A DNA stretch of 64,000 bases from Leifsonia xyli (GTDB lineage: Bacteria; Actinomycetota; Actinomycetes; Actinomycetales; Microbacteriaceae), in contig CP014761.1 of the NCBI GenBank assembly GCA_001647635.1, forward strand, positions 124,001 to 188,000, read 5' to 3'. Within the stretch, counting starts at the first letter, position 1; every line of letters starts with the position of its first letter. The notes beneath the pieces are model-generated. The model did no database searches and had not been told where the DNA came from. It saw nothing but the letters and a program-made list of their open reading frames with translations. Shown here one piece after another: positions 1 through 64,000 of this stretch. The position numbers were made by a program, and so were the translations under genes.

Positions 1-240
1 GCGGACCGCGTCCGCGTCGACGCGCGGGTCACTGATGTCCTGCTGGCCGAGAAAGATCTGCCCGTCGTCGAGCTGCTCCAGGAGATTGACGGTGCGCAGC
101 AGCGTCGACTTGCCCGAGCCGCTCGACCCGATGAGGGCGACCACCTCGTGCTGGTGCACGTCGAGATCGATGCCGCGGAGCACCTCCACGTCCCCGAAGC
201 GCTTGCGCACGCCGCGCAGGCGCAGGACCGGCCCGCTCAT
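1..240 (-). CDS. Polar amino-acid ABC transporter ATP-binding protein (partial, C-terminus off the window)
   Basis: This is the nucleotide-binding subunit that would hydrolyse ATP on the cytoplasmic face to drive uptake through the adjoining permease. About 80 residues are visible, starting at ATG 240. They begin MSGPVLRLRGVRKRFGDVEV, and a Walker A motif GSSGSGKST follows at about residues 38-46, then LLRTVNLLEQ, which is typical of the GlnQ/HisP group. The start codon overlaps the permease stop in an ATGA arrangement, so the two are translationally coupled. The order is binding protein, permease, ATPase, all leftward. The signature motif and Walker B lie beyond the window edge, so the exact substrate cannot be judged. 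Confidence 0.9.
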   Translation of the reverse strand, partial: MSGPVLRLRGVRKRFGDVEVLRGIDLDVHQHEVVALIGSSGSGKSTLLRTVNLLEQLDDGQIFLGQQDISDPRVDADAVR

Positions 241-1118
241 ACGATGCTCCCGATCTGCTCGCGGCGGCGGATGCGCGCCGCGTACCAGTCCGTCAGCCGG
301 ATCATCGGGAGCGCGAGCAGGACGAACAGCAGCCCCGCCAAGACGTACGGGGTGAAGTTGTACGTCGCCGCGGTCTCGATCTGGGCGGCGCGCACCGCAT
401 CCACCGCTCCGAGCACCGAGATCAGGCCGACGTCCTTCTGCATCGCGACGAAGTCGTTCATCAGGGCAGGGGTCACCTTGCGGACAGCCTGGGGCAGGAT
501 CACGAGCCGCAGTGTCTGCGAGTGCGACAGCCCGAGCCCGCGGGCGGCGAGCCGCTGCGAGGGGTGCACGGCCTCGATGCCCGCCCGGAACACCTCCGAG
601 ACGTACGCCGAGTAGACCAGGATGAGCGCGATAGTGCCCCAGAACTCCGGTGGCATGCGCGGGAAGACGCCCAGCCCGGGCAGGCCGAAGCCCACGAGGT
701 AGAGGACGATGATCAGCGGCATCCCGCGGAACAGGTCCGTGTACCCGGCGGCCAGCGCCCGCAGCGGGAAGAAGATGGGCCCGCGCAGTGTGCGCGCGGT
801 GGCGAGCAGGATGCTGACGATCAGCACGCCGATCGCGGCGACGATGAGCACCCGGATGTTGAGCAGCAGCCCGTCGAAGACACGCGGCCACGCCTCGACG
901 GCGACCGCGGGGTCGAAGAACGTCTGCTGCACCCGCGCCCACCCGGGCGTATTGATCACGAACACCCAGGCCAGGACCGCGACCACCAGGGTGCTGGCCA
1001 GGCTGATCAGCACCGAGCGCGTGGTCTGACGCTTGCGGTAGAGCCGGCGGTCGAGCTCCACCGCGCTGGGCGGAGGAGAGCCGGTCGACGCGGGAGGGGT
1101 GGACGTGGTGGTGCTCAC
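237..1118 (-). CDS. Polar amino-acid ABC transporter permease
   Basis: This 293-residue integral membrane protein is the permease of the HisM/GlnP type. After a charged cytoplasmic N-terminus (residues 1-33) there is a first membrane segment near 34-55, then several more. The EAA loop typical of the family is seen at about residues 185-215 (YSAYVSEVFRAGIEAVHPSQ, then AARGLGLSHSQTLRLVILPQA), which docks on the ATPase. The start is GTG 1118, nine bases after the stop of the binding-protein gene, and its own stop overlaps the ATPase start. The substrate is inferred only as a polar amino acid or opine from the family. Confidence 0.9.
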   Translation of the reverse strand: MSTTTSTPPASTGSPPPSAVELDRRLYRKRQTTRSVLISLASTLVVAVLAWVFVINTPGWARVQQTFFDPAVAVEAWPRVFDGLLLNIRVLIVAAIGVLIVSILLATARTLRGPIFFPLRALAAGYTDLFRGMPLIIVLYLVGFGLPGLGVFPRMPPEFWGTIALILVYSAYVSEVFRAGIEAVHPSQRLAARGLGLSHSQTLRLVILPQAVRKVTPALMNDFVAMQKDVGLISVLGAVDAVRAAQIETAATYNFTPYVLAGLLFVLLALPMIRLTDWYAARIRRREQIGSIV

Positions 1119-1127
1119 CGTCGAAGG

Positions 1128-1976
1128 CTACTTCAGGACGGGCGCGTCGCCGTCGGCGGCGAGCCACTGCGTGGCGAGCTTGTCGAGCGTGCCGTCGGTG
1201 CGGAGGGCGTCGACCGCCTCGGTCACCTTCTTCGTCAGCGGGCTGTCCTTGGCGAGCACGAGGCCGAACTGGTCACCCTGCTGGCCGTCGACCTTGGGCA
1301 GCTGGCCCACGATCTTGCCGTCCTTGAGCTCCGCGTCGCGCAGGTAGAAGGCGGTCGGGAGGTCGACGACGATGGCGTCCACCTGCTTGTTCTCGAGCGC
1401 GAGCTTCGCGTCGTCGTTGGTGTTGAAGGCCTGCACGCCGCCGGTCGGGGCGATCTGCTTCTCGGCCGCGTCGAAGCTGGTCGTCGCGGTCTGGGCGCCG
1501 ATGGTGAGCTTCTTGAGGTCGGCGATCGAGGAGGCCTTCGCGGCGGGCGATCCGGCCGTGGTCACGACGACCTGGCTGGTCTCGTAGTACGGCGACGAGA
1601 AGTCGACGGCTTTCTTGCGCTCGTCGGTGATCGAGAACTGCTGCAGGTTGAAGTCGAAGGTCTTCGGTCCGGGGGCGATCGCCTGGTCGAAGGTGGTGCG
1701 CACCCAGGTGACGTCGCCCTTCGTGAAGCCCAGCTTGTCGGCGACGGCGTACGCGACGGCGGCCTCGAAGCCCTTTCCGGATTGCGGCTTGTCGTCGAGC
1801 ACCCACGGCGAGTACGCCGGCTCGGCGGTGCCGATGGTGAGCTTGCCGGCGGTGACGTAGCCGTCGCCGCTGGACGAAGAGCCGCTCCCGGCGGATCCCG
1901 CGGAGCAGCCCGCGAGGGCGAGCGCGGTGGCGGTGACGGCGGCGGCGACGGCCAGGATGCGGCGCGAGCGGGACAT
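1128..1976 (-). CDS. Amino-acid ABC transporter substrate-binding lipoprotein (SBP family 3)
   Basis: This is the extracytoplasmic receptor of the transporter. The 282-residue product starts at ATG 1976, preceded by GGAGG (1981-1985). It has a short charged N-terminus, a hydrophobic stretch and the lipobox LALAGC, so Cys-24 should be lipidated. The body carries SBP_bac_3 features: GYVTAGKLTIGTAEPAYSPW near the mature N-terminus, DFNLQQFSITDERKKAVDFS in the middle and a C-terminal TDGTLDKLATQWL that is diagnostic of glutamine/histidine-type binding proteins. A longer start at 1997 exists but would put extra residues before the signal peptide. It is the first gene of a three-gene leftward operon. 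Confidence 0.92.
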   Translation of the reverse strand: MSRSRRILAVAAAVTATALALAGCSAGSAGSGSSSSGDGYVTAGKLTIGTAEPAYSPWVLDDKPQSGKGFEAAVAYAVADKLGFTKGDVTWVRTTFDQAIAPGPKTFDFNLQQFSITDERKKAVDFSSPYYETSQVVVTTAGSPAAKASSIADLKKLTIGAQTATTSFDAAEKQIAPTGGVQAFNTNDDAKLALENKQVDAIVVDLPTAFYLRDAELKDGKIVGQLPKVDGQQGDQFGLVLAKDSPLTKKVTEAVDALRTDGTLDKLATQWLAADGDAPVLK

Positions 1977-2064
1977 GGATCCTCCGGGTGGATGCACGGT
2001 GCGGGGCAGGGGGTCCTGTCAGGCTCTCGCACGCGCGCGCGAGGGGCAACTTCCTTGCGCTGTG

Positions 2065-2561
2065 TTACGCGCCGAGCCGGTCCAGCCAGACGGTGAGGAT
2101 GCGCTCGAGTTCGGCCGCGTCGCGGGGGTCCAGCTCGTCGACCAGCCGGCGCTCGTTCGCCATGTGCTCGGTGAAGGCGGCGTCGATCGTCTCGCGGCCG
2201 CGCTCGGTCAGGGCCACCACGCGGCCGCGCCCGTCGGTCTCGGAGGCACGCCGCGTGACCAGGCTCGCCCGCTCGAGGCGGTCGATGCGCTTCGACATCC
2301 CGCCGGTGGTGATCATGGTGTGCTCGGCCAGCTCGCCGGGGTGCGCTCGAACGGGGCGCCGGCGCGCCGCAGGGTGGCGAGCACGTCGAAGTCGCCCTCG
2401 GCGAGCCCGTGCCGGTCGTAGACGGCGGTGAGCTCGTCGGTCAGCCGGGCGGCGACGCGGTGCAGGCGGCCGATCACTCCCTGGGGCGAGACGTCGAGTT
2501 CGGGCCGCTCGCGCCTCCACTCGGCCTGGATGGCGTCGACGGCGTCCGGTTCGCGTTCCAT
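2065..2561 (-). pseudogene. MarR-family transcriptional regulator, frameshifted as read
   Basis: The N-terminal half (MEREPDAVDAIQAEWRRERP, then GRLHRVAARLTDELTAVYDR and GLAEGDFDVLATLRRAG) and the C-terminal half (GELAEHTMITTGGMSKRIDR with the winged-helix recognition region, then TDGRGRVVALTERGRETID) lie in different frames. They join at the C4/G4 run at 2338-2341. Adding one base there gives a normal 165-residue MarR protein reading RTPGELAEHT. MarR dimers bind palindromes and release DNA when they bind small ligands. The gene is divergent from the DMT exporter at 2602 and the two share paired operators. A -10 box TATTGT on the minus strand (2574-2569) places transcription start at about the ATG, so the mRNA is probably leaderless. 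The break is probably a consensus error, since nine other genes show the same type. Confidence 0.8.
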
Positions 2562-2565
2562 AGCC

Positions 2566-2608
2566 TTCACAATACCTTCCATGGAAGCTAAACTAACTTC
2601 CATGGAAG
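2566..2608. promoter_or_regulatory. Divergent marR/exporter promoters with two identical palindromic operators
   Basis: Two perfect 12-base palindromes CTTCCATGGAAG lie at 2576-2587 and 2597-2608, with centres exactly 21 bases apart (two helical turns). For the rightward exporter, TTCACA (2566-2571) and TAAACT (2589-2594) form a -35/-10 pair with a 17-base spacer. Operator 1 fills the spacer, and operator 2 covers the transcription start and the ATG at 2602. For the leftward marR, TATTGT (2574-2569) is the -10 box. The layout predicts repression of both genes by a MarR dimer pair. Binding by this particular MarR is inferred from position. Confidence 0.75.
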
Positions 2609-3549
2609 ATACATCGCTTCGTGCATCCTGGCGATGGATGCTCGTGACGGCGATCGCGCCGGTCGCCTGGGGCTCCACGTATGTCGTCACCCGTGCCGTG
2701 CTCCCGGCCGAGCCGTTGTGGGGCGCCGTGATCCGCGCCCTGCCCGCGGGGCTGATCCTGCTCCTGATCGCGCGTCGGCGGCCGCACGGGGCGTGGTGGT
2801 GGCGGGCGGCGATCCTCGGCGTCCTCAACACCGGGGGCTTCTTCGCCCTCGTCTATGCGGTGGCCCAGCGGCTGCCGTCCGGCGTGGCCGCGACGGTGAT
2901 GGCCGCCTCGCCGCTGGCGCTGATGGCCGCGGCGCGGATCGTGCTGGGCCAGCGGGCGCGCGCGGTGGCGCTGGTGGGCGGCGTGGCGGGCGTCGCCGGC
3001 GTGGGCCTGATGCTGTTCGGCGGCGACGGGCCGGTCGACCCGGTGGGCATCCTGCTGGCGCTCCTCGCTCTCGCCGGCTCGGCGACCGGCTACGCGCTGG
3101 CGACCCGCTGGGGCGGCGTCGACCTCGTCGCCTCCACCGCCTGGCAGCTGCTGGCCGGCGGTGTGCTCGTCCTCCCGGCCGCGCTCGTCGTCGAGGGGCC
3201 GCCTCCGGCGCTCGACGGTCCGGCGCTGGTGGGTTTCGCCTACGTGACCGTCGTCGCGACGGCGCTGGCGTTCGTCGCCTGGTTCGCGGGGCTGCGCCAC
3301 CTGCCCGCGGGCACCGTCGGCCTCATCGGGCTGCTCAACCCCGTCACCGGCGTCGTCCTCGGCGCGGTCGTGGCGGGGGAGGAGCTCAGCGGCCGTCAGC
3401 TCGCCGGGCTGGCGATCGTGCTGGCCGGCATCGCCGTCGGGCAGGTGCGGCGGAGGTCTCAGTCGCCGAGCGACTCCAGGAACGTCCTCGTCGGTGCGAA
3501 GAACGTGACCCCGGTCACCGCCGTCGAGAAGTCCAGGATGCGGTCGTAG
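2602..3549 (+). CDS. EamA/DMT-family transporter (putative exporter)
   Basis: This 315-residue membrane protein has the ten-helix, two-repeat architecture of the drug/metabolite transporter superfamily. Hydrophobic segments follow one another from WMLVTAIAPVAWGSTYVVTR (residues 11-30) to LAGLAIVLAGIAVGQV near 275-290. The motif APVAWGSTYVVTR is typical of the first EamA repeat and GTVGLIGLLNPVTGVVLGAV of the second. The start ATG lies inside operator 2 at the predicted transcription start, so the message is probably leaderless. The last 91 bases overlap the end of the convergent peroxidase gene. Efflux of a MarR ligand is inferred from the divergent regulator; the substrate is unknown. Confidence 0.88.
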   Translation: MEDTSLRASWRWMLVTAIAPVAWGSTYVVTRAVLPAEPLWGAVIRALPAGLILLLIARRRPHGAWWWRAAILGVLNTGGFFALVYAVAQRLPSGVAATVMAASPLALMAAARIVLGQRARAVALVGGVAGVAGVGLMLFGGDGPVDPVGILLALLALAGSATGYALATRWGGVDLVASTAWQLLAGGVLVLPAALVVEGPPPALDGPALVGFAYVTVVATALAFVAWFAGLRHLPAGTVGLIGLLNPVTGVVLGAVVAGEELSGRQLAGLAIVLAGIAVGQVRRRSQSPSDSRNVLVGAKNVTPVTAVEKSRMRS

Positions 3550-4424
3550 CTGCCGACCGGGTCGCCGACGAACATCCGCTCCAGCATCCGCTCGATCACC
3601 CAGAGCGCGCGCGAATAGCCGATGAAGTACGTCCCGAACTCGCCGTGGCCCGGGCGACCGAAAGGCATGTTGTCGCGCAGGATGTCGTGCTCGACGCCCG
3701 CCTCGTCCACGATCGTCGCGAGCGTCTTGTGCGACTTCTGGCCGTGCTCCGCATCCGGCAGCTCGATGTTCTCGACCTTGGTGCGGCCGATCACGCCCTC
3801 CTGCGAGGGCACGGGGAGTTTGCCCCACTTCGACAGGTCGTGCAGGTACTTCTGGATCACGACGTAGCTGCCGCCGGCGTGCTCCGGGTCCTCGTCCCCG
3901 ACGGTCGTCGCCTCCGTCATGTCGCCTCCGGCCGGGTTGGCGGTGCCGTCGACGAAGCCGAGCAGGTCGCGAGCGTCGAAGTAGCGGAACCCGGTCACCT
4001 CGTCCACGACCTCCACCGCGTCGCCGAGCGCGTCGAGCAGCTGTCGTTCCAGCTCGAACGTGAAGTCCGCACGCTCGGCCCGGATGTGGAACAGCAGGTC
4101 GCCGGGCGTCGAGGCGGCCGTGTGCACCGGGCCCGCGATCTCGCGGAACGGGTGCAGCTCCCGCGGCGGCGCCACGTCGGTGAGGCGCGACCACAGGGCG
4201 GCGCCGATGCCGACGTTGCACGACAGTCGCGCGCCGAGGTCGCGGAAGCCGACCGTCTTGACCTGGTCGGTGATGCCGCTGAGCACATCCTTCACGGTGG
4301 CCAGGGCCTCGTCGGAGTCGCCGACCGTGACCACGAGGAAGACCGCTGCGCGCGACAGGGGCGCGTCGACGCTCTGCGGATCGATGGGGACGCGCTGCCA
4401 GGGCTGGTCGCCGGTGTTCGCCAT
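3459..4424 (-). CDS. Dyp-type (dye-decolorizing) heme peroxidase
   Basis: This 321-residue protein has the family signature GFVDGTANP at about residues 155-163, containing the GxxDG motif with the distal Asp. The segment HGQKSHKTLATIV contains candidate heme-ligand histidines, and ILRDNMPFG carries the conserved distal Arg. The ferredoxin-like fold segments FLVVTVG and FRYFDARDLLGFVDG are present. There is no twin-arginine signal, so it should be cytosolic or loaded into an encapsulin shell. No encapsulin gene is seen in the window. Its length and motifs resemble the class B (YfeX/DypB) group. The gene converges on the DMT exporter, overlapping its 3' end by 91 bases. Confidence 0.9.
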   Translation of the reverse strand: MANTGDQPWQRVPIDPQSVDAPLSRAAVFLVVTVGDSDEALATVKDVLSGITDQVKTVGFRDLGARLSCNVGIGAALWSRLTDVAPPRELHPFREIAGPVHTAASTPGDLLFHIRAERADFTFELERQLLDALGDAVEVVDEVTGFRYFDARDLLGFVDGTANPAGGDMTEATTVGDEDPEHAGGSYVVIQKYLHDLSKWGKLPVPSQEGVIGRTKVENIELPDAEHGQKSHKTLATIVDEAGVEHDILRDNMPFGRPGHGEFGTYFIGYSRALWVIERMLERMFVGDPVGSYDRILDFSTAVTGVTFFAPTRTFLESLGD

Positions 4425-4486
4425 GCCGCCATGCTGCCGTACCGGGGCGGCGCTCCGCCACTCGCGCGCGACTCTAGGCTGGGTGG

Positions 4487-5365
4487 ATGACGTACCCCGC
4501 CACCGACACCGTCGTCACCTACCCCGACGGCGACCTCACCTCGACAGGCACTGTGCTCCACGTGGAGCCGCTGGAGGACGGCCGCACCGCCGTCGTGCTG
4601 GACCGGACGGCGTTCCACCCGGTCGACCCGGTCTGGCCCGACCAGCCGGCCGACGCCGGGTCGCTCTCGGTCGACGGGCGCACGTACGAGATCGTCGACG
4701 CGGTGGTCGGCGCCACCGACGGAACCGCGCTGTACGTCGGGAACGCGCCGGTGCGCACCGGCACCGAGGGCTGGGCGTTCGTCGTCTGCCACCTGGTCGA
4801 GGACGCGTCCGGGCTCGAGCCCGGCGCGACGGCGACGGTGACCGTCGACGCCGCGCGACGGCGGTCGCTCTCCGCCGGGCACACCGCCTGCCACCTGGCC
4901 TCGCTCGCCCTGAACGACGCCCTCGCCCCGCTGTGGACGAAGGACGCGCCGGAGGATGGACGCGGCCGTCCGAACTTCGACCAGCTCGCCATCACGACCT
5001 CCCGCATCCTGCCCGACGGGTCGCTCGACGAGTACCGGATCGGCAAGAGCCTGCGGAAGAAGGGCTTCGCCGCGGCCGAGCTCGCCCGGCGGATCGAGGA
5101 CGTCTCCGGGACGATCGACGGGACGCTGGCGGGATGGGTGACGGCCGGTGCGCCGATTGCCATCGTCCGCGACGGGTACGGCCACGGGCTGGGGGAGCGC
5201 CGCCGCTGGCGAGCCGAGCTGCCCGACGGCGTGGTCGAGATCCCGTGCGGTGGCACGCACCTGCGTTCGCTGTCCGAGCTCGCGTCCGTCACGGTCGGCC
5301 TCGAGCTGTCGGAGGCGGAGGGCGCGCTGGGCCTCACCATGCGGACGACGGCGCACCCAGCCTGA
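4487..5365 (+). CDS. AlaX-like metal-dependent hydrolase (alanyl-tRNA editing family)
   Basis: This 292-residue protein carries both halves of the zinc site of the AlaRS editing domain. HTACHL at about residues 129-134 supplies the HxxxH ligands and CGGTHL at about 251-256 supplies the C and H ligands. AlaX proteins deacylate Ser-tRNA(Ala) or Gly-tRNA(Ala), clearing mischarged tRNA in the cytosol. The N-terminal beta-barrel region (TVLHVEPLEDGRTAVVLDRT, then AFHPVDPVWPDQPADAGSL) resembles the AlaX N-domain. The start is ATG 4487, just downstream of the divergent peroxidase gene. Some members of this family act on small molecules rather than tRNA, so the tRNA role is likely but not shown. Confidence 0.82.
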   Translation: MTYPATDTVVTYPDGDLTSTGTVLHVEPLEDGRTAVVLDRTAFHPVDPVWPDQPADAGSLSVDGRTYEIVDAVVGATDGTALYVGNAPVRTGTEGWAFVVCHLVEDASGLEPGATATVTVDAARRRSLSAGHTACHLASLALNDALAPLWTKDAPEDGRGRPNFDQLAITTSRILPDGSLDEYRIGKSLRKKGFAAAELARRIEDVSGTIDGTLAGWVTAGAPIAIVRDGYGHGLGERRRWRAELPDGVVEIPCGGTHLRSLSELASVTVGLELSEAEGALGLTMRTTAHPA

Positions 5366-5386
5366 GACGCTGCGGCTCGGCCCTGC

Positions 5387-6147
5387 TCAGTGCGGCAGGA
5401 ACGGCAGCGCCACCGCGACCATCCCGAGCGCGGCCGCCAGGCCCCAGCCGAGGCGCACCCACTGCGCGCTGCGCACCTCCCGCTCGATCGCGCCGAAGCG
5501 CTCCAGGGTGTCGTCCGGGGCTGCGACCGGCCGCCAGGTGGCGGGGTCGTCGAAGAGGGAGGCGGCGCGAGCGACGGTCTCCGCATCCAGCCGGGCCGGG
5601 CGCCGTGAGAGCCAGCGCAGCAGGCCCCCCGAGCGGAGGACGGCCGCCCGCGCGGGCTTCTGCCGCATCCGCAGCTCCTTGGCGCCGACGACGACGATGA
5701 CCGGCTCGACGGGCGCCTCGATGCCGGCTCGGAGCAGCAGGCCGCGGACGCGGGACGCCTCCAGGTCGGAGTTGCGGAGGTAGGGCTGCTTGACGCCGTT
5801 CACGAGGACAGACCGCTCGTAGACGGTGAGCGCGGCGCCGCGGTGGTGCTTGGTGTTGATCACGAAGACACCGCCCGGCCCGACGACGAGGTGGTCGACG
5901 TCGGCGTCGCCGGAGCCGACCGGCACGGCGTGGAATGCGCTCCAGCCCTGCGGCAGGCGCGACAGCAGAGCCCCGACCTCGCGCTCGCCGAGCGCCCCGT
6001 GAACCACGGCTGCGCGTCGTCGCTGAGCGGATGGCGCCCCAGGACCCGCGCGACCGGCGAGCGGGGCGGGGTCTGCGCGTGGAGCCGCACGACCTGCTCC
6101 ATCACGGCCGCTCCGGGGGCCCTGTCGCGCATCCGCTGTCCACTCAC
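5387..6147 (-). pseudogene. NERD-domain protein with C-terminal membrane segment, frameshifted as read
   Basis: The N-terminal part (ATG 6147; MSGQRMRDRAPGAAVMEQVV to SDDAQPWFTG) and the rest (ALGEREVGALLSRLPQGWSA, HAVPVGSGDADVDHLVVGPG, FVINTKHHRG) are in different frames. They join at the C4 run 5995-5998. Adding one base yields a continuous 253-residue protein. The NERD domain is related to restriction-like nucleases: E in GEREV, D in DVDHLVVG and the NTKHH strand are the expected core residues. A single hydrophobic segment (LGWGLAAALGMVAVALPF) closes the C-terminus, so the protein is probably tail-anchored. Its cellular role is not known. The frameshift is probably a consensus error. Confidence 0.78.
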
Positions 6148-6211
6148 CCGGCCACCATACGGAGGTCTCGGGCGGCGCCCCAGTCCCCAAGGCTGGGACG
6201 GAGCGAGGAGG

Positions 6212-6400
6212 CTACCCCTGTTCCGGGGACCCGTGTGTGCGGGGCAGGTCGTCGTCGCTCGGCAGGCGCTCCTCGAGGGACTCGTTGTGCTCGCGGACCG
6301 CCTCGAGGCGGTCCTCGTCGGTCTCGCCCAGCTCGCTGACGGCGTCGGTCAGCTCGTCGGCGTCGCGGGGGGCTGCGGTGTCGTCCGGTCGATCGCTCAT
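6212..6400 (-). CDS. Small acidic hypothetical protein
   Basis: This 62-residue product, MSDRPDDTAAPRDADELTDA and so on, is rich in Asp and Glu and has no hydrophobic segment. It contains a probable amphipathic helix around ELTDAVSELGETDEDRLEAV. It lies between the NERD gene and a divergent small gene at 6442. Codon use matches its neighbours. No family is recognised and no function can be proposed. The start ATG 6400 is preferred over one ten bases upstream because it matches the first codon of the coding bias. Confidence 0.5.
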   Translation of the reverse strand: MSDRPDDTAAPRDADELTDAVSELGETDEDRLEAVREHNESLEERLPSDDDLPRTHGSPEQG

Positions 6401-6441
6401 GGCCCGCACTGTACGCCGAGGTGAGGGGATACCATGCGGGC

Positions 6442-6705
6442 ATGAGCCGCATCGAAACCGGGATCGTCTCCTACACCCTCTCCGGCGACTACATCGCCCG
6501 CGTCGGCGCCGACTTCGACACCGAAGCGGTGGACGACGCCATCCTCGCCGAGCTCAACCGGATGCTGCCCGCCGGCGTCGTCGTCGAGCGGAGCGGCAAG
6601 GTGTTCGCCGAGGAGGAGGCGGCCGACGAGGCCCGGTCGCTGGACTGGGACGCCCTGCTGCAGCGCATCGACGTCGACCAGATCCTGGCCGAGCACGGGC
6701 GCTGA
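6442..6705 (+). CDS. Hypothetical protein, 87 residues
   Basis: This short cytosolic protein begins MSRIETGIVSYTLSGDYIAR and ends DALLQRIDVDQILAEHGR, with a mixed alpha/beta composition and no signal or membrane segment. A -10-like TACCAT at 6430-6435 lies seven bases before the ATG, suggesting a leaderless transcript that runs away from the acidic small gene on the other strand. It converges on the photolyase gene, with stops nine bases apart. The family is not recognised. Confidence 0.65.
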   Translation: MSRIETGIVSYTLSGDYIARVGADFDTEAVDDAILAELNRMLPAGVVVERSGKVFAEEEAADEARSLDWDALLQRIDVDQILAEHGR

Positions 6706-6713
6706 CCCTTCCG

Positions 6714-8105
6714 TCAGCGTGACCGCTTGACCGCGTCGTAGGCGGCGAGGGCGGCCTGGCGCGTCTCCTTGAGGTCGACGATCGGCTCCGGGTACTCGTC
6801 CGTGTCCCACTCGGGGACCCAGCGGCGCACGTAGTCGCCGTGCGCGTCGAACTTCTCGCGCTGCAGCTCGGGGTTGAACACCCGGAAGTAGGGCGCCGCG
6901 TCCGCGCCGCTGCCGGCGACCCACTGCCAGTTGAACGGGTTGTTGGCCGGATCCGCGTCCACCAGCGTGTCCCAGAACCACTGCTCCCCGTGCCGCCAGT
7001 CGATCAGCAGGTTCTTGATCAGGAACGACGCGGTCACCATGCGCACACGGTTGTGCATGACTCCGGTTCTCCACAGTTCCCGCATCCCGGCGTCCACAAG
7101 GGGGATCCCGGTGCGACCCTTCTGCCAGGCCCTCAGCGCGGACGGATGCAGTCGGGGCCACGGGAAGGAGTCGTACTCGCGATGGATGTTCACGGTCGCC
7201 ATGTCGGGGTGCTCGAAGAGCGTGTGGTAGGCGAACTCGCGCCAGCCGAGCTCGGAGGCGAAGGTGGCGGCGCCCTGCGCGGTCGCTTGGTCGCGGCGCT
7301 CCTCGGTCGCGTGCCAGACCTGGTGCGGGCTCAGCTCGCCCCAGCGCAGGCGCGGGGAGAGCCGCGAGGTGGCGTCCACGCCGGGGACGTCGCGCTCCTT
7401 GCGGTAGGCGCCCAGGTCGTCGGCCAGGAATCTCTTCAGCTGCTGGTGCGCAGCCTTCTCGCCGGGCTCCCACGCCTCGCGCAGGCCCTCGGCCCAGTCC
7501 GGATGCGTCGGCAGCAGGCCGAGGGCGTCCAGCGTCGTCGCCTTGACGGTCCCTGGGAGCGCCGCGCCGTGGAGGCTCCGCGGCGCCGGACCGGGCTTGC
7601 GCGGTGCCGGGGCCGCCAGGCACGCGCGCCAGAACGGCGTGTAGACCGAGAACGCCGTGCCCTGGCCCGTGCGGATGGTCCACGGCTCGAAGAGCAGGTT
7701 CGCGCCGAAGCTGGTCGCCTCGCGCCCGTCCTCGCGAGCCGTCGACTTGACGGCTTCGTCGATGCGGCGCTCGACGCCGCCGTAGCGGCGGTTCCAGAAG
7801 ACGGCGGCGGCGTCGGTGTCCCGCAGCAGGCCGGTGATCGTCGGCTCGGACGGTCCGCGCAGGATGCTCAGGCTCGCGCCCAGGTTCTCCAGGTCGTCCG
7901 CGAGGGACGCCAGGCTGTGGTGGAGCCACCACCGGCTCGCGGCGCCGGGCGCCCGCAGCCCGGGCGTCTCGTCGTCCCAGACGAACACGCACAGCACGGG
8001 CCGGCCGGTCTCGGCGGCCGCGTGCAGCGCGGGATTGTCGGCGATGCGGAGGTCGTCGCGGAACCAGACGACGGCGGGGCGGTCCTGCTCGCGGGGCTCG
8101 CTCAT
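6714..8105 (-). CDS. phr: Deoxyribodipyrimidine photo-lyase
   Basis: This 463-residue cryptochrome/photolyase family enzyme uses FADH and blue light to split cyclobutane pyrimidine dimers. The N-terminal alpha/beta antenna domain starts VVWFRDDLRIADNPAL (residues 12-27). The C-terminal FAD-binding domain contains WGELSPHQVWHA, ELGWREFAYHTLFEHP, GRTGIPLVDAGMRELWRTG, MHNRVRMVTASFLIKNLLID and NPFNWQWVAGSGADAAPYFR, which are the class I photolyase signatures. The size agrees with the family (about 450-480 residues). The start ATG 8105 lies 10 bases after the stop of the upstream hydrolase gene on the same strand, so the two may be cotranscribed. Confidence 0.93.
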   Translation of the reverse strand: MSEPREQDRPAVVWFRDDLRIADNPALHAAAETGRPVLCVFVWDDETPGLRAPGAASRWWLHHSLASLADDLENLGASLSILRGPSEPTITGLLRDTDAAAVFWNRRYGGVERRIDEAVKSTAREDGREATSFGANLLFEPWTIRTGQGTAFSVYTPFWRACLAAPAPRKPGPAPRSLHGAALPGTVKATTLDALGLLPTHPDWAEGLREAWEPGEKAAHQQLKRFLADDLGAYRKERDVPGVDATSRLSPRLRWGELSPHQVWHATEERRDQATAQGAATFASELGWREFAYHTLFEHPDMATVNIHREYDSFPWPRLHPSALRAWQKGRTGIPLVDAGMRELWRTGVMHNRVRMVTASFLIKNLLIDWRHGEQWFWDTLVDADPANNPFNWQWVAGSGADAAPYFRVFNPELQREKFDAHGDYVRRWVPEWDTDEYPEPIVDLKETRQAALAAYDAVKRSR

Positions 8106-8115
8106 CCGGTCGCGG

Positions 8116-8754
8116 TCACAGGTCGAGCGAGTCGCCGGGCTCGAGCGCGTAGAACGTGCCGCCGCCCTGTTCGGTCGCCCACTGCAGGCGCGCGTTCGCC
8201 ATGTCCTTGCCGGCGCGCGCGAGCACCATCTCGTGGATGGGGAAAGCGCGCTTGGGCTTCACGGCCAGCACGTAGTCCATGGTCTCGGAGATCTTCATCC
8301 ACGGGGCGCCGGCAGGTGCTGCAAGAACGTCGACCTCGACGCCCTCCGGGATGAAGAACGAGTCGCCGGCGTAGTAGAGCTGGTCGTTGATCAGCACGCC
8401 GAGGTTGTCCACCACCGGGATGCTCTCGTGGATGACGGCGTGACGTCCGCCGAACAAGCGGAGGGTGAAGGGCTCGACCTCGACGGTGTCGCCTGCGCTC
8501 ACCACGGTGATGTCGAAGTCGGAGGCCGCGCGGGCGACGCCCTCCGGCGCGAAGATCTTCACGCCGGGGGAGAGGTCGAGGACGCGGTTCAGCTGCTCCG
8601 GCGTCCAGTGATCGGCGTGCTCGTGGGTGATGACCACGGCGACGGCGTTCGCGGTGTCGGTCAGCGGCGAGGTGAAGCTGCCCGGGTCCACGAACAGCTT
8701 GCGTCCGTCCTCTTCGAGGAGGAGTCCCGAGTGTTCGAACTTCGTGAGTCTCAT
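8116..8754 (-). CDS. Metallo-beta-lactamase-fold metal-dependent hydrolase (UlaG-like)
   Basis: This 212-residue protein has the lactamase-B-like motif THEHADHW at about residues 44-51, preceded by GLLLEEDGRKLFVDPGSF. Later metal-site segments include YAGDSFFIP and PIHEMV. The pattern matches the L-ascorbate-6-phosphate lactonase-like group of Zn/Mn hydrolases, whose substrates vary and cannot be predicted here. ATG 8754 was chosen because the fold starts at MRLTKFEHSG; a start 36 bases upstream would add a non-conserved extension. It is divergent from the metal ATPase gene and upstream of phr on the same strand. Confidence 0.8.
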   Translation of the reverse strand: MRLTKFEHSGLLLEEDGRKLFVDPGSFTSPLTDTANAVAVVITHEHADHWTPEQLNRVLDLSPGVKIFAPEGVARAASDFDITVVSAGDTVEVEPFTLRLFGGRHAVIHESIPVVDNLGVLINDQLYYAGDSFFIPEGVEVDVLAAPAGAPWMKISETMDYVLAVKPKRAFPIHEMVLARAGKDMANARLQWATEQGGGTFYALEPGDSLDL

Positions 8755-8801
8755 GGGTCCCAGGAAATACCGGATGGGATGCGCACGCAAGCGCGGAACG
8801 G

Positions 8802-8830
8802 TTGAGGAATATACCCCTAGGGGGTACTGT
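8802..8830 (+). promoter_or_regulatory. Promoter with CsoR-like operator for the metal ATPase
   Basis: TTGAGG (8802-8807) and TACTGT (8825-8830) are separated by 17 bases. The spacer and the first bases of the -10 contain the inverted repeat TACCCC-TAG-GGGGTA (8812-8826). GC-rich TACCCC/GGGGTA palindromes are the hallmark of operators for the copper sensor CsoR and its relatives. Repression in the absence of metal and release by Cu(I) is the expected mode. No csoR gene is seen nearby, so the regulator must be encoded elsewhere. Confidence 0.7.
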
Positions 8831-8840
8831 TGGAGGCGTT

Positions 8841-10955
8841 ATGGACGAAAGAGAACAGCACGCACCGGTCGCCGAGCACGAGCACGCGCATGAGCACCAC
8901 GCCCACGAGCACCACGACCACGGTGAGCACGACCACTCGGGTCACGCCGGGCACGACCACTCCGGTCACGCCGGCCACGACCACTCGGGTCACGCCGGGC
9001 ACGACCCTGCCATCTTCAAGCGCAAGTTCTGGCTCACGCTCGTCCTGACCATCCCGACCCTGGTCTTCTCCCAGGGGCTGCAGGAGATCCTCGGCCTCAG
9101 CGGGCCGCGCTTCCCCGGCAGCCAGTACATCCCCGCCGTCTTCGGCGTCGCCATCTTCTTCTACGGAGGCCTCGTCTTCCTCCGAGGCGCGGTCGACGAG
9201 CTGAAGGCGAAGCAGCCGGGCATGATGACCCTGATCTCGCTCGCCATCGTGGTCGCCTTCGGCTACAGCATCGCGGTGACCCTCGGTCTCCCGGGCATGG
9301 ACTTCTGGTGGGAGCTCGCGACCCTCATCCTGATCATGCTGCTCGGCCACTGGATCGAGATGTCCGCCGTCATGGGCGCACAGGACGCGCTGGGCGAGCT
9401 GGCGAAGCTGCTCCCGGACACCGCGGAGCGCGTCGCGAACCCGCACGCCGAACCGCAGACCGTTCCGGTCTCCGAGCTCCGCGTCGGCGACCTCGTCCGC
9501 GTCCGTCCGGGCGCCGCCGTCCCCGCCGACGGCGAGATCGTCGACGGCCGCAGCGACATCGACGAATCCCTGTTGACCGGCGAGTCCGCCCCCGTCACGC
9601 GCACGACGGGGGAGCAGGTCGTCGCCGGCAGCATCTCCGGCAGCGGGTCGCTCGTCGTCCGCGTCACCCGCACCGGCGGCGACACCGCTCTCGCCGGCAT
9701 CATGAAGCTCGTCTCGGAGGCGCAGGCCAGCAAGTCCGGAGCGCAGATCCTCGCCGACCGGGCGGCCGCCTGGCTGTTCTACGTCGCGCTCGCGGTCGCC
9801 GTCGTGACGCTGGTCGTGTGGACCATCCTCCGGCCGGGCGACCCCGCGTTCATCCTCGAACGGGTCGTCACCGTCCTGATCATCGCGTGCCCGCACGCAC
9901 TCGGCCTCGCCATCCCGCTGGTCGCCCAGATCTCCACCGCCCTCGGCGCCCGCAACGGCCTCCTCATCCGCGACCGGCACGCCATGGAGGACGCCCGCCG
10001 CATCGACGTCGTCCTGTTCGACAAGACCGGGACGCTGACCGAGGGGCGACAGGGCGTCGTCTCCGTCGTCGCGGCCGACGGCGACGCCGACCGGCTGCTG
10101 GCGCTCGCCGCGGCCGTGGAGGCGCCGGCCGAGCACCCGATCGCGGCGGCGGTCGTCCGCCAGGCGCGCGAGCGCGGCCTGACGGTCGTGCCCGTCGCCG
10201 AGTTCGAGGCGCTCGGCGGACGCGGTGCGTCCGCCAGTGTCGCGGGCGAGACCGTCACCGTGGGCGCGCCGCGCCTGCTGGTCGAGCGCGGGCTCGAGCC
10301 CTCCGCCGAGCTGCGCGAGGCCGCCGACGCGGCCGCACGCGAGGGCCGCACGGTCGTCTACGTGCTCGCCGACGGCCGCGTCCTCGGGCTGATCGCCCTG
10401 GCCGACGTCGTCCGTCCCGAGTCGCAGGAGGCGGTGCGGTCGCTGCGCGACGCCGGCGTCCGCGTCGCGATGCTGACCGGCGACTCCCGAGCGGTGGCGG
10501 AGTCCGTCGCGGCGCAGCTCGGGATCGACGAGGTGTTCGCGGAGGTGCTGCCGGGCGACAAGTCGGCGACCGTGGCGCAGCTGCAGGCCGACGGCTCCCG
10601 AGTGGCGATGGTCGGTGACGGCGTCAACGACGCCCCCGCGCTGGCGCAGGCCGACGTCGGCATCGCCATCGGCGCCGGAACGGACGTCGCCATCGAGTCC
10701 GCCGGCGTCGTGCTCGCCTCGAGCGACCCGCGCGGCGTCGCTAAGGTGATCACGCTGTCCCGGGCGACGTACCGCAAGATGCTGCAGAACCTCGGCTGGG
10801 CCACCGGCTACAACGTCATCGCGCTGCCGCTCGCGGCGGGCGTAGCCATCGGCCTCGGCATCCTGGTGTCGCCGGCGTTCGGCGCCGCGCTGATGTCGGT
10901 CTCCACGATCGTTGTCGCGCTCAACGCCCAGCTGCTCCGCCGCCTCCGCCTCTGA
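8841..10955 (+). CDS. P1B-type heavy-metal ATPase, CopB-like (CPH motif), with His-rich N-terminus
   Basis: This 704-residue membrane ATPase exports soft metal ions, probably copper or silver. The cytosolic N-terminus (residues 1-55) is a His-rich tail instead of a CxxC metal-binding domain. The translocation helix carries IIACPHALGLAIPLV; the Cys-Pro-His form defines the CopB-like group. The phosphorylation motif DKTGTLTEG (Asp at about 394), the actuator LLTGESAPV and the hinge GDGVNDAPALAQADVGIAIG are intact. About eight membrane helices are visible. The start ATG 8841 follows GGAGG in the leader. The CsoR-like operator in its promoter supports a copper role. No chaperone or cofactor gene is adjacent. 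Confidence 0.92.
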   Translation: MDEREQHAPVAEHEHAHEHHAHEHHDHGEHDHSGHAGHDHSGHAGHDHSGHAGHDPAIFKRKFWLTLVLTIPTLVFSQGLQEILGLSGPRFPGSQYIPAVFGVAIFFYGGLVFLRGAVDELKAKQPGMMTLISLAIVVAFGYSIAVTLGLPGMDFWWELATLILIMLLGHWIEMSAVMGAQDALGELAKLLPDTAERVANPHAEPQTVPVSELRVGDLVRVRPGAAVPADGEIVDGRSDIDESLLTGESAPVTRTTGEQVVAGSISGSGSLVVRVTRTGGDTALAGIMKLVSEAQASKSGAQILADRAAAWLFYVALAVAVVTLVVWTILRPGDPAFILERVVTVLIIACPHALGLAIPLVAQISTALGARNGLLIRDRHAMEDARRIDVVLFDKTGTLTEGRQGVVSVVAADGDADRLLALAAAVEAPAEHPIAAAVVRQARERGLTVVPVAEFEALGGRGASASVAGETVTVGAPRLLVERGLEPSAELREAADAAAREGRTVVYVLADGRVLGLIALADVVRPESQEAVRSLRDAGVRVAMLTGDSRAVAESVAAQLGIDEVFAEVLPGDKSATVAQLQADGSRVAMVGDGVNDAPALAQADVGIAIGAGTDVAIESAGVVLASSDPRGVAKVITLSRATYRKMLQNLGWATGYNVIALPLAAGVAIGLGILVSPAFGAALMSVSTIVVALNAQLLRRLRL
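8928..8999 (+). repeat. Three tandem 24-base repeats encoding a His-rich metal-binding tail
   Basis: Three head-to-tail 24-base units (8928-8951, 8952-8975, 8976-8999) each encode HDHSGHAG and differ only at a few third positions. They sit inside the N-terminal tail of the metal ATPase and add nine histidines. Such units can expand or contract by slipped pairing, which would change the metal-binding capacity of the tail. Confidence 0.9.
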
Positions 10956-11009
10956 CGTCGGCGCTGCATAGCCGGGGTATCGGCGGCGCGTGTGTCATCA
11001 TCGTGCACT

Positions 11010-11912
11010 GTGACCGTGACTCCGCGGGCCGTGGTCGTCGCGGTCAACCCGATGGCCTCCTTCGGCCACCGCCGTGACGTCGGCCCGCGCGTGGTCGAGC
11101 GGCTGCGAGCGGCCGGCCACCGAGTGGTGGCGATGGACGAGGCGAACATCGAGCTGCTGCGCCGCGAGACCGCCAAGGCGATCCAGGATGGAGCCGACGC
11201 CCTGATCGTCGTCGGCGGCGACGGCATGGCGAATCTCGGCATCGACCTGGTGGCCGAGACCGGACTGCCCCTCGGCATCGTCCCGAGTGGAACCGGCAAC
11301 GACCTCGCGGACGGCCTCGGCATCCCCGTAAACGACACCGAGGCGGCGATCGGCGTGCTCCTGGCCGCGCTGCAACGGGAGCCGCGCACGATCGACGCGG
11401 GCACGATCCGCCACGGCGAGCTGACCACCTGGTTCGGCTGCGTCGTCTCGGCCGGATTCGACGCGACCGTCAACGAGCGCGCCAACCTCATGACGCGCCC
11501 GCGCGGCCGCAGCCGCTACGTCGTCGCTCTGATCCGGGAGCTCGCGACCCTCCACCCGCGTCCCTACCGCATCCAGGCCGACGGCCGCCTCATCGAGGTC
11601 GACGCCATGCTGGTCTCGGTCGCCAACAACCGCTCGCTCGGCGGCGGGATGCGCATCGCCCCCGACGCGGATCTCTCCGACGGGATGCTCGACCTGTTCA
11701 TCGTCGAGCGGATGTCGCGCCTCCGGTTCTTGCGCATGTTCCCGAAGGTCTTCCGCGGCGAGCACACCGACCTGCCCGAGGTCACCCTGCTTCGCGCCGC
11801 TTCTGTCCGCATCGAAGCGGACGGGATCGTCGCCTACGCGGACGGCGAGCGCATCGGCCCGCTGCCGATCGACGTCACGGTCGCGCCGGGCGCCCTCCGC
11901 GTCCTCGCGTGA
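11010..11912 (+). CDS. Diacylglycerol-kinase/lipid-kinase family protein
   Basis: This 300-residue protein has the DAGK catalytic domain. The N-terminal strand AVVVAVNPMASFG is followed by the nucleotide-binding signature VVGGDGMANLGIDLV (GGDGT-like) and GIVPSGTGNDLADGLGI, both diagnostic. The C-terminal half contains SVANNRSLGGGMRIAPDADL and DGMLDLFIVERMS, typical of the YegS/BmrU and DgkB group. It would phosphorylate diacylglycerol or a related lipid at the membrane. GTG 11010 is preferred because a -10-like CATCAT (10996-11001) suggests a leaderless start; GTG 10992 is an alternative. It is the last chromosomal gene before the tRNA insertion site. Confidence 0.85.
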   Translation: MTVTPRAVVVAVNPMASFGHRRDVGPRVVERLRAAGHRVVAMDEANIELLRRETAKAIQDGADALIVVGGDGMANLGIDLVAETGLPLGIVPSGTGNDLADGLGIPVNDTEAAIGVLLAALQREPRTIDAGTIRHGELTTWFGCVVSAGFDATVNERANLMTRPRGRSRYVVALIRELATLHPRPYRIQADGRLIEVDAMLVSVANNRSLGGGMRIAPDADLSDGMLDLFIVERMSRLRFLRMFPKVFRGEHTDLPEVTLLRAASVRIEADGIVAYADGERIGPLPIDVTVAPGALRVLA

Positions 11913-11960
11913 ATCCTGCCGAACACCCCCGCGCGACGCGCCCGGGACGCCGCCCTCGTT

Positions 11961-11990
11961 TTGGCACCCGCATCCCATCTGTGGCATGAT
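11961..11990 (+). promoter_or_regulatory. Promoter of tRNA-Glu
   Basis: TTGGCA (11961-11966) and CATGAT (11985-11990) are spaced by 18 bases and lie 17 bases before the mature tRNA 5' end. This is the only clear promoter between the lipid-kinase gene and the tRNA. Confidence 0.6.
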
Positions 11991-12006
11991 CTTCTAGTTG
12001 CAAGAC

Positions 12007-12082
12007 GGCCCCATCGTCTAGCGGCCTAGGACGTCGCCCTCTCACGGCGGTAACGCGGGTTCAAATCCCGCTGGGGTCACCA
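12007..12082 (+). tRNA. tRNA-Glu (anticodon CTC), CCA encoded
   Basis: The acceptor stem GGCCCCA (12007-12013) pairs with TGGGGTC (12072-12078), followed by discriminator A and encoded CCA (12080-12082). The anticodon arm is TCGCC-CTCTCAC-GGCGG with anticodon CTC, reading GAG. The T arm is GCGGG-TTCAAAT-CCCGC. A strong intrinsic terminator follows. The 3' 49 bases are duplicated downstream, so this gene has served as an integration site. Confidence 0.95.
12034..12082. repeat. Attachment-site direct repeat, copy 1 (inside tRNA-Glu)
   Basis: The 3' 49 bases of tRNA-Glu, from the anticodon arm to CCA, recur identically at 14196-14244 and with one change at 17374-17421. Duplication of a tRNA 3' half at a distance is the usual footprint of tyrosine-recombinase integration, so this copy is the left attachment site. 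Confidence 0.88.
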
Positions 12083-12084
12083 TC

Positions 12085-12124
12085 GCCCGCTTCCCTTGTT
12101 TTTCAAGGGAAGCGGGCCTTTTTA
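12085..12124 (+). terminator. Intrinsic terminator of tRNA-Glu
   Basis: A perfect 14-base-pair stem (12085-12098 with 12104-12117) with a five-base T loop is followed by CTTTTTTAG. It is one of the clearest intrinsic terminators in the window and ends the tRNA transcript. Confidence 0.92.
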
Positions 12125-12220
12125 GTTTTCCACTCTCCATTCCTGTTCGGCTGGCTCCTGCAACTTAAGTCGGTTTCGTGTAAAAGTAGACCGAAATTGG
12201 ACCACACGGACGGAGCCGGA

Positions 12221-13831
12221 ATGACAGCATCGTTGGTCGTCGATGGACGCCCTTTTCTCGCCATCGGTGGAGAGGTGCACAATTCGAGCTCGTCGGACGC
12301 CGCCTATCTGGCCACAGAGTGGGGTCGGCTCGCACGCACGGGAATCAACACGGTGCTGGTCTCCGTTGCCTGGTCCGAAGTGGAGCGTGCGGAGGGTGAA
12401 TTCTCATTCGAGATCGTGGACGAGCTGCTCCGGTGCGCGCGCGACGCCGGTCTGCGGCTAGGAGCTATTTGGTTCGGTGCATTCAAGAACGCGCTCTCGA
12501 CCTATGCACCGAGTTGGGTCAGGGCCGACACCGACAGATTCCCGCGCACTATTCCGCAGCGGGACCCGCTGCCCACGCCGTTCAATTACGACGGCGCCAC
12601 GGCGAAGCCCGCGCTCTCGGTGTTCTCGCCGGAACTCGCCGCGGCGGATGCGCGGGCGTTCACGGCGTTTGTGGAGCACCTTGCCATGGTCGACGACACA
12701 GGCACGGTGATCATGATCCAGATCGAGAACGAGATCGGGCTGCTCGGCTCTTCCCGGGATCATTCTGAATTGGCCGCGGCAGCCTGGCGGGGTCCTGTCC
12801 CTGCTGCGCTGATCGCTTTGGCGCACGAGGAGCCTGAAGCCCTGCCCGCCGGCCTTGCCGCTGCTCTCGCTGACTCTGCTCAGGGTGTGACGTGGGCCTC
12901 GCTCGCCGGGTCGGAGGACGACATAGACGAGACGTTCATGGCATGGGCGTTCGCCGAATACGTCGAACGGCTCGCCATGTCGGCGCGCCCGGCGACGCAC
13001 GTCCCGTTCTACACCAACGCATGGCTCGGGCCGCAGGCCGGCCAGGACCGGCCCGGTCAGTATCCGAGCGGAGGGCCGACCGCCCGGATGCTCGGGCTTT
13101 GGCAGGCTGCCGCGCCCTCGCTCGACTGGCTGTCGCCGGATATCTACATCGACGACACCCGCGCCGTGCTCGAGGCCTACGCGCAGCGCTCCAACCCTCT
13201 GTTCGTTCCCGAGTCGCGGTTCTCCGCAGGCGACCTGTTCGTGGCTGTCGGAGCCCTGAACGCGATCGGCTACTGCACCTTCGGGCTGGAGGACGGCCGC
13301 GACGACGCGTTATTCTTCCGGGCCGCTCGCAGCCTCCTCGCGTTGTGGGATCTGATCACCACCCAGCGTGACAGCGCGGGCGTTTGGGGATTCGCCCTCG
13401 ACGCGGACGAGGAGTCCGCGAGGCACGATTTCGGCGACGTCACCGTCACCGTTCGGAACGGCCCAGCCCTTTTCGCCAGGATGCTGCTCGATGTGGGAGT
13501 GCAACTCCCTGAGCCCGCGCCGCCGGCGTCCGAGACGCTTCCCGGCGCCATCCCCGTTCCCGCCGACTCGCGTCCGTTCGGCATCGTCATCCGGACCGGA
13601 GCGGACCAGTTTGTCGTCGCCGGTCAGGGCGCGCTTTTCGATTTTGACTCGGAGAATGGGCTTGTGGAGATAGACGAGGTACGCGAGCTCATCCCGGAGG
13701 GCGGCACCCTACGACCGGCGCGCTTCCTGAACGGCGACGAGTGTCTAGAGGTGGTTCCGCAATCGGGAATCGGGATCGCCGAGATCACACTCGTCCGGCC
13801 AGTCCCGGCACCGATAGGGGTCTCAGCGTGA
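12221..13831 (+). CDS. Glycoside hydrolase, beta-galactosidase-like TIM barrel (GH35/GH42 type)
   Basis: This protein of about 536 residues has an N-terminal (beta/alpha)8 barrel. VDGRPFLAIGGEVHNSSSSD opens the domain, NTVLVSVAWSEVERAEGEF marks the second strand, and MIQIENEIG contains the Asn-Glu pair expected for the acid/base. Glu in PLFVPESRF is the likely nucleophile. A C-terminal beta-rich domain (about residues 420-530) follows, as in DUF5597-containing members. No signal peptide is seen, so it should act in the cytosol on imported oligosaccharides. The start ATG 12221 has GGAG eight bases upstream; TTG 12197 is less likely. It is the only intact gene of inserted segment 1, with no transporter or regulator beside it. 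Confidence 0.82.
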   Translation: MTASLVVDGRPFLAIGGEVHNSSSSDAAYLATEWGRLARTGINTVLVSVAWSEVERAEGEFSFEIVDELLRCARDAGLRLGAIWFGAFKNALSTYAPSWVRADTDRFPRTIPQRDPLPTPFNYDGATAKPALSVFSPELAAADARAFTAFVEHLAMVDDTGTVIMIQIENEIGLLGSSRDHSELAAAAWRGPVPAALIALAHEEPEALPAGLAAALADSAQGVTWASLAGSEDDIDETFMAWAFAEYVERLAMSARPATHVPFYTNAWLGPQAGQDRPGQYPSGGPTARMLGLWQAAAPSLDWLSPDIYIDDTRAVLEAYAQRSNPLFVPESRFSAGDLFVAVGALNAIGYCTFGLEDGRDDALFFRAARSLLALWDLITTQRDSAGVWGFALDADEESARHDFGDVTVTVRNGPALFARMLLDVGVQLPEPAPPASETLPGAIPVPADSRPFGIVIRTGADQFVVAGQGALFDFDSENGLVEIDEVRELIPEGGTLRPARFLNGDECLEVVPQSGIGIAEITLVRPVPAPIGVSA

Positions 13832-14195
13832 GGCCCGGGCCGTCCTGATCACGCGTCGGTGGGTCCGCTCTTCGCTGCCCGCGCAAGCATCCTCGCGCCG
13901 TGAATGCCCGCGTCAAGGGTGCAGCTCCGCTGGATCGCGAAGCGACGCGCAGCGCCCTTGACCCGGTCACTCACGGCGCCATCATCAGCTGTCGGGCCGC
14001 CGGGGAATTGAGATTTCTGGGGCCACGGCTGGTGGTCGCGCCCATGAGGCGCCAACAAAGGGCGCTAACGCGCAGCGGCAACAAAATGGCAAAAAATGAA
14101 TGAGTTTGGTGCGATCTTGGTGAATCATCGAGATCTCAAATTCCGCCAATTCACTGGGATCCAGGCCGGGCTCGGTCAAGAATCTCAGCCTTCTT
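13832..14195. other. Non-coding remainder of inserted segment 1
   Basis: About 360 bases between the glycoside hydrolase and the second att copy show no supported gene. Short open frames on the minus strand have no family features. The part at 14070-14160 is AT-rich compared with its surroundings, with TGGCAAAAAATGAATGAG and GTGCGATCTTGGTG near the att core, where recombinase arm sites would be expected. No function is proved. Confidence 0.5.
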
Positions 14196-14244
14196 TCGCC
14201 CTCTCACGGCGGTAACGCGGGTTCAAATCCCGCTGGGGTCACCA
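14196..14244. repeat. Attachment-site direct repeat, copy 2
   Basis: This is a 49-base exact copy of tRNA-Glu 12034-12082. It has no 5' half, so it is not a tRNA gene. It separates inserted segments 1 and 2 and is followed, like the tRNA itself, by a terminator hairpin. Confidence 0.9.
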
Positions 14245-14247
14245 ACA

Positions 14248-14290
14248 GCCCGGATACCAGTCATTCACTGGTGTCCGGGCTTCTTCGTTT
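14248..14290 (+). terminator. Terminator hairpin after att copy 2
   Basis: GCCCGGATACCAG (14248-14260) pairs with CTGGTGTCCGGGC (14268-14280) with one T-G wobble, and TTCTTCGTTT follows. It occupies the same position relative to the repeat as the terminator of the real tRNA gene. It may derive from the tRNA terminator of the element's former host. Confidence 0.75.
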
Positions 14291-14362
14291 CGCCGTTGCG
14301 GCGCGCGCCATTCGGCCCGCTGGCAACACTTTGCAAAAAGTTGATTTCGTCACCGCGTCATT

Positions 14363-14498
14363 TCGCCCAGCCGATTCGCCCCAGCGCAGCCCGCAGTAGA
14401 CGCGTGTGAGGACGAGGGTGTCGTAGCCGTACTCTGCCTTGGAGCGTTCCCCGACGGCCTGCGAGCGCAGCGACCTGATCATGAGTGAGATAGCGCCT
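14363..14498 (-). pseudogene. Tyrosine recombinase (integrase) remnant
   Basis: Two short pieces of a phage-type integrase lie on the minus strand in different frames. RRYLTHDQVAALAG corresponds to the start of the catalytic domain, and GERSKAEYGYDTLVLTRVYC followed by GLRWGES contains the box I Arg. The box II H-x-x-R and the Tyr are absent, so most of the catalytic domain is deleted. The frame change between the pieces needs removal of one base (or addition of two), unlike the single-base losses elsewhere, so this is true decay. Its position beside att copy 2 supports an origin as the element's integrase. Confidence 0.68.
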
Positions 14499-14701
14499 GC
14501 CCCGGCAAAGGGTGCGACTGACACGGTCAAAATCGTTATGGATAGTCGGACTGGGCCCGAATGAAAACCATGGTTTTCCAGCCATCCAGCGAACCGCACG
14601 CAAGCGGATCCCTCATCGTTCGGTGGGCTCGTCATCGGTGTCGGTGCCGCAGTACTCAGCCTGTGGTCTCGGAATACATGCGCGGGGTTGCGCCTTTTAT
14701 C

Positions 14702-14727
14702 GAGTGCACTCAAAATAGAGTAAACTC
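14702..14727. promoter_or_regulatory. Paired GAGTnnACTC operators upstream of the oxidoreductase
   Basis: GAGTGCACTC (14702-14711) and GAGTAAACTC (14718-14727) are two ten-base palindromes 16 bases apart in an AT-rich stretch just before the oxidoreductase start (14745). They overlap likely -10 sequence (TAAACT 14721-14726). They resemble tandem half-sites for a TetR-type dimer, and the TetR gene at 16726 in the same unit is the natural candidate. The regulator assignment is an inference. Confidence 0.6.
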
Positions 14728-14744
14728 GAAAAAATAGGATATTC

Positions 14745-15749
14745 ATGAAAGCCATCGTTCTCTCGTCGTACAAGAAGCCGCTTGCCGTGGGCGAGCTTGC
14801 TGAGCCGGTTATGGGACCGCGTGATGTTCTCATCGACGTGCACGCGGCTGGTTTGAACCAGCTCGATGAGAAGCTCCGGGCGGGCGAGTTTGCGCAGGTG
14901 ATACCGCTCCGATTACCGGCAGCGCTGGGGCACGATGTGGCCGGAATCGTTCTCGATGTCGGATCGGAGGTGCGGTCGTTCCAGGCTGGCGACGCCGTGT
15001 ACGGGCGGGCGCGGGACGGGCGCATCGGAACATTCGCCGAACGGATCGCCGTCGACGAGGACGACCTGGCTCCGGTCCCTGCTGCGCTCACGATGGTGGA
15101 AGCCGCGTCCCTGCCCCTGGTTGCGCTGACTGCGTGGCAGGCACTTGAGGTGCGGGCGAATGTGCGCCCGGGACAGAAGGTGCTCATCCATGCGGGAGCC
15201 GGGGGAGTGGGTTCGATTGCGATCCAGCTCGCCAAGCACCTGGGTGCCACGGTCGCCACGACCGCGAGTGCCGGCAACGCCGAGTTCGTGGCGTCGCTCG
15301 GTGCCGACGTCGTCATCGACTACCGGACCGACGATTTCGAGAAGCAGCTCAACGGCTACGACGTTGGTCTCGACAGCGTCGGCGGTGAGAACCTGATGAA
15401 GTCGCTGCGCATCCTCCGGCCCGGGGGTCGAGCGATCGGCATCGCGGGACCTCCCGACGCGGCCTTCGCCCGTCAGCTCGGCCTGAACCCGGTGTTGCGG
15501 GCCGGCATCGCGGCGATCAGCCGCGGAGTGCGCCACGCGGCGCGGAAGTCGGGGGTGGACTACTCCTTCCTCTGGATGTCCGCGAGCGGCGATCAGCTGC
15601 GCGAGATCTCGGCGCTCACGGAGTCGGGTGCGATCCGCCCGGTCGTCGGTCGTGTGGTCCCGTTCGACGAGATCCCTGACGCGCTCGGAACGAGCGGGGT
15701 CCGCGGCAAGACCGTCGCCGCCATCCACCGCGATGCTGCCCGTCCATGA
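14745..15749 (+). CDS. NADP-dependent quinone oxidoreductase-like medium-chain dehydrogenase
   Basis: This 334-residue protein has a GroES-like N-terminal half (PRDVLIDVHAAGLNQLDEKL, GHDVAGIVLDVGSEVRSFQA) and a Rossmann domain with HAGAGGVGSIAIQLAKHLGA, the AxxGxxG dinucleotide motif. It lacks the structural-zinc cysteines of alcohol dehydrogenases, which points to the quinone oxidoreductase/crotonyl-CoA reductase-like group. Such enzymes reduce quinones or alkenals in the cytosol with NADPH. It is the first gene of the inserted-segment operon and lies directly behind the paired operators. A detoxification or electrophile-stress role is inferred from this context. Confidence 0.87.
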   Translation: MKAIVLSSYKKPLAVGELAEPVMGPRDVLIDVHAAGLNQLDEKLRAGEFAQVIPLRLPAALGHDVAGIVLDVGSEVRSFQAGDAVYGRARDGRIGTFAERIAVDEDDLAPVPAALTMVEAASLPLVALTAWQALEVRANVRPGQKVLIHAGAGGVGSIAIQLAKHLGATVATTASAGNAEFVASLGADVVIDYRTDDFEKQLNGYDVGLDSVGGENLMKSLRILRPGGRAIGIAGPPDAAFARQLGLNPVLRAGIAAISRGVRHAARKSGVDYSFLWMSASGDQLREISALTESGAIRPVVGRVVPFDEIPDALGTSGVRGKTVAAIHRDAARP

Positions 15750-15814
15750 CCCTGAGCGCCGACGCCGATGGCCCGTGCGCACCCTCAGCCCGAATCACAC
15801 AGAACGGAGTCATC

Positions 15815-16669
15815 ATGAACACACAGAAACCGATCATCACCTCATACGCGCAGGCACCGACCCGGAGCGTGAGCACGGGCGGAGTCACCTTCGCCTACCG
15901 TGAGCTGGGCCCGGAAGGCGGCATCCCCGTCGTCTTCTTCGTCCACCTGGCGGGCACGCTGGACAACTGGGACCCGCGGATCGTCGACGTGATCGCCCGT
16001 GAGCGTCACGTCATCACCTTCGACCAACGTGGCGTGGGGGCATCATCCGGCACCGTCCCGCGGACCATAGAGGAGGCAGCTGACGACGCTTACACCTTCG
16101 TCCGTGCGCTCGGACTGGACCGGATCGACGTCTTCTCGTTCTCCATGGGCGCCATGATCGCGCAGGACCTGGTGCTGAAGCACCCGGAGCTCGTCCGCCG
16201 ACTCGTCCTCACCGGCACCGGACCCCGCGGCGGTGAAGACATGGACAAGGTGGTGCTCACCACTTACCTGGACGTCATTCGGGCCGCTGTGCGCCGCACC
16301 GATCCCAAGGAATTCCTCTTCTTCAACCGCAACGAGACAGGGAAACGCGCCGCGAAGTCGTTCCTCGCCCGCCTCCAGGAGCGCACGACCGACCGCGACA
16401 CGGACATCGCGCTCCGGGCGTTCAACACCCAGCTGTTCGCGATCCGGAGGTTCGGCCGCGCCAAACCGTCCGACCTCTCCGCGATCACGCAACCCACCCT
16501 CATCGCCAACGGCGACAACGACCGCATGGTCCCATCGAGACTGTCTGAGGATCTGCACCGTCGGATCGCGGGGTCACAGCTGGTCATCTACCCGGACTCA
16601 GGGCACGGTGGCATATTCCAGTACCACGAAGAGTTCGCCCCGCTGGCGGCGGCGTTCCTGCGAGAGTGA
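15815..16669 (+). CDS. Alpha/beta-fold hydrolase
   Basis: This 284-residue cytosolic hydrolase has the oxyanion-hole region VFFVHLAGTLDNWDPR, the strand ITFDQRGVGASSG, and the nucleophile elbow FSFSMGAMIA with Ser as nucleophile. GDNDRMVPSR carries the Asp, and DSGHGGIFQY carries the His. The triad is complete. The family includes esterases, lipases and haloperoxidase-like enzymes; the substrate is unknown. Start ATG 15815 has GGAG at 15806-15809. It sits 65 bases downstream of the oxidoreductase and upstream of the TetR gene, in the same direction. Confidence 0.88.
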   Translation: MNTQKPIITSYAQAPTRSVSTGGVTFAYRELGPEGGIPVVFFVHLAGTLDNWDPRIVDVIARERHVITFDQRGVGASSGTVPRTIEEAADDAYTFVRALGLDRIDVFSFSMGAMIAQDLVLKHPELVRRLVLTGTGPRGGEDMDKVVLTTYLDVIRAAVRRTDPKEFLFFNRNETGKRAAKSFLARLQERTTDRDTDIALRAFNTQLFAIRRFGRAKPSDLSAITQPTLIANGDNDRMVPSRLSEDLHRRIAGSQLVIYPDSGHGGIFQYHEEFAPLAAAFLRE

Positions 16670-16725
16670 ACGGCACGGGCCCAGCGGGTTATGGTGATCA
16701 CCTGTCGTTCCGCGAAAGGGATGAA

Positions 16726-17334
16726 ATGACCGCCACCCCCGCCGTCCCCGGCCGGCGAGAGCGCAACAAGCAGGAGAAGCTCGACCGCATCATCGCGGCC
16801 GCGAGCACGCTCTTCGCTGAGCGTGGCGTCGACGACGTCACAACACAGGAGGTGGCCGAGGCCGCGGACATCGGGGCGGGCACGCTCTTCTTCTACGCGC
16901 GCACCAAGGGCGAGCTGTTGCTGATGGTGCAGAACGCGCTTTACGCCGATGCTCTCCAGGAAGGCCGGCATGCGGCCCAGGCGCTGGACCAACCAGTTGA
17001 CGCGCTCCTCGCTATCGCGGCGCCGATCATCCACTGCAACCGCACGCAGGTCGAGAACGGGCGTACCTACCTCCGCGAGATGGTCTTCGGCGACCCGACG
17101 GAGCCCCACCATGCGAAGGCGCTCGAAATCGCCTCCGAGACCGAGCAGGTCATGGCCGAGACGATCGCACGCACAACCGGTGTAGCCGCCGACCAGGCCG
17201 CGGTCCTTGCCCACATCGCCTCCGCGGTCCTCTTCCTCGCGATGTCCACCAGCCCGGCCGACACCGACAGCCGGACCATCGCGGAGAACGTGCGCCGCCA
17301 GATCGCCGCCCTTTTCGTACCGGAATGCCCGTGA
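16726..17334 (+). CDS. TetR/AcrR-family transcriptional regulator
   Basis: This 202-residue protein has an N-terminal helix-turn-helix: RIIAAASTLFAERGVDDVTT, QEVAEAADIGAGTLFFYA and RTKGELLLMVQNAL are textbook TetR features at about residues 21-72. The C-terminal ligand-binding region is helical and non-conserved. It is the last gene of inserted segment 2. It probably represses the upstream oxidoreductase/hydrolase unit through the paired GAGTnnACTC sites. Start ATG 16726 follows GAAAGGG; a longer start at 16666 would only add an unconserved tail. Confidence 0.9.
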   Translation: MTATPAVPGRRERNKQEKLDRIIAAASTLFAERGVDDVTTQEVAEAADIGAGTLFFYARTKGELLLMVQNALYADALQEGRHAAQALDQPVDALLAIAAPIIHCNRTQVENGRTYLREMVFGDPTEPHHAKALEIASETEQVMAETIARTTGVAADQAAVLAHIASAVLFLAMSTSPADTDSRTIAENVRRQIAALFVPECP

Positions 17335-17373
17335 CTCCGTGCTCCACTCATCCCGGTAAATCTGGTCGGCCAT

Positions 17374-17421
17374 GTCGCCCTCTCACGGCGGTAACGCGCG
17401 TTCAAATCCCGCTGGGGTCAC
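17374..17421. repeat. Attachment-site direct repeat, copy 3 (right end of the tandem insertions)
   Basis: This 48-base copy of tRNA-Glu positions 12033-12080 has one mismatch (C at 17399 in place of G in the T stem). It marks the right boundary between inserted DNA and the older chromosome. It is followed by GGAGCGGGGTTTTTT, the end of a terminator. Confidence 0.87.
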
Positions 17422-17451
17422 ACGGAGAAATCAGCCGGGAGCGGGGTTTTT

Positions 17452-17781
17452 TCATGGGCTGACCGGTCCGTCGGTCACATCCCAGGAGTGCTGCTGCGGC
17501 CAGCTCGATGGGATCATCCCTGTCGTGCGTCGATGCAGACCGCCCGCTTCATCGACCCAGATGTGCATCCGCCGGTGGACGGTCGGGTAGGTCGGCCCCA
17601 GGAACCATGCCACCGGGTTCACCAGTTCGAGTGCGATACGCCACGCGGGCGGCATGACGAGGTGAAGCATCCACATCTCCGTGGGGCCGATGTCGCCGTC
17701 GAGATGCCAGTCGTCGTTCATGCGCCGCATCATCTCTGTGCGGAGTCTCTGGCCTGCGATCGTGTGCACGCCACCAATCAT
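17452..17781 (-). CDS. Hypothetical protein, about 109 residues
   Basis: This protein of unknown family is rich in Trp, Met and His (WHLDGDIGPTEMWMLHLVMP, then AWFLGPTYPTVHRRMHIWVD). Codon usage is high in third-position GC, which supports coding. An internal ATG at 17721 (MNDDWHLDG) is an alternative start. No signal peptide is evident. It lies just outside the right att copy, so it probably belongs to the resident chromosome. No function is proposed. Confidence 0.5.
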   Translation of the reverse strand: MIGGVHTIAGQRLRTEMMRRMNDDWHLDGDIGPTEMWMLHLVMPPAWRIALELVNPVAWFLGPTYPTVHRRMHIWVDEAGGLHRRTTGMIPSSWPQQHSWDVTDGPVSP

Positions 17782-17867
17782 GACTGGTGCGGGGTCGCGC
17801 CACGTACGGCGGCGCGCATGTGGACGTCACCCTCGGCGACGTCTACGACGGCCGCTGACACTCGCCC

Positions 17868-18095
17868 TCACCGCGTCCCGCCCTCCGGCATCCACTCCTC
17901 CGGGTACCGGCCGCGGATCGCCGCCCCGAAGTAGCCGCCGGCCGACTCCGCCGCCTGCAGCTCCCGCCACACCCGCGCCGGCACGAGGAAGTACCGGTAC
18001 ACCGCCCCCGAGCTGAACTCCACCTCGAGCATCCGCAGGCCGGCGTCGTAGCCCGCCGACGCGATGACCGCGCTGTCGAACCCCACCCGTTGCAC
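17868..18095 (-). CDS. KTSC-domain protein
   Basis: This 75-residue protein matches the short KTSC domain. It opens QRVGFDSAVIASAGYDAGLR, continues LEVEFSSGAVYRYFLVPARV and has GGYFGAAIRGRYPEEW near the end. The family is small, globular and of unknown function; some members are fused to nucleic-acid-binding domains. GTG 18095 is supported by a minus-strand -10 box TAATGT (18107-18102), suggesting a leaderless message. It is divergent from the riboswitch-controlled terC unit. Confidence 0.75.
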   Translation of the reverse strand: MQRVGFDSAVIASAGYDAGLRMLEVEFSSGAVYRYFLVPARVWRELQAAESAGGYFGAAIRGRYPEEWMPEGGTR

Positions 18096-18137
18096 ACCCG
18101 CACATTACGCTGTCCCGCGCGGCGACCCGGAGCCGAC

Positions 18138-18143
18138 TAATAT
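18138..18143 (+). promoter_or_regulatory. -10 box of the terC riboswitch transcript
   Basis: TAATAT at 18138-18143 is a near-consensus -10 element placed just before the riboswitch. No convincing -35 element is seen. Confidence 0.5.
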
Positions 18144-18149
18144 GGCCGA

Positions 18150-18299
18150 AGCGAAGGGGAGTATCCCGGACGGGCCCGCAGGGTTCCGGCGCTGCGCACG
18201 TCATCACGGCCCTCCATGTCGGCGGACCCGGGCGCAGGGGCACCGCGAGGTGCGGGAGAGACTTTCGGCCATGCCGCACGCCCTCCGAAAGGTTCCCCC
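18150..18299 (+). promoter_or_regulatory. yybP-ykoY (Mn2+) riboswitch in the terC leader
   Basis: The leader contains the conserved blocks of the yybP-ykoY aptamer in order: AAGGGGAGTA (18154-18163), CGTCATCACGG (18199-18209), GCAGGGGCACC (about 18234-18244) and GGGAGAGACTTTC (18254-18266). The class senses Mn2+ and commonly controls TerC and Mn exporters. The aptamer's final strand CTTTCGG (18262-18268) is perfectly complementary to CCGAAAG (18285-18291), which overlaps the Shine-Dalgarno GAAAGG of terC. Mn2+ binding should hold CTTTC in the aptamer and free the ribosome site, giving translational activation. The switching mode is an inference from complementarity. Confidence 0.85.
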
Positions 18300-19376
18300 G
18301 TGGAAGTCGCTTTGCCCCTCTGGTTCGAGATCGGCTCGTTCGTCGTCCTGCTCGCCATCCTCGCGTTCGACCTCATGATCATCTTCAAGCGGCCGCACAT
18401 CCCGAGCCCGAAGGAGGCGGCCCTGTGGGTCACCTTCTACGTGGCCCTCGCGCTGGTGTTCGCGCTGCTGATGCTGCTGATCGGGGATGCGGAGCACGCC
18501 GGGCAGTTCCTCGCCGGCTGGCTGACCGAGTACAGCCTGAGCATCGACAACCTGTTCGTGTTCGTCATCATCATGGCCAGGTTCCAGGTGCCCCGGAAGT
18601 ACCAGCAGGAGGTGCTCATGGTGGGCATCATCCTGGCCCTGATCTTCCGCGGCGTCTTCATCCTGCTGGGCGCCGGGCTCATCGCGAGCTTCAGCGCGAT
18701 CTTCTACCTGTTCGGCGCGTTCCTGCTGTGGACGGCGTTCAACCAGGCGTTCCGCAGCCACGACGACGAGGGCGAGGAGGACTCCTGGTTCATCCGGTTC
18801 GCTCGCCGCCACCTCAAGGTCTCGAACCAGTACGAGGGCAACAAGCTGCGCACCACGGTGAGCGGGCGGAGGATGTTCACGCCGCTGATCATCGTGTTCC
18901 TCGCACTCGGCACCACGGACCTGCTGTTCGCCCTGGACTCCATCCCGGCGATCTTCGGCATCACGCAGAGCCCGTTCATCGTCTTCACCGCGAACGTGTT
19001 CGCCCTGATGGGCCTCCGGCAGCTGTACTTCCTGCTCGGGCACCTGCTCGACAAGCTGGTGTACCTCAAGTTCGGGATCGCGTTCATCCTCGCCTTCATC
19101 GGCGTGAAGCTCATCTTCCACGCCATGCACGAGAACGAGCTGCCGTTCATCAATGGCGGCGAGCACATCGAATGGGCGCCCGACATCAGCACGTGGACCT
19201 CGCTCGCGGTGATCGTCGGTGCGATGCTTGTCGCTACGATTGCAAGTCTGGTGAAACTGCGGATGAGCGGCATCACCGTCGCCGAGGCCATGCACGACGG
19301 CGACACGGAAGACACCGAAGAGGACGAGACCGAGACCGCGGCCGTCGACGGCATCCAGGAGGACCCCCGCACATGA
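18300..19376 (+). CDS. TerC-family membrane protein (putative Mn2+ exporter)
   Basis: This 358-residue protein has about eight hydrophobic segments. The conserved acidic intramembrane motifs are present: TEYSLSIDNLFVFVIIMARF and LGTTDLLFALDSIPAIFGIT, each carrying the DN or DS acid residues expected for cation handling. The C-terminus is a long acidic tail. TerC/Alx proteins export Mn2+ or help metallate secreted proteins. GTG 18300 is chosen because it follows GAAAGG with a seven-base gap and the protein begins VEVALPLWFEIGSFVVLLAI. Its stop overlaps the phosphatase start (ATGA), so the Mn2+ riboswitch may also govern the signalling genes behind it. Confidence 0.88.
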   Translation: MEVALPLWFEIGSFVVLLAILAFDLMIIFKRPHIPSPKEAALWVTFYVALALVFALLMLLIGDAEHAGQFLAGWLTEYSLSIDNLFVFVIIMARFQVPRKYQQEVLMVGIILALIFRGVFILLGAGLIASFSAIFYLFGAFLLWTAFNQAFRSHDDEGEEDSWFIRFARRHLKVSNQYEGNKLRTTVSGRRMFTPLIIVFLALGTTDLLFALDSIPAIFGITQSPFIVFTANVFALMGLRQLYFLLGHLLDKLVYLKFGIAFILAFIGVKLIFHAMHENELPFINGGEHIEWAPDISTWTSLAVIVGAMLVATIASLVKLRMSGITVAEAMHDGDTEDTEEDETETAAVDGIQEDPRT

Positions 19377-20191
19377 GCTCTCTCGTCGGCGTGAGCGTCC
19401 GCAGCGACACGGGTGCGGTGCGGCACGTCAACGAGGACAGCGCTCTGGCGCAGGACCCGGTATTCGTCGTCGCCGACGGCATGGGCGGGCACGCTCGCGG
19501 CGACCTGGCGAGCAGCACGGCGGTCGAGAGCCTGGCGCGCACCCTCCAGGCGGGGACGAGGCCCACCCCCGACGAGGTCATCCGCGCGATCGACGAGGCC
19601 AACGCGGCCGTCCGCGCGCTGTCGGGCGCGGACGAGTCCGGGGCCGCGGTCGCCGGCACGACGCTGACCGGCATCGTCCGGGTACGCGTGCCCGAGCTCG
19701 CCGCCGAGCAGTGGATGGTCGTCAACGTCGGTGACTCCCGCGTCTACAGCTGGGACGGCCGGGCGCTGCGGCAGCTGACCGTCGACCATTCGGCGGTGCA
19801 GGAGCTGGTGGATGCGGGCCTGATCTCCGAGGCGCAGGCGGCCGTGCATCCCGAACGAAACGTCATCACCAGGGCGTTGGGCGCCGAGGACTTCGTCGAC
19901 ACGGACAGCGCCCTCATCCCCGAGCAGGGGCGGCAGATCTTCCTCATCTGCTCCGACGGACTGACCCGCGAGCTGAGCGACGCGCAGATCGCCGCGATCC
20001 TCGCCGAGGGTCCGACCGACCCGGCGGCGGCACTGGTGGCGGCCGCGAACGCGGCAGGCGGCCACGACAACATCACCGTGATCGTGGTTGAATCGGTGAC
20101 CGGGGAGGATGCTCCGGCTCCCGTCGACACGCGCGACCGCGTGGACGGCGCAGGCGGCCGCGAGCTCGAAGACACGCAGCCGAGGGAGTAG
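19373..20191 (+). CDS. PP2C-family Ser/Thr protein phosphatase
   Basis: This 272-residue cytosolic phosphatase shows the PPM motifs in order: SDTGAVRHVNEDSALAQ, VVADGMGGHARGDLAS (metal-binding Asp and Gly), VVNVGDSRVYSW, ICSDGLTRELSD and AGGHDNITVIVVES. It would remove phosphates from targets of the kinase encoded at 21383. It lacks the membrane anchor of PstP. Translation is coupled to terC by an ATGA overlap, and an FHA gene follows after seven bases. PP2C enzymes use two Mn2+ or Mg2+ ions, which makes linkage to a Mn2+-regulated leader notable. Confidence 0.93.
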   Translation: MSSLVGVSVRSDTGAVRHVNEDSALAQDPVFVVADGMGGHARGDLASSTAVESLARTLQAGTRPTPDEVIRAIDEANAAVRALSGADESGAAVAGTTLTGIVRVRVPELAAEQWMVVNVGDSRVYSWDGRALRQLTVDHSAVQELVDAGLISEAQAAVHPERNVITRALGAEDFVDTDSALIPEQGRQIFLICSDGLTRELSDAQIAAILAEGPTDPAAALVAAANAAGGHDNITVIVVESVTGEDAPAPVDTRDRVDGAGGRELEDTQPRE

Positions 20192-20198
20192 GTCGTCC

Positions 20199-21386
20199 GT
20201 GTTCGAGGTTCAGCAGACGGCAGCAGGGGAGTGGGCGGTCGTCGCGGGCGGTGGACGCGCGCTGCTCGTCGCCGAGACCGACGCCGGCCGGCTGCAAGCC
20301 CTGCTGGACGCTGTCCGCGCGGGCTTCGCCGAGACGCTGGATGCGCTGGTCGCGCGAGGACTGAGCCGCACGCCGTCGTTCGCGCTGCTGGACGCGTCCG
20401 CCGAGACGGTGCTGCTCGCCGTGCGAGGCGGCGCGTCCGCGACGGCGACGGAGGGCGGCCGCGACCGTGAGGTGCGCGCGACCGGCGTCTCGTCGTGGGT
20501 CGAGACCCAGCTGGCCGAAGCGCAGGCAGTCGCGCTGGGCGAGCGCGCCGACGCCGGGGCCCTGCCTCTCGTCGAGGGCGTCGTCCGTGCGTCGGGTCTC
20601 GCGTGGTCGGCGGCCGACCCGGCGGAGGAGGTCGGCGCCACGGTGGCGGCGCCGCCGAAGCGCGAGCGCGACACCGGGCCGGTGGATGCGGTCATGGCCG
20701 AGCCCGATCCGCAGACCCGCGTCCCCGAGGCGACGCTGGCGGACGTCGCGCCCATCGCATCCGCGCCCACGGTGGCCGCCCCGGTCGCCGAGACCACCGG
20801 CTACGACCACCTCTTCGGCGCCACGATGGTCCGCAGCGTCGAGGACGCCGCCGTGCGCCCGGACGAGGAGGAGGCGGCGCCGCCTCGCATCGACCTGCCG
20901 GGGTTCATCACCGACTCGTTCCCGCCCGCCGCAGGGAGACTGGAGGGCGACCACGACGGCCTCACCGTGATGAGCGGCGACCTGCCTCAGCGCACAAACG
21001 GCACTCCGGCCGACCCGGATCCCGCGCCCGCTGCTCCCGACCGCCTCGCGTACGCGCTCCTCCTCTCCGACGGCCGCCGCGAGCCGCTGACGGTGCCGAT
21101 CGTCGTCGGCCGGGCGCCGAGTGTCTCCGCGGTGCCGTCGCTCTCCGGCGCCCGTCCGGTCACGCTGACGAGTGCCGAAGACGACATCTCGCGCTCGCAT
21201 GTCGCCGTCGCCGTCGAGGGCGACAGCGTCGTGGTGACCGACCTGCACTCCCGCAATGGCACCGTCATCGTGCTCCCGGGTGCGTCCCCGCAGAAGCTCC
21301 GCAGCGGCGAGCCGACGACCGTCGTTCTCGGCACGCTGATCGACCTGGGGAGCGGCGCGACGCTGACGGTCGAGGCGGCCGGATGA
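20199..21386 (+). CDS. FHA-domain protein
   Basis: This 395-residue protein has a variable N-terminal region (about 1-290, Ala/Glu/Pro-rich in its second half). A C-terminal FHA domain spans about 298-392: YALLLSDGRREPLTVPIVVG, then DISRSHVAVAVEGDSVVVTD and LHSRNGTVIVLP. The Arg, Ser, His and Asn-Gly residues that grip phosphothreonine are present. It should read phosphorylation set by the neighbouring kinase and reversed by the PP2C. GTG 20199 follows a GGGAGTAGG ribosome site that includes the phosphatase stop. Its stop overlaps the kinase start (ATGA). Confidence 0.85.
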   Translation: MFEVQQTAAGEWAVVAGGGRALLVAETDAGRLQALLDAVRAGFAETLDALVARGLSRTPSFALLDASAETVLLAVRGGASATATEGGRDREVRATGVSSWVETQLAEAQAVALGERADAGALPLVEGVVRASGLAWSAADPAEEVGATVAAPPKRERDTGPVDAVMAEPDPQTRVPEATLADVAPIASAPTVAAPVAETTGYDHLFGATMVRSVEDAAVRPDEEEAAPPRIDLPGFITDSFPPAAGRLEGDHDGLTVMSGDLPQRTNGTPADPDPAPAAPDRLAYALLLSDGRREPLTVPIVVGRAPSVSAVPSLSGARPVTLTSAEDDISRSHVAVAVEGDSVVVTDLHSRNGTVIVLPGASPQKLRSGEPTTVVLGTLIDLGSGATLTVEAAG

Positions 21387-23046
21387 GGCGCATGGCGTCG
21401 CAGCCGCCCGAGCTCGACGGCTTCCACTTCATCCGTCTGCTCGGGTCCGGCGGGTTCTCAGACGTCTTCCTGTACGAGCAGGAGCTGCCCAAGCGGAGCG
21501 TCGCCGTGAAGGTGCTGCTGACCGACGGCGTGGACGACGCGGCCCGCGCGCGGTTCGTGGCCGAGGCGAACGTGATGGCGCGGCTCTCCGCCCATCCCTA
21601 CATCGTCACCATCTTTCACGCGGGTGTCGCCGGCGACGACCGTCCGTACCTGGTGATGGAGTACTGCTCCGGCCCGTCGCTCGCCGACCGGCTGAAGCGC
21701 GAGCGGATCGGTGTCGAGGACGCCCTGCGCACCGGCGTCCGCCTGTCCAGCGCTGTCGCGACCGCGCACGCCGCAGGCATCCTGCACCGCGACATCAAAC
21801 CGGCGAATGTGCTCACCACCGCGCTCGGCTGGCCGGCGCTGACCGACTTCGGCATCGCGTCCGCGCTCGAGGAGCTGCCGGTGCACACGACGACGCTGTC
21901 AGAGCTGCGGCGCGAGCCGTCGGACACGGCCACCTCGGGGAGCCGCAGCGTGGGCCTCAGCGTGCCGTGGTCGCCGCCGGAGATGTTCTCCGACGACCCG
22001 GACCCGGACGTGCGCAGCGACATCTTCTCCCTTGCCGCGACGGTCCAGACGCTGCTCGCCGGGCGGACTCCGTTCGAGGTCCCGGGCCGGTCGAACGGCA
22101 CCCTCGATCTGATGGGCCGCATCGAGCGCGGGATGATCACACCGCTCGACCGCACCGACGTCCCGTCCTCGCTCACCGCCTCCCTCCGCCGCGGCATGGC
22201 GACACGGCGCGAGGACCGCTACCAGTCCGCCGTCGACTTCGCCCGCGCTCTTCAGCGGGTCGAGCTGGAGCTGGGCCTGGCTCCGACCAGCATCGACGTG
22301 CCGAATCTCAGCGTCGGGGATGCGCGTCCGGCACCCGGGGGAGCGGCGACGAGCAGGAGACCCGGGCGCGGTCGGTGGCGACCATCCGCGCGCAGCCCGG
22401 GGAGCGCCCCGCGCCGCCCGTCCGGGACGTCGTGGAGCCGGAGGCGCCGGAGCCCGCGGCGACCCGTGTGCGCGGCGTCGCCGAGGTGGCCCCGCAACCG
22501 ACCTCGACGCCCGCTCGCCAGAGCGCGGTCGCCGAGCACACCGTGCTGCGTTCGCGACCGACCCCGCCGGCGGACGACGTCGCCGCACCGCCGTCGTCCG
22601 ACGGCGCTCTCGTCATCGCCCCGCGCGACCCCCGCCGCCGTCTCCTCACCTGGATCGGCGTCGGTGCCGCCGCGGTCGTGGTCCTCGGCGTCGCGGCCAC
22701 GATCCTCGCGAGCGTCCTCGCCCCGGCCGCCGCACCGCGCACGCCCGCCGCGGGCCCCGGCGGCGACGACGGCGGCATCGCCGTGACGGTGGTCCCGCCG
22801 CCGGTCCTGGTCTCCGCCGTCCGCGCCCCCGACGGCGCCAGCGCCGCCTTCACGTGGAAGACCGAGGGCGCGAAGAAGGGCGATCAGTACACCTGGGTGC
22901 AGGAGGGCACGACCAACGGCCCCTCGGTCACGACCGACCCGACAGTGACCGTGACCGGACTCACTCCCGGCGTCCCCGTCTGCATCGACATCGCCACCGT
23001 CCGGGCCGGACGCACCTCCGAGCAGCTGAAGGCGTGCGCCTCGTGA
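21383..23046 (+). pseudogene. Ser/Thr protein kinase with single membrane helix and FN3-like exterior, frameshifted as read
   Basis: The N-terminal kinase domain (about 12-285) has the Gly loop LLGSGGFSDVFLYE, VAVKVL with the ATP-binding Lys, catalytic HRDIKPANVL, DFGIA and WSPPEMFSDD in the APE position. A linker then shifts frame at the G5 run 22337-22341. One added G restores SGDEQETRARSVATIRAQ and a 554-residue protein. Beyond the break lie a membrane helix (LLTWIGVGAAAVVVLGVAAT) and an external FN3-like domain (VSAVRAPDGASAAFTWKTEG to VCIDIATVRAG). No PASTA repeats are present, so the ligand differs from PknB. The FHA-HTH gene overlaps its stop. The break is probably a consensus error. 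Confidence 0.83.
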
Positions 23047-23791
23047 CCGGCGCGGCCACCCGCTCACGGTCGAATACTGCGGCGAGCTGTACACCGTCGA
23101 TCCGGGCACGGAGTTCGGCATCGGCCGCGAGGCCGAGCTGACCATCGACGACAACCCGTACCTGCATCGCCGCTTCCTGACGGTGGTGCACGACTTCGGG
23201 ATGTGGTGGCTGAGCAACGTCGGCACCCTCCTGACCGCTACGGTCACGGATGCCACCGGCACCATGCAGGCGTGGCTCGCTCCCGGTGCCAAGCTCCCGA
23301 TCGTCTTCCCGACCATGCATGTCATGTTCAGCGCCGGCGCGACGACCTACGACTTCACGATCACGAGCGACGAGGACTGGTACGCCACCGCCGTCCAGGT
23401 GGACGCCTCGCACGGCTCCACGACGGTGCTCCCGGTCACGCTGACCACGAGTCAGCGGCAGCTCATCGTCGCCCTCGCCGAGGGCGTCCTGACGCAGACC
23501 GTGCCCGGCCGGGGCACCATCCCGAGCTCGGCCGAGGCGGCGGAGCGGCTGGGCTGGAGCATGACCACGTTCAACCGCAAGCTCGATAACGTCTGCGACA
23601 AGCTCGACAAGCTCGGCGTGGCCGGTCTCCGCGGCGGCCGCGGCAAGCTCGCGACCAATCGTCGCGCGCGCCTGGTCGAGTATGCGGTGACCACACGACT
23701 CGTCGGCGTGGAGGACCTGCCCCTCCTTGAGGGGGACCCCGCACGCCTTGACCCTGCCGCGACTCCGCGGGAGGGTGGGGCGGACGACTGA
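23043..23791 (+). pseudogene. FHA domain fused to a C-terminal helix-turn-helix, frameshifted as read
   Basis: GTG 23043 overlaps the kinase stop. As read, the frame breaks at the C3 run 23059-23061. Adding one C gives MTGAATPLTVEYCGELYTVD and a 249-residue protein. The N-terminal FHA domain shows FGIGREAELTIDDNPYLHRR (phosphothreonine-binding Arg and the S/H positions replaced by YLHRR). After a beta region (SDEDWYATAVQVDASHG), TTSQRQLIVALAEGVLTQ and AEAAERLGWSMTTFNRKLDN, then VCDKLDKLGV form a winged-helix-like DNA-binding segment at about 140-205. It may couple kinase activity to transcription. The first complete start as read is GTG 23183, but that loses most of the FHA domain. Confidence 0.78.
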
Positions 23792-23816
23792 CGCGCGAGG
23801 CGCGTGGCCCGGCGGG

Positions 23817-23836
23817 AATGGGGAGTCCTCCCCATT
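23817..23836. promoter_or_regulatory. Perfect 20-base inverted repeat upstream of the giant surface-protein gene
   Basis: AATGGGGAG-TC-CTCCCCATT is a perfect inverted repeat with a two-base centre, too tight to form a good hairpin but well suited to a dimeric regulator. It lies between the FHA-HTH gene and the surface-protein gene, about 23 bases upstream of a -10-like TAGCGT (23859-23864), that is, near the -35 region. The FHA-HTH protein is a candidate ligand; this is an inference. Confidence 0.6.
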
Positions 23837-23897
23837 CGGACGCGTCACCGGGCCGTGTTAGCGTGGACGCGTTTCCAGCCCGGGGGATAGCAGAGTC

Positions 23898-26800
23898 TTG
23901 GTTTCGTTGAGCAGGTGGATCCGTGAGCGCAAGACGCTCGCGATGATCACCGCAGTCGCCGTCGTCGCCGGCGTCCCGCTCGCCATCGCCGTGCTGCACA
24001 GGGGCTTCCCGGTGAACGCCGTCGAGCTCGACACCCGTGACGTGTGGGTCACCAACGGTGAGAAGCTGCTCGGCGGCCGGCTGAACCACCAGATCGACGA
24101 GCTGGACGCGGCGGTCACGGGCGCGAGCGCCGACCTGGACGTGCTCCAGGACGGGTCGGCGTACTTCCTGACCGACCTCCCGCACGGCACGGTCGACCGC
24201 ATCGACCCGGCCTTCGTGTCGCTCGGCGGCCGCATCCAGATCCCGGAGGACTCGCAGGTCGGCTACGGCGGCAACACCCTGTCGGTGCTCGCGCCGAACG
24301 GCTCCCTCTGGGTGCTGGATGCGTCCGGCCGCCTCGACTTCGATAAGGCGAAGACCAAGCCGGTCGCCAAGGTCGGGAGCGGGGCGAAGCTGGCGGTCGC
24401 GAAGTCGGGCAAGACCTTCGTGGTCGCCCCGAAGAGCAAACGGCTCGTCACCGTGGACCACCCGAACGCGACGCCGCAGACCCGCGACTTCCCGGTGCCG
24501 GGAGCATTCCAGCTGACCGCGGTCGGCGACCAGCCCGTCCTGCTGGACACGCAGCGCAACCGGGTGATCACCGGCTCCGGCACGACGGTCGACCTGCCGG
24601 CGAAGGGGTTGAAGCTCCAACAGCCTGGGCAGGACGATCCGGCGGCGCTGGTGGCCACCGCGAACAGCCTGCTGACGGTCCCGCTCGGCGGCGGGAAGGT
24701 CGTCGCCGCTCCCGCGGGCGCCACGGCGAAGGGCGGCCCGGATGCGGTGTCCGCGCCCGTGCGGCTCGGCACCTGCTCCTACGGCGCGTGGTCCGGCTCG
24801 GGCCGCTACCTCTATTCGTGCGACGGCAAGAAGCCCGTCGGGCTGGACATCGACCAGCCGGTCCAGGGTGACGACCTCGAATTCCGCGTCAACCACGACG
24901 TGATCGCGCTCAACAACCTCCGCGACGGCAACGCGTGGGTGGTCTCCTCCGACATGCGGCTGGTGCAGAACTGGGCGCAGCTGAAGCCCAACGACACCAC
25001 CGTGCAGGGCGACACCGGCGAGGAGAAGCCGGTGGTGCAGTCCTTCGCCGACACCCTCGCGCAACGCACCGAGGTCAACCGGCCGCCGGTCGCGGTGAAC
25101 GACGCGTACGGCGTGCGGCCCGGCCGCTCCACCGTGCTGCACGTGCTGGCGAACGACACCGATCCGGACGGTGACGTGCTGACCATCTCGGACGTCTCCG
25201 CCATCCCTGCCGCGCAGGGCGTGCTACAGCTCGTCGAGGGAGGCCGCGCCATCCAGTTCACGCCGAAGGAGGGGCTGAGCGGGACGATCTCGTTCCGCTA
25301 CTCCGTCGACGACGGCCGCGGCGGCACCGCCGGAGCGCAGGTGGATGCGACGCTCAAGCAGCCGGCCGAGAACGCGGCTCCCGCCTCCACCCGGTCGAGC
25401 ACCGCGCAGACCGAGGTCGGCCAGTCCGTCACCTACAACGTCCTCAACGACTGGATCGACCCGGACGGCGACGACCTCAGCCTGGTCGCCGCGACGGCGA
25501 CCACCGAGGACGACGTGCGGTTCAAGCCGAACGGCGACGTCACCTTCACCAGCAAGACCGGCCAGGCCGGATCGAAGGAGGTGCGGGTCACCGTCTCGGA
25601 CGGCCGCGCGTCCACCACCGGCAGCCTGATCGTGACGGTCAAGCCGGCCGGCACCCTGGACCCGGTGGCGGTCACCGACTTCGCGGACGGCTTCACCGGA
25701 CGGCCGGTGGTGCTGCATCCGCTCGACAACGACCAGTCGCCGTCAGGCGAGCCGCTCACGCTCGTCGGAGCCTCCCTCGACGGATCGGGCGCCCAGGTGA
25801 CCGCCGACGCCACCAAGAGCACGATCACGGTGAAGACCAACTCCCCGGGCCAGTACTACATCGAGTACACGCTCGGCGCGGGCCCCAAGACGACGACCGG
25901 CCTCGCCCGCGTCGACATCGCGGCGCAGGGCGCCAGTGAGGCGCCGCCGATCGCGGTCACCGACAAGGCGTACGTGCGGCCCGGCGAGCCGACCTCGGTC
26001 GCCGTGCTGGACAACGACGTGTCGCCGTCGGGTCGCGTGCTGGCCGTCCGCTCGGTGGCAGTAGGGAAGGGCGCGGAGGACCTCAACGTCGAGGTGCTCG
26101 ACAACGCGGTCGTCAAGATCACCGCCCCGACCGTGCTCACGCAGCAGGTGCAACTGACGTACGTCGTCTCGGACGGCGTCGCCGAGGCGACGGCAGGGAT
26201 CACGGTCGTGCCTGTCCCGCCGCTGGTCCAGCACCAGCCTCCGGTCGCCGTCGACGACCAGGTGCCGGTCCGCGCGGGCGATGTCGCCACCGTGCCCGTG
26301 ATGGACAACGACTACTCGCCCGACAACGCGCCCTTCACGCTGGATGCGCAGCTGCGGGATGCGAGCGGCGCCGGCGATGGCGCGACGGCCTTCGTGAGCG
26401 GTGAGACCGTCCGCTACCAGGCGCCGACCACGTCGGGCCAGTACAACGTGGTCTACGGCATCACCGACAAGTACGGGCAGAAGGCGCAGGCGACGGTCAC
26501 CTTCGTGGTCGAGGCGCCGACAAGGGGTCCGACCGCGCCCCGCAGCCGGCGCCGCTGACGGTGCGTGCATTCGCCGGCTCGTCCGTGCCGGTCGATGTGC
26601 CGCTCGACGGCATCGACCCGGACGGCGACTCGGTTACGCTCTCCGGCCTCGCCACCCAGCCGACGCTGGGACGCATCTCCGACTCCACCAGCCGGTCCTT
26701 CACCTACGAGGCCTACCCGGACTCGGCGGGCACCGACACCTTCACCTACCAGGTGAAGGACACGTACGGGAAGACCGCCACCGGCACGGTATCGATCGCC

Positions 26801-29173
26801 GTCATCCCTCGCCCGGACCAGGTGCGGCCGCCGATCGCGGTCAACGACCCGGTGCAGGTCAAGCCCGGCCGGACGATCGCGGTGCCGGTGCTCGACAACG
26901 ACTCGGACCCGAACGGCTACGCCATCGCACTGCAGAAGAAGCTGCTCCAGGTGGACGACGGACTCAAGGCGTCGGTGCACGGCAAGATCGTGCTCGTCAC
27001 CGCGCCGAAGGAGGAGGGCTCGTTCGTCGTCCGCTACCAGATCACGAACGGTCAGGGCGGAGTCGCGAGCGCGTTCATCCAGGTCACGGTCACGCCCAAC
27101 GCGAAGGACGTACCGCCGACCGCGGTCGACCACGTGCTGGAGGCCGACGAGGTCGCGGACAAGAGCAGCGTGAAGGTGAACGTCCTCGACGGGGCGACCA
27201 ACCCGTCCGGGCTCGTCGATGCCCTCAAGGTGGATGTGACCGGCCCGAACGCATCGGCGGCGACGGTCGGCGACGACGGCACCCTGACCGTCAAGCCGGG
27301 CGAGCAGCGGATCGCGATCGCCTACACCCTCACCGACCCGGTCACCTCGCTGAAGGGCACCGCGTTCGTCGTCGTGCCGCCCAAGGGCGACGCGACCGCC
27401 CCTCCTCGCCTCCGCGACGGACTGCCGCAGCAGATCGTGCAGTCCGACGGCTCCAAGAGCTGGAGGCTGTCCGACATCCTCACGGTGCCCTCCGGCCGCG
27501 GCTACAAGCTCACCGGCGCCTCGGGCGTCAGTGCGACGAACAGCGCGGGCGGATCGTCCTACGGCGACGAGCAGACGCTGACCTTCACGGCGGCGAAGGG
27601 CTACCGCGGGCCGGCCGCGATCACCTTCAAGGTGAACGACGGTCGCGAGGCGGGGACGACGGCCGACCGCGTCACGACGCTCGTGCTGCCGATCACCGTG
27701 GGGGAGCCTGACCAGTCCGACGTCGCGCCGACGTTCACGTCGCCCAGCGAGAGGATCGAGCCGGGCGAGGCTCCGCTCTCGGTCGACCTGCGGGCGTCGA
27801 GCTTCCACCCGAACCCGGACATCCTGAGCAAGCTGACGTACGCCGGCGGGACGTCGCCGAACCCGAGGATCCAGTCGTCCCTCAGCGGATCGACGCTCAC
27901 CCTCTCGGCGCCGCTCGGCGCACAGGCGGGCGAGACCGCGTCGATCCCGGTGACGATCAGCTCGGGCACGCACACCATCCAGGGCACGGTGAACGTGCAG
28001 GTCGTGAGCTCCAGCCGGCCGGTCGCCACGCAGAAGAACCCGCCGCAGACCGAGGAGGTCAAGCGCGGGCAGACGGCCACCCTGAACGGCGCCGCGAGCG
28101 ACGACCAGTGGGTGAACCCGTTCCCCGGGCAGGCGCTGATGATCACCGACGCCACGGCGCAGAGCGCGCCGTCGGGGGTCACGGTGACGCACACCGGGTC
28201 GTCGATCAGCGTGAGCGCATCCTCGGGTGCGGCGATCGGCGCGGTCAGCGTCGTGTACCACGTCGAGGACGCGACCAAGGATCCGAAGCGGACCGCCTCG
28301 GCCATCGGGCAGCTGCGGGTGACGATCCACGACGTGCCCGCGAAGCCGAGCGCGCCGTCGAACCCCCGGGCGAGCGACGGGAAGGTCACGGTGGCGATCA
28401 AGGCCCCGGCCGACAACGGCAAGCCGATCACGAATTACCAGGTCACCGACGGCACGCACACGGTGACGACGCAATCGGTCGGGGATGTGACGATCGGCGG
28501 CCTGACGAACGGGAAGTCGTACTCCTTCACGGTGCGCGCGCAGAACGCGGACGGATGGAGCGAGCAGTCCGCGGCGAGCCCGGCGGTCACGCCGTACGGC
28601 ACCCCCACCGCGGTCGGCAACGCCAAGATCAGCAGCAGCGGCAACGCGCCGAGCGACCTCACGCTGAGCTGGAGCGCGCTCTCCGACCCGAACGGCACCG
28701 GAGGCGGGAAGGCGACCTATCACTGGCGGCTCAACGGCGGCGGCTGGAACGACACCACCTCGACCTCGGCGAAGGTCAACAACAAGGGCGCCGGGAGCTA
28801 CTCCTTCGAGATCTACGCCTCCAACCCGGGCGGCAAGGACGGTCCGCACTCCACGTCGAACACCGTGCAGGTCAACGACCCGCCGCCGCCGTCGCCCTCG
28901 GTGGACCTCGCGAAGGGCGACCTCAAGCCCGGATATGTCCACAGCTACACGTACGACGTGACTCTCCACAATTTCAAGGCGAACTCGTCGTTCAGCATGC
29001 AGGTGCACTGCAATGGAGGAACGCTGTCCACCCGCACGATCAACACGGACGGCAGCGGATATGGGCACTACCACGGCGACCCCAACAGCAGCATCGAGCC
29101 GTGGTGCGGCTACCCCGGTGCGTACGTGGTGGTCGGCGGCGTCCAGAGCAGTGTCCAGGACTGGTCCAAGTAA
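23898..29173 (+). pseudogene. Giant membrane-anchored Ig-like/FN3 protein (about 1,758 residues), frameshifted as read
   Basis: The N-terminal half ends at 26558 and the C-terminal half continues in another frame. Adding one C to the C4 run 26538-26541 reads PTAPPQPAPLTVRAFAGSSV and joins them. The protein starts at TTG 23898 with a short positive tail and one membrane helix (MITAVAVVAGVPLAIAVL). A beta-propeller-like region (about 35-390) follows, then repeated cadherin/Ig-like domains marked by LANDTDPDGDVLTI, LNDWIDPDGDDLSL, LDNDQSPSGEPLTL, LDNDVSPSGRVLAV, MDNDYSPDNAPFTL, LDGIDPDGDSVTL and LDNDSDPNGYAIAL. Two FN3-type domains (about 1,470-1,660) and a C-terminal Cys-containing domain complete it. 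It probably projects through the cell wall. MoxR follows after 12 bases. Confidence 0.85.
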
Positions 29174-29185
29174 GGAGAACACGCA

Positions 29186-30154
29186 GTGGCAGTCACACAG
29201 GAGCAGGCGGACTGGTTCGCCGGGGCGTTCGCGCAACTCGTCGCGAACGTCGACAAGGCGATCCTCGGCAAGGAGCACAGCATCCGCCTGGTGATCACGG
29301 CGATGCTCTCCGGCGGCCACGTGCTGCTCGAGGACGTGCCCGGCACGGGCAAGACGGTGCTCGCGAAGGCGCTCGCCAACACGGTCGAGGGCACGCAGTC
29401 GCGCATTCAGTTCACTCCGGACCTGCTGCCGTCCGACGTCACCGGTGTGACCATCTACGACCAGTCGACCGGGCGCTTCGAGTTCCACGCGGGTCCGATC
29501 TTCGCGACCGTCGTGCTCGCCGACGAGATCAACCGCGCCAGCCCGAAGACGCAGTCCGCGCTGCTCGAGGTGATGGAGGAGGGGGTGGTCACGGTCGACG
29601 GCGTCGGACATCCCGTCGGATCGCCGTTCGTCGTCATCGCCACGCAGAACCCGGTGGAGCAGGCGGGCACGTACTCGCTCCCCGAGGCGCAGCTCGACCG
29701 CTTCCTGATCAAGACGTCGCTCGGCTATCCGGACCACGCGACGACCGTCGATCTGCTGCTCGACTCGTCCAACCGGGCGCGCGCGTCCGCGGTGCGGCCG
29801 ATCATCGCGGCGGACTCGGTGTCGACGCTGGCCCAGCTCGCCTCCGAGGTGCACACCGACGCCAGCGTGATGGGGTACCTCAGCGAGATCGTGACGGCCA
29901 CGCGCGACGACAAGGACTCGGCCCTCGGTGTGAGCATCCGAGGCGCCCTGGCGCTCGCCCGCGCGGCGAAGACGTGGGCGATCGCGGCCGGACGCACCTA
30001 CGTGACGCCGGACGACATCCGAGACCTCGCTCTGCCGGTGCTGGCCCACCGGGTGATCGTCGACCCCGAGTCGGAGTTCGCCGGGGTGACCGCGGCCGAC
30101 GTGGTCGAGCGGGCGGTGGCGTCCGCGACGCCGCCGGCGTACCGCGCGGCCTGA
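29186..30154 (+). CDS. MoxR-family AAA+ ATPase (first copy)
   Basis: This 322-residue cytosolic ATPase has Walker A in DVPGTGKTVLAKALANT (about residues 50-66), Walker B VVLADEINRASPKTQSALLE (about 109-128), sensor 1 VIATQNPVEQAGTYSLPEAQ and a C-terminal lid. MoxR proteins act as chaperones that assemble or activate partners, commonly encoded next to DUF58 proteins, as here. Start GTG 29186 has a strong AAGGAG eight bases upstream. The Walker B strand and flanking residues closely match the second MoxR at 48220, pointing to duplication of the module. Confidence 0.93.
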   Translation: MAVTQEQADWFAGAFAQLVANVDKAILGKEHSIRLVITAMLSGGHVLLEDVPGTGKTVLAKALANTVEGTQSRIQFTPDLLPSDVTGVTIYDQSTGRFEFHAGPIFATVVLADEINRASPKTQSALLEVMEEGVVTVDGVGHPVGSPFVVIATQNPVEQAGTYSLPEAQLDRFLIKTSLGYPDHATTVDLLLDSSNRARASAVRPIIAADSVSTLAQLASEVHTDASVMGYLSEIVTATRDDKDSALGVSIRGALALARAAKTWAIAAGRTYVTPDDIRDLALPVLAHRVIVDPESEFAGVTAADVVERAVASATPPAYRAA

Positions 30155-30200
30155 GAGCCCCTTCCCGAAGCCGACCCGACCTCCGACACGACAGGACCGA

Positions 30201-31517
30201 ATGACCACCGACAGCCCCGCCCGCGCCCGGCGCCGCCGCGCGTCGGCCGCCGACCAGGCGCGCATCGCCGTGTCGCAGGTCGGCGTGGCGCTCGGGCACG
30301 CTGCCGGTCGCGTCGGCGGGTGGGCGGCGCCGTTCGGTCGTGCGGTCGGTGTCCGCGTCCGCCCCGTCGTCGGGGTCGTGAGCACGCTCGGGTGGATCGT
30401 GCTCGCGTCGGCCGTCGTCTCGGTCGTCCTGGCGGTGTGGCTCGGCTGGGCGGAGTTCGTCTTCATCGCGGCGACCCTGCTCGCGGCGCTCGTGATCGCG
30501 ACGGCCTTCGTCTTCGGGCGGTCGACCTACCGAGTGGGCATCGAGCTCAACCCACGGCGCGTCGTCGCCGGTGACCGGGCGCTCGGCAGGCTCACGGTGG
30601 CCAACAGCGGAGCGCGGCCGGTGCTGCCGACGCGGATGGAGCTGCCGGTCGGCGAGGGTCAGGCCGACTTCACCATCCCGCGACTCGCGCCCGGGGCCGA
30701 GACGGAGGAGCTCTTCGCCGTCCCGACCGCGCGGCGGGCGCTGATCCTGGCAGGCCCGGCGATCTCGGTGCGCGGGGACCAGCTGGGGCTGCTGCGGCGC
30801 ACCAACCGGTGGACGGACCAGATCGAGCTGTTCGTCCATCCCAAGACCGTCCGCCTCGCGGCCACGGCGCGCGGCCTGGTCCGCGACCTCGAAGGCCAGA
30901 CCACGAAGGTCATCACGGACAGCGACCTGGCATTCCACGCGCTGCGCACCTACGAGCCCGGCGACGACATCCGCAACGTGCACTGGCGGACGTCGGCGCG
31001 CACCGGCCAGCTCATGGTGCGGCAGTACCAGGAGACGCGCCGTTCTCAGCTGCTGCTCGCGTTCGACGCGGAGCGGTCGCATTTCGCGTCCGACGAGGAG
31101 TTCGAGCTCGGCGTCTCCGTGATGACCTCCATCGGGTGCCAGGTGATCCGCGAGGAGACGGAGATGGACGCGGTGTGGCAGGGCGGCCCCATGCGCGTGG
31201 CGACGCCGACGGCACTGCTCGACGACTCCTGCCGCATCCAGCCGGTGGAGGGGGCGCACGCGAGCATCCGCGAGTTCCTGCGCCAGGCCACGCTGCGGCT
31301 GGCCGCACCGAGTCTCGCCGTGACCGTCGCCGGCTCGCAGGTCGACCCCGCCGAACTGCGCGGCGCCGCAGCGCTGTGGGGCACCGACACCGAGACGATC
31401 GTCATCCGCGTCGACGAGGCCGGGGAGCCGCGGCTCGCGCGACTCGGGCGCTCGATGCTGATCACCGTGTCGACGCTGCCGGAGCTTCCGGCCCTGCTGA
31501 AGCGGGCCGGCCGATGA
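30201..31517 (+). CDS. DUF58-domain membrane protein (first copy)
   Basis: This 438-residue protein has a basic Ala-rich N-terminus and two membrane helices (about 62-105). The cytosolic part carries the DUF58 signature YEPGDDIRNVHWRTSARTGQ (about 253-272), then LMVRQYQETRR. DUF58 proteins are predicted VWA-like partners of MoxR ATPases. ATG 30201 lies 46 bases after the MoxR stop. Its stop overlaps the next start by ATGA, so DUF58 and the transglutaminase-like protein are coupled. Confidence 0.9.
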   Translation: MTTDSPARARRRRASAADQARIAVSQVGVALGHAAGRVGGWAAPFGRAVGVRVRPVVGVVSTLGWIVLASAVVSVVLAVWLGWAEFVFIAATLLAALVIATAFVFGRSTYRVGIELNPRRVVAGDRALGRLTVANSGARPVLPTRMELPVGEGQADFTIPRLAPGAETEELFAVPTARRALILAGPAISVRGDQLGLLRRTNRWTDQIELFVHPKTVRLAATARGLVRDLEGQTTKVITDSDLAFHALRTYEPGDDIRNVHWRTSARTGQLMVRQYQETRRSQLLLAFDAERSHFASDEEFELGVSVMTSIGCQVIREETEMDAVWQGGPMRVATPTALLDDSCRIQPVEGAHASIREFLRQATLRLAAPSLAVTVAGSQVDPAELRGAAALWGTDTETIVIRVDEAGEPRLARLGRSMLITVSTLPELPALLKRAGR

Positions 31518-33883
31518 CCGCCGCGACCGGCACGACCCGGCGCACGACGGCGCGAGACGGGGCGACGGGCCGCGCCGCCGCCGCGCCGACGCTCGACAGG
31601 CTGCCGACGACGACGTGGATCGACGTCGTCGTGCTCACACTGCTGAGCCTCGTCGCCGTCGTCGGCTTCGAGCCCGCCTTCGGCCATTACGCCTTCGTCC
31701 CCGCGGCCGTCGGCGGCATCGTCGTCGGCGGGGGAGTCGCCCTGCTCGGGCGCCTCTTCCGTCTGTCGTGGCCGCTCACCGTCGTGGTGGCGCTGGCCGC
31801 ATACTTCCTGCTCGGGACGCCGCTGGCGCTTCCCGGCCTCGCGCTCTACGGGGTGCTGCCGTCGCTCGACAGCCTCTCCGGCCTCGTGCTGGGCGCGGTC
31901 TTCGGATGGTCGGACGCGGTCACCCTCCAGGCGCCGCTGGAGGCGCCGCCCTATGTCGCCGTCGTGCCGTATGTCGCCGGCTGGCTCGTCTCGCTCGTGT
32001 CGGTGACCCTCGCAGTGCGCTGGCTGCCCCTTGTCCGCCGGCCGTCCGCCGGTCGCGCGGCCGTGCTGCTGACCGGACCGGCGCTGCTGCTGCTCGCCGC
32101 GATCCTGCTCGGCACACGCGATCCGTTCTTCGCGGGTATCCGCGGCGTCCTCTTCGCGGCTATCGCGCTCGTCTGGCTGTCCTGGCGCCGCGGCCGCTTC
32201 GCCCGGGACCGCGTGGAGACCGACTCCGCAGTGCGTCGCAGCCGACTGCTCGGCGGCGCGGCCGTCGTCCTCGGCGCAGTGCTGGTCGGCGCGCTGGCCG
32301 GGTCTGTACTCGCCCCGCCTGCGGCCTCCCGTTTCGTCGTCCGCGACGAGATCACGCCGCCGTTCGATCCGCTCGACTACCCGAGCCCGCTCGCCGGGTT
32401 CCGCAAGTACACCAAGGACCTCCAGAAGACGAAGCTCTTCACGGTCACCGGCCTCCGGCAGGGCCAGGTCATCCGCCTCGCGACGATGGACAGCTACGAC
32501 GGCGTCGTCTGGTCGGTTGCGGCCCCGGGCAGCGACGCGGACGCCTCCGGCGCCTTCGAACTGCTCGGCAGCACGATTCCGAAGCCGCCGCTGTTCACGC
32601 CGGGCGCCTCGTCCACCGCGTCCATCGACGTGCTCGGATACTCGGACGTCTGGCTCCCCACCCTCGGCTACACGAACCGCCTCACCTTCGACGAGCACAC
32701 GGGTCAGGATCCAGCGGCCACCGTCCGGGTCAATACAGCGACCGGGACGGCGGCCGTCACGAGCGGCGTGCGCGACGGTCTGACCTACACCGTCGGCGCC
32801 ACCGCCCAGAAGGTGCCCAGCGACCGCGCGCTCGCCAAGGTCCCTCCGGCGAAGCTGACGCTGCCGCCCGTCACGAACGTCCCCGACGTGGTGTCCGCCA
32901 AAGCGGAGGAGTACGCGGGGTCGGCCGACACGGCCATCCAGAAGCTGCGGAACATCGAACGCTCGCTCAAGTCGCTCGGCTACCTCAGCCACGGCCGGGC
33001 CTCCGACCCGGTGCCGTCGCGCGCGGGCCAGGGCGCGGACCGGATGACGGACCTGCTCTCGAAGGCCCCGATGGTGGGCGATCAGGAGCAGTACGCGGGC
33101 GCTTTCGCCCTGATGGCCCGGCAGCTGGGCTACCCGACGCGGGTGGTGATGGGCTTCGCCCCCAAGGTGACCGGGAGCACCACCACGGTCACCGGCGACG
33201 ACGTGACCGCCTGGGACGAGGTGGCGTTCGACGGGGTCGGCTGGGTGCCGTTCTTCCCGACGCCGACCAAGACCGACGCCCCCAAGAACCAGACCACCAA
33301 GCCGAAGCTCGAGCCGCAGCCGCAGGTCCGGCAGCCGCCGCCCGCCGATCCGCGCGCCGAAGACCTGCTGACGCCGGTGAAGACGAAGGACAACGATCCG
33401 AAGGACAAGGCGAAGCCGTTCCAGCTGCCGGCCTGGGCGTGGGTGGTGCTCGGTGTGATCGGCATCCCGCTGCTGGCCTACTTCGTGCCCCTCCTGATCG
33501 TGGCGGCGCTCAAGCGTCGGCGACGGCGCCGGCGCGAGACGACTGGACCGCCCGACCGACGCGCCGCGGGCGCCTGGGACGAGCTGGCCGACGGCTACGC
33601 CGAGCTCGGCCTGACCCTGCCCGAGAGGGCGACGCGCATCCAGACGGCCGATGCGCTCGAGCAGCAGTCCCGGGCCCAGAGCCTGCCCGTCCCGGACGGC
33701 GGACTGCGCGACCTCGCTCAGCACGTCGACGCCGCCGTCTTCGACGGGTCCGTCGTGACGGAGGAACGGGTCGATCGGGCGTGGCGCACGACCGACGACG
33801 CCCTCGCGCAGGCGACCACCGCCGCCGGGCCGCTGCGCGCCCGCCTCGCGGCGTTCCGCTACCGCCGCCCGCGCCGCGCCTGA
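31514..33883 (+). CDS. Transglutaminase-like membrane protein (TgpA type) lacking the catalytic Cys and His
   Basis: This 789-residue protein has an N-terminal block of about six helices (36-280), a large exterior domain, one more helix (about 643-665) and a cytosolic C-terminal region, which is the TgpA layout. The transglutaminase core is at about 515-590. Where active members have GxCxxYA, this protein has MVGDQEQYAGAFALMARQLG, with Gln in the Cys position. Where HAWxE is expected it reads VTAWDEVAFDGVGWVPF, with Thr in the His position. Fold-defining residues remain, so it is probably a pseudoenzyme that binds rather than cross-links. The paralogue at 50604 keeps both residues. It is coupled to the DUF58 gene. 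Confidence 0.87.
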   Translation: MTAATGTTRRTTARDGATGRAAAAPTLDRLPTTTWIDVVVLTLLSLVAVVGFEPAFGHYAFVPAAVGGIVVGGGVALLGRLFRLSWPLTVVVALAAYFLLGTPLALPGLALYGVLPSLDSLSGLVLGAVFGWSDAVTLQAPLEAPPYVAVVPYVAGWLVSLVSVTLAVRWLPLVRRPSAGRAAVLLTGPALLLLAAILLGTRDPFFAGIRGVLFAAIALVWLSWRRGRFARDRVETDSAVRRSRLLGGAAVVLGAVLVGALAGSVLAPPAASRFVVRDEITPPFDPLDYPSPLAGFRKYTKDLQKTKLFTVTGLRQGQVIRLATMDSYDGVVWSVAAPGSDADASGAFELLGSTIPKPPLFTPGASSTASIDVLGYSDVWLPTLGYTNRLTFDEHTGQDPAATVRVNTATGTAAVTSGVRDGLTYTVGATAQKVPSDRALAKVPPAKLTLPPVTNVPDVVSAKAEEYAGSADTAIQKLRNIERSLKSLGYLSHGRASDPVPSRAGQGADRMTDLLSKAPMVGDQEQYAGAFALMARQLGYPTRVVMGFAPKVTGSTTTVTGDDVTAWDEVAFDGVGWVPFFPTPTKTDAPKNQTTKPKLEPQPQVRQPPPADPRAEDLLTPVKTKDNDPKDKAKPFQLPAWAWVVLGVIGIPLLAYFVPLLIVAALKRRRRRRRETTGPPDRRAAGAWDELADGYAELGLTLPERATRIQTADALEQQSRAQSLPVPDGGLRDLAQHVDAAVFDGSVVTEERVDRAWRTTDDALAQATTAAGPLRARLAAFRYRRPRRA

Positions 33884-33905
33884 CGCCCCTCGTATAGTGG
33901 GGCGC

Positions 33906-34385
33906 ATGGACGACAGCGGGTTCATCGTGCCTCCGCCCGGTCTCATCCCGTCGCGAACGGAAGCCGGAGATCCGACGGGCGATGCCGACTCCGTCCCCGG
34001 CCGTCCGCTGCCCGTCTTCACCCCGCCGCCCGGCCCCGGCGCGCCCGTCGCCCCTGCGCGCCCCGTCTGGCGGCTGCACCTGCCCGGCGACCGCAGCCTG
34101 CCGCTGACGCGCCCGGTCCTCCTCGGCCGCAACCCGGCTGCTTCCGCGGCGCCGCCCGGGGTCGCGGACGCCGAGCTCATCGCGCTCGACGACCCCGCGT
34201 CCACCGTCTCGAAGACCCACGCCGCGCTGCTGCCGGACGGTGACGCGCTCACCGTGATCGACCTCCACTCGACCAACGGCGTCACGCTCGCCGGCGTTCG
34301 CATCCCGGCGGGGGAGCCCGTCCCGGTCGCCCCCGGCAGCGAGCTCCTGCTGGGTGAGCTCCGGGTGCGCGCCGAACGCTCCTGA
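33906..34385 (+). CDS. FHA-domain protein, short
   Basis: This 159-residue protein has a Pro-rich N-terminus (about 1-55) and a compact FHA domain (about 56-155): RPVLLGRNPAA, ASTVSKTHAALL and DLHSTNGVTLAGV supply Arg, Ser-x-x-His and Asn-Gly for phosphothreonine binding. It ends the envelope half of the cluster. A near-perfect -10 box TATAGT (33893-33898), seven bases before ATG 33906, indicates an internal promoter and a leaderless message, so it may be made independently of the upstream genes. Confidence 0.85.
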   Translation: MDDSGFIVPPPGLIPSRTEAGDPTGDADSVPGRPLPVFTPPPGPGAPVAPARPVWRLHLPGDRSLPLTRPVLLGRNPAASAAPPGVADAELIALDDPASTVSKTHAALLPDGDALTVIDLHSTNGVTLAGVRIPAGEPVPVAPGSELLLGELRVRAERS

Positions 34386-34422
34386 CCCGGACCGACGCTG
34401 CTCGGGTGATAGCCTGTGACTC

Positions 34423-34467
34423 GTGTACGCGGGTCTTCTCCTCCTTAGCCGCCGCGGCGAGTCCTAG
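34423..34467 (+). CDS. leuL: Leucine leader peptide of the leuCD operon
   Basis: A 14-codon open frame starting at GTG 34423 encodes MYAGLLLLSRRGES, with four consecutive Leu codons, and stops at TAG 34465. It precedes leuC by 70 bases. Runs of Leu codons in a short leader are the sensor of ribosome-mediated regulation: stalling under leucine starvation changes the downstream fold. The stop codon falls in the loop of a GC-rich hairpin. There is no Shine-Dalgarno site; a -10-like TAGCCT (34410-34415) suggests a leaderless leader. Confidence 0.78.
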   Translation: MYAGLLLLSRRGES

Positions 34468-34490
34468 ACATCAGGCCACTCTCGCCGCGG
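34452..34490 (+). promoter_or_regulatory. Attenuator hairpin in the leuC leader
   Basis: CCGCGGCGAG (34452-34461) pairs perfectly with CTCGCCGCGG (34481-34490) across a 19-base loop that holds the leader-peptide stop codon. The left arm overlaps the last leader codons, so a stalled ribosome on the Leu run would be next to the stem and could alter its formation. No U-tract follows, so control may be on translation of leuC or use an alternative fold. The mode is inferred. Confidence 0.65.
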
Positions 34491-34537
34491 AGTCCGTCGA
34501 CGGCTGATCCGTTCACACGCTAAGGAGTTCGCAGAAC

Positions 34538-36031
34538 ATGAGCACCATCGAACCCACCTCCGGGCCGCTGACGCTGGCCGAGAAGGTCTGGAACGACCAC
34601 CTGGTCAAGAAGGGCGAGGACGGCTCGCCCGACCTCATCTACATCGACCTGCACCTCGTCCACGAGGTCACCAGCCCGCAGGCCTTCGACGGCCTGCGCA
34701 TGGCCGGGCGCCCGGTGCGCCGTCCCGATCTGACGATCGCCACCGAGGACCACAACACGCCCACCATCGGCATCGACAAGCCGATCGCGGACCTCACGAG
34801 CCGTACCCAGATCGAGACGCTGCGCCGCAACGCCGAGGAGTTCGGCATCCGCCTCCACTCGCTGGGGGACGTCGAGCAGGGCATCGTCCACGTGGTCGGC
34901 CCGCAGCTCGGCCTGACCATGCCGGGCATCACGGTCGTCTGCGGCGACTCCCACACCTCCACGCACGGCGCGTTCGGCGCGATGGCCTTCGGGATCGGCA
35001 CCAGCGAGGTGGAGCACGTGCTCGCCACGCAGACGCTCCCGCTGAAGCCGTTCAAGACCATGGCCATCACGGTCGAGGGCGAGCTGCGGCCCGGCGTGAC
35101 CGCGAAGGACATCATCCTCGCCGTCATCGCCAAGATCGGCACCGGCGGCGGCCAGGGCTACGTGCTCGAGTACCGCGGCAGCGCCATCCGCGCGCTCTCC
35201 ATGGAGGGCCGCATGACGATCTGCAACATGTCGATCGAGGCCGGCGCCCGCGCGGGCATGGTCGCACCCGACGAGACCACGTTCGCCTACCTGAAGGGCC
35301 GCCCGCACGCGCCCGAGGGCGCCGACTGGGATGAGGCGGTCGCCTACTGGAAGACGCTCCAGACCGACGACGCCGCGGTGTTCGACGCCGAGGTGTACCT
35401 CGACGCGGACGAGATCGAGCCGTTCGTCACCTGGGGCACCAACCCGGGCCAGGGCGTCTCGCTCAGCCAGGCCGTTCCGGACCCGTCCGTCATCGCCGAC
35501 CCGAACCAGCGGGCCGCTGCCGAGCGGGCGCTGGAGTACATGGACCTCGAGCCCGGTACGCCGATGAAGAGCATCCCGGTCGACGCGGTGTTCATGGGCT
35601 CGTGCACCAACAGCCGCATCGAAGATCTCCGCGCGTTCGCGTCCATCATCAAGGGGCGCACGAAGGCCGACAACGTCCGCGTGATGGTCGTCCCGGGCTC
35701 CGCCCGCGTCCGCATCGAGGCCGAGGCCGAGGGGATCGACAAGATCGTCGAGGAGTTCGGCGCCGAGTGGCGGTTCGCCGGCTGCTCCATGTGCCTGGGC
35801 ATGAACCCGGACCAGCTGGCTCCAGGGGAGCGCTGCGCCTCGACCTCGAACCGCAACTTCGAGGGCCGTCAGGGCAAGGGCGGCCGCACGCACCTCGTCT
35901 CGCCCCTGGTGGCCGCGGCGACCGCGATCCGCGGAACGCTTTCCAGCCCCTGGGACCTGGAGCACGAAGGCGGCGACACGCCGCAGGATGGCGGCACGGA
36001 TACGCGCGTCGGAGAGAAGGTGGGCGCCTGA
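34538..36031 (+). CDS. leuC: 3-isopropylmalate dehydratase large subunit
   Basis: LeuC with LeuD isomerises 2-isopropylmalate to 3-isopropylmalate in leucine synthesis. The 497-residue protein has the aconitase-fold features [29 protein letters not shown], and the 4Fe-4S ligands in [14 protein letters not shown] and [16 protein letters not shown]-terminal [19 protein letters not shown] completes the domain. The length is slightly more than the usual 470 because of a polar C-terminal tail. Start ATG 34538 has AAGGAG at 34522-34527. Its stop overlaps the leuD start by one base. Confidence 0.97.
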
Positions 36032-36630
36032 TGGAGAAGTTCGAGACCGTCACCGGTACGGCCGTCCCGTTCCGGCGCAGCAACGTCGACACCGACCAGA
36101 TCATCCCGGCGGTGTTCCTCAAGCGCGTCACCAAGACCGGGTTCGACGACGCCCTCTTCCACGCCTGGCGGCAGGACCCCGACTTCATCCTCAACCGGCC
36201 CGAGTACGCCGGCGCCACGGTGCTCGTCGCCGGCCCCGACTTCGGCACGGGTTCGTCACGCGAACACGCCGTGTGGGCGCTCCGCGACTACGGCTTCCGG
36301 GTGGTCCTCAGCCCCCGCTTCGCCGACATCTTCCGCGGCAACTCGGGCAAGCAGGGCCTGCTCACCGGCGTGATCTCCGAGGAGGACGCCGAGCGGCTCT
36401 GGGAGGCCATCGAGGCCCAGCCGGGAATAGCCGCGACCGTGGATCTGGTTGCCAAGACTGCGACCGTCGGAGAAGTCCAGGTGTCTTTCGACATCGACGA
36501 CTACACTCGCTGGCGTTTGCTCGAAGGGTTGGACGACATCGCCCTGACCCTGCGCGACGAGGCGCTCATCTCCGAATACGAATCGGGCCGCGCGAGCTGG
36601 CGGCCCACGACCCTCCCGGTGAAACTTTGA
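36031..36630 (+). CDS. leuD: 3-isopropylmalate dehydratase small subunit
   Basis: This 199-residue swivel-domain subunit partners LeuC. It shows [40 protein letters not shown] and [12 protein letters not shown], the standard LeuD motifs for substrate binding. The length is normal. ATG 36031 directly follows leuC (TGATG). Its stop overlaps the TTG proposed for murA, so murA may be translationally coupled to leucine genes, an order known in this family of bacteria. Confidence 0.96.
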
Positions 36631-37996
36631 ACTCACTTCTTCAGGACGCCCAGGCAGCTGGGGCACGCGTCGGCCTCAAGGGCGACCGCATCACGATCAA
36701 CGGCGGCATCCCCTGCGGGGCCGCATCGAGGTCCGCGGCGCCAAGAACTTCGTCACGAAGGCGATGGTCGCCGCGATCCTCGGTGAAGGCCCGAGCGTTC
36801 TGCGGAACGTTCCCGACATCTCCGACGTCCGCGTGGTCCGCGGGCTGCTCGAGGTGCACGGCGTCAAGGTGACCGACGGCGCCGAGGAGGGCGAGCTCCT
36901 GCTCGACCCGAGCGCGGTCGAGTCGGCGCACATGGCCGACATCGACGCGCACGCCGGCTCCAGCCGCATCCCGATCCTGTTCTGCGGCCCGCTGCTGCAC
37001 AAGCTGGGCGAGGCGTTCATCCCCGACCTCGGCGGCTGCCGCATCGGCGACCGCCCGATCGACTACCACCTCGAGATGCTGCGCAAGTTCGGCGCGATCG
37101 TCGACAAGCTGCCGAGCGGCATCCGGATGACGGCCCCGAACGGCCTCAAGGGCGCCAAGCTCGAGCTCCCGTACCCGAGCGTCGGCGCGACCGAGCAGGT
37201 GCTGCTGACCGCCGTCCGCGCCGAGGGCATCACCGAGCTCAAGGGCGCGGCGATCGAGCCCGAGATCATGGACCTCATCAACGTCCTGCAGAAGATGGGC
37301 GCGATCATCTCGGTCGACACCGACCGTGTGATCCGCATCGAGGGCGTCGACCGGCTCGAGGGCTACAGCCACACCGCGCTGTTCGACCGCAACGAGGCCG
37401 CCAGCTGGGCCGCCGCGGCGCTCGCGACCGGCGGCGACATCTACGTCGGCGGCGCCCGCCAGCCCGAGATGCTCACCTTCCTCAACGTCTTCCGCAAGGT
37501 CGGCGGCGCGTTCGAGATCCACGACGACGGCATCCGCTTCTTCCACCCGGGAGGCCCGCTGAAGCCCGTCGTGATCGAGACCGACGTGCACCCCGGCTTC
37601 ATGACCGACTGGCAGCAGCCGCTCGTCGTGGCGCTCGCCAAGGCGGAGGGCGTGTCGATCGTCCACGAGACCGTGTACGAGCAGCGCTTCGGCTTCGTGG
37701 ACGCGCTCAACGACATGGGCGCCAAGATCCAGGTGCACAAGGAGTGCCTCGGCGGCCACCCGTGCCGCTTCGGCCAGCGCAACTTCAACCACTCCGCGGT
37801 CATCATGGGCCCGGTGCAGCTGACCGGCGCCGACATCGAGGTCCCGGACCTCCGCGGCGGCTTCAGCCACCTCATCGCGGCGCTGACCGCCGAGGGCCGC
37901 TCCACCGTGAGCAACGTCGGCATCATCAGCCGCGGCTACGAGAACTTCATCACCAAGCTGGAGCTCCTCGGCGCCGACTTCACGATGGAGGGTTGA
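36627..37996 (+). pseudogene. murA: UDP-N-acetylglucosamine 1-carboxyvinyltransferase, frameshifted as read
   Basis: MurA catalyses the first committed step of peptidoglycan synthesis, transferring enolpyruvate to UDP-GlcNAc. The N-terminus (TTG 36627; [20 protein letters not shown], then ITINGG) and the body are in different frames. Adding one C to the C4 run 36710-36713 gives IPLRGRIEVRGAKNFVTKAM and a normal 456-residue protein. Later motifs GAKLELPYPSVGATEQVLLT and the active-site Cys region HAGSSRIPILFCGPLL are present. The Cys of the fosfomycin-binding loop appears as Asp in AHMADIDAHAGSSR, as in many actinobacteria. Because the gene is essential, the break is almost certainly a consensus error. 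Confidence 0.88.
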
Positions 37997-38014
37997 TCCT
38001 CCCGTCCGCGGCCG

Positions 38015-38036
38015 GGCATGCGCCGAGCGCCATGCC
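38015..38036 (+). terminator. Possible weak hairpin after murA
   Basis: GGCATG-CGC (38015-38023) can pair with GCG-CATGCC (38027-38036, one bulged C). No T-tract follows. It may be a processing or factor-dependent termination site. Confidence 0.3.
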
Positions 38037-38053
38037 GGGTCGCGGATAATGGG

Positions 38054-38826
38054 ATGGTGCCTGAAACCGTGACGCCTCCGAAGAAGCAGCGCTCCGAGAA
38101 GAGCCGCCCGTCCATCTTCTGGGTCCTGGCGGGACTCATCATCCCGATCGGGAGCCTGCTCGCGCGGTTCCGGATCGTGGATGGCGACAAGCTTCCCCGC
38201 ACCGGCGCTTTCATCCTCACGCCGAACCACTACACCGAGATCGATCCGGTCATGATCGGCATCGTGTCGTGGAAGCTGGGGCGCCTGCCGCGCTTCCTCG
38301 CGAAGGACAGCCTGTTCAAGGTCCCTGTGCTCGGATGGTTCCTGCGCAAGTCCGGTCAGGTCCCCGTCTCCCGCGGGGGAGCGCCCGCGGCGCGGCGCCC
38401 CTCGAAGCCGCGCAGAAGATCGCCGAGGAGGGGCGGATCGTGATCATCTACCCCGAGGGCTCCCTCACGCGCGACCCCGACATGTGGCCGATGCGCGGCA
38501 AGAGCGGCGCGGCCCGGATGGCCCTGGAGCAGGACATCCCGGTCATCCCGATCGCCCACTGGGGCACCCAGCAGGTCATGGCGCGCTATGCCAAGAAGAT
38601 CAGCTGGTTCCCGCGCAAGACGATCGACGTGAAGGTGGGCGACCCGGTCGATCTCTCCGCGTTCCGCGGCCGGCCGCTCGACAACTCCACACTGACCGAG
38701 GCGACCGCGGTGATCATGGACGCGATCACCGCTCTCCTCGAGGACCTGCGCGGCGAGAAGGCCCCGGCCGAGCGCTGGGATCCGACCAAGCACGACCAGA
38801 AGGAGACGGGCCGCTTCGATGGCTAG
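38054..38826 (+). pseudogene. plsC: 1-acyl-sn-glycerol-3-phosphate acyltransferase (PlsC type), frameshifted as read
   Basis: The enzyme acylates lysophosphatidic acid in phospholipid synthesis. The acyltransferase motifs are TPNHYTEIDPVM (the HX4D-type site), FLAKDSLFKVPVLGWFLRK, GQVPVSRGG and IIYPEGSLTRDP (the EG-S motif). The frame changes at the G5 run 38375-38379. Adding one G gives VSRGGSARGAAPLEAAQKIA and a 257-residue protein. An N-terminal hydrophobic segment (IFWVLAGLIIPIGSLLA) would anchor it. ATG 38054 is four bases after a GATAAT -10 (38045-38050), so the start may instead be GTG 38057 on a leaderless message. It precedes gpsA, as in other Microbacteriaceae. Confidence 0.85.
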
Positions 38827-39860
38827 AGCAGTGAAGCCTCCTGTCGCCCGTCCCCGCCGCATCGCCGTCCTCGGCGCCGGCAGCTGGGGCACCACGTTCG
38901 CGAAGATCCTCGCCGACGGCGGCTCCGATGTCGTGCTGTGGGCGCGGCGTCCGGAGATCGCCCGTGAGATCAACGAGGTGAAGCGCAACAGCGACTACCT
39001 GGAGGGCATCAACCTCCCGCGCAACCTCCGGGCGACCGCGCGTCTCGGCGAGGCGATGCGGGATGCGGAGCAGGTGTTCGTCTCGATCCCCAGCCAGACC
39101 CTCCGGTCGAACCTGGAGGCGATGGTCCCGTTCCTGGGGCCCGAGACCGTGGTCGTCAGCCTGATGAAGGGCGTCGAGAAGGGCACCGGCCTGCGGATGA
39201 GTGAGGTGATCGCCCAGGGCCTGCCGATCGAGCCGGAGCGGATCGCGGTCGCCTCCGGCCCCAACCTCGCGCTCGAGATCGCCCGCGAGCAGCCGACCGC
39301 CGCGGTCGTCTCCTCGGCGAGCCTCGAGACCGCGCAGGCCGTCGCCATCTCGGCGACCAACCGCTACTTCCGCAGCTTCGTCAACACCGACGTGATCGGC
39401 ACGGAGTTCGGCGGCGTGCTCAAGAACCTCATCGCCGTAGCCATCGGCATCGTCGACGGCGTCGGCTACGGCGAGAACACCAAGGCCTCGATCATCACGC
39501 GCGGCCTGGTCGAGATGACCGACTTCGCGGTGGCGTACGGCGCGCAGCCCGAGACGCTCTCCGGCCTCGCCGGGCTCGGCGACCTCATCGCGACCTGCGA
39601 GTCGCCGCTCAGCCGCAACAACACAGCCGGGCGCCTGCTCGGCCAGGGCTACGGCTTCCACGACGTCGTGAAGCAGATGAACCAGACCGCGGAGGGCCTC
39701 GCGTCGGTGGCGCCCATCCTGAGCCTGGCCGAGGCGCGCGGCGTGGACATGCCGATCGTCCGTCAGGTGAGCCAGGTGCTCGCCGGTACGCTCGATCCGA
39801 AGGACATCGCGCCGCATCTCACGACGGATTCGGACGAGCCGCAAGGCGAAAGGACATTGG

Positions 39861-40958
<1,098 letters not shown>

Positions 40959-40972
40959 GCACGGGTGCCGGC

Positions 40973-41470
40973 CTACGGCGCCGGCGTCTCCGTCGGGTCG
41001 GTGTCCAGCGTCGACAGGCACTTCTGCGTCTGCGGCACGGTCTGCACCGCGCTCGCGAACTCGGGCAGCACTGAGGAGTCCGAGACCCCTGCGACGTGGT
41101 CGATGATGACCTCGGTTGCCGGGGTCCGCCCGAACGTCTGGTAGACGATGGTCTTGGCCGCCGGGTCGGTCATGAGCACCCAGTCCACGCCATTCACGTT
41201 CACGCACGGTTTCGTCGTCGCCCCGATCGGCGGCACCCCGCAGCGCAGGATGACGGCGGCCGGGTCGCCCCAGGCGCCGGTGGCCTGCGCGTCGGTCTCG
41301 CGCTTCGCCTTGTCTGCCACGGTGTCGGGCAGGCGGACGCTGATCTCGGCGCAGCCGGGCGCGTTGCTGTCGGCCGCGGGGTCGAGCGAGACGGTGGGCG
41401 CGCATCCCGCGAGGAGCAGAGCGGCGCCGGCGAGCAGGAGGGCCGGCAGGGCATGGCGACGAGAGGACAT
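40973..41470 (-). CDS. DUF3515-family lipoprotein
   Basis: This 165-residue lipoprotein starts MSSRRHALPALLLAGAALLL and has a lipobox LLAGC with Cys at about 22. The remainder matches the actinobacterial DUF3515 family: VRLPDTVADKAKRETDAQAT, AWGDPAAVILRCGVPP and VNGVDWVLM. The family is found next to ddl and thiL in many actinobacteria, as here, but its job in the envelope is unknown. It is divergent from thiL by 25 bases. Confidence 0.85.
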   Translation of the reverse strand: MSSRRHALPALLLAGAALLLAGCAPTVSLDPAADSNAPGCAEISVRLPDTVADKAKRETDAQATGAWGDPAAVILRCGVPPIGATTKPCVNVNGVDWVLMTDPAAKTIVYQTFGRTPATEVIIDHVAGVSDSSVLPEFASAVQTVPQTQKCLSTLDTDPTETPAP

Positions 41471-41495
41471 CCGTTTCAGGCTACCGTTTCAGATC

Positions 41496-42496
41496 ATGGG
41501 AAACTCTGGGAGCGACGCGGCCGGCCTCACCCTCGGGAGGCGTCGGAGCGCGAGGCGCTTCGCCGCATCTTCCCGCGGCTGCCGGAGTCCCGGGCGACGC
41601 TGGTCGGGCCGGGCGACGACGCGGCCGTGCTCGCCGCCCCCGACGGCCGGTTCGTCGTGACGACGGACATGATGGTGCACGGCCCCGACTTCCGCCTTGC
41701 CTGGTCGGGCCCGGTCGACCTGGGCTGGAAGGCCGCCGCCACGAACCTTTCGGATGTCGCCGCCATGGGCGCCGTGCCCACCGCGCTGGTCGTGGCGATC
41801 GCCGCGCCGCCGGAGACGGAGGTCGCCTGGTTGGAGGGCGTCGCGGACGGCTTTCGGATGGCGTGCGCCGAGCTGGCCCCGGGCTGCGGGGTCGTCGGGG
41901 GCGACCTCTCCGTCTCGGCGACCCTGACGTTCGCCGTCACCGCGTTCGGCGACCTCGAGGGACGCGCGCCCGTCCTGCGGAGCGGCGCGCGCCCCGGGGA
42001 TGTCGTGGCGGTGTCCGGCACGCTGGGGGAGGCCGCCACCGGACTGCGCCTCCTCTTCGCAGAGGCCGTGGATGCCGCGGGCGAGCCGGATGCGGAGCGC
42101 TTCGCCGCCGTCGCTGCCGCGCATCCCGAGACCGTCGGCGCGCAGCTGCGGCCGCGACCCCCGATCACCGACGGACCGCTCGCGGCGGAGGCGGGCGCGA
42201 CCGCGATGCTCGATCTCAGCGACGGACTGGCGCTCGACGCGCGGCGCGTGGCCGAGGCGAGCGGCGTCGCGATCGACCTCGACGCGACCGCGCTGGGACC
42301 CGACCCCCGGACCGCGCTCACCGGCGGTGAGGACCACGGCCTGTTCGCCGCCTTCCCGCCGGACGTCCCGCTCCCCGGCGGCTTCCGCCGCGTCGGCGTC
42401 GTCCGCGCGGGCGAGGGCCTCTTCGTCGACGGCCGCCCTTTCTCCGAGCGCGGCGGGTGGGATCCCTACCTCGAATGGGACGGCTACCGCGGCTAG
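41496..42496 (+). pseudogene. thiL: Thiamine-monophosphate kinase, frameshifted as read
   Basis: ThiL phosphorylates thiamine monophosphate to the active diphosphate. The body has VGPGDDAAVL, VTTDMMVHGPDFRLAW, LGWKAAATNLSDVAAMGAVP, GDLSVSATLTFAVTAFGDLE and LDLSDGLALDARRVAEASG, the family's metal and nucleotide motifs. The natural start MGNSGSDAAGLTL (ATG 41496) is in another frame. One added base near 41527-41541 (for example G3 to G4 in CTCGGGAGG) reads LTLGEASEREALRRIF and gives 333 residues. A TACCGT -10-like box (41482-41487) suggests a leaderless message. Its TAG stop shares CTAG with the convergent rsmD stop. Confidence 0.82.
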
Positions 42497-43089
42497 GCCG
42501 CCGAGGGGACGGGGGACATCCAGAAGATCGCGGTCTCGCCGTAGTCCTTGCGGCGTTCGAGTCTCAGGCCGGCGGGGAGCGTCGGCTCGGGGTCGCGCGC
42601 GCTGCGCTCGACGCACACGATGGCGTCCTCCGCGAGGAGCGAAACCAATACGCTCAACACGTCGAGCAGCTCGTGGTCGGGCAGGTCGTACGGCGGGTCG
42701 ATGAAGACGACGTCGAACGGGCCGGAGGCGCCGGTCAGGTATGACGACACCGTTCCGGCCCGCACGTCGATGGTGGGCAGCGGATGCGGTGCGTGCCGCG
42801 ACGCCGCGCGGGCGGACACAGCGAGCGCAGCGGCGTTGCGGCGGCACACCTGCGCCGCGGCCGCGTTCTTCTCCACCAGCACCGCGGACGCCGCCCCGCG
42901 GCTCACCGCCTCCAGCGCGAGCGCCCCCGACCCGGCGTACAGGTCGAGCACCCGGGCACCGTGGACGGCGTCCCGCGCGTCCAGGGCCGAGAAGATCGCC
43001 TCGCGCACCCGGTCGCTGGTGGGGCGCGTGCCGTTCTTCGGGACCTGCAGGGTGAGCGATCCGGCGAAGCCGGCGACGATTCGGGTCAT
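42493..43089 (-). CDS. rsmD: 16S rRNA (guanine(966)-N(2))-methyltransferase RsmD
   Basis: This 198-residue SAM-dependent methyltransferase modifies G966 of 16S rRNA. Key features are MTRIVAGFAGSLTLQVPKNG, TSDRVREAIFSALDARDA, VLDLYAGSGALALEAVSRGA (SAM-binding motif I) and VVFIDPPYDLPD (the DPPY motif IV). The length is typical. It converges on thiL with a shared CTAG and is divergent from the TPR gene. Its neighbourhood with recG and coaD is the usual actinobacterial arrangement. Confidence 0.94.
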   Translation of the reverse strand: MTRIVAGFAGSLTLQVPKNGTRPTSDRVREAIFSALDARDAVHGARVLDLYAGSGALALEAVSRGAASAVLVEKNAAAAQVCRRNAAALAVSARAASRHAPHPLPTIDVRAGTVSSYLTGASGPFDVVFIDPPYDLPDHELLDVLSVLVSLLAEDAIVCVERSARDPEPTLPAGLRLERRKDYGETAIFWMSPVPSAA

Positions 43090-43137
43090 AGCCCCACTAA
43101 CCTAGCGTCGCGCGGGACCAGCGGCCAGAATGTGGGC

Positions 43138-43923
43138 ATGGAGGAACGCCTGGAGCAGGCAGAGCTCGACGCCCTGTGGCTCCCCGGTGACCCGATCGCC
43201 TCCGCCGAACGGCTGGCCGCTGCCGCCGCCGAACCGGCACGATCGGAGGTCGTCCGGGCCGAGCTGCAGACGCAGCGCGCCCGCGCGCTCGGCCTCCAGG
43301 GCCGCATCGAGGAGGCGGAGGCGCTGCTCGACTCCCTGGAGCCCGCGAGCGGCGTGCTGGAGGTGCGGGTGCTGCTCGAGCGGGGCCACGTGCGGCTCGC
43401 CGCCGATCGACCCGACGAGGCCGTGCCGCTGCTCGAGGCGGCGCTGCGGGCGGCGCGGCGGGATGCGGACATCGCCCTAGCGGTCGAGACGGCCCTCGCG
43501 CTGGCCGAGGCCGACCGTCCGCACACCGACCAGTGGATCGAGGAGGGACTCGCCGATCTGGCGGGCACCGGCGACCCGCGCGTCCTTCGATGGGGCGTCG
43601 TCCTGCACGACGTCCGCGGTTGGGCCCGTCTCGATGACGGGGACGCGGAGGCGGCTCTGGTCTCGTTCGAGGACGCGGCGGACTACGCCGAACGCTACGG
43701 CACCGCCGACCAGCGGTTCGCCGCACAGTGGGCGACGGGCCGTGCGCTGCGGGACCTCGGCCGGGTCGAGGAGGCGTTGAGGCTGCAGGAGCGGCTGTAC
43801 GCCGACCGGCCCGGCGAGAAGGCGGTCGAGGAGGAGCTCGCCCTGCTGCGCGCGATCGTCGCGCACCGGGACGCGGGGAGCGCGGGCGAGACGTCGGACG
43901 AGGCGCATACGATCGAGTCATGA
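43138..43923 (+). CDS. Tetratricopeptide-repeat protein
   Basis: This 261-residue, strongly helical, Ala/Glu/Arg-rich protein has TPR-like units, for example ALGLQGRIEEAEALLDSLEP, GHVRLAADRPDEAVPLLEAA and WATGRALRDLGRVEEALRLQ. It has no signal or membrane segment. TPR proteins act as scaffolds, and no partner can be named. ATG 43138 is preceded by AGAATG near 43125-43130, so the message may be leaderless. Its stop overlaps the recG start by ATGA, which indicates coexpression with the helicase. Confidence 0.75.
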   Translation: MEERLEQAELDALWLPGDPIASAERLAAAAAEPARSEVVRAELQTQRARALGLQGRIEEAEALLDSLEPASGVLEVRVLLERGHVRLAADRPDEAVPLLEAALRAARRDADIALAVETALALAEADRPHTDQWIEEGLADLAGTGDPRVLRWGVVLHDVRGWARLDDGDAEAALVSFEDAADYAERYGTADQRFAAQWATGRALRDLGRVEEALRLQERLYADRPGEKAVEEELALLRAIVAHRDAGSAGETSDEAHTIES

Positions 43924-46151
43924 CCTCCGCTTCCGCCCCGGCCGGCACCGGGTCCGCTGACGCGGGCGCGCTGTCCCTCGACGCCCGGCTCACCGGCGTG
44001 CTCGGCGGTCGTACGGCCTCGGCCTTCGAGAAGGCGTTCGGGATGCGGACCCTCGCCGACCTGCTCAGCCACTATCCGCGGCGCTACGCGAAGCGCGGCG
44101 AGCTGACGGCTCTCGCGAACCTCCCGCTGGATGAGAACGTCACGATCATCGCCGAGGTGCTGCGCGTGCAGGAGCGGCCGATGCGGGCGCGGCGCGGCAG
44201 CATCCTCGAGGTGAAGATCTCCGACGGCGAGGGCATCCTCACCCTGACGTTCTTCAATCAGGCGTGGCGCTCCCGCGAGCTCGTGCCGGGGGTGCGCGGG
44301 ATCTTCGCCGGCAAGGTGTCCGCGTATCGCGGCGCCCTGCAGCTGGCGCACCCGGACTACGAGCTGTTCGAACCGGACGCCGAGAACGCCGTGAGCCCCG
44401 GCAGCGCGGCGGCGAAGGACTGGGCGATGACGCCCATCCCGATCTATCCGGCGACCGGTACCGTGGCGAGCTGGCAGGTGCAGAAGGCGGTCGGCCTGGC
44501 CCTGGACGCGCTCGGCTCCGTTCCCGACCCGGTCCCGGACGCCGTGGTCGTCGAATGCGGGCTGGTGCCGTTCCGGGAGGCGCTGGAGGGCATCCACCGC
44601 CCGCAGAAGGACGCCCAGTGGCAGCGGGCGCGCGATTCGCTGCGGTTCCAGGAGGCATTCGTGCTGCAGGCGGCTCTGCTGCAGCAGCGGGCGGCGACAC
44701 GGCAGGTCGCGGCCACGCCGCGCGTCGCAGCCCCCGGCGGACTCCTGGAGCGGTTCGACGCCGCGCTGCCCTTCGCGCTGACCGGCGACCAGGATGTGGT
44801 GGGCGGCGAGATCGAACGCGACCTGGCCGGCACGGCGGCGATGCACCGGCTGGTGCAGGGCGAGGTCGGCTCCGGCAAGACGCTCGTGGCCCTGCGGGCG
44901 ATGCTCGCGGTCGCCGACTCCGGCGGCCAGTCCGCCCTGCTCGCTCCCACCGAGGTCCTCGCCGCTCAGCACCTGCGGTCGATCGCCGCGATGCTCGGCC
45001 CCGACCTCTCCGCGCAGCTCATGCCGACCCTCCTGACCGGCCAGCTCTCCGCTGCGGAGCGCAAGCGCGCGCTGCTCCGGACGGTGTCCGGCCAGGCGCG
45101 GATCGTCGTGGGCACGCACGCCCTGCTGGGGGACGCGGTCACGTTCTTCGACCTCGGGCTCGTCGTCGTCGACGAACAGCACCGCTTCGGCGTCGAGCAG
45201 CGGGAGGCGCTGCGGGCGAAGGGCGGCACGCCGCCGCACGTGCTGGTGCTGACCGCCACGCCCATCCCGCGCACGGTCGCGATGACGGTGTTCGGCGACC
45301 TGGACGTGTCGACCATCGCCCAGCTTCCCGCCGGCCGGCAAGGGATCGAGAGCTTCGTCGTGCCGCTCGCCGACCGCCCCGGCTGGGAGCGGCGCATCTG
45401 GGAGCGCGCGTCGGAGGAGATCGCGAAGGGCCGCCAGGTCTTCGTCGTCTGCCCGGCCATTTCGGGCAAGGATGTCGAAGACGACGGCGAGGAGCCGGAA
45501 CCAGCGGACGAGACGGGCGACGGCGCCCCTCCGCGCCCGATCGCGAACGTGGAGTCCGTCGCCGCGCATGTGCGCGCCGACCCGCTGTTCCGCGACGCCC
45601 GCATCGGCGTCCTCCACGGGCGCCTGCCGTCCGAGGAGAAGGACGAGGTGATGCGGTCATTCGCCGCGGGCGCCATCGACCTGCTGATCGCGACGACCGT
45701 GATCGAGGTCGGCGTCAACGTCCCGAACGCGTCGGCGATGGTGGTGCTGGATGCGGACCGCTTCGGCGTCTCGCAGCTCCACCAGCTGCGCGGCCGCGTC
45801 GGCCGGGGCGACATCCCGGGCCTGTGCCTGCTGGTCACCGCCGCCGAGCAGGGCAGCCTCGCGCGAGAACGGGTGGATGCGGTGGCCGCGACCCTGGACG
45901 GCTTCGAGCTGGCGAACGTCGACCTCGAACTGCGCCGCGAGGGCGACGTGCTCGGCAGCCGCCAGTCCGGTGGCCGGTCGTCGCTGCGGCTACTGCGCGT
46001 GGCCTCCGACGGCGAGCTCATCGCCGAGGCCCGGGTCGCGGCGGAGGAGACCCTCGAGGGCGACCCCGCGCTCGCGCAGCATCCCGCGCTCGCCGCGGCG
46101 CTGGCCCGCCGCCTCGACGAGAGCGAACGGGCCTTCCTGGGCAAGTCCTAG
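43920..46151 (+). CDS. recG: ATP-dependent DNA helicase RecG
   Basis: RecG remodels stalled replication forks and Holliday junctions. The 743-residue protein has an N-terminal wedge/OB region (SHYPRRYAKRGELTALANLP at about 44-63), Walker A QGEVGSGKTLVALRAMLA, motif II VVVDEQHRFGVEQREAL (DEQH), motif III VLTATPIPRTVAMTVFGDLD and motif VI region QLHQLRGRVGRGDIPGLCLL, plus the C-terminal RecG TRG-like stretch. The length is normal for actinobacterial RecG. It is translationally coupled to the TPR gene and ends at a bidirectional terminator. Confidence 0.96.
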   Translation: MTSASAPAGTGSADAGALSLDARLTGVLGGRTASAFEKAFGMRTLADLLSHYPRRYAKRGELTALANLPLDENVTIIAEVLRVQERPMRARRGSILEVKISDGEGILTLTFFNQAWRSRELVPGVRGIFAGKVSAYRGALQLAHPDYELFEPDAENAVSPGSAAAKDWAMTPIPIYPATGTVASWQVQKAVGLALDALGSVPDPVPDAVVVECGLVPFREALEGIHRPQKDAQWQRARDSLRFQEAFVLQAALLQQRAATRQVAATPRVAAPGGLLERFDAALPFALTGDQDVVGGEIERDLAGTAAMHRLVQGEVGSGKTLVALRAMLAVADSGGQSALLAPTEVLAAQHLRSIAAMLGPDLSAQLMPTLLTGQLSAAERKRALLRTVSGQARIVVGTHALLGDAVTFFDLGLVVVDEQHRFGVEQREALRAKGGTPPHVLVLTATPIPRTVAMTVFGDLDVSTIAQLPAGRQGIESFVVPLADRPGWERRIWERASEEIAKGRQVFVVCPAISGKDVEDDGEEPEPADETGDGAPPRPIANVESVAAHVRADPLFRDARIGVLHGRLPSEEKDEVMRSFAAGAIDLLIATTVIEVGVNVPNASAMVVLDADRFGVSQLHQLRGRVGRGDIPGLCLLVTAAEQGSLARERVDAVAATLDGFELANVDLELRREGDVLGSRQSGGRSSLRLLRVASDGELIAEARVAAEETLEGDPALAQHPALAAALARRLDESERAFLGKS

Positions 46152-46231
46152 GGTGCGTCGCTGAAGGCCCTGGCGCTGTGACGGGCAGCTCTCTTCACCT
46201 CGACCGGCGGAGCGGGTGGTGTGAAGACCGA

Positions 46232-46262
46232 GGACCGCCGCCGGTGAGTCCGGCGACGGTCC
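46232..46262. terminator. Bidirectional terminator between recG and the surface-protein gene
   Basis: GGACCGCCGCCGG (46232-46244) pairs with CCGGCGACGGTCC (46250-46262) with one mismatch and a five-base loop. The genes on either side converge on it. Neither side has a long T-run. Confidence 0.7.
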
Positions 46263-46297
46263 CTCTGGTGTTTCGTGTTGTTCAGTTCGTTGGTAGG

Positions 46298-47518
46298 TCA
46301 CGCCTCGGCGATGTGGCGGCGGCGGCGCCGGACGCCCTCGGCTCCGGCGGCGGCCAGCAGCACCCCTCCGGCGAGTGCGAGGCCGCCGGGCTCGACGATC
46401 GGCCCACCAAGCGGTTGGGCCACGTTGAGCACCACGGTCGCGGTCGTGATCGTGCCCTTGTCGTCCTGCTGGACTGTGATCTTCGATCCGTCGGCGGGGG
46501 TCAGCGCTCCCGAGGCGGGCTGGCAGGACCAGGTCCCCGTCGCGCCGACGGTGGTCGTGCAGACCGTGTTCCCGGACGCGTCCTTGACCGTGACGGTCGC
46601 ACCCGGCTGCCCGGTGCCGGTGAACGGGCTCTTGCCATCGTTCAGGTACTCGCTGCCGTTCGTGGGGCTGGTGATGGCCACCGCGGCCCGCGCGGGAGGT
46701 GGGGTCGGTGCGTCGACGGTGAACGTGCTGGATGCGGTGCTGCCGTTGCTGCTCTGTGTGGCGGTGAGGGTGTTGGACCCGTTCGGCAGCGGCGTGGTCA
46801 GTGTCAGCGACCAGTCCCCGCTGCTGTTGACGGGTGCGGTGCCCAGGGTCTGGCCGGCGCCGTTCTTCACGGTGACTGTGTCCCCGGGGTGGGCGGTGCC
46901 GGTCACCGTCGGCGTCGCCGTCGTGATCGTCGACCCCGTTGCGGGGGAAGTGAGGGTCACGGGTACGGCGACGGTGAACGTGCTGGACGCTGTGTTGCCG
47001 TCGCTGCTCTGTGTCGCGGTGAGGGTGTTCGACCCGTTCGGCAGCGGGGAGGTGGGCATGAACGACCAGTTGCCGTTCCCGTCCGCGACGGTCGTTCCCA
47101 GGGTCTTTCCGGAACCGTCTTTGATCGTGACCGTGTCACCCGGCTTGGCCGTACCAGACAGCCTCGGAGTCGCCGAGGTGACGGTCGACCCGGGGCCGGG
47201 CGAGTCGAACGAGGCAGTATACGTCGTAACCGTCGAGTATGTAGGCGAGGCCTCGCCCAGGTCGAACCACTGAAAGTCCTGTCCGAAATTCACAAGACCC
47301 CAATAGCCACAATAGTTTCTGTTGAACACGGCGTCATATTGAAGGGTTCCGACCGGGCAATACCAACCGGTTTGCACCTGGCTCTGGTGTGCGGTCGCGT
47401 TAGCCGGCGCGGCAATGCCGATAGCGAGAGCGCCCGCCGTGAGGGCGATGCCGCCGACGCTGAGGAGAGTCTTCCTGGCGTGACGATGGGCGACGTTTGT
47501 GGATCGGGTTTGTGACAT
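46298..47518 (-). CDS. Secreted repetitive Ig-like surface protein with C-terminal anchor
   Basis: This 406-residue protein has a clear signal peptide (LLSVGGIALTAGALAIGIAA, cleavage after ANA-TA near 42). A Cys/Trp/Tyr-rich segment (WYCPVGTLQYDAVFNRNYCG) follows, then three Ig-like (Big-type) repeats at about 100-185, 186-272 and 280-365. Repeats 1 and 2 are nearly identical over PLPNGSNTLTATQSS and TASSTFTV. The C-terminus has a hydrophobic helix (GGLALAGGVLLAAAGAEG) and RRRRR, a membrane anchor like sortase substrates, but no LPxTG is present. It sits between recG and coaD, which are usually adjacent in related genomes, so it looks like an insertion. Adhesion is a guess. Confidence 0.82.
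   Translation of the reverse strand: MSQTRSTNVAHRHARKTLLSVGGIALTAGALAIGIAAPANATAHQSQVQTGWYCPVGTLQYDAVFNRNYCGYWGLVNFGQDFQWFDLGEASPTYSTVTTYTASFDSPGPGSTVTSATPRLSGTAKPGDTVTIKDGSGKTLGTTVADGNGNWSFMPTSPLPNGSNTLTATQSSDGNTASSTFTVAVPVTLTSPATGSTITTATPTVTGTAHPGDTVTVKNGAGQTLGTAPVNSSGDWSLTLTTPLPNGSNTLTATQSSNGSTASSTFTVDAPTPPPARAAVAITSPTNGSEYLNDGKSPFTGTGQPGATVTVKDASGNTVCTTTVGATGTWSCQPASGALTPADGSKITVQQDDKGTITTATVVLNVAQPLGGPIVEPGGLALAGGVLLAAAGAEGVRRRRRHIAEA
46716..46792 (-). repeat. 77-base near-identical repeat, unit A (second copy at 46971-47047)
   Basis: The stretches 46716-46792 and 46971-47047 are 77 bases each, near-identical, direct and 255 bases apart, matching one Ig-like domain (85 codons). The DNA-level similarity, stronger than needed for the protein, points to recent duplication or gene conversion and allows repeat-number change. 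Confidence 0.82.
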
Positions 47519-47610
47519 GGCCGTTCTCTCGGGTCGAGGGTTTGACGTTGATGAGGCAAACTGCCCCTACAGATGGAGACCTCGGGGAGAGGGGCCGTCT
47601 GACGGTCGCG

Positions 47611-47684
47611 CGGTAACGGTTCGATAACGGTTGGCGTCCAGCAGGTCGCCGGGCCGTTATCCGGGTGGAACCCGTTGGTAACGG
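47611..47684. promoter_or_regulatory. Array of TAACGG motifs between the surface-protein gene and coaD
   Basis: TAACGGTT occurs at 47614-47621 and 47625-47632, exactly 11 bases apart. CCGTTATCC follows at about 47654-47662 in the opposite sense, and GGTAACGG at 47677-47684. Eleven-base direct repeats are typical binding sites of OmpR-family response regulators (MtrA or PhoP in actinobacteria). The array probably controls the surface-protein gene. The regulator is not identified. Confidence 0.55.
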
Positions 47685-47728
47685 ATTCACAACGAAATGC
47701 CGGTTTCCGCGGGATAGTCTGAAGGCCT

Positions 47729-48211
47729 ATGAACAGGATCGCCGTTGTCCCTGGATCGTTCGACCCGGTCACCCTCGGGCACCTCGATGTCATCGAACGT
47801 GCCGCCCGGATCTGGGACGAGGTCCACGTCGTGGTGGTCCACAATCCCGACAAGACGGCGCTGCTGCCCATCGCGCAGCGGGTCGCCCTCATCGAGAAGT
47901 CGATCGAAGACGCCGGCATCGTCGGCAACATCGTCATCGCGTCCTGGTCGGTCGGCCTGCTCGTCGACTACTGCACCGACGTGGGCGCCCATGTTCTGGT
48001 GAAGGGCATCCGCTCGCAGGTGGATGTGACCTACGAGACGCCGATGGCGATCGTCAACCGGCATCTGGCCGATGTGGAGACCGTGTTCCTGCTGCCGAAC
48101 CCGGCGAACGCGCACGTGTCGAGCTCGCTGGTGCGCCAGGTGTCCGCCCTGGGCGGCGACGTCAGCCCGTACGTGCCACCGGCCGTGCACGAGTACCTCC
48201 AGGAGACGTGA
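47729..48211 (+). CDS. coaD: Pantetheine-phosphate adenylyltransferase
   Basis: CoaD makes dephospho-CoA, the fourth step of CoA synthesis. The 160-residue protein has [20 protein letters not shown] with the HxGH-like [44 protein letters not shown] and [20 protein letters not shown], all canonical. TAGTCT (47715-47720), eight bases before ATG 47729, indicates a leaderless transcript. The usual neighbours recG/rsmD lie upstream but are separated by the surface protein, and DUF177/rpmF downstream are separated by the second MoxR set. Confidence 0.96.
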
Positions 48212-48219
48212 GCCGAGCC

Positions 48220-49287
48220 ATGAACAGTTACGCGACGCGCCAGCCCACCGAATCGTCCGTCGCGCCCGAGGAGGAGACGGACGCCGCCCCCGGCATGGGC
48301 CTGGACGAGCTGCGCCGCGCCGCCGAGCAGATCACCGCCAACGTGGAGTCGGTCATCGACGGCAAGCACGAGGCGGTGCAGACCGCGCTGGTCGTGCTGC
48401 TGGCCGAGGGGCATCTGCTGATCGAGGACGTGCCCGGCGTCGGCAAGACCATGCTCGCGAAGTCGCTGGCGAAGTCGGTGGACTGCAGCGTCAGCCGTAT
48501 CCAGTTCACGCCCGACCTGCTGCCCAGCGACGTCACGGGCGTCTCGGTCTACAACCAGGCCGAGCGGCGGTTCGAGTTCAAGCCGGGCGCGATCTTCGCG
48601 AACATCGTCATCGGCGACGAGATCAACCGCGCCAGCCCCAAGACGCAGTCGGCGCTGCTCGAGTGCATGGAGGAGCGCCAGGTCACGGTCGACGGGTCGA
48701 CGTATCCGCTCGCCGCGCCCTTCATCGTTGTCGCAACGCAGAACCCGGTCGAGATGGAGGGCACCTACGCCCTGCCGGAGGCCCAGCGGGACCGCTTCAT
48801 GGCCCGCATCGCCATGGGGTACCCCGATGAGGGCTCGGAGCTCGCCATGCTGACCACGCGCGACACGTCGAGCCCCCTGTCCCGCATCCGTCCCGTCGTG
48901 ACCTCGGACGAGCTGCGGGCCATGATGGTGACCGCGCGCAGCGTGTTCGCCTCGACGCCGGTCAAGCAGTACGCCGTGGACCTCGTGCGCGCCACCCGCG
49001 AGGACCGCGACCTGCGCCTCGGCGCGAGTCCCCGCGCCACCCTGCAGCTCATCCGCGCCGCCAAGGCGACGGCGGCGCTGGCGGGACGCGACTTCGTGCT
49101 CCCGGACGACGTGGACGCGCTGGCCGTGCCAGTGCTCGGCCACCGCCTCCTCCCCACCAGCCGCGCCCTCGGCCACCATCACGAGAGCGCCCCCGTTATC
49201 GCGGACATCGTGCGCCGCATCGTCTCCTCCACGCCCGTGCCGGTCGGTTCGGGCGCGCCCGCGCCGGTGCGGGGAACCGGGCGCTAG
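48220..49287 (+). CDS. MoxR-family AAA+ ATPase (second copy)
   Basis: This 355-residue ATPase has Walker A GVGKTMLAKSLAKSVDC (about 79-95), Walker B IVIGDEINRASPKTQSALLE, sensor ATQNPVEMEGTYALPEAQRD and a C-terminal lid with GASPRATLQLIRAAKATAAL. It has a longer, Glu-rich N-terminus than the copy at 29186. It begins nine bases after coaD and is followed by DUF58 and transglutaminase genes with minimal gaps. It probably chaperones or remodels those partners. Confidence 0.92.
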   Translation: MNSYATRQPTESSVAPEEETDAAPGMGLDELRRAAEQITANVESVIDGKHEAVQTALVVLLAEGHLLIEDVPGVGKTMLAKSLAKSVDCSVSRIQFTPDLLPSDVTGVSVYNQAERRFEFKPGAIFANIVIGDEINRASPKTQSALLECMEERQVTVDGSTYPLAAPFIVVATQNPVEMEGTYALPEAQRDRFMARIAMGYPDEGSELAMLTTRDTSSPLSRIRPVVTSDELRAMMVTARSVFASTPVKQYAVDLVRATREDRDLRLGASPRATLQLIRAAKATAALAGRDFVLPDDVDALAVPVLGHRLLPTSRALGHHHESAPVIADIVRRIVSSTPVPVGSGAPAPVRGTGR

Positions 49288-49288
49288 C

Positions 49289-50614
49289 GTGCCCGGCCGT
49301 GGTCGCGCCTCGTCGCCGCTGAAGCGGCCGCGCCCGACCGCTCGCGGCTGGACGCTCGGCGCCGTGGGCGGGGTGGCCCTCATCGCGTCGGCGGTGTTCG
49401 GACGAACCGACGTGCTGTTCGTCGGCGTGTTCCTGACCGTGCTGCCGCTGGCCGCGATGATCTCGGTGACCGTCGACCGGCCGCGGTTGACGGTGACGCG
49501 CAGCTTCCACCCCGACGTGGTCGCGGTGGGGGAGCAGGCGACCATCGTGACCACGGCCCGCAACCAGTCCCCGCGGCCGAGCCCCGCGGCACGCTGGCGC
49601 GAGTCGGCCCCGGCCGTGGTGGGGGTGCAGCCGTCGGCGCCGTTCCCGCGCCTCGGCGCGCACCAACCCGAGGCGGTGCGCGGCCGCGACACGGTCGTGC
49701 TGCGCCAGGATGTCGTGCCCGAGCGCCGGGGAGCGCACGCCGTCGGCCCGCTGATCGTGAGCCGCACCGATCCCTTCGGCGTCGCCTACGCCGAGTACGC
49801 GATCGGCCAGCCCAGGCAGCTGCTCGTCACGCCTCGCGTGGTCCCGCTGTCGCGCGGCGAGCTGGATGTCGCCCACAGCGAGGGGACGGAGCACGAGCTG
49901 CTGCGCCACAGCATCCCGAGCGCCGACGAGCTGATCGCGCGCGAGTACCGGCCGGGCGACCCGCTGCGGCGGGTGCACTGGCGTGCGACCGCCCGGCACG
50001 ATCAGCTGATGGTCCGGCAGGAGGAGCAGCGCAGCAACCCGGAGTCCTGGATGCTGATGGACACGTGCTCGGTGTCCGGCGCCTCCGGCGACGCCGCCGA
50101 GTTCGAGACGCTCGTCGACCTCGTCGCGTCGATCGGTGTCCACCTGCTCGACGAGGGTTTCGTCGTCAGCGTGGTCGAGACGGGGGAGCGGCAACTCTCC
50201 GGCCGCAGCGGCGCCGGCCGCACGGGCACGCTCGGATCGATTACCGCCACCTACGACACCGGCAGCGCGGATCGGATGCTGCTCGCCGACCTCGCCGCCG
50301 TGGAGTCGTCCGCGGTCGAGCGCGATGACGCCGTCTCGGAGCTCGGGGCGGGTCTGCGCAAGGCGGGTCGCGCAGTGCCCGTCTTCGCTGTGCTCGGCGG
50401 GGTCCCGGGCGAACTCGGGGCGCTGGCGTCGCTCCGGTCGATGGGCGACCCCGCGGTCGCGTTCGTCGCCGCGTCCGTTCCGGTCGAGGTGGTGGAGGTG
50501 CTCGCGGACGCCGGCTGGCTCTGTGTGACGTTCAGCGCCGGGGACGACCCGGCGGACAGCTGGCAGCGCGCGCTGCACCGCCAGCGGGCGAGGGTGGTGT
50601 CCCGTGGCGACTGA
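49289..50614 (+). CDS. DUF58-domain membrane protein (second copy)
   Basis: This 441-residue protein has two membrane helices (about 20-58) and the DUF58 signature AREYRPGDPLRRVHWRATAR (about 215-234), then LMVRQEEQRS. A VWA-like fold with WMLMDTCSVSG follows, although the first metal-site residues differ from true VWA domains. GTG 49289 follows the MoxR stop at once. Its end overlaps the transglutaminase start by 11 bases. The same order recurs at 29186-33883. Confidence 0.9.
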   Translation: MPGRGRASSPLKRPRPTARGWTLGAVGGVALIASAVFGRTDVLFVGVFLTVLPLAAMISVTVDRPRLTVTRSFHPDVVAVGEQATIVTTARNQSPRPSPAARWRESAPAVVGVQPSAPFPRLGAHQPEAVRGRDTVVLRQDVVPERRGAHAVGPLIVSRTDPFGVAYAEYAIGQPRQLLVTPRVVPLSRGELDVAHSEGTEHELLRHSIPSADELIAREYRPGDPLRRVHWRATARHDQLMVRQEEQRSNPESWMLMDTCSVSGASGDAAEFETLVDLVASIGVHLLDEGFVVSVVETGERQLSGRSGAGRTGTLGSITATYDTGSADRMLLADLAAVESSAVERDDAVSELGAGLRKAGRAVPVFAVLGGVPGELGALASLRSMGDPAVAFVAASVPVEVVEVLADAGWLCVTFSAGDDPADSWQRALHRQRARVVSRGD

Positions 50615-52871
50615 GTCCCTCGCGTTCGCCGTTCCCCGTGTCGCAGCTCGCCGCCGGGTCGGCTACTGGCGGCTCACCGGTGCGATGATCCTCCAGGTGC
50701 TGGCGCTGAGCTACGCGCTGGTCGGTCTCATCCAGGGCTTCGGGTGGTGGTTCGCGCTCGTCGGGGCTGCCGCCCTGGTGCTCGTCACCGGCGCCGGGCT
50801 GCGGAGTGCGGGCGTGCCGCGCGGCGTCGTCCCCGTGCTCCTGCTGATCGAGTCGGCGGCGATCATGACGGCGGCGTTCGGGCGCGGGACCGGGCTGCTC
50901 GGCCTCATCCCGACCCCCGCGACGGTAGCCGGCTGGGGAGAGTACCTGCAGCAGGCGATGCTCTCCATCTACCAGCAGGGGACGCCGGCGGAGGCGCTGC
51001 CCGAATTCCTCTTCCTCGTCGTCGGCGGCGGCTGCTTGCTCGCGTTGATGCTGGACACCCTCGCCGTCGCCGTCCGCACGCCGGCGTTCACGGCGCTGGC
51101 GGTCGCCGCCGTGCTCGTGGTGCCCGGCGCGCTGCTCGGCGACGGACTCGACCCGTTCGCCCTGGCCGCCTCCGCCGCGGCCTACCTGTGGCTGCTGCGC
51201 AGCGACGTCCGCACCCGCCGGTCGGCGACGCCGCGCCCCGGTGCGGCGCTCTCGGTCGGCGCCTCCGCGGTCGCGGTCGCGGTGGTGCTCGCCGGCACGG
51301 CGCCGGGCTTCGAGCAGGGCGGGGCCACCTCGTTCACAGCCGGCGGCATCTCGATCGGCGGGACGGTCACCCCGCTGGTCGACCTCGGCAAGGACCTTCG
51401 CCGTCCGGCCGCCGTCCGGGCGCTGACGTACACGACCAACGCGGCGAACGGACAGTACCTCAAGCTCGCCTCCCTCGACCAGTTCACCGGGTCGGTCTGG
51501 AAGCACCGCGAGCGCGACACGAACCGCCTCACCGACGGCGCGACGATAGGACCGGTCGCCGGGCTCTCAAGCGCGGTCAAGACCACGAAGATCAGCACGA
51601 CCATCGAGATCGACCAGATGACCAGCCGCTGGCTGCCCGCTCCCGCGCCGGTCCGGTCGGTGAAGGGCCTGAGCGGCACCTGGTCGTGGAATCCGGACGA
51701 CCTCACCATCGGCGGCATCAACTCCACCACGCAGGGCCAGAAGTACACCGCGACGAGCCTCGTGCTGCAGCCGACGGCCGACCAGCTCAAGGCGGCGGGC
51801 GGGATCGTGCCGCAGGACGTGCAGCGCGACCTGTTCCTCCCGCCGCGCATGCCCCCGATCATCGAGCAGACGGCGCTCGACGCCACGAAGGACGCGGTCA
51901 CCGAGTACGACAAGGCCGTCGCGCTGCAGGACTACTTCCGCGACAACGGCTTCGTGTACTCCACGCAGACGCCGCTGAAGCAGGGCTTCGACGGCGACGG
52001 CGCCCGGGTCATCGCCCGCTTCCTCGACGTGAAGAGCGGATACTGCGTCCACTACGCCTCGGCGATGGCGCTGATGGCACGCACGTTGGGCATCCCGTCA
52101 CGCGTCGCCGAGGGCTACCTGCCCGGCGCCACCAGCGGCGGCTCGGCGTCGAACCCGGGGCAGTACACGGTCACCAGCGACGACCTGCACGCCTGGCCCG
52201 AGCTCTACTTCGCGGGCGTCGGCTGGGTGTCGTTCGAGCCGACCGTCGGCCGTGGCTCCGTGCCGGACTACACTCGCCCGCAGACGGACGCCGCCGCCCC
52301 GGCGCCGACCTCGACGTCGACGTCCGGAGCGGCGCCGAAGGCCCTGGTGCCCACCGACCCGGCGAACCAGACCGGCTCCGCCAGCTTCGCCGCTCCGTCG
52401 GCCGCCCAGCCGCTCGCGACGGGTATCGGCGTGGGCCTGCTGGTCGTCGCGGTGCTGCTCATCCCCGCCGTCTGGCGCCGGCTCCGGAGGCGCAGACGCC
52501 TGCACGAGCTGAACGACGAGTGGGGCGGGGCCACGCTCGTCTGGGACGAGCTGCGCGACACCGTCCGCGACCTGGGATGGAGCGCCCCGCCGACCGAGAC
52601 ACCGCGCGTCTTCGCCGGGCGGATCGCGGCCGCGGTCGCCGGCACCCCGGGGGAGGACGCGGTCGCGCGTCTGCTCGCAGCCCTGGAACGCTCCGCTTAC
52701 GGCCCGCCGACACGCCGGTGGGCGGGCGGCCTCGCCGACGACCTGACGGCCGTCGTTTCCGCCCTGGAGGCGCAGGCGGGCGCCGCACTCCGGGTCAAGG
52801 CGCTGCTGCTTCCTGTGTCCTTGCTGCCAGCGGGCTGGCCTTCCGCCGTCAGGACCCGGAGCGCCGCGTAA
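50604..52871 (+). CDS. Transglutaminase-like membrane protein (TgpA type), catalytic residues intact
   Basis: This 755-residue protein has N-terminal membrane helices (about 20-225), an exterior region, a transglutaminase core at about 460-560, a further helix (about 605-628) and a cytosolic tail. The core has SGYCVHYASAMALMARTLGI with the Cys nucleophile, LHAWPELYFAGVGWVSFEPT with the catalytic His, and the supporting acid. It could act as a protease or cross-linker on envelope proteins. A linker rich in Ala/Pro/Thr/Ser (about 575-600) follows. GTG 50604 overlaps the DUF58 gene. It contrasts with the pseudoenzyme encoded at 31514. Confidence 0.9.
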   Translation: MATESLAFAVPRVAARRRVGYWRLTGAMILQVLALSYALVGLIQGFGWWFALVGAAALVLVTGAGLRSAGVPRGVVPVLLLIESAAIMTAAFGRGTGLLGLIPTPATVAGWGEYLQQAMLSIYQQGTPAEALPEFLFLVVGGGCLLALMLDTLAVAVRTPAFTALAVAAVLVVPGALLGDGLDPFALAASAAAYLWLLRSDVRTRRSATPRPGAALSVGASAVAVAVVLAGTAPGFEQGGATSFTAGGISIGGTVTPLVDLGKDLRRPAAVRALTYTTNAANGQYLKLASLDQFTGSVWKHRERDTNRLTDGATIGPVAGLSSAVKTTKISTTIEIDQMTSRWLPAPAPVRSVKGLSGTWSWNPDDLTIGGINSTTQGQKYTATSLVLQPTADQLKAAGGIVPQDVQRDLFLPPRMPPIIEQTALDATKDAVTEYDKAVALQDYFRDNGFVYSTQTPLKQGFDGDGARVIARFLDVKSGYCVHYASAMALMARTLGIPSRVAEGYLPGATSGGSASNPGQYTVTSDDLHAWPELYFAGVGWVSFEPTVGRGSVPDYTRPQTDAAAPAPTSTSTSGAAPKALVPTDPANQTGSASFAAPSAAQPLATGIGVGLLVVAVLLIPAVWRRLRRRRRLHELNDEWGGATLVWDELRDTVRDLGWSAPPTETPRVFAGRIAAAVAGTPGEDAVARLLAALERSAYGPPTRRWAGGLADDLTAVVSALEAQAGAALRVKALLLPVSLLPAGWPSAVRTRSAA

Positions 52872-52874
52872 AAT
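52869..52874 (+). promoter_or_regulatory. -10 box of the DUF177-rpmF transcript
   Basis: TAAAAT lies eight bases before GTG 52883, consistent with a leaderless message. It overlaps the end of the transglutaminase gene. No clear -35 element is seen. Confidence 0.55.
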
Positions 52875-52882
52875 AGTCCCTC

Positions 52883-53455
52883 GTGACTACGAAGAACTCC
52901 CCGTACACCGTCAATGTGTACGACCTCATGCGCCATCCCGGCGCCATGCGCGAGCAGCGCATCAGCATCCCGGTCACGGAGAAGCTCGGCGAGGGCCTCA
53001 TCAGCGTGCCCGAGGGCGAGACCATCGATCTCGACCTCCGGCTCGAGTCGATGCACGAGGGCATCCTCGTCACCGCGGACGCCCAGAGCACCGCGGTCGG
53101 CGTCTGCGGTCGCTGCCTCATCGACATCGAGCAGCCCGTCCAAGTCGATTTCCAGGAACTTTTCGCGTATCCTTCTGACGAAGCTTTCGATTATGAGGTT
53201 CACGACGACCACGTGGATCTTGAACCTCTGATCAGGGATGCGGTGGTGCTGTCACTGCCGTTTCAGCCGGTGTGCCGGCCGGACTGCCCGGGTCTCGACC
53301 CCGAGACCGGGGAGAGGCTGGCGGATGTACCGGACCGCGAGCCCACCCAGAACATCGATCCTCGATGGTCTGCGCTGCGTGGGTTGGCCGGTTTCCAGGC
53401 TTCCGACACCGATGACCACCCGGATGTTTCCGGAACGAACACAGAGAAGAGATAG
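52883..53455 (+). CDS. DUF177 (YceD-like) protein
   Basis: This 190-residue protein has the DUF177 core ([60 protein letters not shown]) with two Cys in CxxC and a later [15 protein letters not shown]. Family members sit next to rpmF across bacteria and have been tied to 23S rRNA metabolism. GTG 52883 follows a -10 box. It is two bases from rpmF and shares a transcript with it. Confidence 0.92.
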
Positions 53456-53457
53456 CC

Positions 53458-53661
53458 ATGGCCGTCCCCAAGCGGAAGCAGTCGCGCGCCAACACCCACG
53501 CCCGCCGTTCGCAGTGGAAGGCCTCGGCCCCCACGCTGGTCAAGACCATCGAGAACGGCAAGGTCACCTACAGCCTCCCGCACCGCGCCAAGGTGGTCGA
53601 GGACTCGGCGGGCACCGCCCTCTTCCTCGAGTACAAGGGCCGCAAGGTCGCCGACGTCTGA
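53458..53661 (+). CDS. rpmF: 50S ribosomal protein L32 (zinc-free form)
   Basis: This 67-residue protein starts [20 protein letters not shown], the typical L32 N-terminus. Many L32 proteins carry four Cys that hold zinc; none are present here, so it is the Cys-less paralogue type. In actinobacteria such forms can replace the zinc form under zinc limitation; whether this genome also has a zinc form cannot be seen here. It lies between DUF177 and rnc, the normal order. Confidence 0.95.
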
Positions 53662-53668
53662 TCGTCGC

Positions 53669-54382
53669 GTGGTCTCTGAGAAGATAGACCGCACTGCACT
53701 CCTCCAGAAGCTCGGGGTCGATATCGACCCCGAGCTTCTCGAGCTTGCGCTGACACACCGCTCGTACGCGTACGAGCACGGCGGCATCCCCAACAACGAG
53801 CGCCTCGAATTCCTCGGCGATTCGATCCTGGGGCAGGCGGTCACGGTGAAGCTGTTCCGCGAGAACCCGCACCTCGACGAGGGCGAGCTCGCCAAGCGGC
53901 GCGCCAGCCTCGTCAGCTCCGTCGCGCTGGCGGAGGTCGCCCGCGGTATCGGCCTGGGGGAGTACCTCCGACTGGGCCGTGGCGAGAACCAGAGCGGCGG
54001 ACGCGAGAAGGCGTCGATCCTGGCCGACACGGTCGAGGCGCTGATCGGCGCGACGTACCTGGACGCGGGCGGCGACGCCGCGACCGCACTGGTCCTGCGC
54101 CTGATCGAACCCCTGCTCGACGACCCGGACCGGTTCGGCGCAGCGATGGACCCCAAGACGAGCCTGCAGGAGGCGGCCGCCCACCGCGGCGCGGGTCTGC
54201 CCGTCTACACGGTCACGAATACCGGGCCGGACCACTCCAAGACCTTCCACGCCACCGTCGAGGTCGGCGGACTGGTCACGGCGACGGGCGAGGGCACGAG
54301 CAAGAAGCAGGCCGAGATGGCCGCGGCGCTCAGCGCCTGGACGGAACTGACGAGACGACGTGCCCGAGCTTCCCGAGGTTGA
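53669..54382 (+). CDS. rnc: Ribonuclease III
   Basis: This 237-residue dsRNA-specific endonuclease processes rRNA precursors. The catalytic domain has NERLEFLGDSILGQAVTVKL with the conserved Glu and Asp, and DTVEALIGATYLDAGGDAA with the second acidic cluster. The C-terminal dsRNA-binding domain runs from DPKTSLQEAAAHRG to TSKKQAEMAAALSAW. GTG 53669 is eight bases after rpmF. Its 3' end overlaps mutM by 23 bases. Confidence 0.96.
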   Translation: MVSEKIDRTALLQKLGVDIDPELLELALTHRSYAYEHGGIPNNERLEFLGDSILGQAVTVKLFRENPHLDEGELAKRRASLVSSVALAEVARGIGLGEYLRLGRGENQSGGREKASILADTVEALIGATYLDAGGDAATALVLRLIEPLLDDPDRFGAAMDPKTSLQEAAAHRGAGLPVYTVTNTGPDHSKTFHATVEVGGLVTATGEGTSKKQAEMAAALSAWTELTRRRARASRG

Positions 54383-55274
54383 GGTCGTCCGCGCCGGACT
54401 CGCCCCCGCGGTGACCGGCGCGACCATCCTCGGCGTGGAGGTCTTCGAGCCGCGGTCGCTGAAACGGCACGACCCCCTCGCCGGCGTCTTCGAGTCGCTG
54501 CTCACCGGCCGCACCATGCAGGGGCCGGTCCGCCGCGGCAAGTTCCTGTGGATCCCGCTCGAGGGCACGCCGCGACGCGCCATCGTCGCGCACCTCGGGA
54601 TGAGCGGCCAGATCCTGCTGCGCGAGCCCGGGACCGTCGAGGCCGGCCTGCTCCGCATCCGCCTGCACATCGAGAGCCCGGACCACGGCGAGCTCTGGGT
54701 TCACTTCGTCGACCAGCGCATCTTCGGATCCATGGCCGTCGACTCCCTCGTGCCGACGGACGACGGCGCACACGGCGGCCTCGGGACCGACGAGCCGCTC
54801 ATCCCGACCCAGGTCACGCACATCGCCCGGGACCCGCTGGACCCCGCGTTCGACGACGCCCGCTTCGCTGCGGCGCTCGCCCGAAAGAACACCGGCATCA
54901 AACGCGCCCTGCTCGACCAGACGCTCGTCAGCGGCATCGGCAACATCTACGCCGATGAGGCGCTGTGGGCCGCGCGCATCCACTACGCCCAGCCCGCGAA
55001 CTCGCTCGGCCGCGCGAAGGTCCGCACCCTCCTCGCCGAAATCCGTCACGTGCTCGAGAAGGCGCTGGCCGAGGGCGGGACCAGCTTCGACGCGCAGTAC
55101 GTCAACGTCAACGGCAACTCGGGCTACTTCTCCCACAGCCTCAACGCCTACGGCCGCCAGGGCGAGCCCTGCCCGCGCTGCGGCACCCCGATCGTCCGCG
55201 AGCAGTTCATGAACCGCGGCTCCCACTTCTGCCCGCACTGCCAGCGCTTGCGCGTCCCCCGCGCCGTCGCCTGA
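54360..55274 (+). CDS. mutM: Formamidopyrimidine-DNA glycosylase
   Basis: This 304-residue base-excision enzyme removes 8-oxoguanine and Fapy lesions. After Met it reads PELPEVEVVRAGL, supplying the catalytic Pro and the Glu at position 3. It then has KFLWIPLEG, GIGNIYADEALWAARIHYAQ and a C-terminal zinc finger CPRCGTPIVREQFMNRGSHF then CPHC. The GTG start is required by the PELPEVE motif. The gene overlaps rnc and forms the end of the DUF177-rpmF-rnc-mutM operon. Confidence 0.97.
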   Translation: MPELPEVEVVRAGLAPAVTGATILGVEVFEPRSLKRHDPLAGVFESLLTGRTMQGPVRRGKFLWIPLEGTPRRAIVAHLGMSGQILLREPGTVEAGLLRIRLHIESPDHGELWVHFVDQRIFGSMAVDSLVPTDDGAHGGLGTDEPLIPTQVTHIARDPLDPAFDDARFAAALARKNTGIKRALLDQTLVSGIGNIYADEALWAARIHYAQPANSLGRAKVRTLLAEIRHVLEKALAEGGTSFDAQYVNVNGNSGYFSHSLNAYGRQGEPCPRCGTPIVREQFMNRGSHFCPHCQRLRVPRAVA

Positions 55275-55310
55275 GCGGTCGACGACCTCCTCCCTTCCAG
55301 CTGCGTACAG

Positions 55311-55395
55311 AACGGAGGAGATCAGCCACGACACTCCGTTGGTTGTTACGAAATGGAGGAGAGCGCCATCGCGCGGAGTCGCACACTCCTCCGTT
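55311..55395. repeat. 85-base intergenic element with 10-base terminal inverted repeats
   Basis: AACGGAGGAG (55311-55320) is perfectly complementary to CTCCTCCGTT (55386-55395). Inside, CTCCGTT (55334-55340) can pair with AACGGAG at the left end, and AATGGAGGAG (55352-55361) can pair with the right arm, so the element can fold as one long stem or two hairpins. It resembles small intergenic repeats (REP or MITE-like). CTCCTCCGTTTT could also terminate mutM transcription. Confidence 0.65.
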
Positions 55396-55425
55396 TTGCT
55401 CGACCGGAGGCGGGCACGCCGCCGA

Positions 55426-56486
55426 CTACTCCAGCGTCTTCTGCCAGTGACCCGTCAGCGCGTGGGGCCGGAACCCGAACGCGCGGTTGATCGCGAGCAT
55501 CGGGTCGTTCTCGTCGGCGTTCCAGGTGAGGATGCGGCGGATGTGCGGCGCCCGCCGTCCGAGCTCCTGGATGTTGCGCAGCTTGACCGCCGTGCCAAGG
55601 CGGTGGCCGCGGTGCACACGGGCGACGAGGGTGTCGTACTGCTCCGCCTTCGTGCCGTCCGCCGGCACCGCGAGTTCCGTGTAGGCGGCGATCTCGCCCG
55701 TCGCCTCGTGCACGGCGGCGGTCACGAGCAGCGGCTCGCCGCGCGCCACCAGGGTGCGCTCCTGCGATCGCACCCGCTCGCCGTCCCAGTCCTCGGGGTC
55801 GACGGCGATGCCGGTCTGCGGGATGTCCGTCGCCATCCGCGCCTTCATCGCCGCGAACCGCTCCAGCAGGTCGTCCGGCGCGGCGCCCCACCACGACACC
55901 AGGCGGAAGCCGTGCAGCGGCATCGTCAGACCGGCCTCCAGCGCAGGGGGCAGCGGCAGGTGCAGCTCACTCGACCGCTCGATCTGGCCGAGCGTGTAGC
56001 CGTGGTGCAGGGCGAAGCGCACGTCGCGCGACTCGCGGGGAGTCCGGCGGTGCCGGCCGGAGCCCGCACCAGCCGGTCGGCGCCTTCGAGCGTCCGGATG
56101 GGGTGCTCGGTATACGTCGAGATCACGCGGCGTCCGCCGTCCGCCGCCAGCTCCTCGCCCTTCTCGAGCAGTGCCGTCCCGATGCCCCGCCCGCGCAGCG
56201 CGGGCACCACGTCCACCAGCAGCGACACGGTCTCCGAGTCCTCGTCGAGGGGGAAGATCGCCTCCACCCGGCCGACGATCGCGCCCTCCTCGATGGCCAC
56301 GAAGACGATCCGCTCGGTGTACTCCTGCTCCCGGTAGGCGGCCAGCGCCTGCTCGGCCGTCTCGACGAAGTCCTCGTCGCCCCACAGGTCGACCACGATG
56401 CCGTTCAGCACGCCGTTGAGCTCCTCGAACGCGGCGGCTTCCGGGGTCCCGAGCGCATCCGGGATGGGCAGCCGCATCACGCGCAA
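55426..56486 (-). pseudogene. Two-domain GNAT acetyltransferase, frameshifted as read
   Basis: The N-terminal GNAT domain (RLPIPDALGTPEAAAFEELN, then VDVVPALRGRGIGTALLEKG with the acetyl-CoA loop R/Q-x-x-G-x-G) and the C-terminal GNAT domain (TLVARVHRGHRLGTAVKLRN, then AFGFRPHALTGHWQKTLE) are in different frames. They join at the G4 run 56037-56040 (C on the coding strand). One added base reads AGLPRESRDVRFALHHGYTL and gives about 353 residues. TTG 56486 has GAGGAGG nine bases upstream; ATG 56477 is an alternative. The substrate is unknown. It is divergent from the livJ gene. Confidence 0.8.
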
Positions 56487-56603
56487 CGTGCGACACCTCC
56501 TCGAGCCGGTCCACGAGAGGCTTCAGCCTATCCACGGCGTCACGCGGTGTGAAGCATCCCGAACGGTTTGGTTTCGATCGTGTAAATCCCGCTCCCGAAT
56601 GGT

Positions 56604-56632
56604 GTGGCATTTCGTTGCGCGCACGGTAGTCT
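56604..56632 (+). promoter_or_regulatory. Promoter of the liv operon
   Basis: GTGGCA (56604-56609) and TAGTCT (56627-56632) have a 17-base spacer. The leader to livJ is about 65 bases. Confidence 0.5.
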
Positions 56633-56705
56633 CAGCACACCTATTCGTGGTGCGACGAGGCAACAACGCCGCGTTCGCGACGAATTGAACGTCGAGAGGC
56701 AAGAG

Positions 56706-57932
56706 ATGCTACGGAAGAAAGTCACCATCGGTGCGGCTGTTGCAGCGTCAGTCGCACTGCTCCTGGCTGGATGCGCGAATCAGCCGTCCACCGGAGGATC
56801 CACCAACGGGAACTCGTCCAAGGTCGACATCCCGGCGATCACGTCGGTCGATGTGCCCAAGGACGCGGTCCTGCCCGCCGGCGACGGAAAGGCCACGTGT
56901 CCTGCTGGCCTGACCATCGGCTACGTGGGCGCCGAGACCGGCCCGAACGCTCAGCTGGGTATCAACATCTACAACGGCATCCAGCTGGCCATCAACCAGC
57001 ACAACGAGGCCAACAAGGGCTGCCAGGTCGGCTTCAAGAAGTTCGACACCGAGGGCGACCCGAACAAGGCGACCGGTCCGGTCACCCAGGCCGTGAACGA
57101 GTCCGACATCGTCGGCGTCGTCGGCCTCCCGTTCTCGGGTGAGTCGAAGGCCACCGGCAACATCTTCGAGCAGCAGGGTCTCGTCCACATCACCCCGTCG
57201 GCCACCAACCCCGGCCTGACCCAGAACGGCTGGAAGACCTTCTTCCGCGGCCTGGGCAACGACGCGGTGCAGGGCCCGGCGGCGGCCAAGTTCCTCACGG
57301 GCAAGCTGGAGGCCAAGAAGGTCTACCTGGTCCAGGACGACTCCGACTACGGCATCGGCCTCGGCACCCAGACCTCGAAGGCGCTCGGCGACGCGCTCGT
57401 CGGCACCGACAAGGTGACCACCGGCCAGAAGGACTTCTCCGCCGTGATCTCGAAGATCATCAACGCGAAGCCGGACGCGGTCTACTACGCGGGCTACTAC
57501 GCCGAGGGCGCTCCGTTCGACCAGCAGCTGGTCAACAAGGGCTACAAGGGCACGTTCGTCGGCCCCGACGGCGTGAAGGACGACCAGTTCATCAAGCTGG
57601 CCGGCGACGCGTCCAGCAACGCGTACTTCACCTGCCCCTGCATCCCGGGTGAGCTCATCACCGACTTCGAGTCGGCCTACAAGAAGCTCGCCAGCGCCGA
57701 GCCGGGCACCTACTCGATCGAGGGCTACGACGCCGCCACCGTCCTGCTCTCGGGCATCGACAAGGGCAAGACGACCCGCGCCGACCTCCTCTCCTTCGTG
57801 AAGGACTACGACGCCGACGGTCTCAGCAAGCACTACAAGTGGGACTCCACGGGTGAGCTGCAGGCCCCGGCCGTCTACGGCTACAAGGTCGAGAACGGCA
57901 AGATCGTTCCGATCGGCACCATCGGCCAGTAA
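56706..57932 (+). CDS. livJ: Branched-chain amino-acid ABC transporter substrate-binding lipoprotein
   Basis: This 408-residue receptor lipoprotein captures branched-chain amino acids outside the membrane. It begins MLRKKVTIGAAVAASVALLL with a lipobox LLAGC (Cys about 23). Type I periplasmic-binding features follow: TIGYVGAETGPNAQLGINIY, DTEGDPNKATGPVTQAVNES, KVYLVQDDSDYGIGLGTQTS and DAVYYAGYYAEGAPF. ATG 56706 has GAGAGG nearby and starts the signal peptide exactly. A strong terminator follows, then the permease genes, so the receptor can be made in excess. Confidence 0.94.
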   Translation: MLRKKVTIGAAVAASVALLLAGCANQPSTGGSTNGNSSKVDIPAITSVDVPKDAVLPAGDGKATCPAGLTIGYVGAETGPNAQLGINIYNGIQLAINQHNEANKGCQVGFKKFDTEGDPNKATGPVTQAVNESDIVGVVGLPFSGESKATGNIFEQQGLVHITPSATNPGLTQNGWKTFFRGLGNDAVQGPAAAKFLTGKLEAKKVYLVQDDSDYGIGLGTQTSKALGDALVGTDKVTTGQKDFSAVISKIINAKPDAVYYAGYYAEGAPFDQQLVNKGYKGTFVGPDGVKDDQFIKLAGDASSNAYFTCPCIPGELITDFESAYKKLASAEPGTYSIEGYDAATVLLSGIDKGKTTRADLLSFVKDYDADGLSKHYKWDSTGELQAPAVYGYKVENGKIVPIGTIGQ

Positions 57933-57944
57933 CGACAGCCGGGA

Positions 57945-57984
57945 GGGTGCCGCGGGCCCCGGCGGCCCGCGGCACCCTTCTTTT
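57945..57984 (+). terminator. Intrinsic terminator between livJ and livH
   Basis: GGGTGCCGCGGGCC (57945-57958) pairs perfectly with GGCCCGCGGCACCC (57964-57977) across a five-base loop, followed by TTCTTTTC. Partial read-through would lower permease and ATPase mRNA relative to livJ. Confidence 0.9.
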
Positions 57985-58048
57985 CGGACTACGCTCTTCA
58001 CATCGATCGGATCGACGGTGATCCGGCCCAGAACCCCTGGATGCTCGA

Positions 58049-59056
58049 ATGCTAGAAACCCTCGTCCTCCATCCCGCCCTCGATAGTTCCTGGATCAACT
58101 TCGACGTCAACGCGCTCGTCCAGAACTTCTGGAGCGCCACCTTCGACGGCCTCACCTTCGGAGCGGTCTACGGCCTCATCGCCGTCGGCTACACGCTGGT
58201 CTACGGCGTCCTGAACCTCATCAACTTCGCCCACTCCGAAGTGTTCATCGTCGGCGCCTACGGCGTCGTCGTCACCCTCACCAGCCTGGGCTTCGGTCCG
58301 AGCGCCCCCAACCTCAGTCCCGCGGCGATCATCGGCGACCTCATATTGGCGTTGCTCGTCGGCATGGTCGCGGCAGGTGCCACCGCGTGGATCCTGGAGC
58401 GCGTCGCCTACCGGCCGCTGCGGAAACGCAACGCGCCCCGCCTGGTGTTCCTCATCACCGCGATCGGCGCGTCCTTCACGATCCAGTACCTGATCTTCTT
58501 GATCCGGGGCGCGAACGCGGAGCCGGCGGTGACCATGTTCATCCCGCAGCCGATCTTCGACGTCTTCGGGACGATCGTGAACAGCCAGCAGCTCATCATC
58601 GTGATTGCCTCGGTGCTCCTGATGGTCGGCACCGACTGGTTCATCCGCCGCACCCGCACCGGCCGCGGCATCCGCGCGGTGGCGCAGGACCCGGACACGG
58701 CGACGCTCATGGGCGTGAACAAGGAGCGGATCATTCAGATCACGTTCATCACCGGCGGTATCCTCGCCGGCGCCGCCGCCCTGTTCTACGTGATGCTCGT
58801 CCCCTCGGGCGTCATCTACAACGGCGGCTTCATCCTGGGCGTCAAGGCGTTCGCCGCAGCCGTCCTCGGCGGCATCGGCAACGTCCGCGGCGCACTGCTC
58901 GGCGGTCTGCTGCTGGGCGTCATCGGAAACTACGGCCAGATCCTGCTCGGCGACTCGCAGTGGACCGACGTGGTCGCGTTCGTCGTCCTGGTCCTGGTGC
59001 TGCTGGTCAAGCCCAGCGGCATCCTGGGCACATCGCTCGGAAGGAGCCGCGCATGA
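58049..59056 (+). CDS. livH: Branched-chain amino-acid ABC transporter permease LivH
   Basis: This 335-residue membrane protein has about eight helices and the LivH signatures GAVYGLIAVGYTLVYGVLNL, INFAHSEVFIVGAYGVVV and IRAVAQDPDTATLMGVNKER (the EAA-like cytoplasmic loop). It is the first permease of the pair. ATG 58049 follows a 116-base gap with the terminator. Its stop overlaps livM (ATGA). Confidence 0.93.
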   Translation: MLETLVLHPALDSSWINFDVNALVQNFWSATFDGLTFGAVYGLIAVGYTLVYGVLNLINFAHSEVFIVGAYGVVVTLTSLGFGPSAPNLSPAAIIGDLILALLVGMVAAGATAWILERVAYRPLRKRNAPRLVFLITAIGASFTIQYLIFLIRGANAEPAVTMFIPQPIFDVFGTIVNSQQLIIVIASVLLMVGTDWFIRRTRTGRGIRAVAQDPDTATLMGVNKERIIQITFITGGILAGAAALFYVMLVPSGVIYNGGFILGVKAFAAAVLGGIGNVRGALLGGLLLGVIGNYGQILLGDSQWTDVVAFVVLVLVLLVKPSGILGTSLGRSRA

Positions 59057-60300
59057 GCATGACGGAAGGTCCCCGGGTCCTCCCCGACGGGCGCGAGGAG
59101 CAGGCGGTCGACTCGTTCGAGGCCGCCCGCGGCAAGCGCGCCAACGGCCCGTTCCAGCAGTTCCGTGATCGCTGGAACAACCTGCCCCGCCCCGTGCAGT
59201 GGGCGTGGCTGCTGATCGTCGTCGCGCTGGCGTACGCGCTGCCGTACCTCAACTTCTTCCCGTTGAGCACGGCGCCCGGCAACGACTGGCCTCTGGCCTG
59301 CTTCTCGATGGCCGTGTACGCGCTCATCGCGATCGGCCTGAACGTCGTCGTGGGCTACGCCGGCCTGCTCGACCTCGGCTACGTGGCGTTCTTCGCCGTC
59401 GGGTCGTACACCGCGGCGATGCTGACCAGCCCCGACTCGCCGTTCGTCAAGATCCCGTACCTGTGGACGATCCCGGTCGCCATCGCGGTGACGATGACGT
59501 TCGGCATCATCCTCGGCGTCCCGACGCTCCGCCTCCGCGGCGACTACCTGGCGATCGTGACCCTCGGCTTCGGTGAGATCGTGCGCATCCTGGCGACGAT
59601 CATCCCCGCGATGAAGGGCCAGGTCGGCTTCCAGAACGTCGGCCACCCGCCGGGGACCAACGCCGACGGCGTGCCGATCTTCTCCAACTCCAACGGCGTT
59701 CCCTGGTACTGGCTGACGATCACGGTGATCATCGTGATCCTGCTGCTGGTCGGCAACCTCGAGCGCAGCCGGGTCGGCCGCGCGTGGGTCGCCATCCGCG
59801 AGGACGAGGACGCCGCCGAGATCATGGGCGTCCCCACCTTCAAGTACAAGGTGTGGGCGTTCGCGATCGGCGCCGGTGTCGGCGGCCTCTCCGGTGCGCT
59901 GTTCGCCGGCCAGGTCGGCTTCGTCAACAACCAGAAGTTCGACGTGCAGACGTCGATCCTGTTCCTCGCGGCCGTCGTCCTCGGCGGCGCGGGCAACAAG
60001 GTCGGTGCGATGCTCGGCGGCGCGATCGTGGCGTACATCCCGCTGCGGTTCACCGTCATCGCGGACTACAAGTACCTGATCTTCGGCATCGCCCTCGTGC
60101 TGATCATGATCTTCCGGTCGCAGGGCCTGTTCCCGGCCCGGCAGAAGCTGCTCGCCTACGGCAGGCACGCGTACCGGTTGATGGTGGACGCGGCCAAGCG
60201 CAGCCCGAGGCCGGTGACCGGGGCCACCCCGGCCGTCGGCACGGCGACGCTGGACGCGGGATCGCTCGATGGTGACGGCGCGAAGGGAGGCGCACGATGA
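59053..60300 (+). CDS. livM: Branched-chain amino-acid ABC transporter permease LivM
   Basis: This 415-residue permease has a polar N-terminus, about ten helices, and LivM motifs [40 protein letters not shown] and [20 protein letters not shown]. It pairs with LivH. A cytosolic C-terminal tail of about 45 residues follows the last helix. Overlaps with livH and livG at ATGA junctions keep the four transport genes in one message. Confidence 0.94.
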
Positions 60301-61208
60301 CGGACGCACGCAACACCGCTCCCGAGGAGGAGCCGGCGCTCGGCGCCAACGAGGACGAGCTGGAGGCCGCGGGCGTCGACCTGGAGGTCGCCGAGGCGGC
60401 GGCCCCGGACCGCGAGATCGCGGTCGAGGTCGGCGAGAACATCGTGGAGGTGCGCAACCTGACCGTGAAGTTCGGCGGTTTGACGGCGCTCGACGACGTG
60501 ACGTTCGACATCCGCCGTGGCGAGATCCTGGGTCTGATCGGCCCGAACGGCGCCGGCAAGACGACCTGCTTCAACGCGATGACGGGCGTCTACAAGCCGA
60601 CCAGCGGCGACGTGCTGCTGGAGGGTCAGACGATCAAGGGACGCAAGCAGCACCAGATCACCCGCATGGGCCTGTCGCGCACGTTCCAGAACATCCGCCT
60701 CTTCGGCGAGATGACCGCTCTGGAGAACGTGGTCGTCGGTCTGGACGCGCGCCACCGCACCTCGGTGCCCGGTGCGCTGCTCCGCCTCCCGCGGCACCAG
60801 CGCGAGGAGAAGTCGTCGATCGACCGCGGCATGGCGCTGCTGGAGTTCGTCGGCATCGCCGACCACGCCGGATCCCTGTCACGTTCGCTGCCGTACGGCT
60901 ACCAGCGCCGCCTGGAGATCGCGCGCGCACTGGCGACCGACCCGAAGGTGCTCTGCCTGGACGAGCCGGCCGCCGGCTTCAACCCGGCGGAGAAGGAGGA
61001 GCTGATGGAGCTCATCCGCACCATCCGCGCCGACGGGTACACCGTGCTGCTGATCGAACACGACATGAAGCTGGTCATGGGCGTCACCGACCGGATCGTG
61101 GTGCTGGAGTTCGGGCGCAAGATCGCCGACGCCAGCCCGGAGGAGATCCGGAACGACCCGAAAGTGATCGCCGCCTACCTCGGGGAGCCCGAAGATGACG
61201 TTGCTTGA
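60297..61208 (+). CDS. livG: Branched-chain amino-acid ABC transporter ATPase LivG
   Basis: This 303-residue ATPase has an acidic N-terminal extension of about 45 residues that is unusual for LivG. Walker [19 protein letters not shown], the Q-loop region [20 protein letters not shown], the signature-like [16 protein letters not shown] and Walker [14 protein letters not shown] follow. The family's consensus is PYGxQR, so Tyr here is a mild variation. It drives uptake with LivF. Its 3' end overlaps livF by 14 bases. Confidence 0.94.
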
Positions 61209-61908
61209 GCTGAAGAACATCAGCGTTTCCTACGGCCGGATCGAGGCCATCCACGACATGTCGTTCTCCGTGGAGGAGGGCGAGATCGTGAGCCTCATCG
61301 GGGCGAACGGCGCCGGCAAGTCGACGACCATGAAGACGATCTCGGGCATCCTCAACCCGTCGAAGGGCAGCATCCTCTTCGACGGAGAGGACATCACCAA
61401 GATGAAGGCGCACATCCGCGTGATCCGCGGGATCTCGCAGGCGCCGGAGGGCCGAGGGATCTTCCCGGGCATGACGGTGATGGAGAACCTCGACATGGGC
61501 GCGTTCGGCCGCAAGGACCGCTCGAAGATGGGCGAGGACTTCGACCGCGTGTTCGGGCTCTTCCCGCGTCTCGCCGAGCGCAAGACGCAGGTCGGCGGCA
61601 CGATGTCCGGCGGCGAGCAGCAGATGCTCGCCATCGGCCGCGCGCTGATGTCGAACCCGCGACTGCTGCTGCTCGACGAGCCGTCGATGGGCCTGGCCCC
61701 GCAGTTCATCCGCCAGATCTTCTCGATCGTGACCGAGATCAACAAACAGGGGACGACGGTGCTGCTGGTCGAGCAGAACGCCAACCAGGCGCTGGCCCGC
61801 GCACATCGCGCCTTCGTGCTGGAGACCGGCGTCATCACCCGCGCGGGCACCGGCCGCGAGCTGCTGTCCGACCCGGCGATCAAGGAGGCGTACCTGGGCG
61901 TCGCGTGA
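61195..61908 (+). CDS. livF: Branched-chain amino-acid ABC transporter ATPase LivF
   Basis: This 237-residue ATPase has Walker A GANGAGKSTTMKTISGIL, the LivF motif ISQAPEGRGIFPGMTVMENL, signature MSGGEQQMLAIGRALMS and Walker B LLLLDEPSMGLAP, all canonical. It is the last gene of the livJHMGF operon and ends before a 16-base-pair terminator stem. Confidence 0.96.
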   Translation: MTLLELKNISVSYGRIEAIHDMSFSVEEGEIVSLIGANGAGKSTTMKTISGILNPSKGSILFDGEDITKMKAHIRVIRGISQAPEGRGIFPGMTVMENLDMGAFGRKDRSKMGEDFDRVFGLFPRLAERKTQVGGTMSGGEQQMLAIGRALMSNPRLLLLDEPSMGLAPQFIRQIFSIVTEINKQGTTVLLVEQNANQALARAHRAFVLETGVITRAGTGRELLSDPAIKEAYLGVA

Positions 61909-61926
61909 CGCAGGCAATGCCTTTAT

Positions 61927-61961
61927 GAAGCGCGCCGACCCGTCACGGGTCGGCGCGCTTC
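61927..61961 (+). terminator. Terminator hairpin after livF
   Basis: GAAGCGCGCCGACCCG (61927-61942) pairs perfectly with CGGGTCGGCGCGCTTC (61946-61961) with a TCA loop. There is no T-tract, so it may act with Rho or as an RNA-stabilising end. Confidence 0.75.
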
Positions 61962-61998
61962 TGCGTCTGAAGGGTATGACGATCACTCAACCCTCGTC

Positions 61999-62020
61999 TA
62001 GAATTAGCGAATTCGCTAAT
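61999..62020. promoter_or_regulatory. Promoter and 18-base palindromic operator of the XRE/nucleotidyltransferase pair
   Basis: TAGAAT (61999-62004) is a good -10 box. The perfect palindrome ATTAGCGAATTCGCTAAT (62003-62020) begins inside it and covers the transcription start. Binding there by the XRE protein encoded next would block initiation, the usual autoregulation of antitoxin operons. Confidence 0.7.
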
Positions 62021-62035
62021 CGAAGGACGCCCACG

Positions 62036-62608
62036 ATGCAGCTCAACGCTCAACTCAAGAAGGCCCGCCAGCAAGCGGGTTGGACGCAGAAGGACATCTC
62101 GGCGCGCTCCGGCGTCGCGCACAGCACCATTTCCCGGTACGAGAGCGGGAAAGCTGCCGTGACCACCGCAACGCTGGAGACGCTGGCCGACAGCCTGGGC
62201 ATCACCCTCCTCGCCGTGCCGGGTCGTATCAACGCTGCTGCCGACGTCGCGCAGTTCATCCGGGCGAAGCTGGCCGAAGGGAAGGCGTCGACGGCACGGA
62301 GAGCGCTCATTCAGTTCTCCGACGACCTCAGGGCGGGCAATGCGTTCACGACCGCGCTCAGCTTGGCTGTGGAGCCGGACTCAACAGGCAACGCCCATTT
62401 CGACGCGGCGATCGCGGGTCTGGCTGAGGTGCGATTGCGGCAACTCGGACTCGAGAGTCCGGAGTGGGTGACAGCGGAGGATCGCTATGCCGACGTCGCC
62501 GAGGAGTCGCTCGGCTATCACTGGTCTGCTGAGGACTGGGACGACACCGACCCCGTTCTGCAGTCGCACGGCGTCGTCCTACCGCGAGCCACCCTGGCCA
62601 GTGTGTGA
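62036..62608 (+). CDS. XRE-family helix-turn-helix protein, putative antitoxin
   Basis: This protein of 190 residues from ATG 62036 has an N-terminal HTH_3 domain: QLKKARQQAGWTQKDISARS, GVAHSTISRYESGKAAVTTA and LETLADSLGITLLAV. A C-terminal region of about 120 residues (QFIRAKLAEGKASTARRALI and so on) probably binds the partner. ATG 62036 is preceded by GAAGGA at 62022-62027. The downstream gene starts at ATG 62608 on the last base of its TGA, so the pair is coupled. The arrangement resembles XRE/nucleotidyltransferase toxin-antitoxin modules; no toxicity data can be seen. Confidence 0.78.
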   Translation: MQLNAQLKKARQQAGWTQKDISARSGVAHSTISRYESGKAAVTTATLETLADSLGITLLAVPGRINAAADVAQFIRAKLAEGKASTARRALIQFSDDLRAGNAFTTALSLAVEPDSTGNAHFDAAIAGLAEVRLRQLGLESPEWVTAEDRYADVAEESLGYHWSAEDWDDTDPVLQSHGVVLPRATLASV

Positions 62609-63212
62609 TGGCCGGCGACAAGATCCTCACGCGAGCCGACATTGTGTGGGGCATCGACCAGATCCGCGCGGGGCTCGGCGAGTTCGGAGCGAGGGGGACG
62701 CTGAAGATCATCGGCGGGTCGGCCATGATCCTCGGCGGCCACGCGGACCGGGAAGCCACTGTGGACATCGACGCTGTGGTTCTCGTGCCGCGTCATGCCA
62801 TCGCCTCAATCGCGGCCCGCGTAGCGCGACAGCGCGGTTGGCCGGAGAACTGGATCAACCTCGAGGCGGCGGGACTCCACCCGGCGTACGCCGGCCGACC
62901 GTTGTGGCAGGCGCGTCCGGATCTGTCGGATGACGCCTCACCGTCGAGTTGGCGACGCAGGAGTCGCTGCTCGCAATGAAACTGGATGCGTCGCGGCGCG
63001 GGCGAGATGACGACGACATCCGGGCTCTTATGACCGCCTGCTCTGTGGCGTCGATCGCCGAGGCCGACGACCACTTCTCGGAGTACTTCCGCGGCGAGTC
63101 GCTTCCGGACAAGGCGGTGGTACTGCTGCGCAGGCTGGGCTATCCGGACGGCGACGAGCAGCTCTACCGGCACATACCGCGGTCCGTCCCGCTCTCCGAC
63201 CGAAGATCCTGA
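62608..63212 (+). pseudogene. DUF6036-like nucleotidyltransferase, putative toxin, frameshifted as read
   Basis: The N-terminal part contains LKIIGGSAMILGGHADREAT followed by VDIDAVVLVP, matching the GG(S/T)-x9-DxD core of nucleotidyltransferases. RQRGWPENWINLEAAGLHP resembles the DUF6036 mid-region. The C-terminal part, LTVELATQESLLAMKLDASR and DDDDIRALM, is in the next frame. Adding one C at about 62935-62936 (DDALTVELA) joins them into 201 residues. Related toxins add nucleotides to tRNA ends; that activity here is an inference. If the break were real, the antitoxin would stand alone. Confidence 0.72.
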
Positions 63213-63258
63213 CCACCCCCACCCGGCGTTCCGGCGCGGCAAGCCCGTGAACGTCCGG

Positions 63259-63264
63259 TAAATT
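63259..63264 (+). promoter_or_regulatory. -10 box of smc
   Basis: TAAATT lies seven bases before GTG 63272 and supports a leaderless smc transcript. Confidence 0.5.
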
Positions 63265-63271
63265 CGCCTGC

Positions 63272-64000
63272 GTGTACTTGAAGAGTCTGACGCTCAAGGG
63301 CTTCAAGTCGTTCGCGCAGCCGACGACGTTCGCCTTCGAGCCGGGCGTCACCTGCGTCGTCGGCCCGAACGGGTCCGGCAAGTCGAACGTCGTCGACGCG
63401 CTCGCCTGGGTGATGGGGGAGCAGGGCGCCAAGACGCTGCGCGGCGGCAAAATGGAGGACGTCATCTTCGCCGGCACCGCCACCCGCGGTCCGCTCGGCC
63501 GCGCCGAGGTGCAGCTCACCATCGACAACTCCGACGGCGCCCTGCCGATCGAGTACTCCGAAGTCACGATCTCGCGCACGCTGTTCCGCAACGGCGGCAG
63601 CGAATACGCCATCAACGGGCAGTCCTGCCGCCTCCTGGATGTGCAAGAGCTGCTCAGCGACTCCGGCCTCGGTCGCGAGATGCACGTCATCGTCGGTCAG
63701 GGTCAGCTCGACGCCGTCCTGCACGCCAGCCCCGAGGACCGCCGCGGCTTCATCGAAGAGGCAGCCGGCATCCTGAAGCACCGCCGCCGCAAGGAGAAGA
63801 CGCTGCGCAAGCTGGAGGCGATGCAGACCAACCTGACGCGCCTCAGCGACCTGGCGGGCGAGGTCCGCCGCCAGCTGAAGCCGCTCGGGCACCAGGCCGA
63901 GATCGCGCGCGAGGCGCAGTCCATCGCCGCCGTGGTCCGGGATGCGCGGGCGCGCCTGCTCGCGGATGAGGTGGTCACCCTCCGCCGCACCCTCGACGAC
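63272..64000 (+). CDS. smc: Chromosome segregation protein SMC (partial, C-terminus off the window)
   Basis: SMC is the ATPase core of bacterial condensin. The visible 243 residues begin [20 protein letters not shown] and contain Walker [21 protein letters not shown]. Then come the SMC N-head features [60 protein letters not shown] and [20 protein letters not shown] at the start of the coiled coil. The hinge and the C-terminal head are outside the window. mutM, rnc and smc are normally close together in this group; here the GNAT, liv and XRE genes lie between. Confidence 0.96.

Follow-up and report, generated by a model that had tools for sequence, protein, structure and literature searches.

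A block of nine genes in Leifsonia xyli (contig CP014761.1), lying in the 64,000-nucleotide window that we analyzed, raises the question of what phospho-signalling genes are doing beside a MoxR ATPase, a DUF58 protein, a transglutaminase-like protein and a giant surface protein, and whether, as the initial annotation held, they form an undescribed system. The genes run in a single orientation in the order PP2C-FHA1-kinase-FHA2-giant-MoxR-DUF58-Tgm-FHA3, as that annotation had described, and since the same order recurs in 11/11 congeneric loci fetched, it is not a chance arrangement. The block is not undescribed, however, because bifidobacteria have a homologue of it, the PFNA operon, for which a function has been proposed in print. 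We think it probable that the block is an enlarged, actinobacterial form of that operon, operating as a phospho-regulated, ATP-driven envelope machine.

All genes lie on the forward strand. The phospho-signalling part opens with a prpC-like PP2C-type Ser/Thr phosphatase (19373..20191; PP2C_2, 1.3e-09; NCBIfam Stp1 model, 9.8e-62, under the model's cut-off) and FHA1, which has a C-terminal FHA domain (20199..21386; PF00498, 7.4e-06). These are followed by a pkb2-like membrane Ser/Thr kinase (21383..23046; Pkinase, 1.1e-33) with a single TM helix and then an exterior tail by TM scan. The exterior, previously read as FN3-like, has no Pfam match and is weakly similar to the tails of other cluster kinases; the kinase piece alone scores 152 bits against the PASTA kinase PknB family model NF033483, whose cut-off is 450. 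FHA2 (23060..23791) likewise matches no Pfam family at E<=0.01, and is described from a predicted model and a 26-row alignment as an FHA domain with a helical C-terminal part; the model (pLDDT 78, best match Rv1747 FHA-1) supports the FHA half of the earlier FHA-HTH call, leaving the HTH half unconfirmed.

The giant surface protein (fn3-like; 23898..29173) combines an N-terminal TM helix by TM scan, a beta-propeller, Big_9/cadherin-like repeats and fn3, with Big_9 matched in piece 1 (9e-54) and both Big_9 (3.2e-28) and fn3 (4.1e-10) in piece 2; the N-terminal propeller is predicted from a structural model, with modest Foldseek TM-scores (most of the ten best hits scoring 0.41-0.56). Next come the aaa-atp-like MoxR AAA+ ATPase (29186..30154; AAA_3, 1.2e-61, and placement in the MoxR tree), the vWA-like DUF58 protein (30201..31517; PF01882, 5.5e-13), whose membrane anchor is suggested by one hydropathy peak, and Tgm, a polytopic TgpA-like protein (31514..33883; Transglut_core, 2.2e-13; TgpA_N, 1.7e-08; TM scan). 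The metal site of the DUF58 protein appears altered in a loose alignment. The short FHA protein FHA3 (33897..34385; PF00498, 2.7e-10) ends the block, and a second, paralogous cluster is present in the same genome.

Three frame breaks in this assembly, at ~22.34 kb in the kinase, ~23.05 kb at the FHA2 start and ~26.52 kb in the giant, had been overlooked; in 11/11 congeneric copies these sites are intact, with the kinase and the giant each in one frame and the FHA2 start in frame. Overlaps had been said to join the first five genes. We found 4-nt overlaps for terC/PP2C and for FHA1/kinase, but PP2C and FHA1 are separated by a 7-nt gap, and because of the frame breaks the kinase/FHA2 junction cannot be judged and the FHA2 start is uncertain.

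The PFNA operon of Bifidobacterium comprises pkb2, fn3, aaa-atp, duf58, tgm, prpC, a hypothetical gene and fha, and in B. longum it is reported to form one transcript (PMC8430577). B. saguini is credited in the same paper with all eight genes, and its locus reads kinase-giant-MoxR-DUF58-Tgm-PP2C-FHA. The window shares this core order of kinase, FN3 giant, MoxR, DUF58 and Tgm in one orientation, and the homology extends along the proteins beyond shared domains: identity with B. saguini is 58% for MoxR, 36% for DUF58, 35% for Tgm and 35% for the kinase, and the two giant pieces align at 29% over 883 columns (E 1.7e-84) and 34% over 720 (E 3.4e-80). In a MoxR tree, 87/87 cluster rows fall in a single clade (99) with 5 generic rows outside, and the 17 Bifidobacterium rows form one clade (100) nested inside it. 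In a kinase tree, 39 cluster rows split from 7 other kinases of the window's genome on a branch of 100. Both trees are quick searches with long-branch warnings, and in the latter the cluster rows come from selected loci and 6/52 candidate rows fell out. The window differs from the bifidobacterial operon in that PP2C and FHA1 precede the kinase, an additional gene, FHA2, separates the kinase from the giant, FHA3 directly follows Tgm, terC and leuC flank the block, the genome has a second paralogous cluster, and the host is not a gut bacterium.

Homologous clusters also occur in Cellulomonas, Microbacterium, Agromyces, Arthrobacter and other genera besides the window's Leifsonia-like genome, so the order is kept far beyond close strains, as is the joining of the phospho-signalling set to the MoxR/DUF58/pseudo-transglutaminase/giant set that the initial annotation had proposed as one unit. 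Non-Bifidobacterium hosts account for 59/80 named loci (the best 80 of 487 confirmed places, all containing Tgm by construction), and a further locus search fetched 16/21 places at >=150 bits outside the window's genome; one record appears twice, as L049 and L145, and is double-counted wherever both occur. Where 8 kb or more of upstream sequence was in view, the giant-MoxR-DUF58-Tgm quartet is contiguous in 11/11 congeneric, 20/20 Bifidobacterium and 48/50 other named loci, and a kinase lies within the block in 11/11, 20/20 and 44/50, respectively (75/81 in sum), some kinase matches being cut short by the end of the locus. A kinase is visible in the stretch in only 5/16 class-level loci, so that the kinase set is not indispensable. 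Judging from record names and general knowledge, the named hosts come from soil, leaf, root and groundwater, and some are clinical isolates. Within the literature covered, which leaves most subscription journals and the first PFNA papers outside, PFNA beyond Bifidobacterium goes unreported save for a mycobacterial resemblance (PMC12067865), and we found no experiments on the cluster in non-Bifidobacterium hosts.

Active transglutaminases and TgpA, the sole solved relative of Tgm that we found (6g49), use a Cys-His-Asp triad. The window's Tgm has Q, T and F at the three catalytic places, with Cys, His and Asp all absent, and the earlier pseudo-transglutaminase call turned out to be both right and general: the catalytic Cys is missing in 123/123 cluster-type Tgm sequences read (among them a few on short contigs that do not reach the giant, and the giant-less L175) and in 120/120 listed homologues (the best 120 of 477 matches, mostly close). 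Because one of our two locus-search patterns demands D, Q or E in the position of the cysteine, we redid the count without the best-80-of-487 loci, and again found no Cys (0/43). The 21 Bifidobacterium sequences carry S (20) or G (1) there and could not have been found by that pattern. The family signature is G[DN]xEQ[YF]. Generic, TgpA-like MoxR-DUF58-transglutaminase triads have these three genes in the same order as the window block, but six of them, from the same taxonomic order (L060-L062, L068-L070), retain the catalytic Cys and have no giant; in four weaker class-level triads (L182-L185) the Cys is absent too, making 4/10 generic controls without it, and L185 has a weak giant-like match.

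The block had also been described as manganese-linked, on account of terC (18216..19376; likelier start, GTG at 18300), which encodes a TerC/Alx family membrane protein (TIGR03718, 358.7 bits, over cut-off; PF03741, 6.7e-49). terC adjoins the block in 10/11 congeneric loci, and does so in one arrangement only. Among nine non-Leifsonia loci of the leuC type (L139, L146, L147, L152, L158, L163, L164, L178, L179), six carry it on the same strand as tgm, 12-14 kb upstream; contig identity is certain in two of these (L178 and L179) and was deduced from coordinates in the other four. In L147 it lies at ~18 kb, in L163 it was not seen, and L146 reaches the contig edge. A search for a yybP-ykoY-type riboswitch near terC at 14-40 kb (E<=0.5) returned one unrelated weak match only. 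We therefore dropped the manganese link, and regard terC as probably a peripheral neighbour of the block and not part of its core.

According to the PFNA papers, the operon is confined to Bifidobacterium and senses the host immune system, with FN3 reading host cytokines through WSxWS-like motifs and Tgm described as transglutaminase-like, and on that account the window cluster would be a mere look-alike. In its favour, B. longum FN3 fragments bind TNF-alpha in vitro and TNF-alpha raises PFNA expression (PMC8430577, PMC10688814, PMC12607495). Yet the confinement is contradicted by the homologous clusters reported here, as non-bifidobacterial hosts share both full-length homology and gene order. 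The motif also extends to these hosts: WSEQS is present in the window's second giant piece, and WSxxS occurs in the FN3 zone of 60/92 non-Bifidobacterium giants (11/11 congeneric and 49/81 other, the remaining 32/81 being without it), while true WSxWS is found in 14/81 other giants but in only 1/20 from Bifidobacterium, and the reversed motif in 0/112 giants. Together with the loss of Cys in 21/21 Bifidobacterium Tgm, these data weaken both the host-cytokine reading of FN3 and the transglutaminase label, and we regard host immune sensing with a look-alike in the window as unlikely. We give a similarly low probability to two independent neighbours, a phospho-signalling set merely lying beside the MoxR/DUF58/Tgm/giant set. 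The quartet stands without a visible kinase in 11/16 class-level loci, and lineages differ in whether the kinase set lies upstream or downstream of it, as independence would allow; but a kinase is in the block in 75/81 loci despite a total of only 9 kinases in the window's genome, cluster kinases of both arrangements group together in the tree, and Pkb2 is reported to phosphorylate MoxR in B. longum (PMC8430577).

Other known systems resemble the block in part. The MoxR-vWA-beta-propeller conflict systems that Kaur et al. 2020 described have a vWA protein with the propeller fused to it, frequently show a GxxxTAKS P-loop and come mostly from hosts in other phyla (PMC7159879). The window MoxR does exceed the bpMoxR model's cut-off (36.8 bits vs. 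27) and the giant has a predicted propeller, but here that propeller sits on a separate anchored giant, and the MoxR P-loop is intact as PGxGKT in 124/126 sequences (generic MoxRs included) and GxxxTAKS in 0/126; we rejected membership on architecture and consider it very improbable. The type VII secretion variant T7SSd likewise combines a kinase, a phosphatase and FHA proteins with TsdI, an Ig-like giant of the envelope (PMC11217815). That reading was rejected, as the window's genome has its sole WXG100 match at 1.49 Mb, a long way from the block (142-158 kb). A 2025 review likens the mycobacterial moxR1 operon to PFNA; its description, in the passages covered, places a vWA membrane protein after DUF58 and names neither giant nor Tgm (PMC12067865).

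Our preferred reading, which we hold to be probable, is that PFNA represents a single lineage's form of an envelope machine that is ancient in actinobacteria. In this machine a kinase-controlled MoxR/DUF58 motor would act through a Cys-less transglutaminase fold on the giant; the 'cytokine receptor motif' would be an inherited FN3 feature, and cytokine binding, if physiological, late. An original job in the cell envelope is likelier because many bacteria of soil and plants also have the cluster, whose Tgm lacks the catalytic Cys. Weighing against the envelope-machine reading are the three genes broken in this assembly, the TNF-alpha binding and induction, which favour a host role at least in Bifidobacterium (PMC10688814, PMC12607495), the low kinase count among class-level loci, and the lack of a family match for two of the claims on FHA/HTH and the exterior domain.

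As to how the envelope machine works as a whole, we infer the following. The membrane kinase would sense some state at the wall and phosphorylate MoxR and FHA-binding sites, with phosphothreonine read by the FHA proteins, and FHA2 might pass the signal on to DNA. MoxR, with the vWA-like DUF58 protein as its putative partner, would spend ATP on assembling or releasing a membrane complex via the cytosolic tail of Tgm. Tgm, its catalysis lost, may be a binding module on the outer side of the membrane that contacts the anchored propeller/Ig/FN3 giant, and PP2C would reset the switch.

The presence of a PFNA-type operon and its motif in soil, leaf, root and groundwater bacteria changes the starting assumption on what this operon does. 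A correctable point concerns database names, as transglutaminase-like proteins of this Cys-less family are frequently labelled cysteine proteases. The non-bifidobacterial clusters, in turn, offer host-free organisms in which the function of the operon could be tested.

The block at window 18216..34385, from a 3.6-Mb single-contig genome, runs on the plus strand in the order terC, PP2C, FHA1, kinase, FHA2, giant (an Ig/FN3 surface protein), moxR, duf58, tgm (encoding a transglutaminase-like protein) and FHA3, with leuC following. By listed starts, 4-nt overlaps join terC/PP2C, FHA1/kinase and duf58/tgm, and gaps of 7, 12, 46, 13 and 152 nt lie at PP2C/FHA1, giant/moxR, moxR/duf58, tgm/FHA3 and FHA3/leuC, respectively. 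A hydropathy scan gives a single TM helix each for the kinase, DUF58 and the giant's N terminus, against seven plus one for Tgm. Domain searches and gene order bore out most of the initial annotation, including its gene names, apart from FHA2, which drew no Pfam match in the search of window proteins, and the kinase exterior, which had been called FN3-like. In a loose alignment of cluster DUF58 proteins, including the one at 30201-31517, the vWA-like strand is mostly without a DxSxS metal site. The window also holds a third MoxR (48412-48801) and a transglutaminase-like gene (50682-52601), generic in kind by similarity.

We compared this block with PFNA, the Bifidobacterium operon credited with host immune sensing. 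In its account of B. longum, PMC8430577 gives the order pkb2-fn3-aaa-atp-duf58-tgm-prpC-hypothetical-fha, with the genes co-transcribed and MoxR phosphorylated by Pkb2, and it credits B. saguini with all eight PFNA genes; at our B. saguini locus (L101) the order is kinase-giant-MoxR-DUF58-Tgm-PP2C-FHA. Identities between B. saguini and window proteins are, along their length, 58% (MoxR), 36% (DUF58), 35% (Tgm) and 35% (kinase), and the two pieces of the window's giant align with the B. saguini giant over 883 columns at 29% and over 720 columns at 34%. In quick tree searches with long-branch warnings, 87 of 92 MoxR rows, all from clusters, formed one clade (support 99) that enclosed a clade of 17 Bifidobacterium rows (100) and left five generic rows outside, and 39 cluster kinases, from both gene arrangements and Bifidobacterium, were split by a branch (100) from the window genome's seven other kinases. 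We regard what had been proposed as an undescribed system as an older, wider form of PFNA. We additionally observed the cluster in Bifidobacterium pullorum subsp. saeculare (L104), contrary to the statement in PMC8430577 that the B. pullorum group is without it.

Among congeners, a Tgm orthologue occurs in 11/18 (65-89% identity), with PP2C-FHA1-kinase-FHA2-giant-MoxR-DUF58-Tgm-FHA3 order kept in 11/11 loci and terC and leuC flanking in 10/11; of the Tgm sequences with a species name, the closest (95% identical) belongs to a Leifsonia poae record, two further L. poae records reaching only 72-74%. Tgm matches were found in 29/30 related genomes. The window's own contig carries a second cluster, paralogous to this one, at about 362-377 kb (L036, L037). 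Its order, FHA-PP2C-kinase-giant-MoxR-DUF58-Tgm, was kept in 9/9 genomes fetched (the window's own included), and its Tgm type was found in 18/18 congeners.

The window's kinase and giant each occupy two reading frames, and its FHA2 lacks an in-frame start codon ahead of the domain; the congeneric loci (L038-L048) have an unbroken frame for the kinase and for the giant, and in-frame upstream starts for FHA2 (11/11 in each case). The tgm of the paralogous cluster at 362-377 kb is also split over two frames. With several breaks in one assembly and none in the 11 relatives, sequencing error seems a somewhat better fit than decay.

Gene-order conservation beyond close strains, for which the initial annotation had proposed a survey, was evident in a scan of named genomes, whose best 80 of 487 confirmed places (Tgm present by construction) comprised 21 in Bifidobacterium and 59 in other hosts, among them Cellulomonas, Actinotalea, Jonesia, Sanguibacter, Georgenia, Microbacterium, Agromyces, Agreia, Cryobacterium, Glaciibacter, Subtercola, Herbiconiux, Arthrobacter, Sinomonas, Promicromonospora, Isoptericola and Propionibacteriaceae. 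Counting gene content only at those of these 80 loci with at least 8 kb upstream (20 Bifidobacterium, 50 others), the giant-MoxR-DUF58-Tgm quartet was contiguous in 20/20 and 48/50 (exceptions L130 and L137), a kinase lay in the block in 20/20 and 44/50 (24 upstream, 20 downstream), and PP2C was in view in 14/20 and 20/50, FHA in 6/20 and 43/50. A permuted order, giant-MoxR-DUF58-Tgm-(FHA)-PP2C-FHA-kinase-FHA2, occurs at L114, L119, L120, L126, L129, L134, L135, L144, L145 (one record with L049, Isoptericola halotolerans KCTC 19046, reached by two routes), L153 and L161, often with a Tgm that keeps His without Cys. At class level, 80/197 genomes had a Tgm-like match at 1e-10, and 16 of the 21 strongest places, when fetched, showed the quartet in 15/16, a kinase in 5/16 and PP2C in 2/16 stretches. 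Since some stretches with the quartet show no kinase, the system's older core may be its motor and surface part.

We assigned the Tgm catalytic Cys from the transglutaminase triad. That place holds D, S, Q, E, G or A in 123/123 cluster-type sequences, upholding the earlier call of a pseudo-transglutaminase, and His is retained in 32/123; the Bifidobacterium sequences have Ser there (20), except one with Gly. A protein-database search listed 120 homologues, all of them without the catalytic Cys, as were 43/43 Tgm once pattern-scan loci were left out. Ten generic controls kept it in six (L060-L062, L068-L070) and lacked it in four (L182-L185). The sole solved relative found is TgpA (PDB 6g49). 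Since the residues around the lost Cys are conserved (G[DN]xEQ[YF]), a binding role seems a more plausible reading of these sequences than decay.

The first 395 residues of the giant give a beta-propeller model (pLDDT 87.7) whose best Foldseek match is 1l0q, an archaeal surface-layer protein with YVTN propeller and PKD domains, followed by NirN/NirF and BamB, with modest TM-scores; two Cys are invariant across 40 aligned rows. The fn3 region looks alike in congeners, Actinotalea, Cellulomonas and Bifidobacterium around GLTNGxxYxFxVRAxNxxGWSxxS, whose WSxxS is named a 'cytokine receptor motif' where PMC8430577 discusses it. WSxxS lies in the FN3 zone of 11/11 congeneric, 20/20 Bifidobacterium and 49/81 other giants (missing in 32/81), with true WSxWS in 14/81 others and 1/20 Bifidobacterium; across 112 giants, WSxxS falls in an upstream zone in 3 and the reversed motif in none. 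Given its presence in congeneric and many other non-Bifidobacterium giants, the motif by itself does not show host adaptation.

In the mechanism we propose, the kinase would sense at the wall, MoxR and DUF58 would act on the Tgm tail from the cell interior, the non-catalytic Tgm would hold or place the giant outside, and PP2C and the FHA proteins would close the circuit; its sole experimental step is MoxR phosphorylation, in another genus. In their passages on distribution, PMC6803598 and PMC10688814 call the cluster bifidobacteria-only, with no orthologues found in other bacteria. The PFNA-type cluster is not unique to bifidobacteria and is not evidently about host immunity, and the gain is a correction of PFNA in its taxon range, its host-immunity role and its Tgm, which is without the catalytic cysteine.
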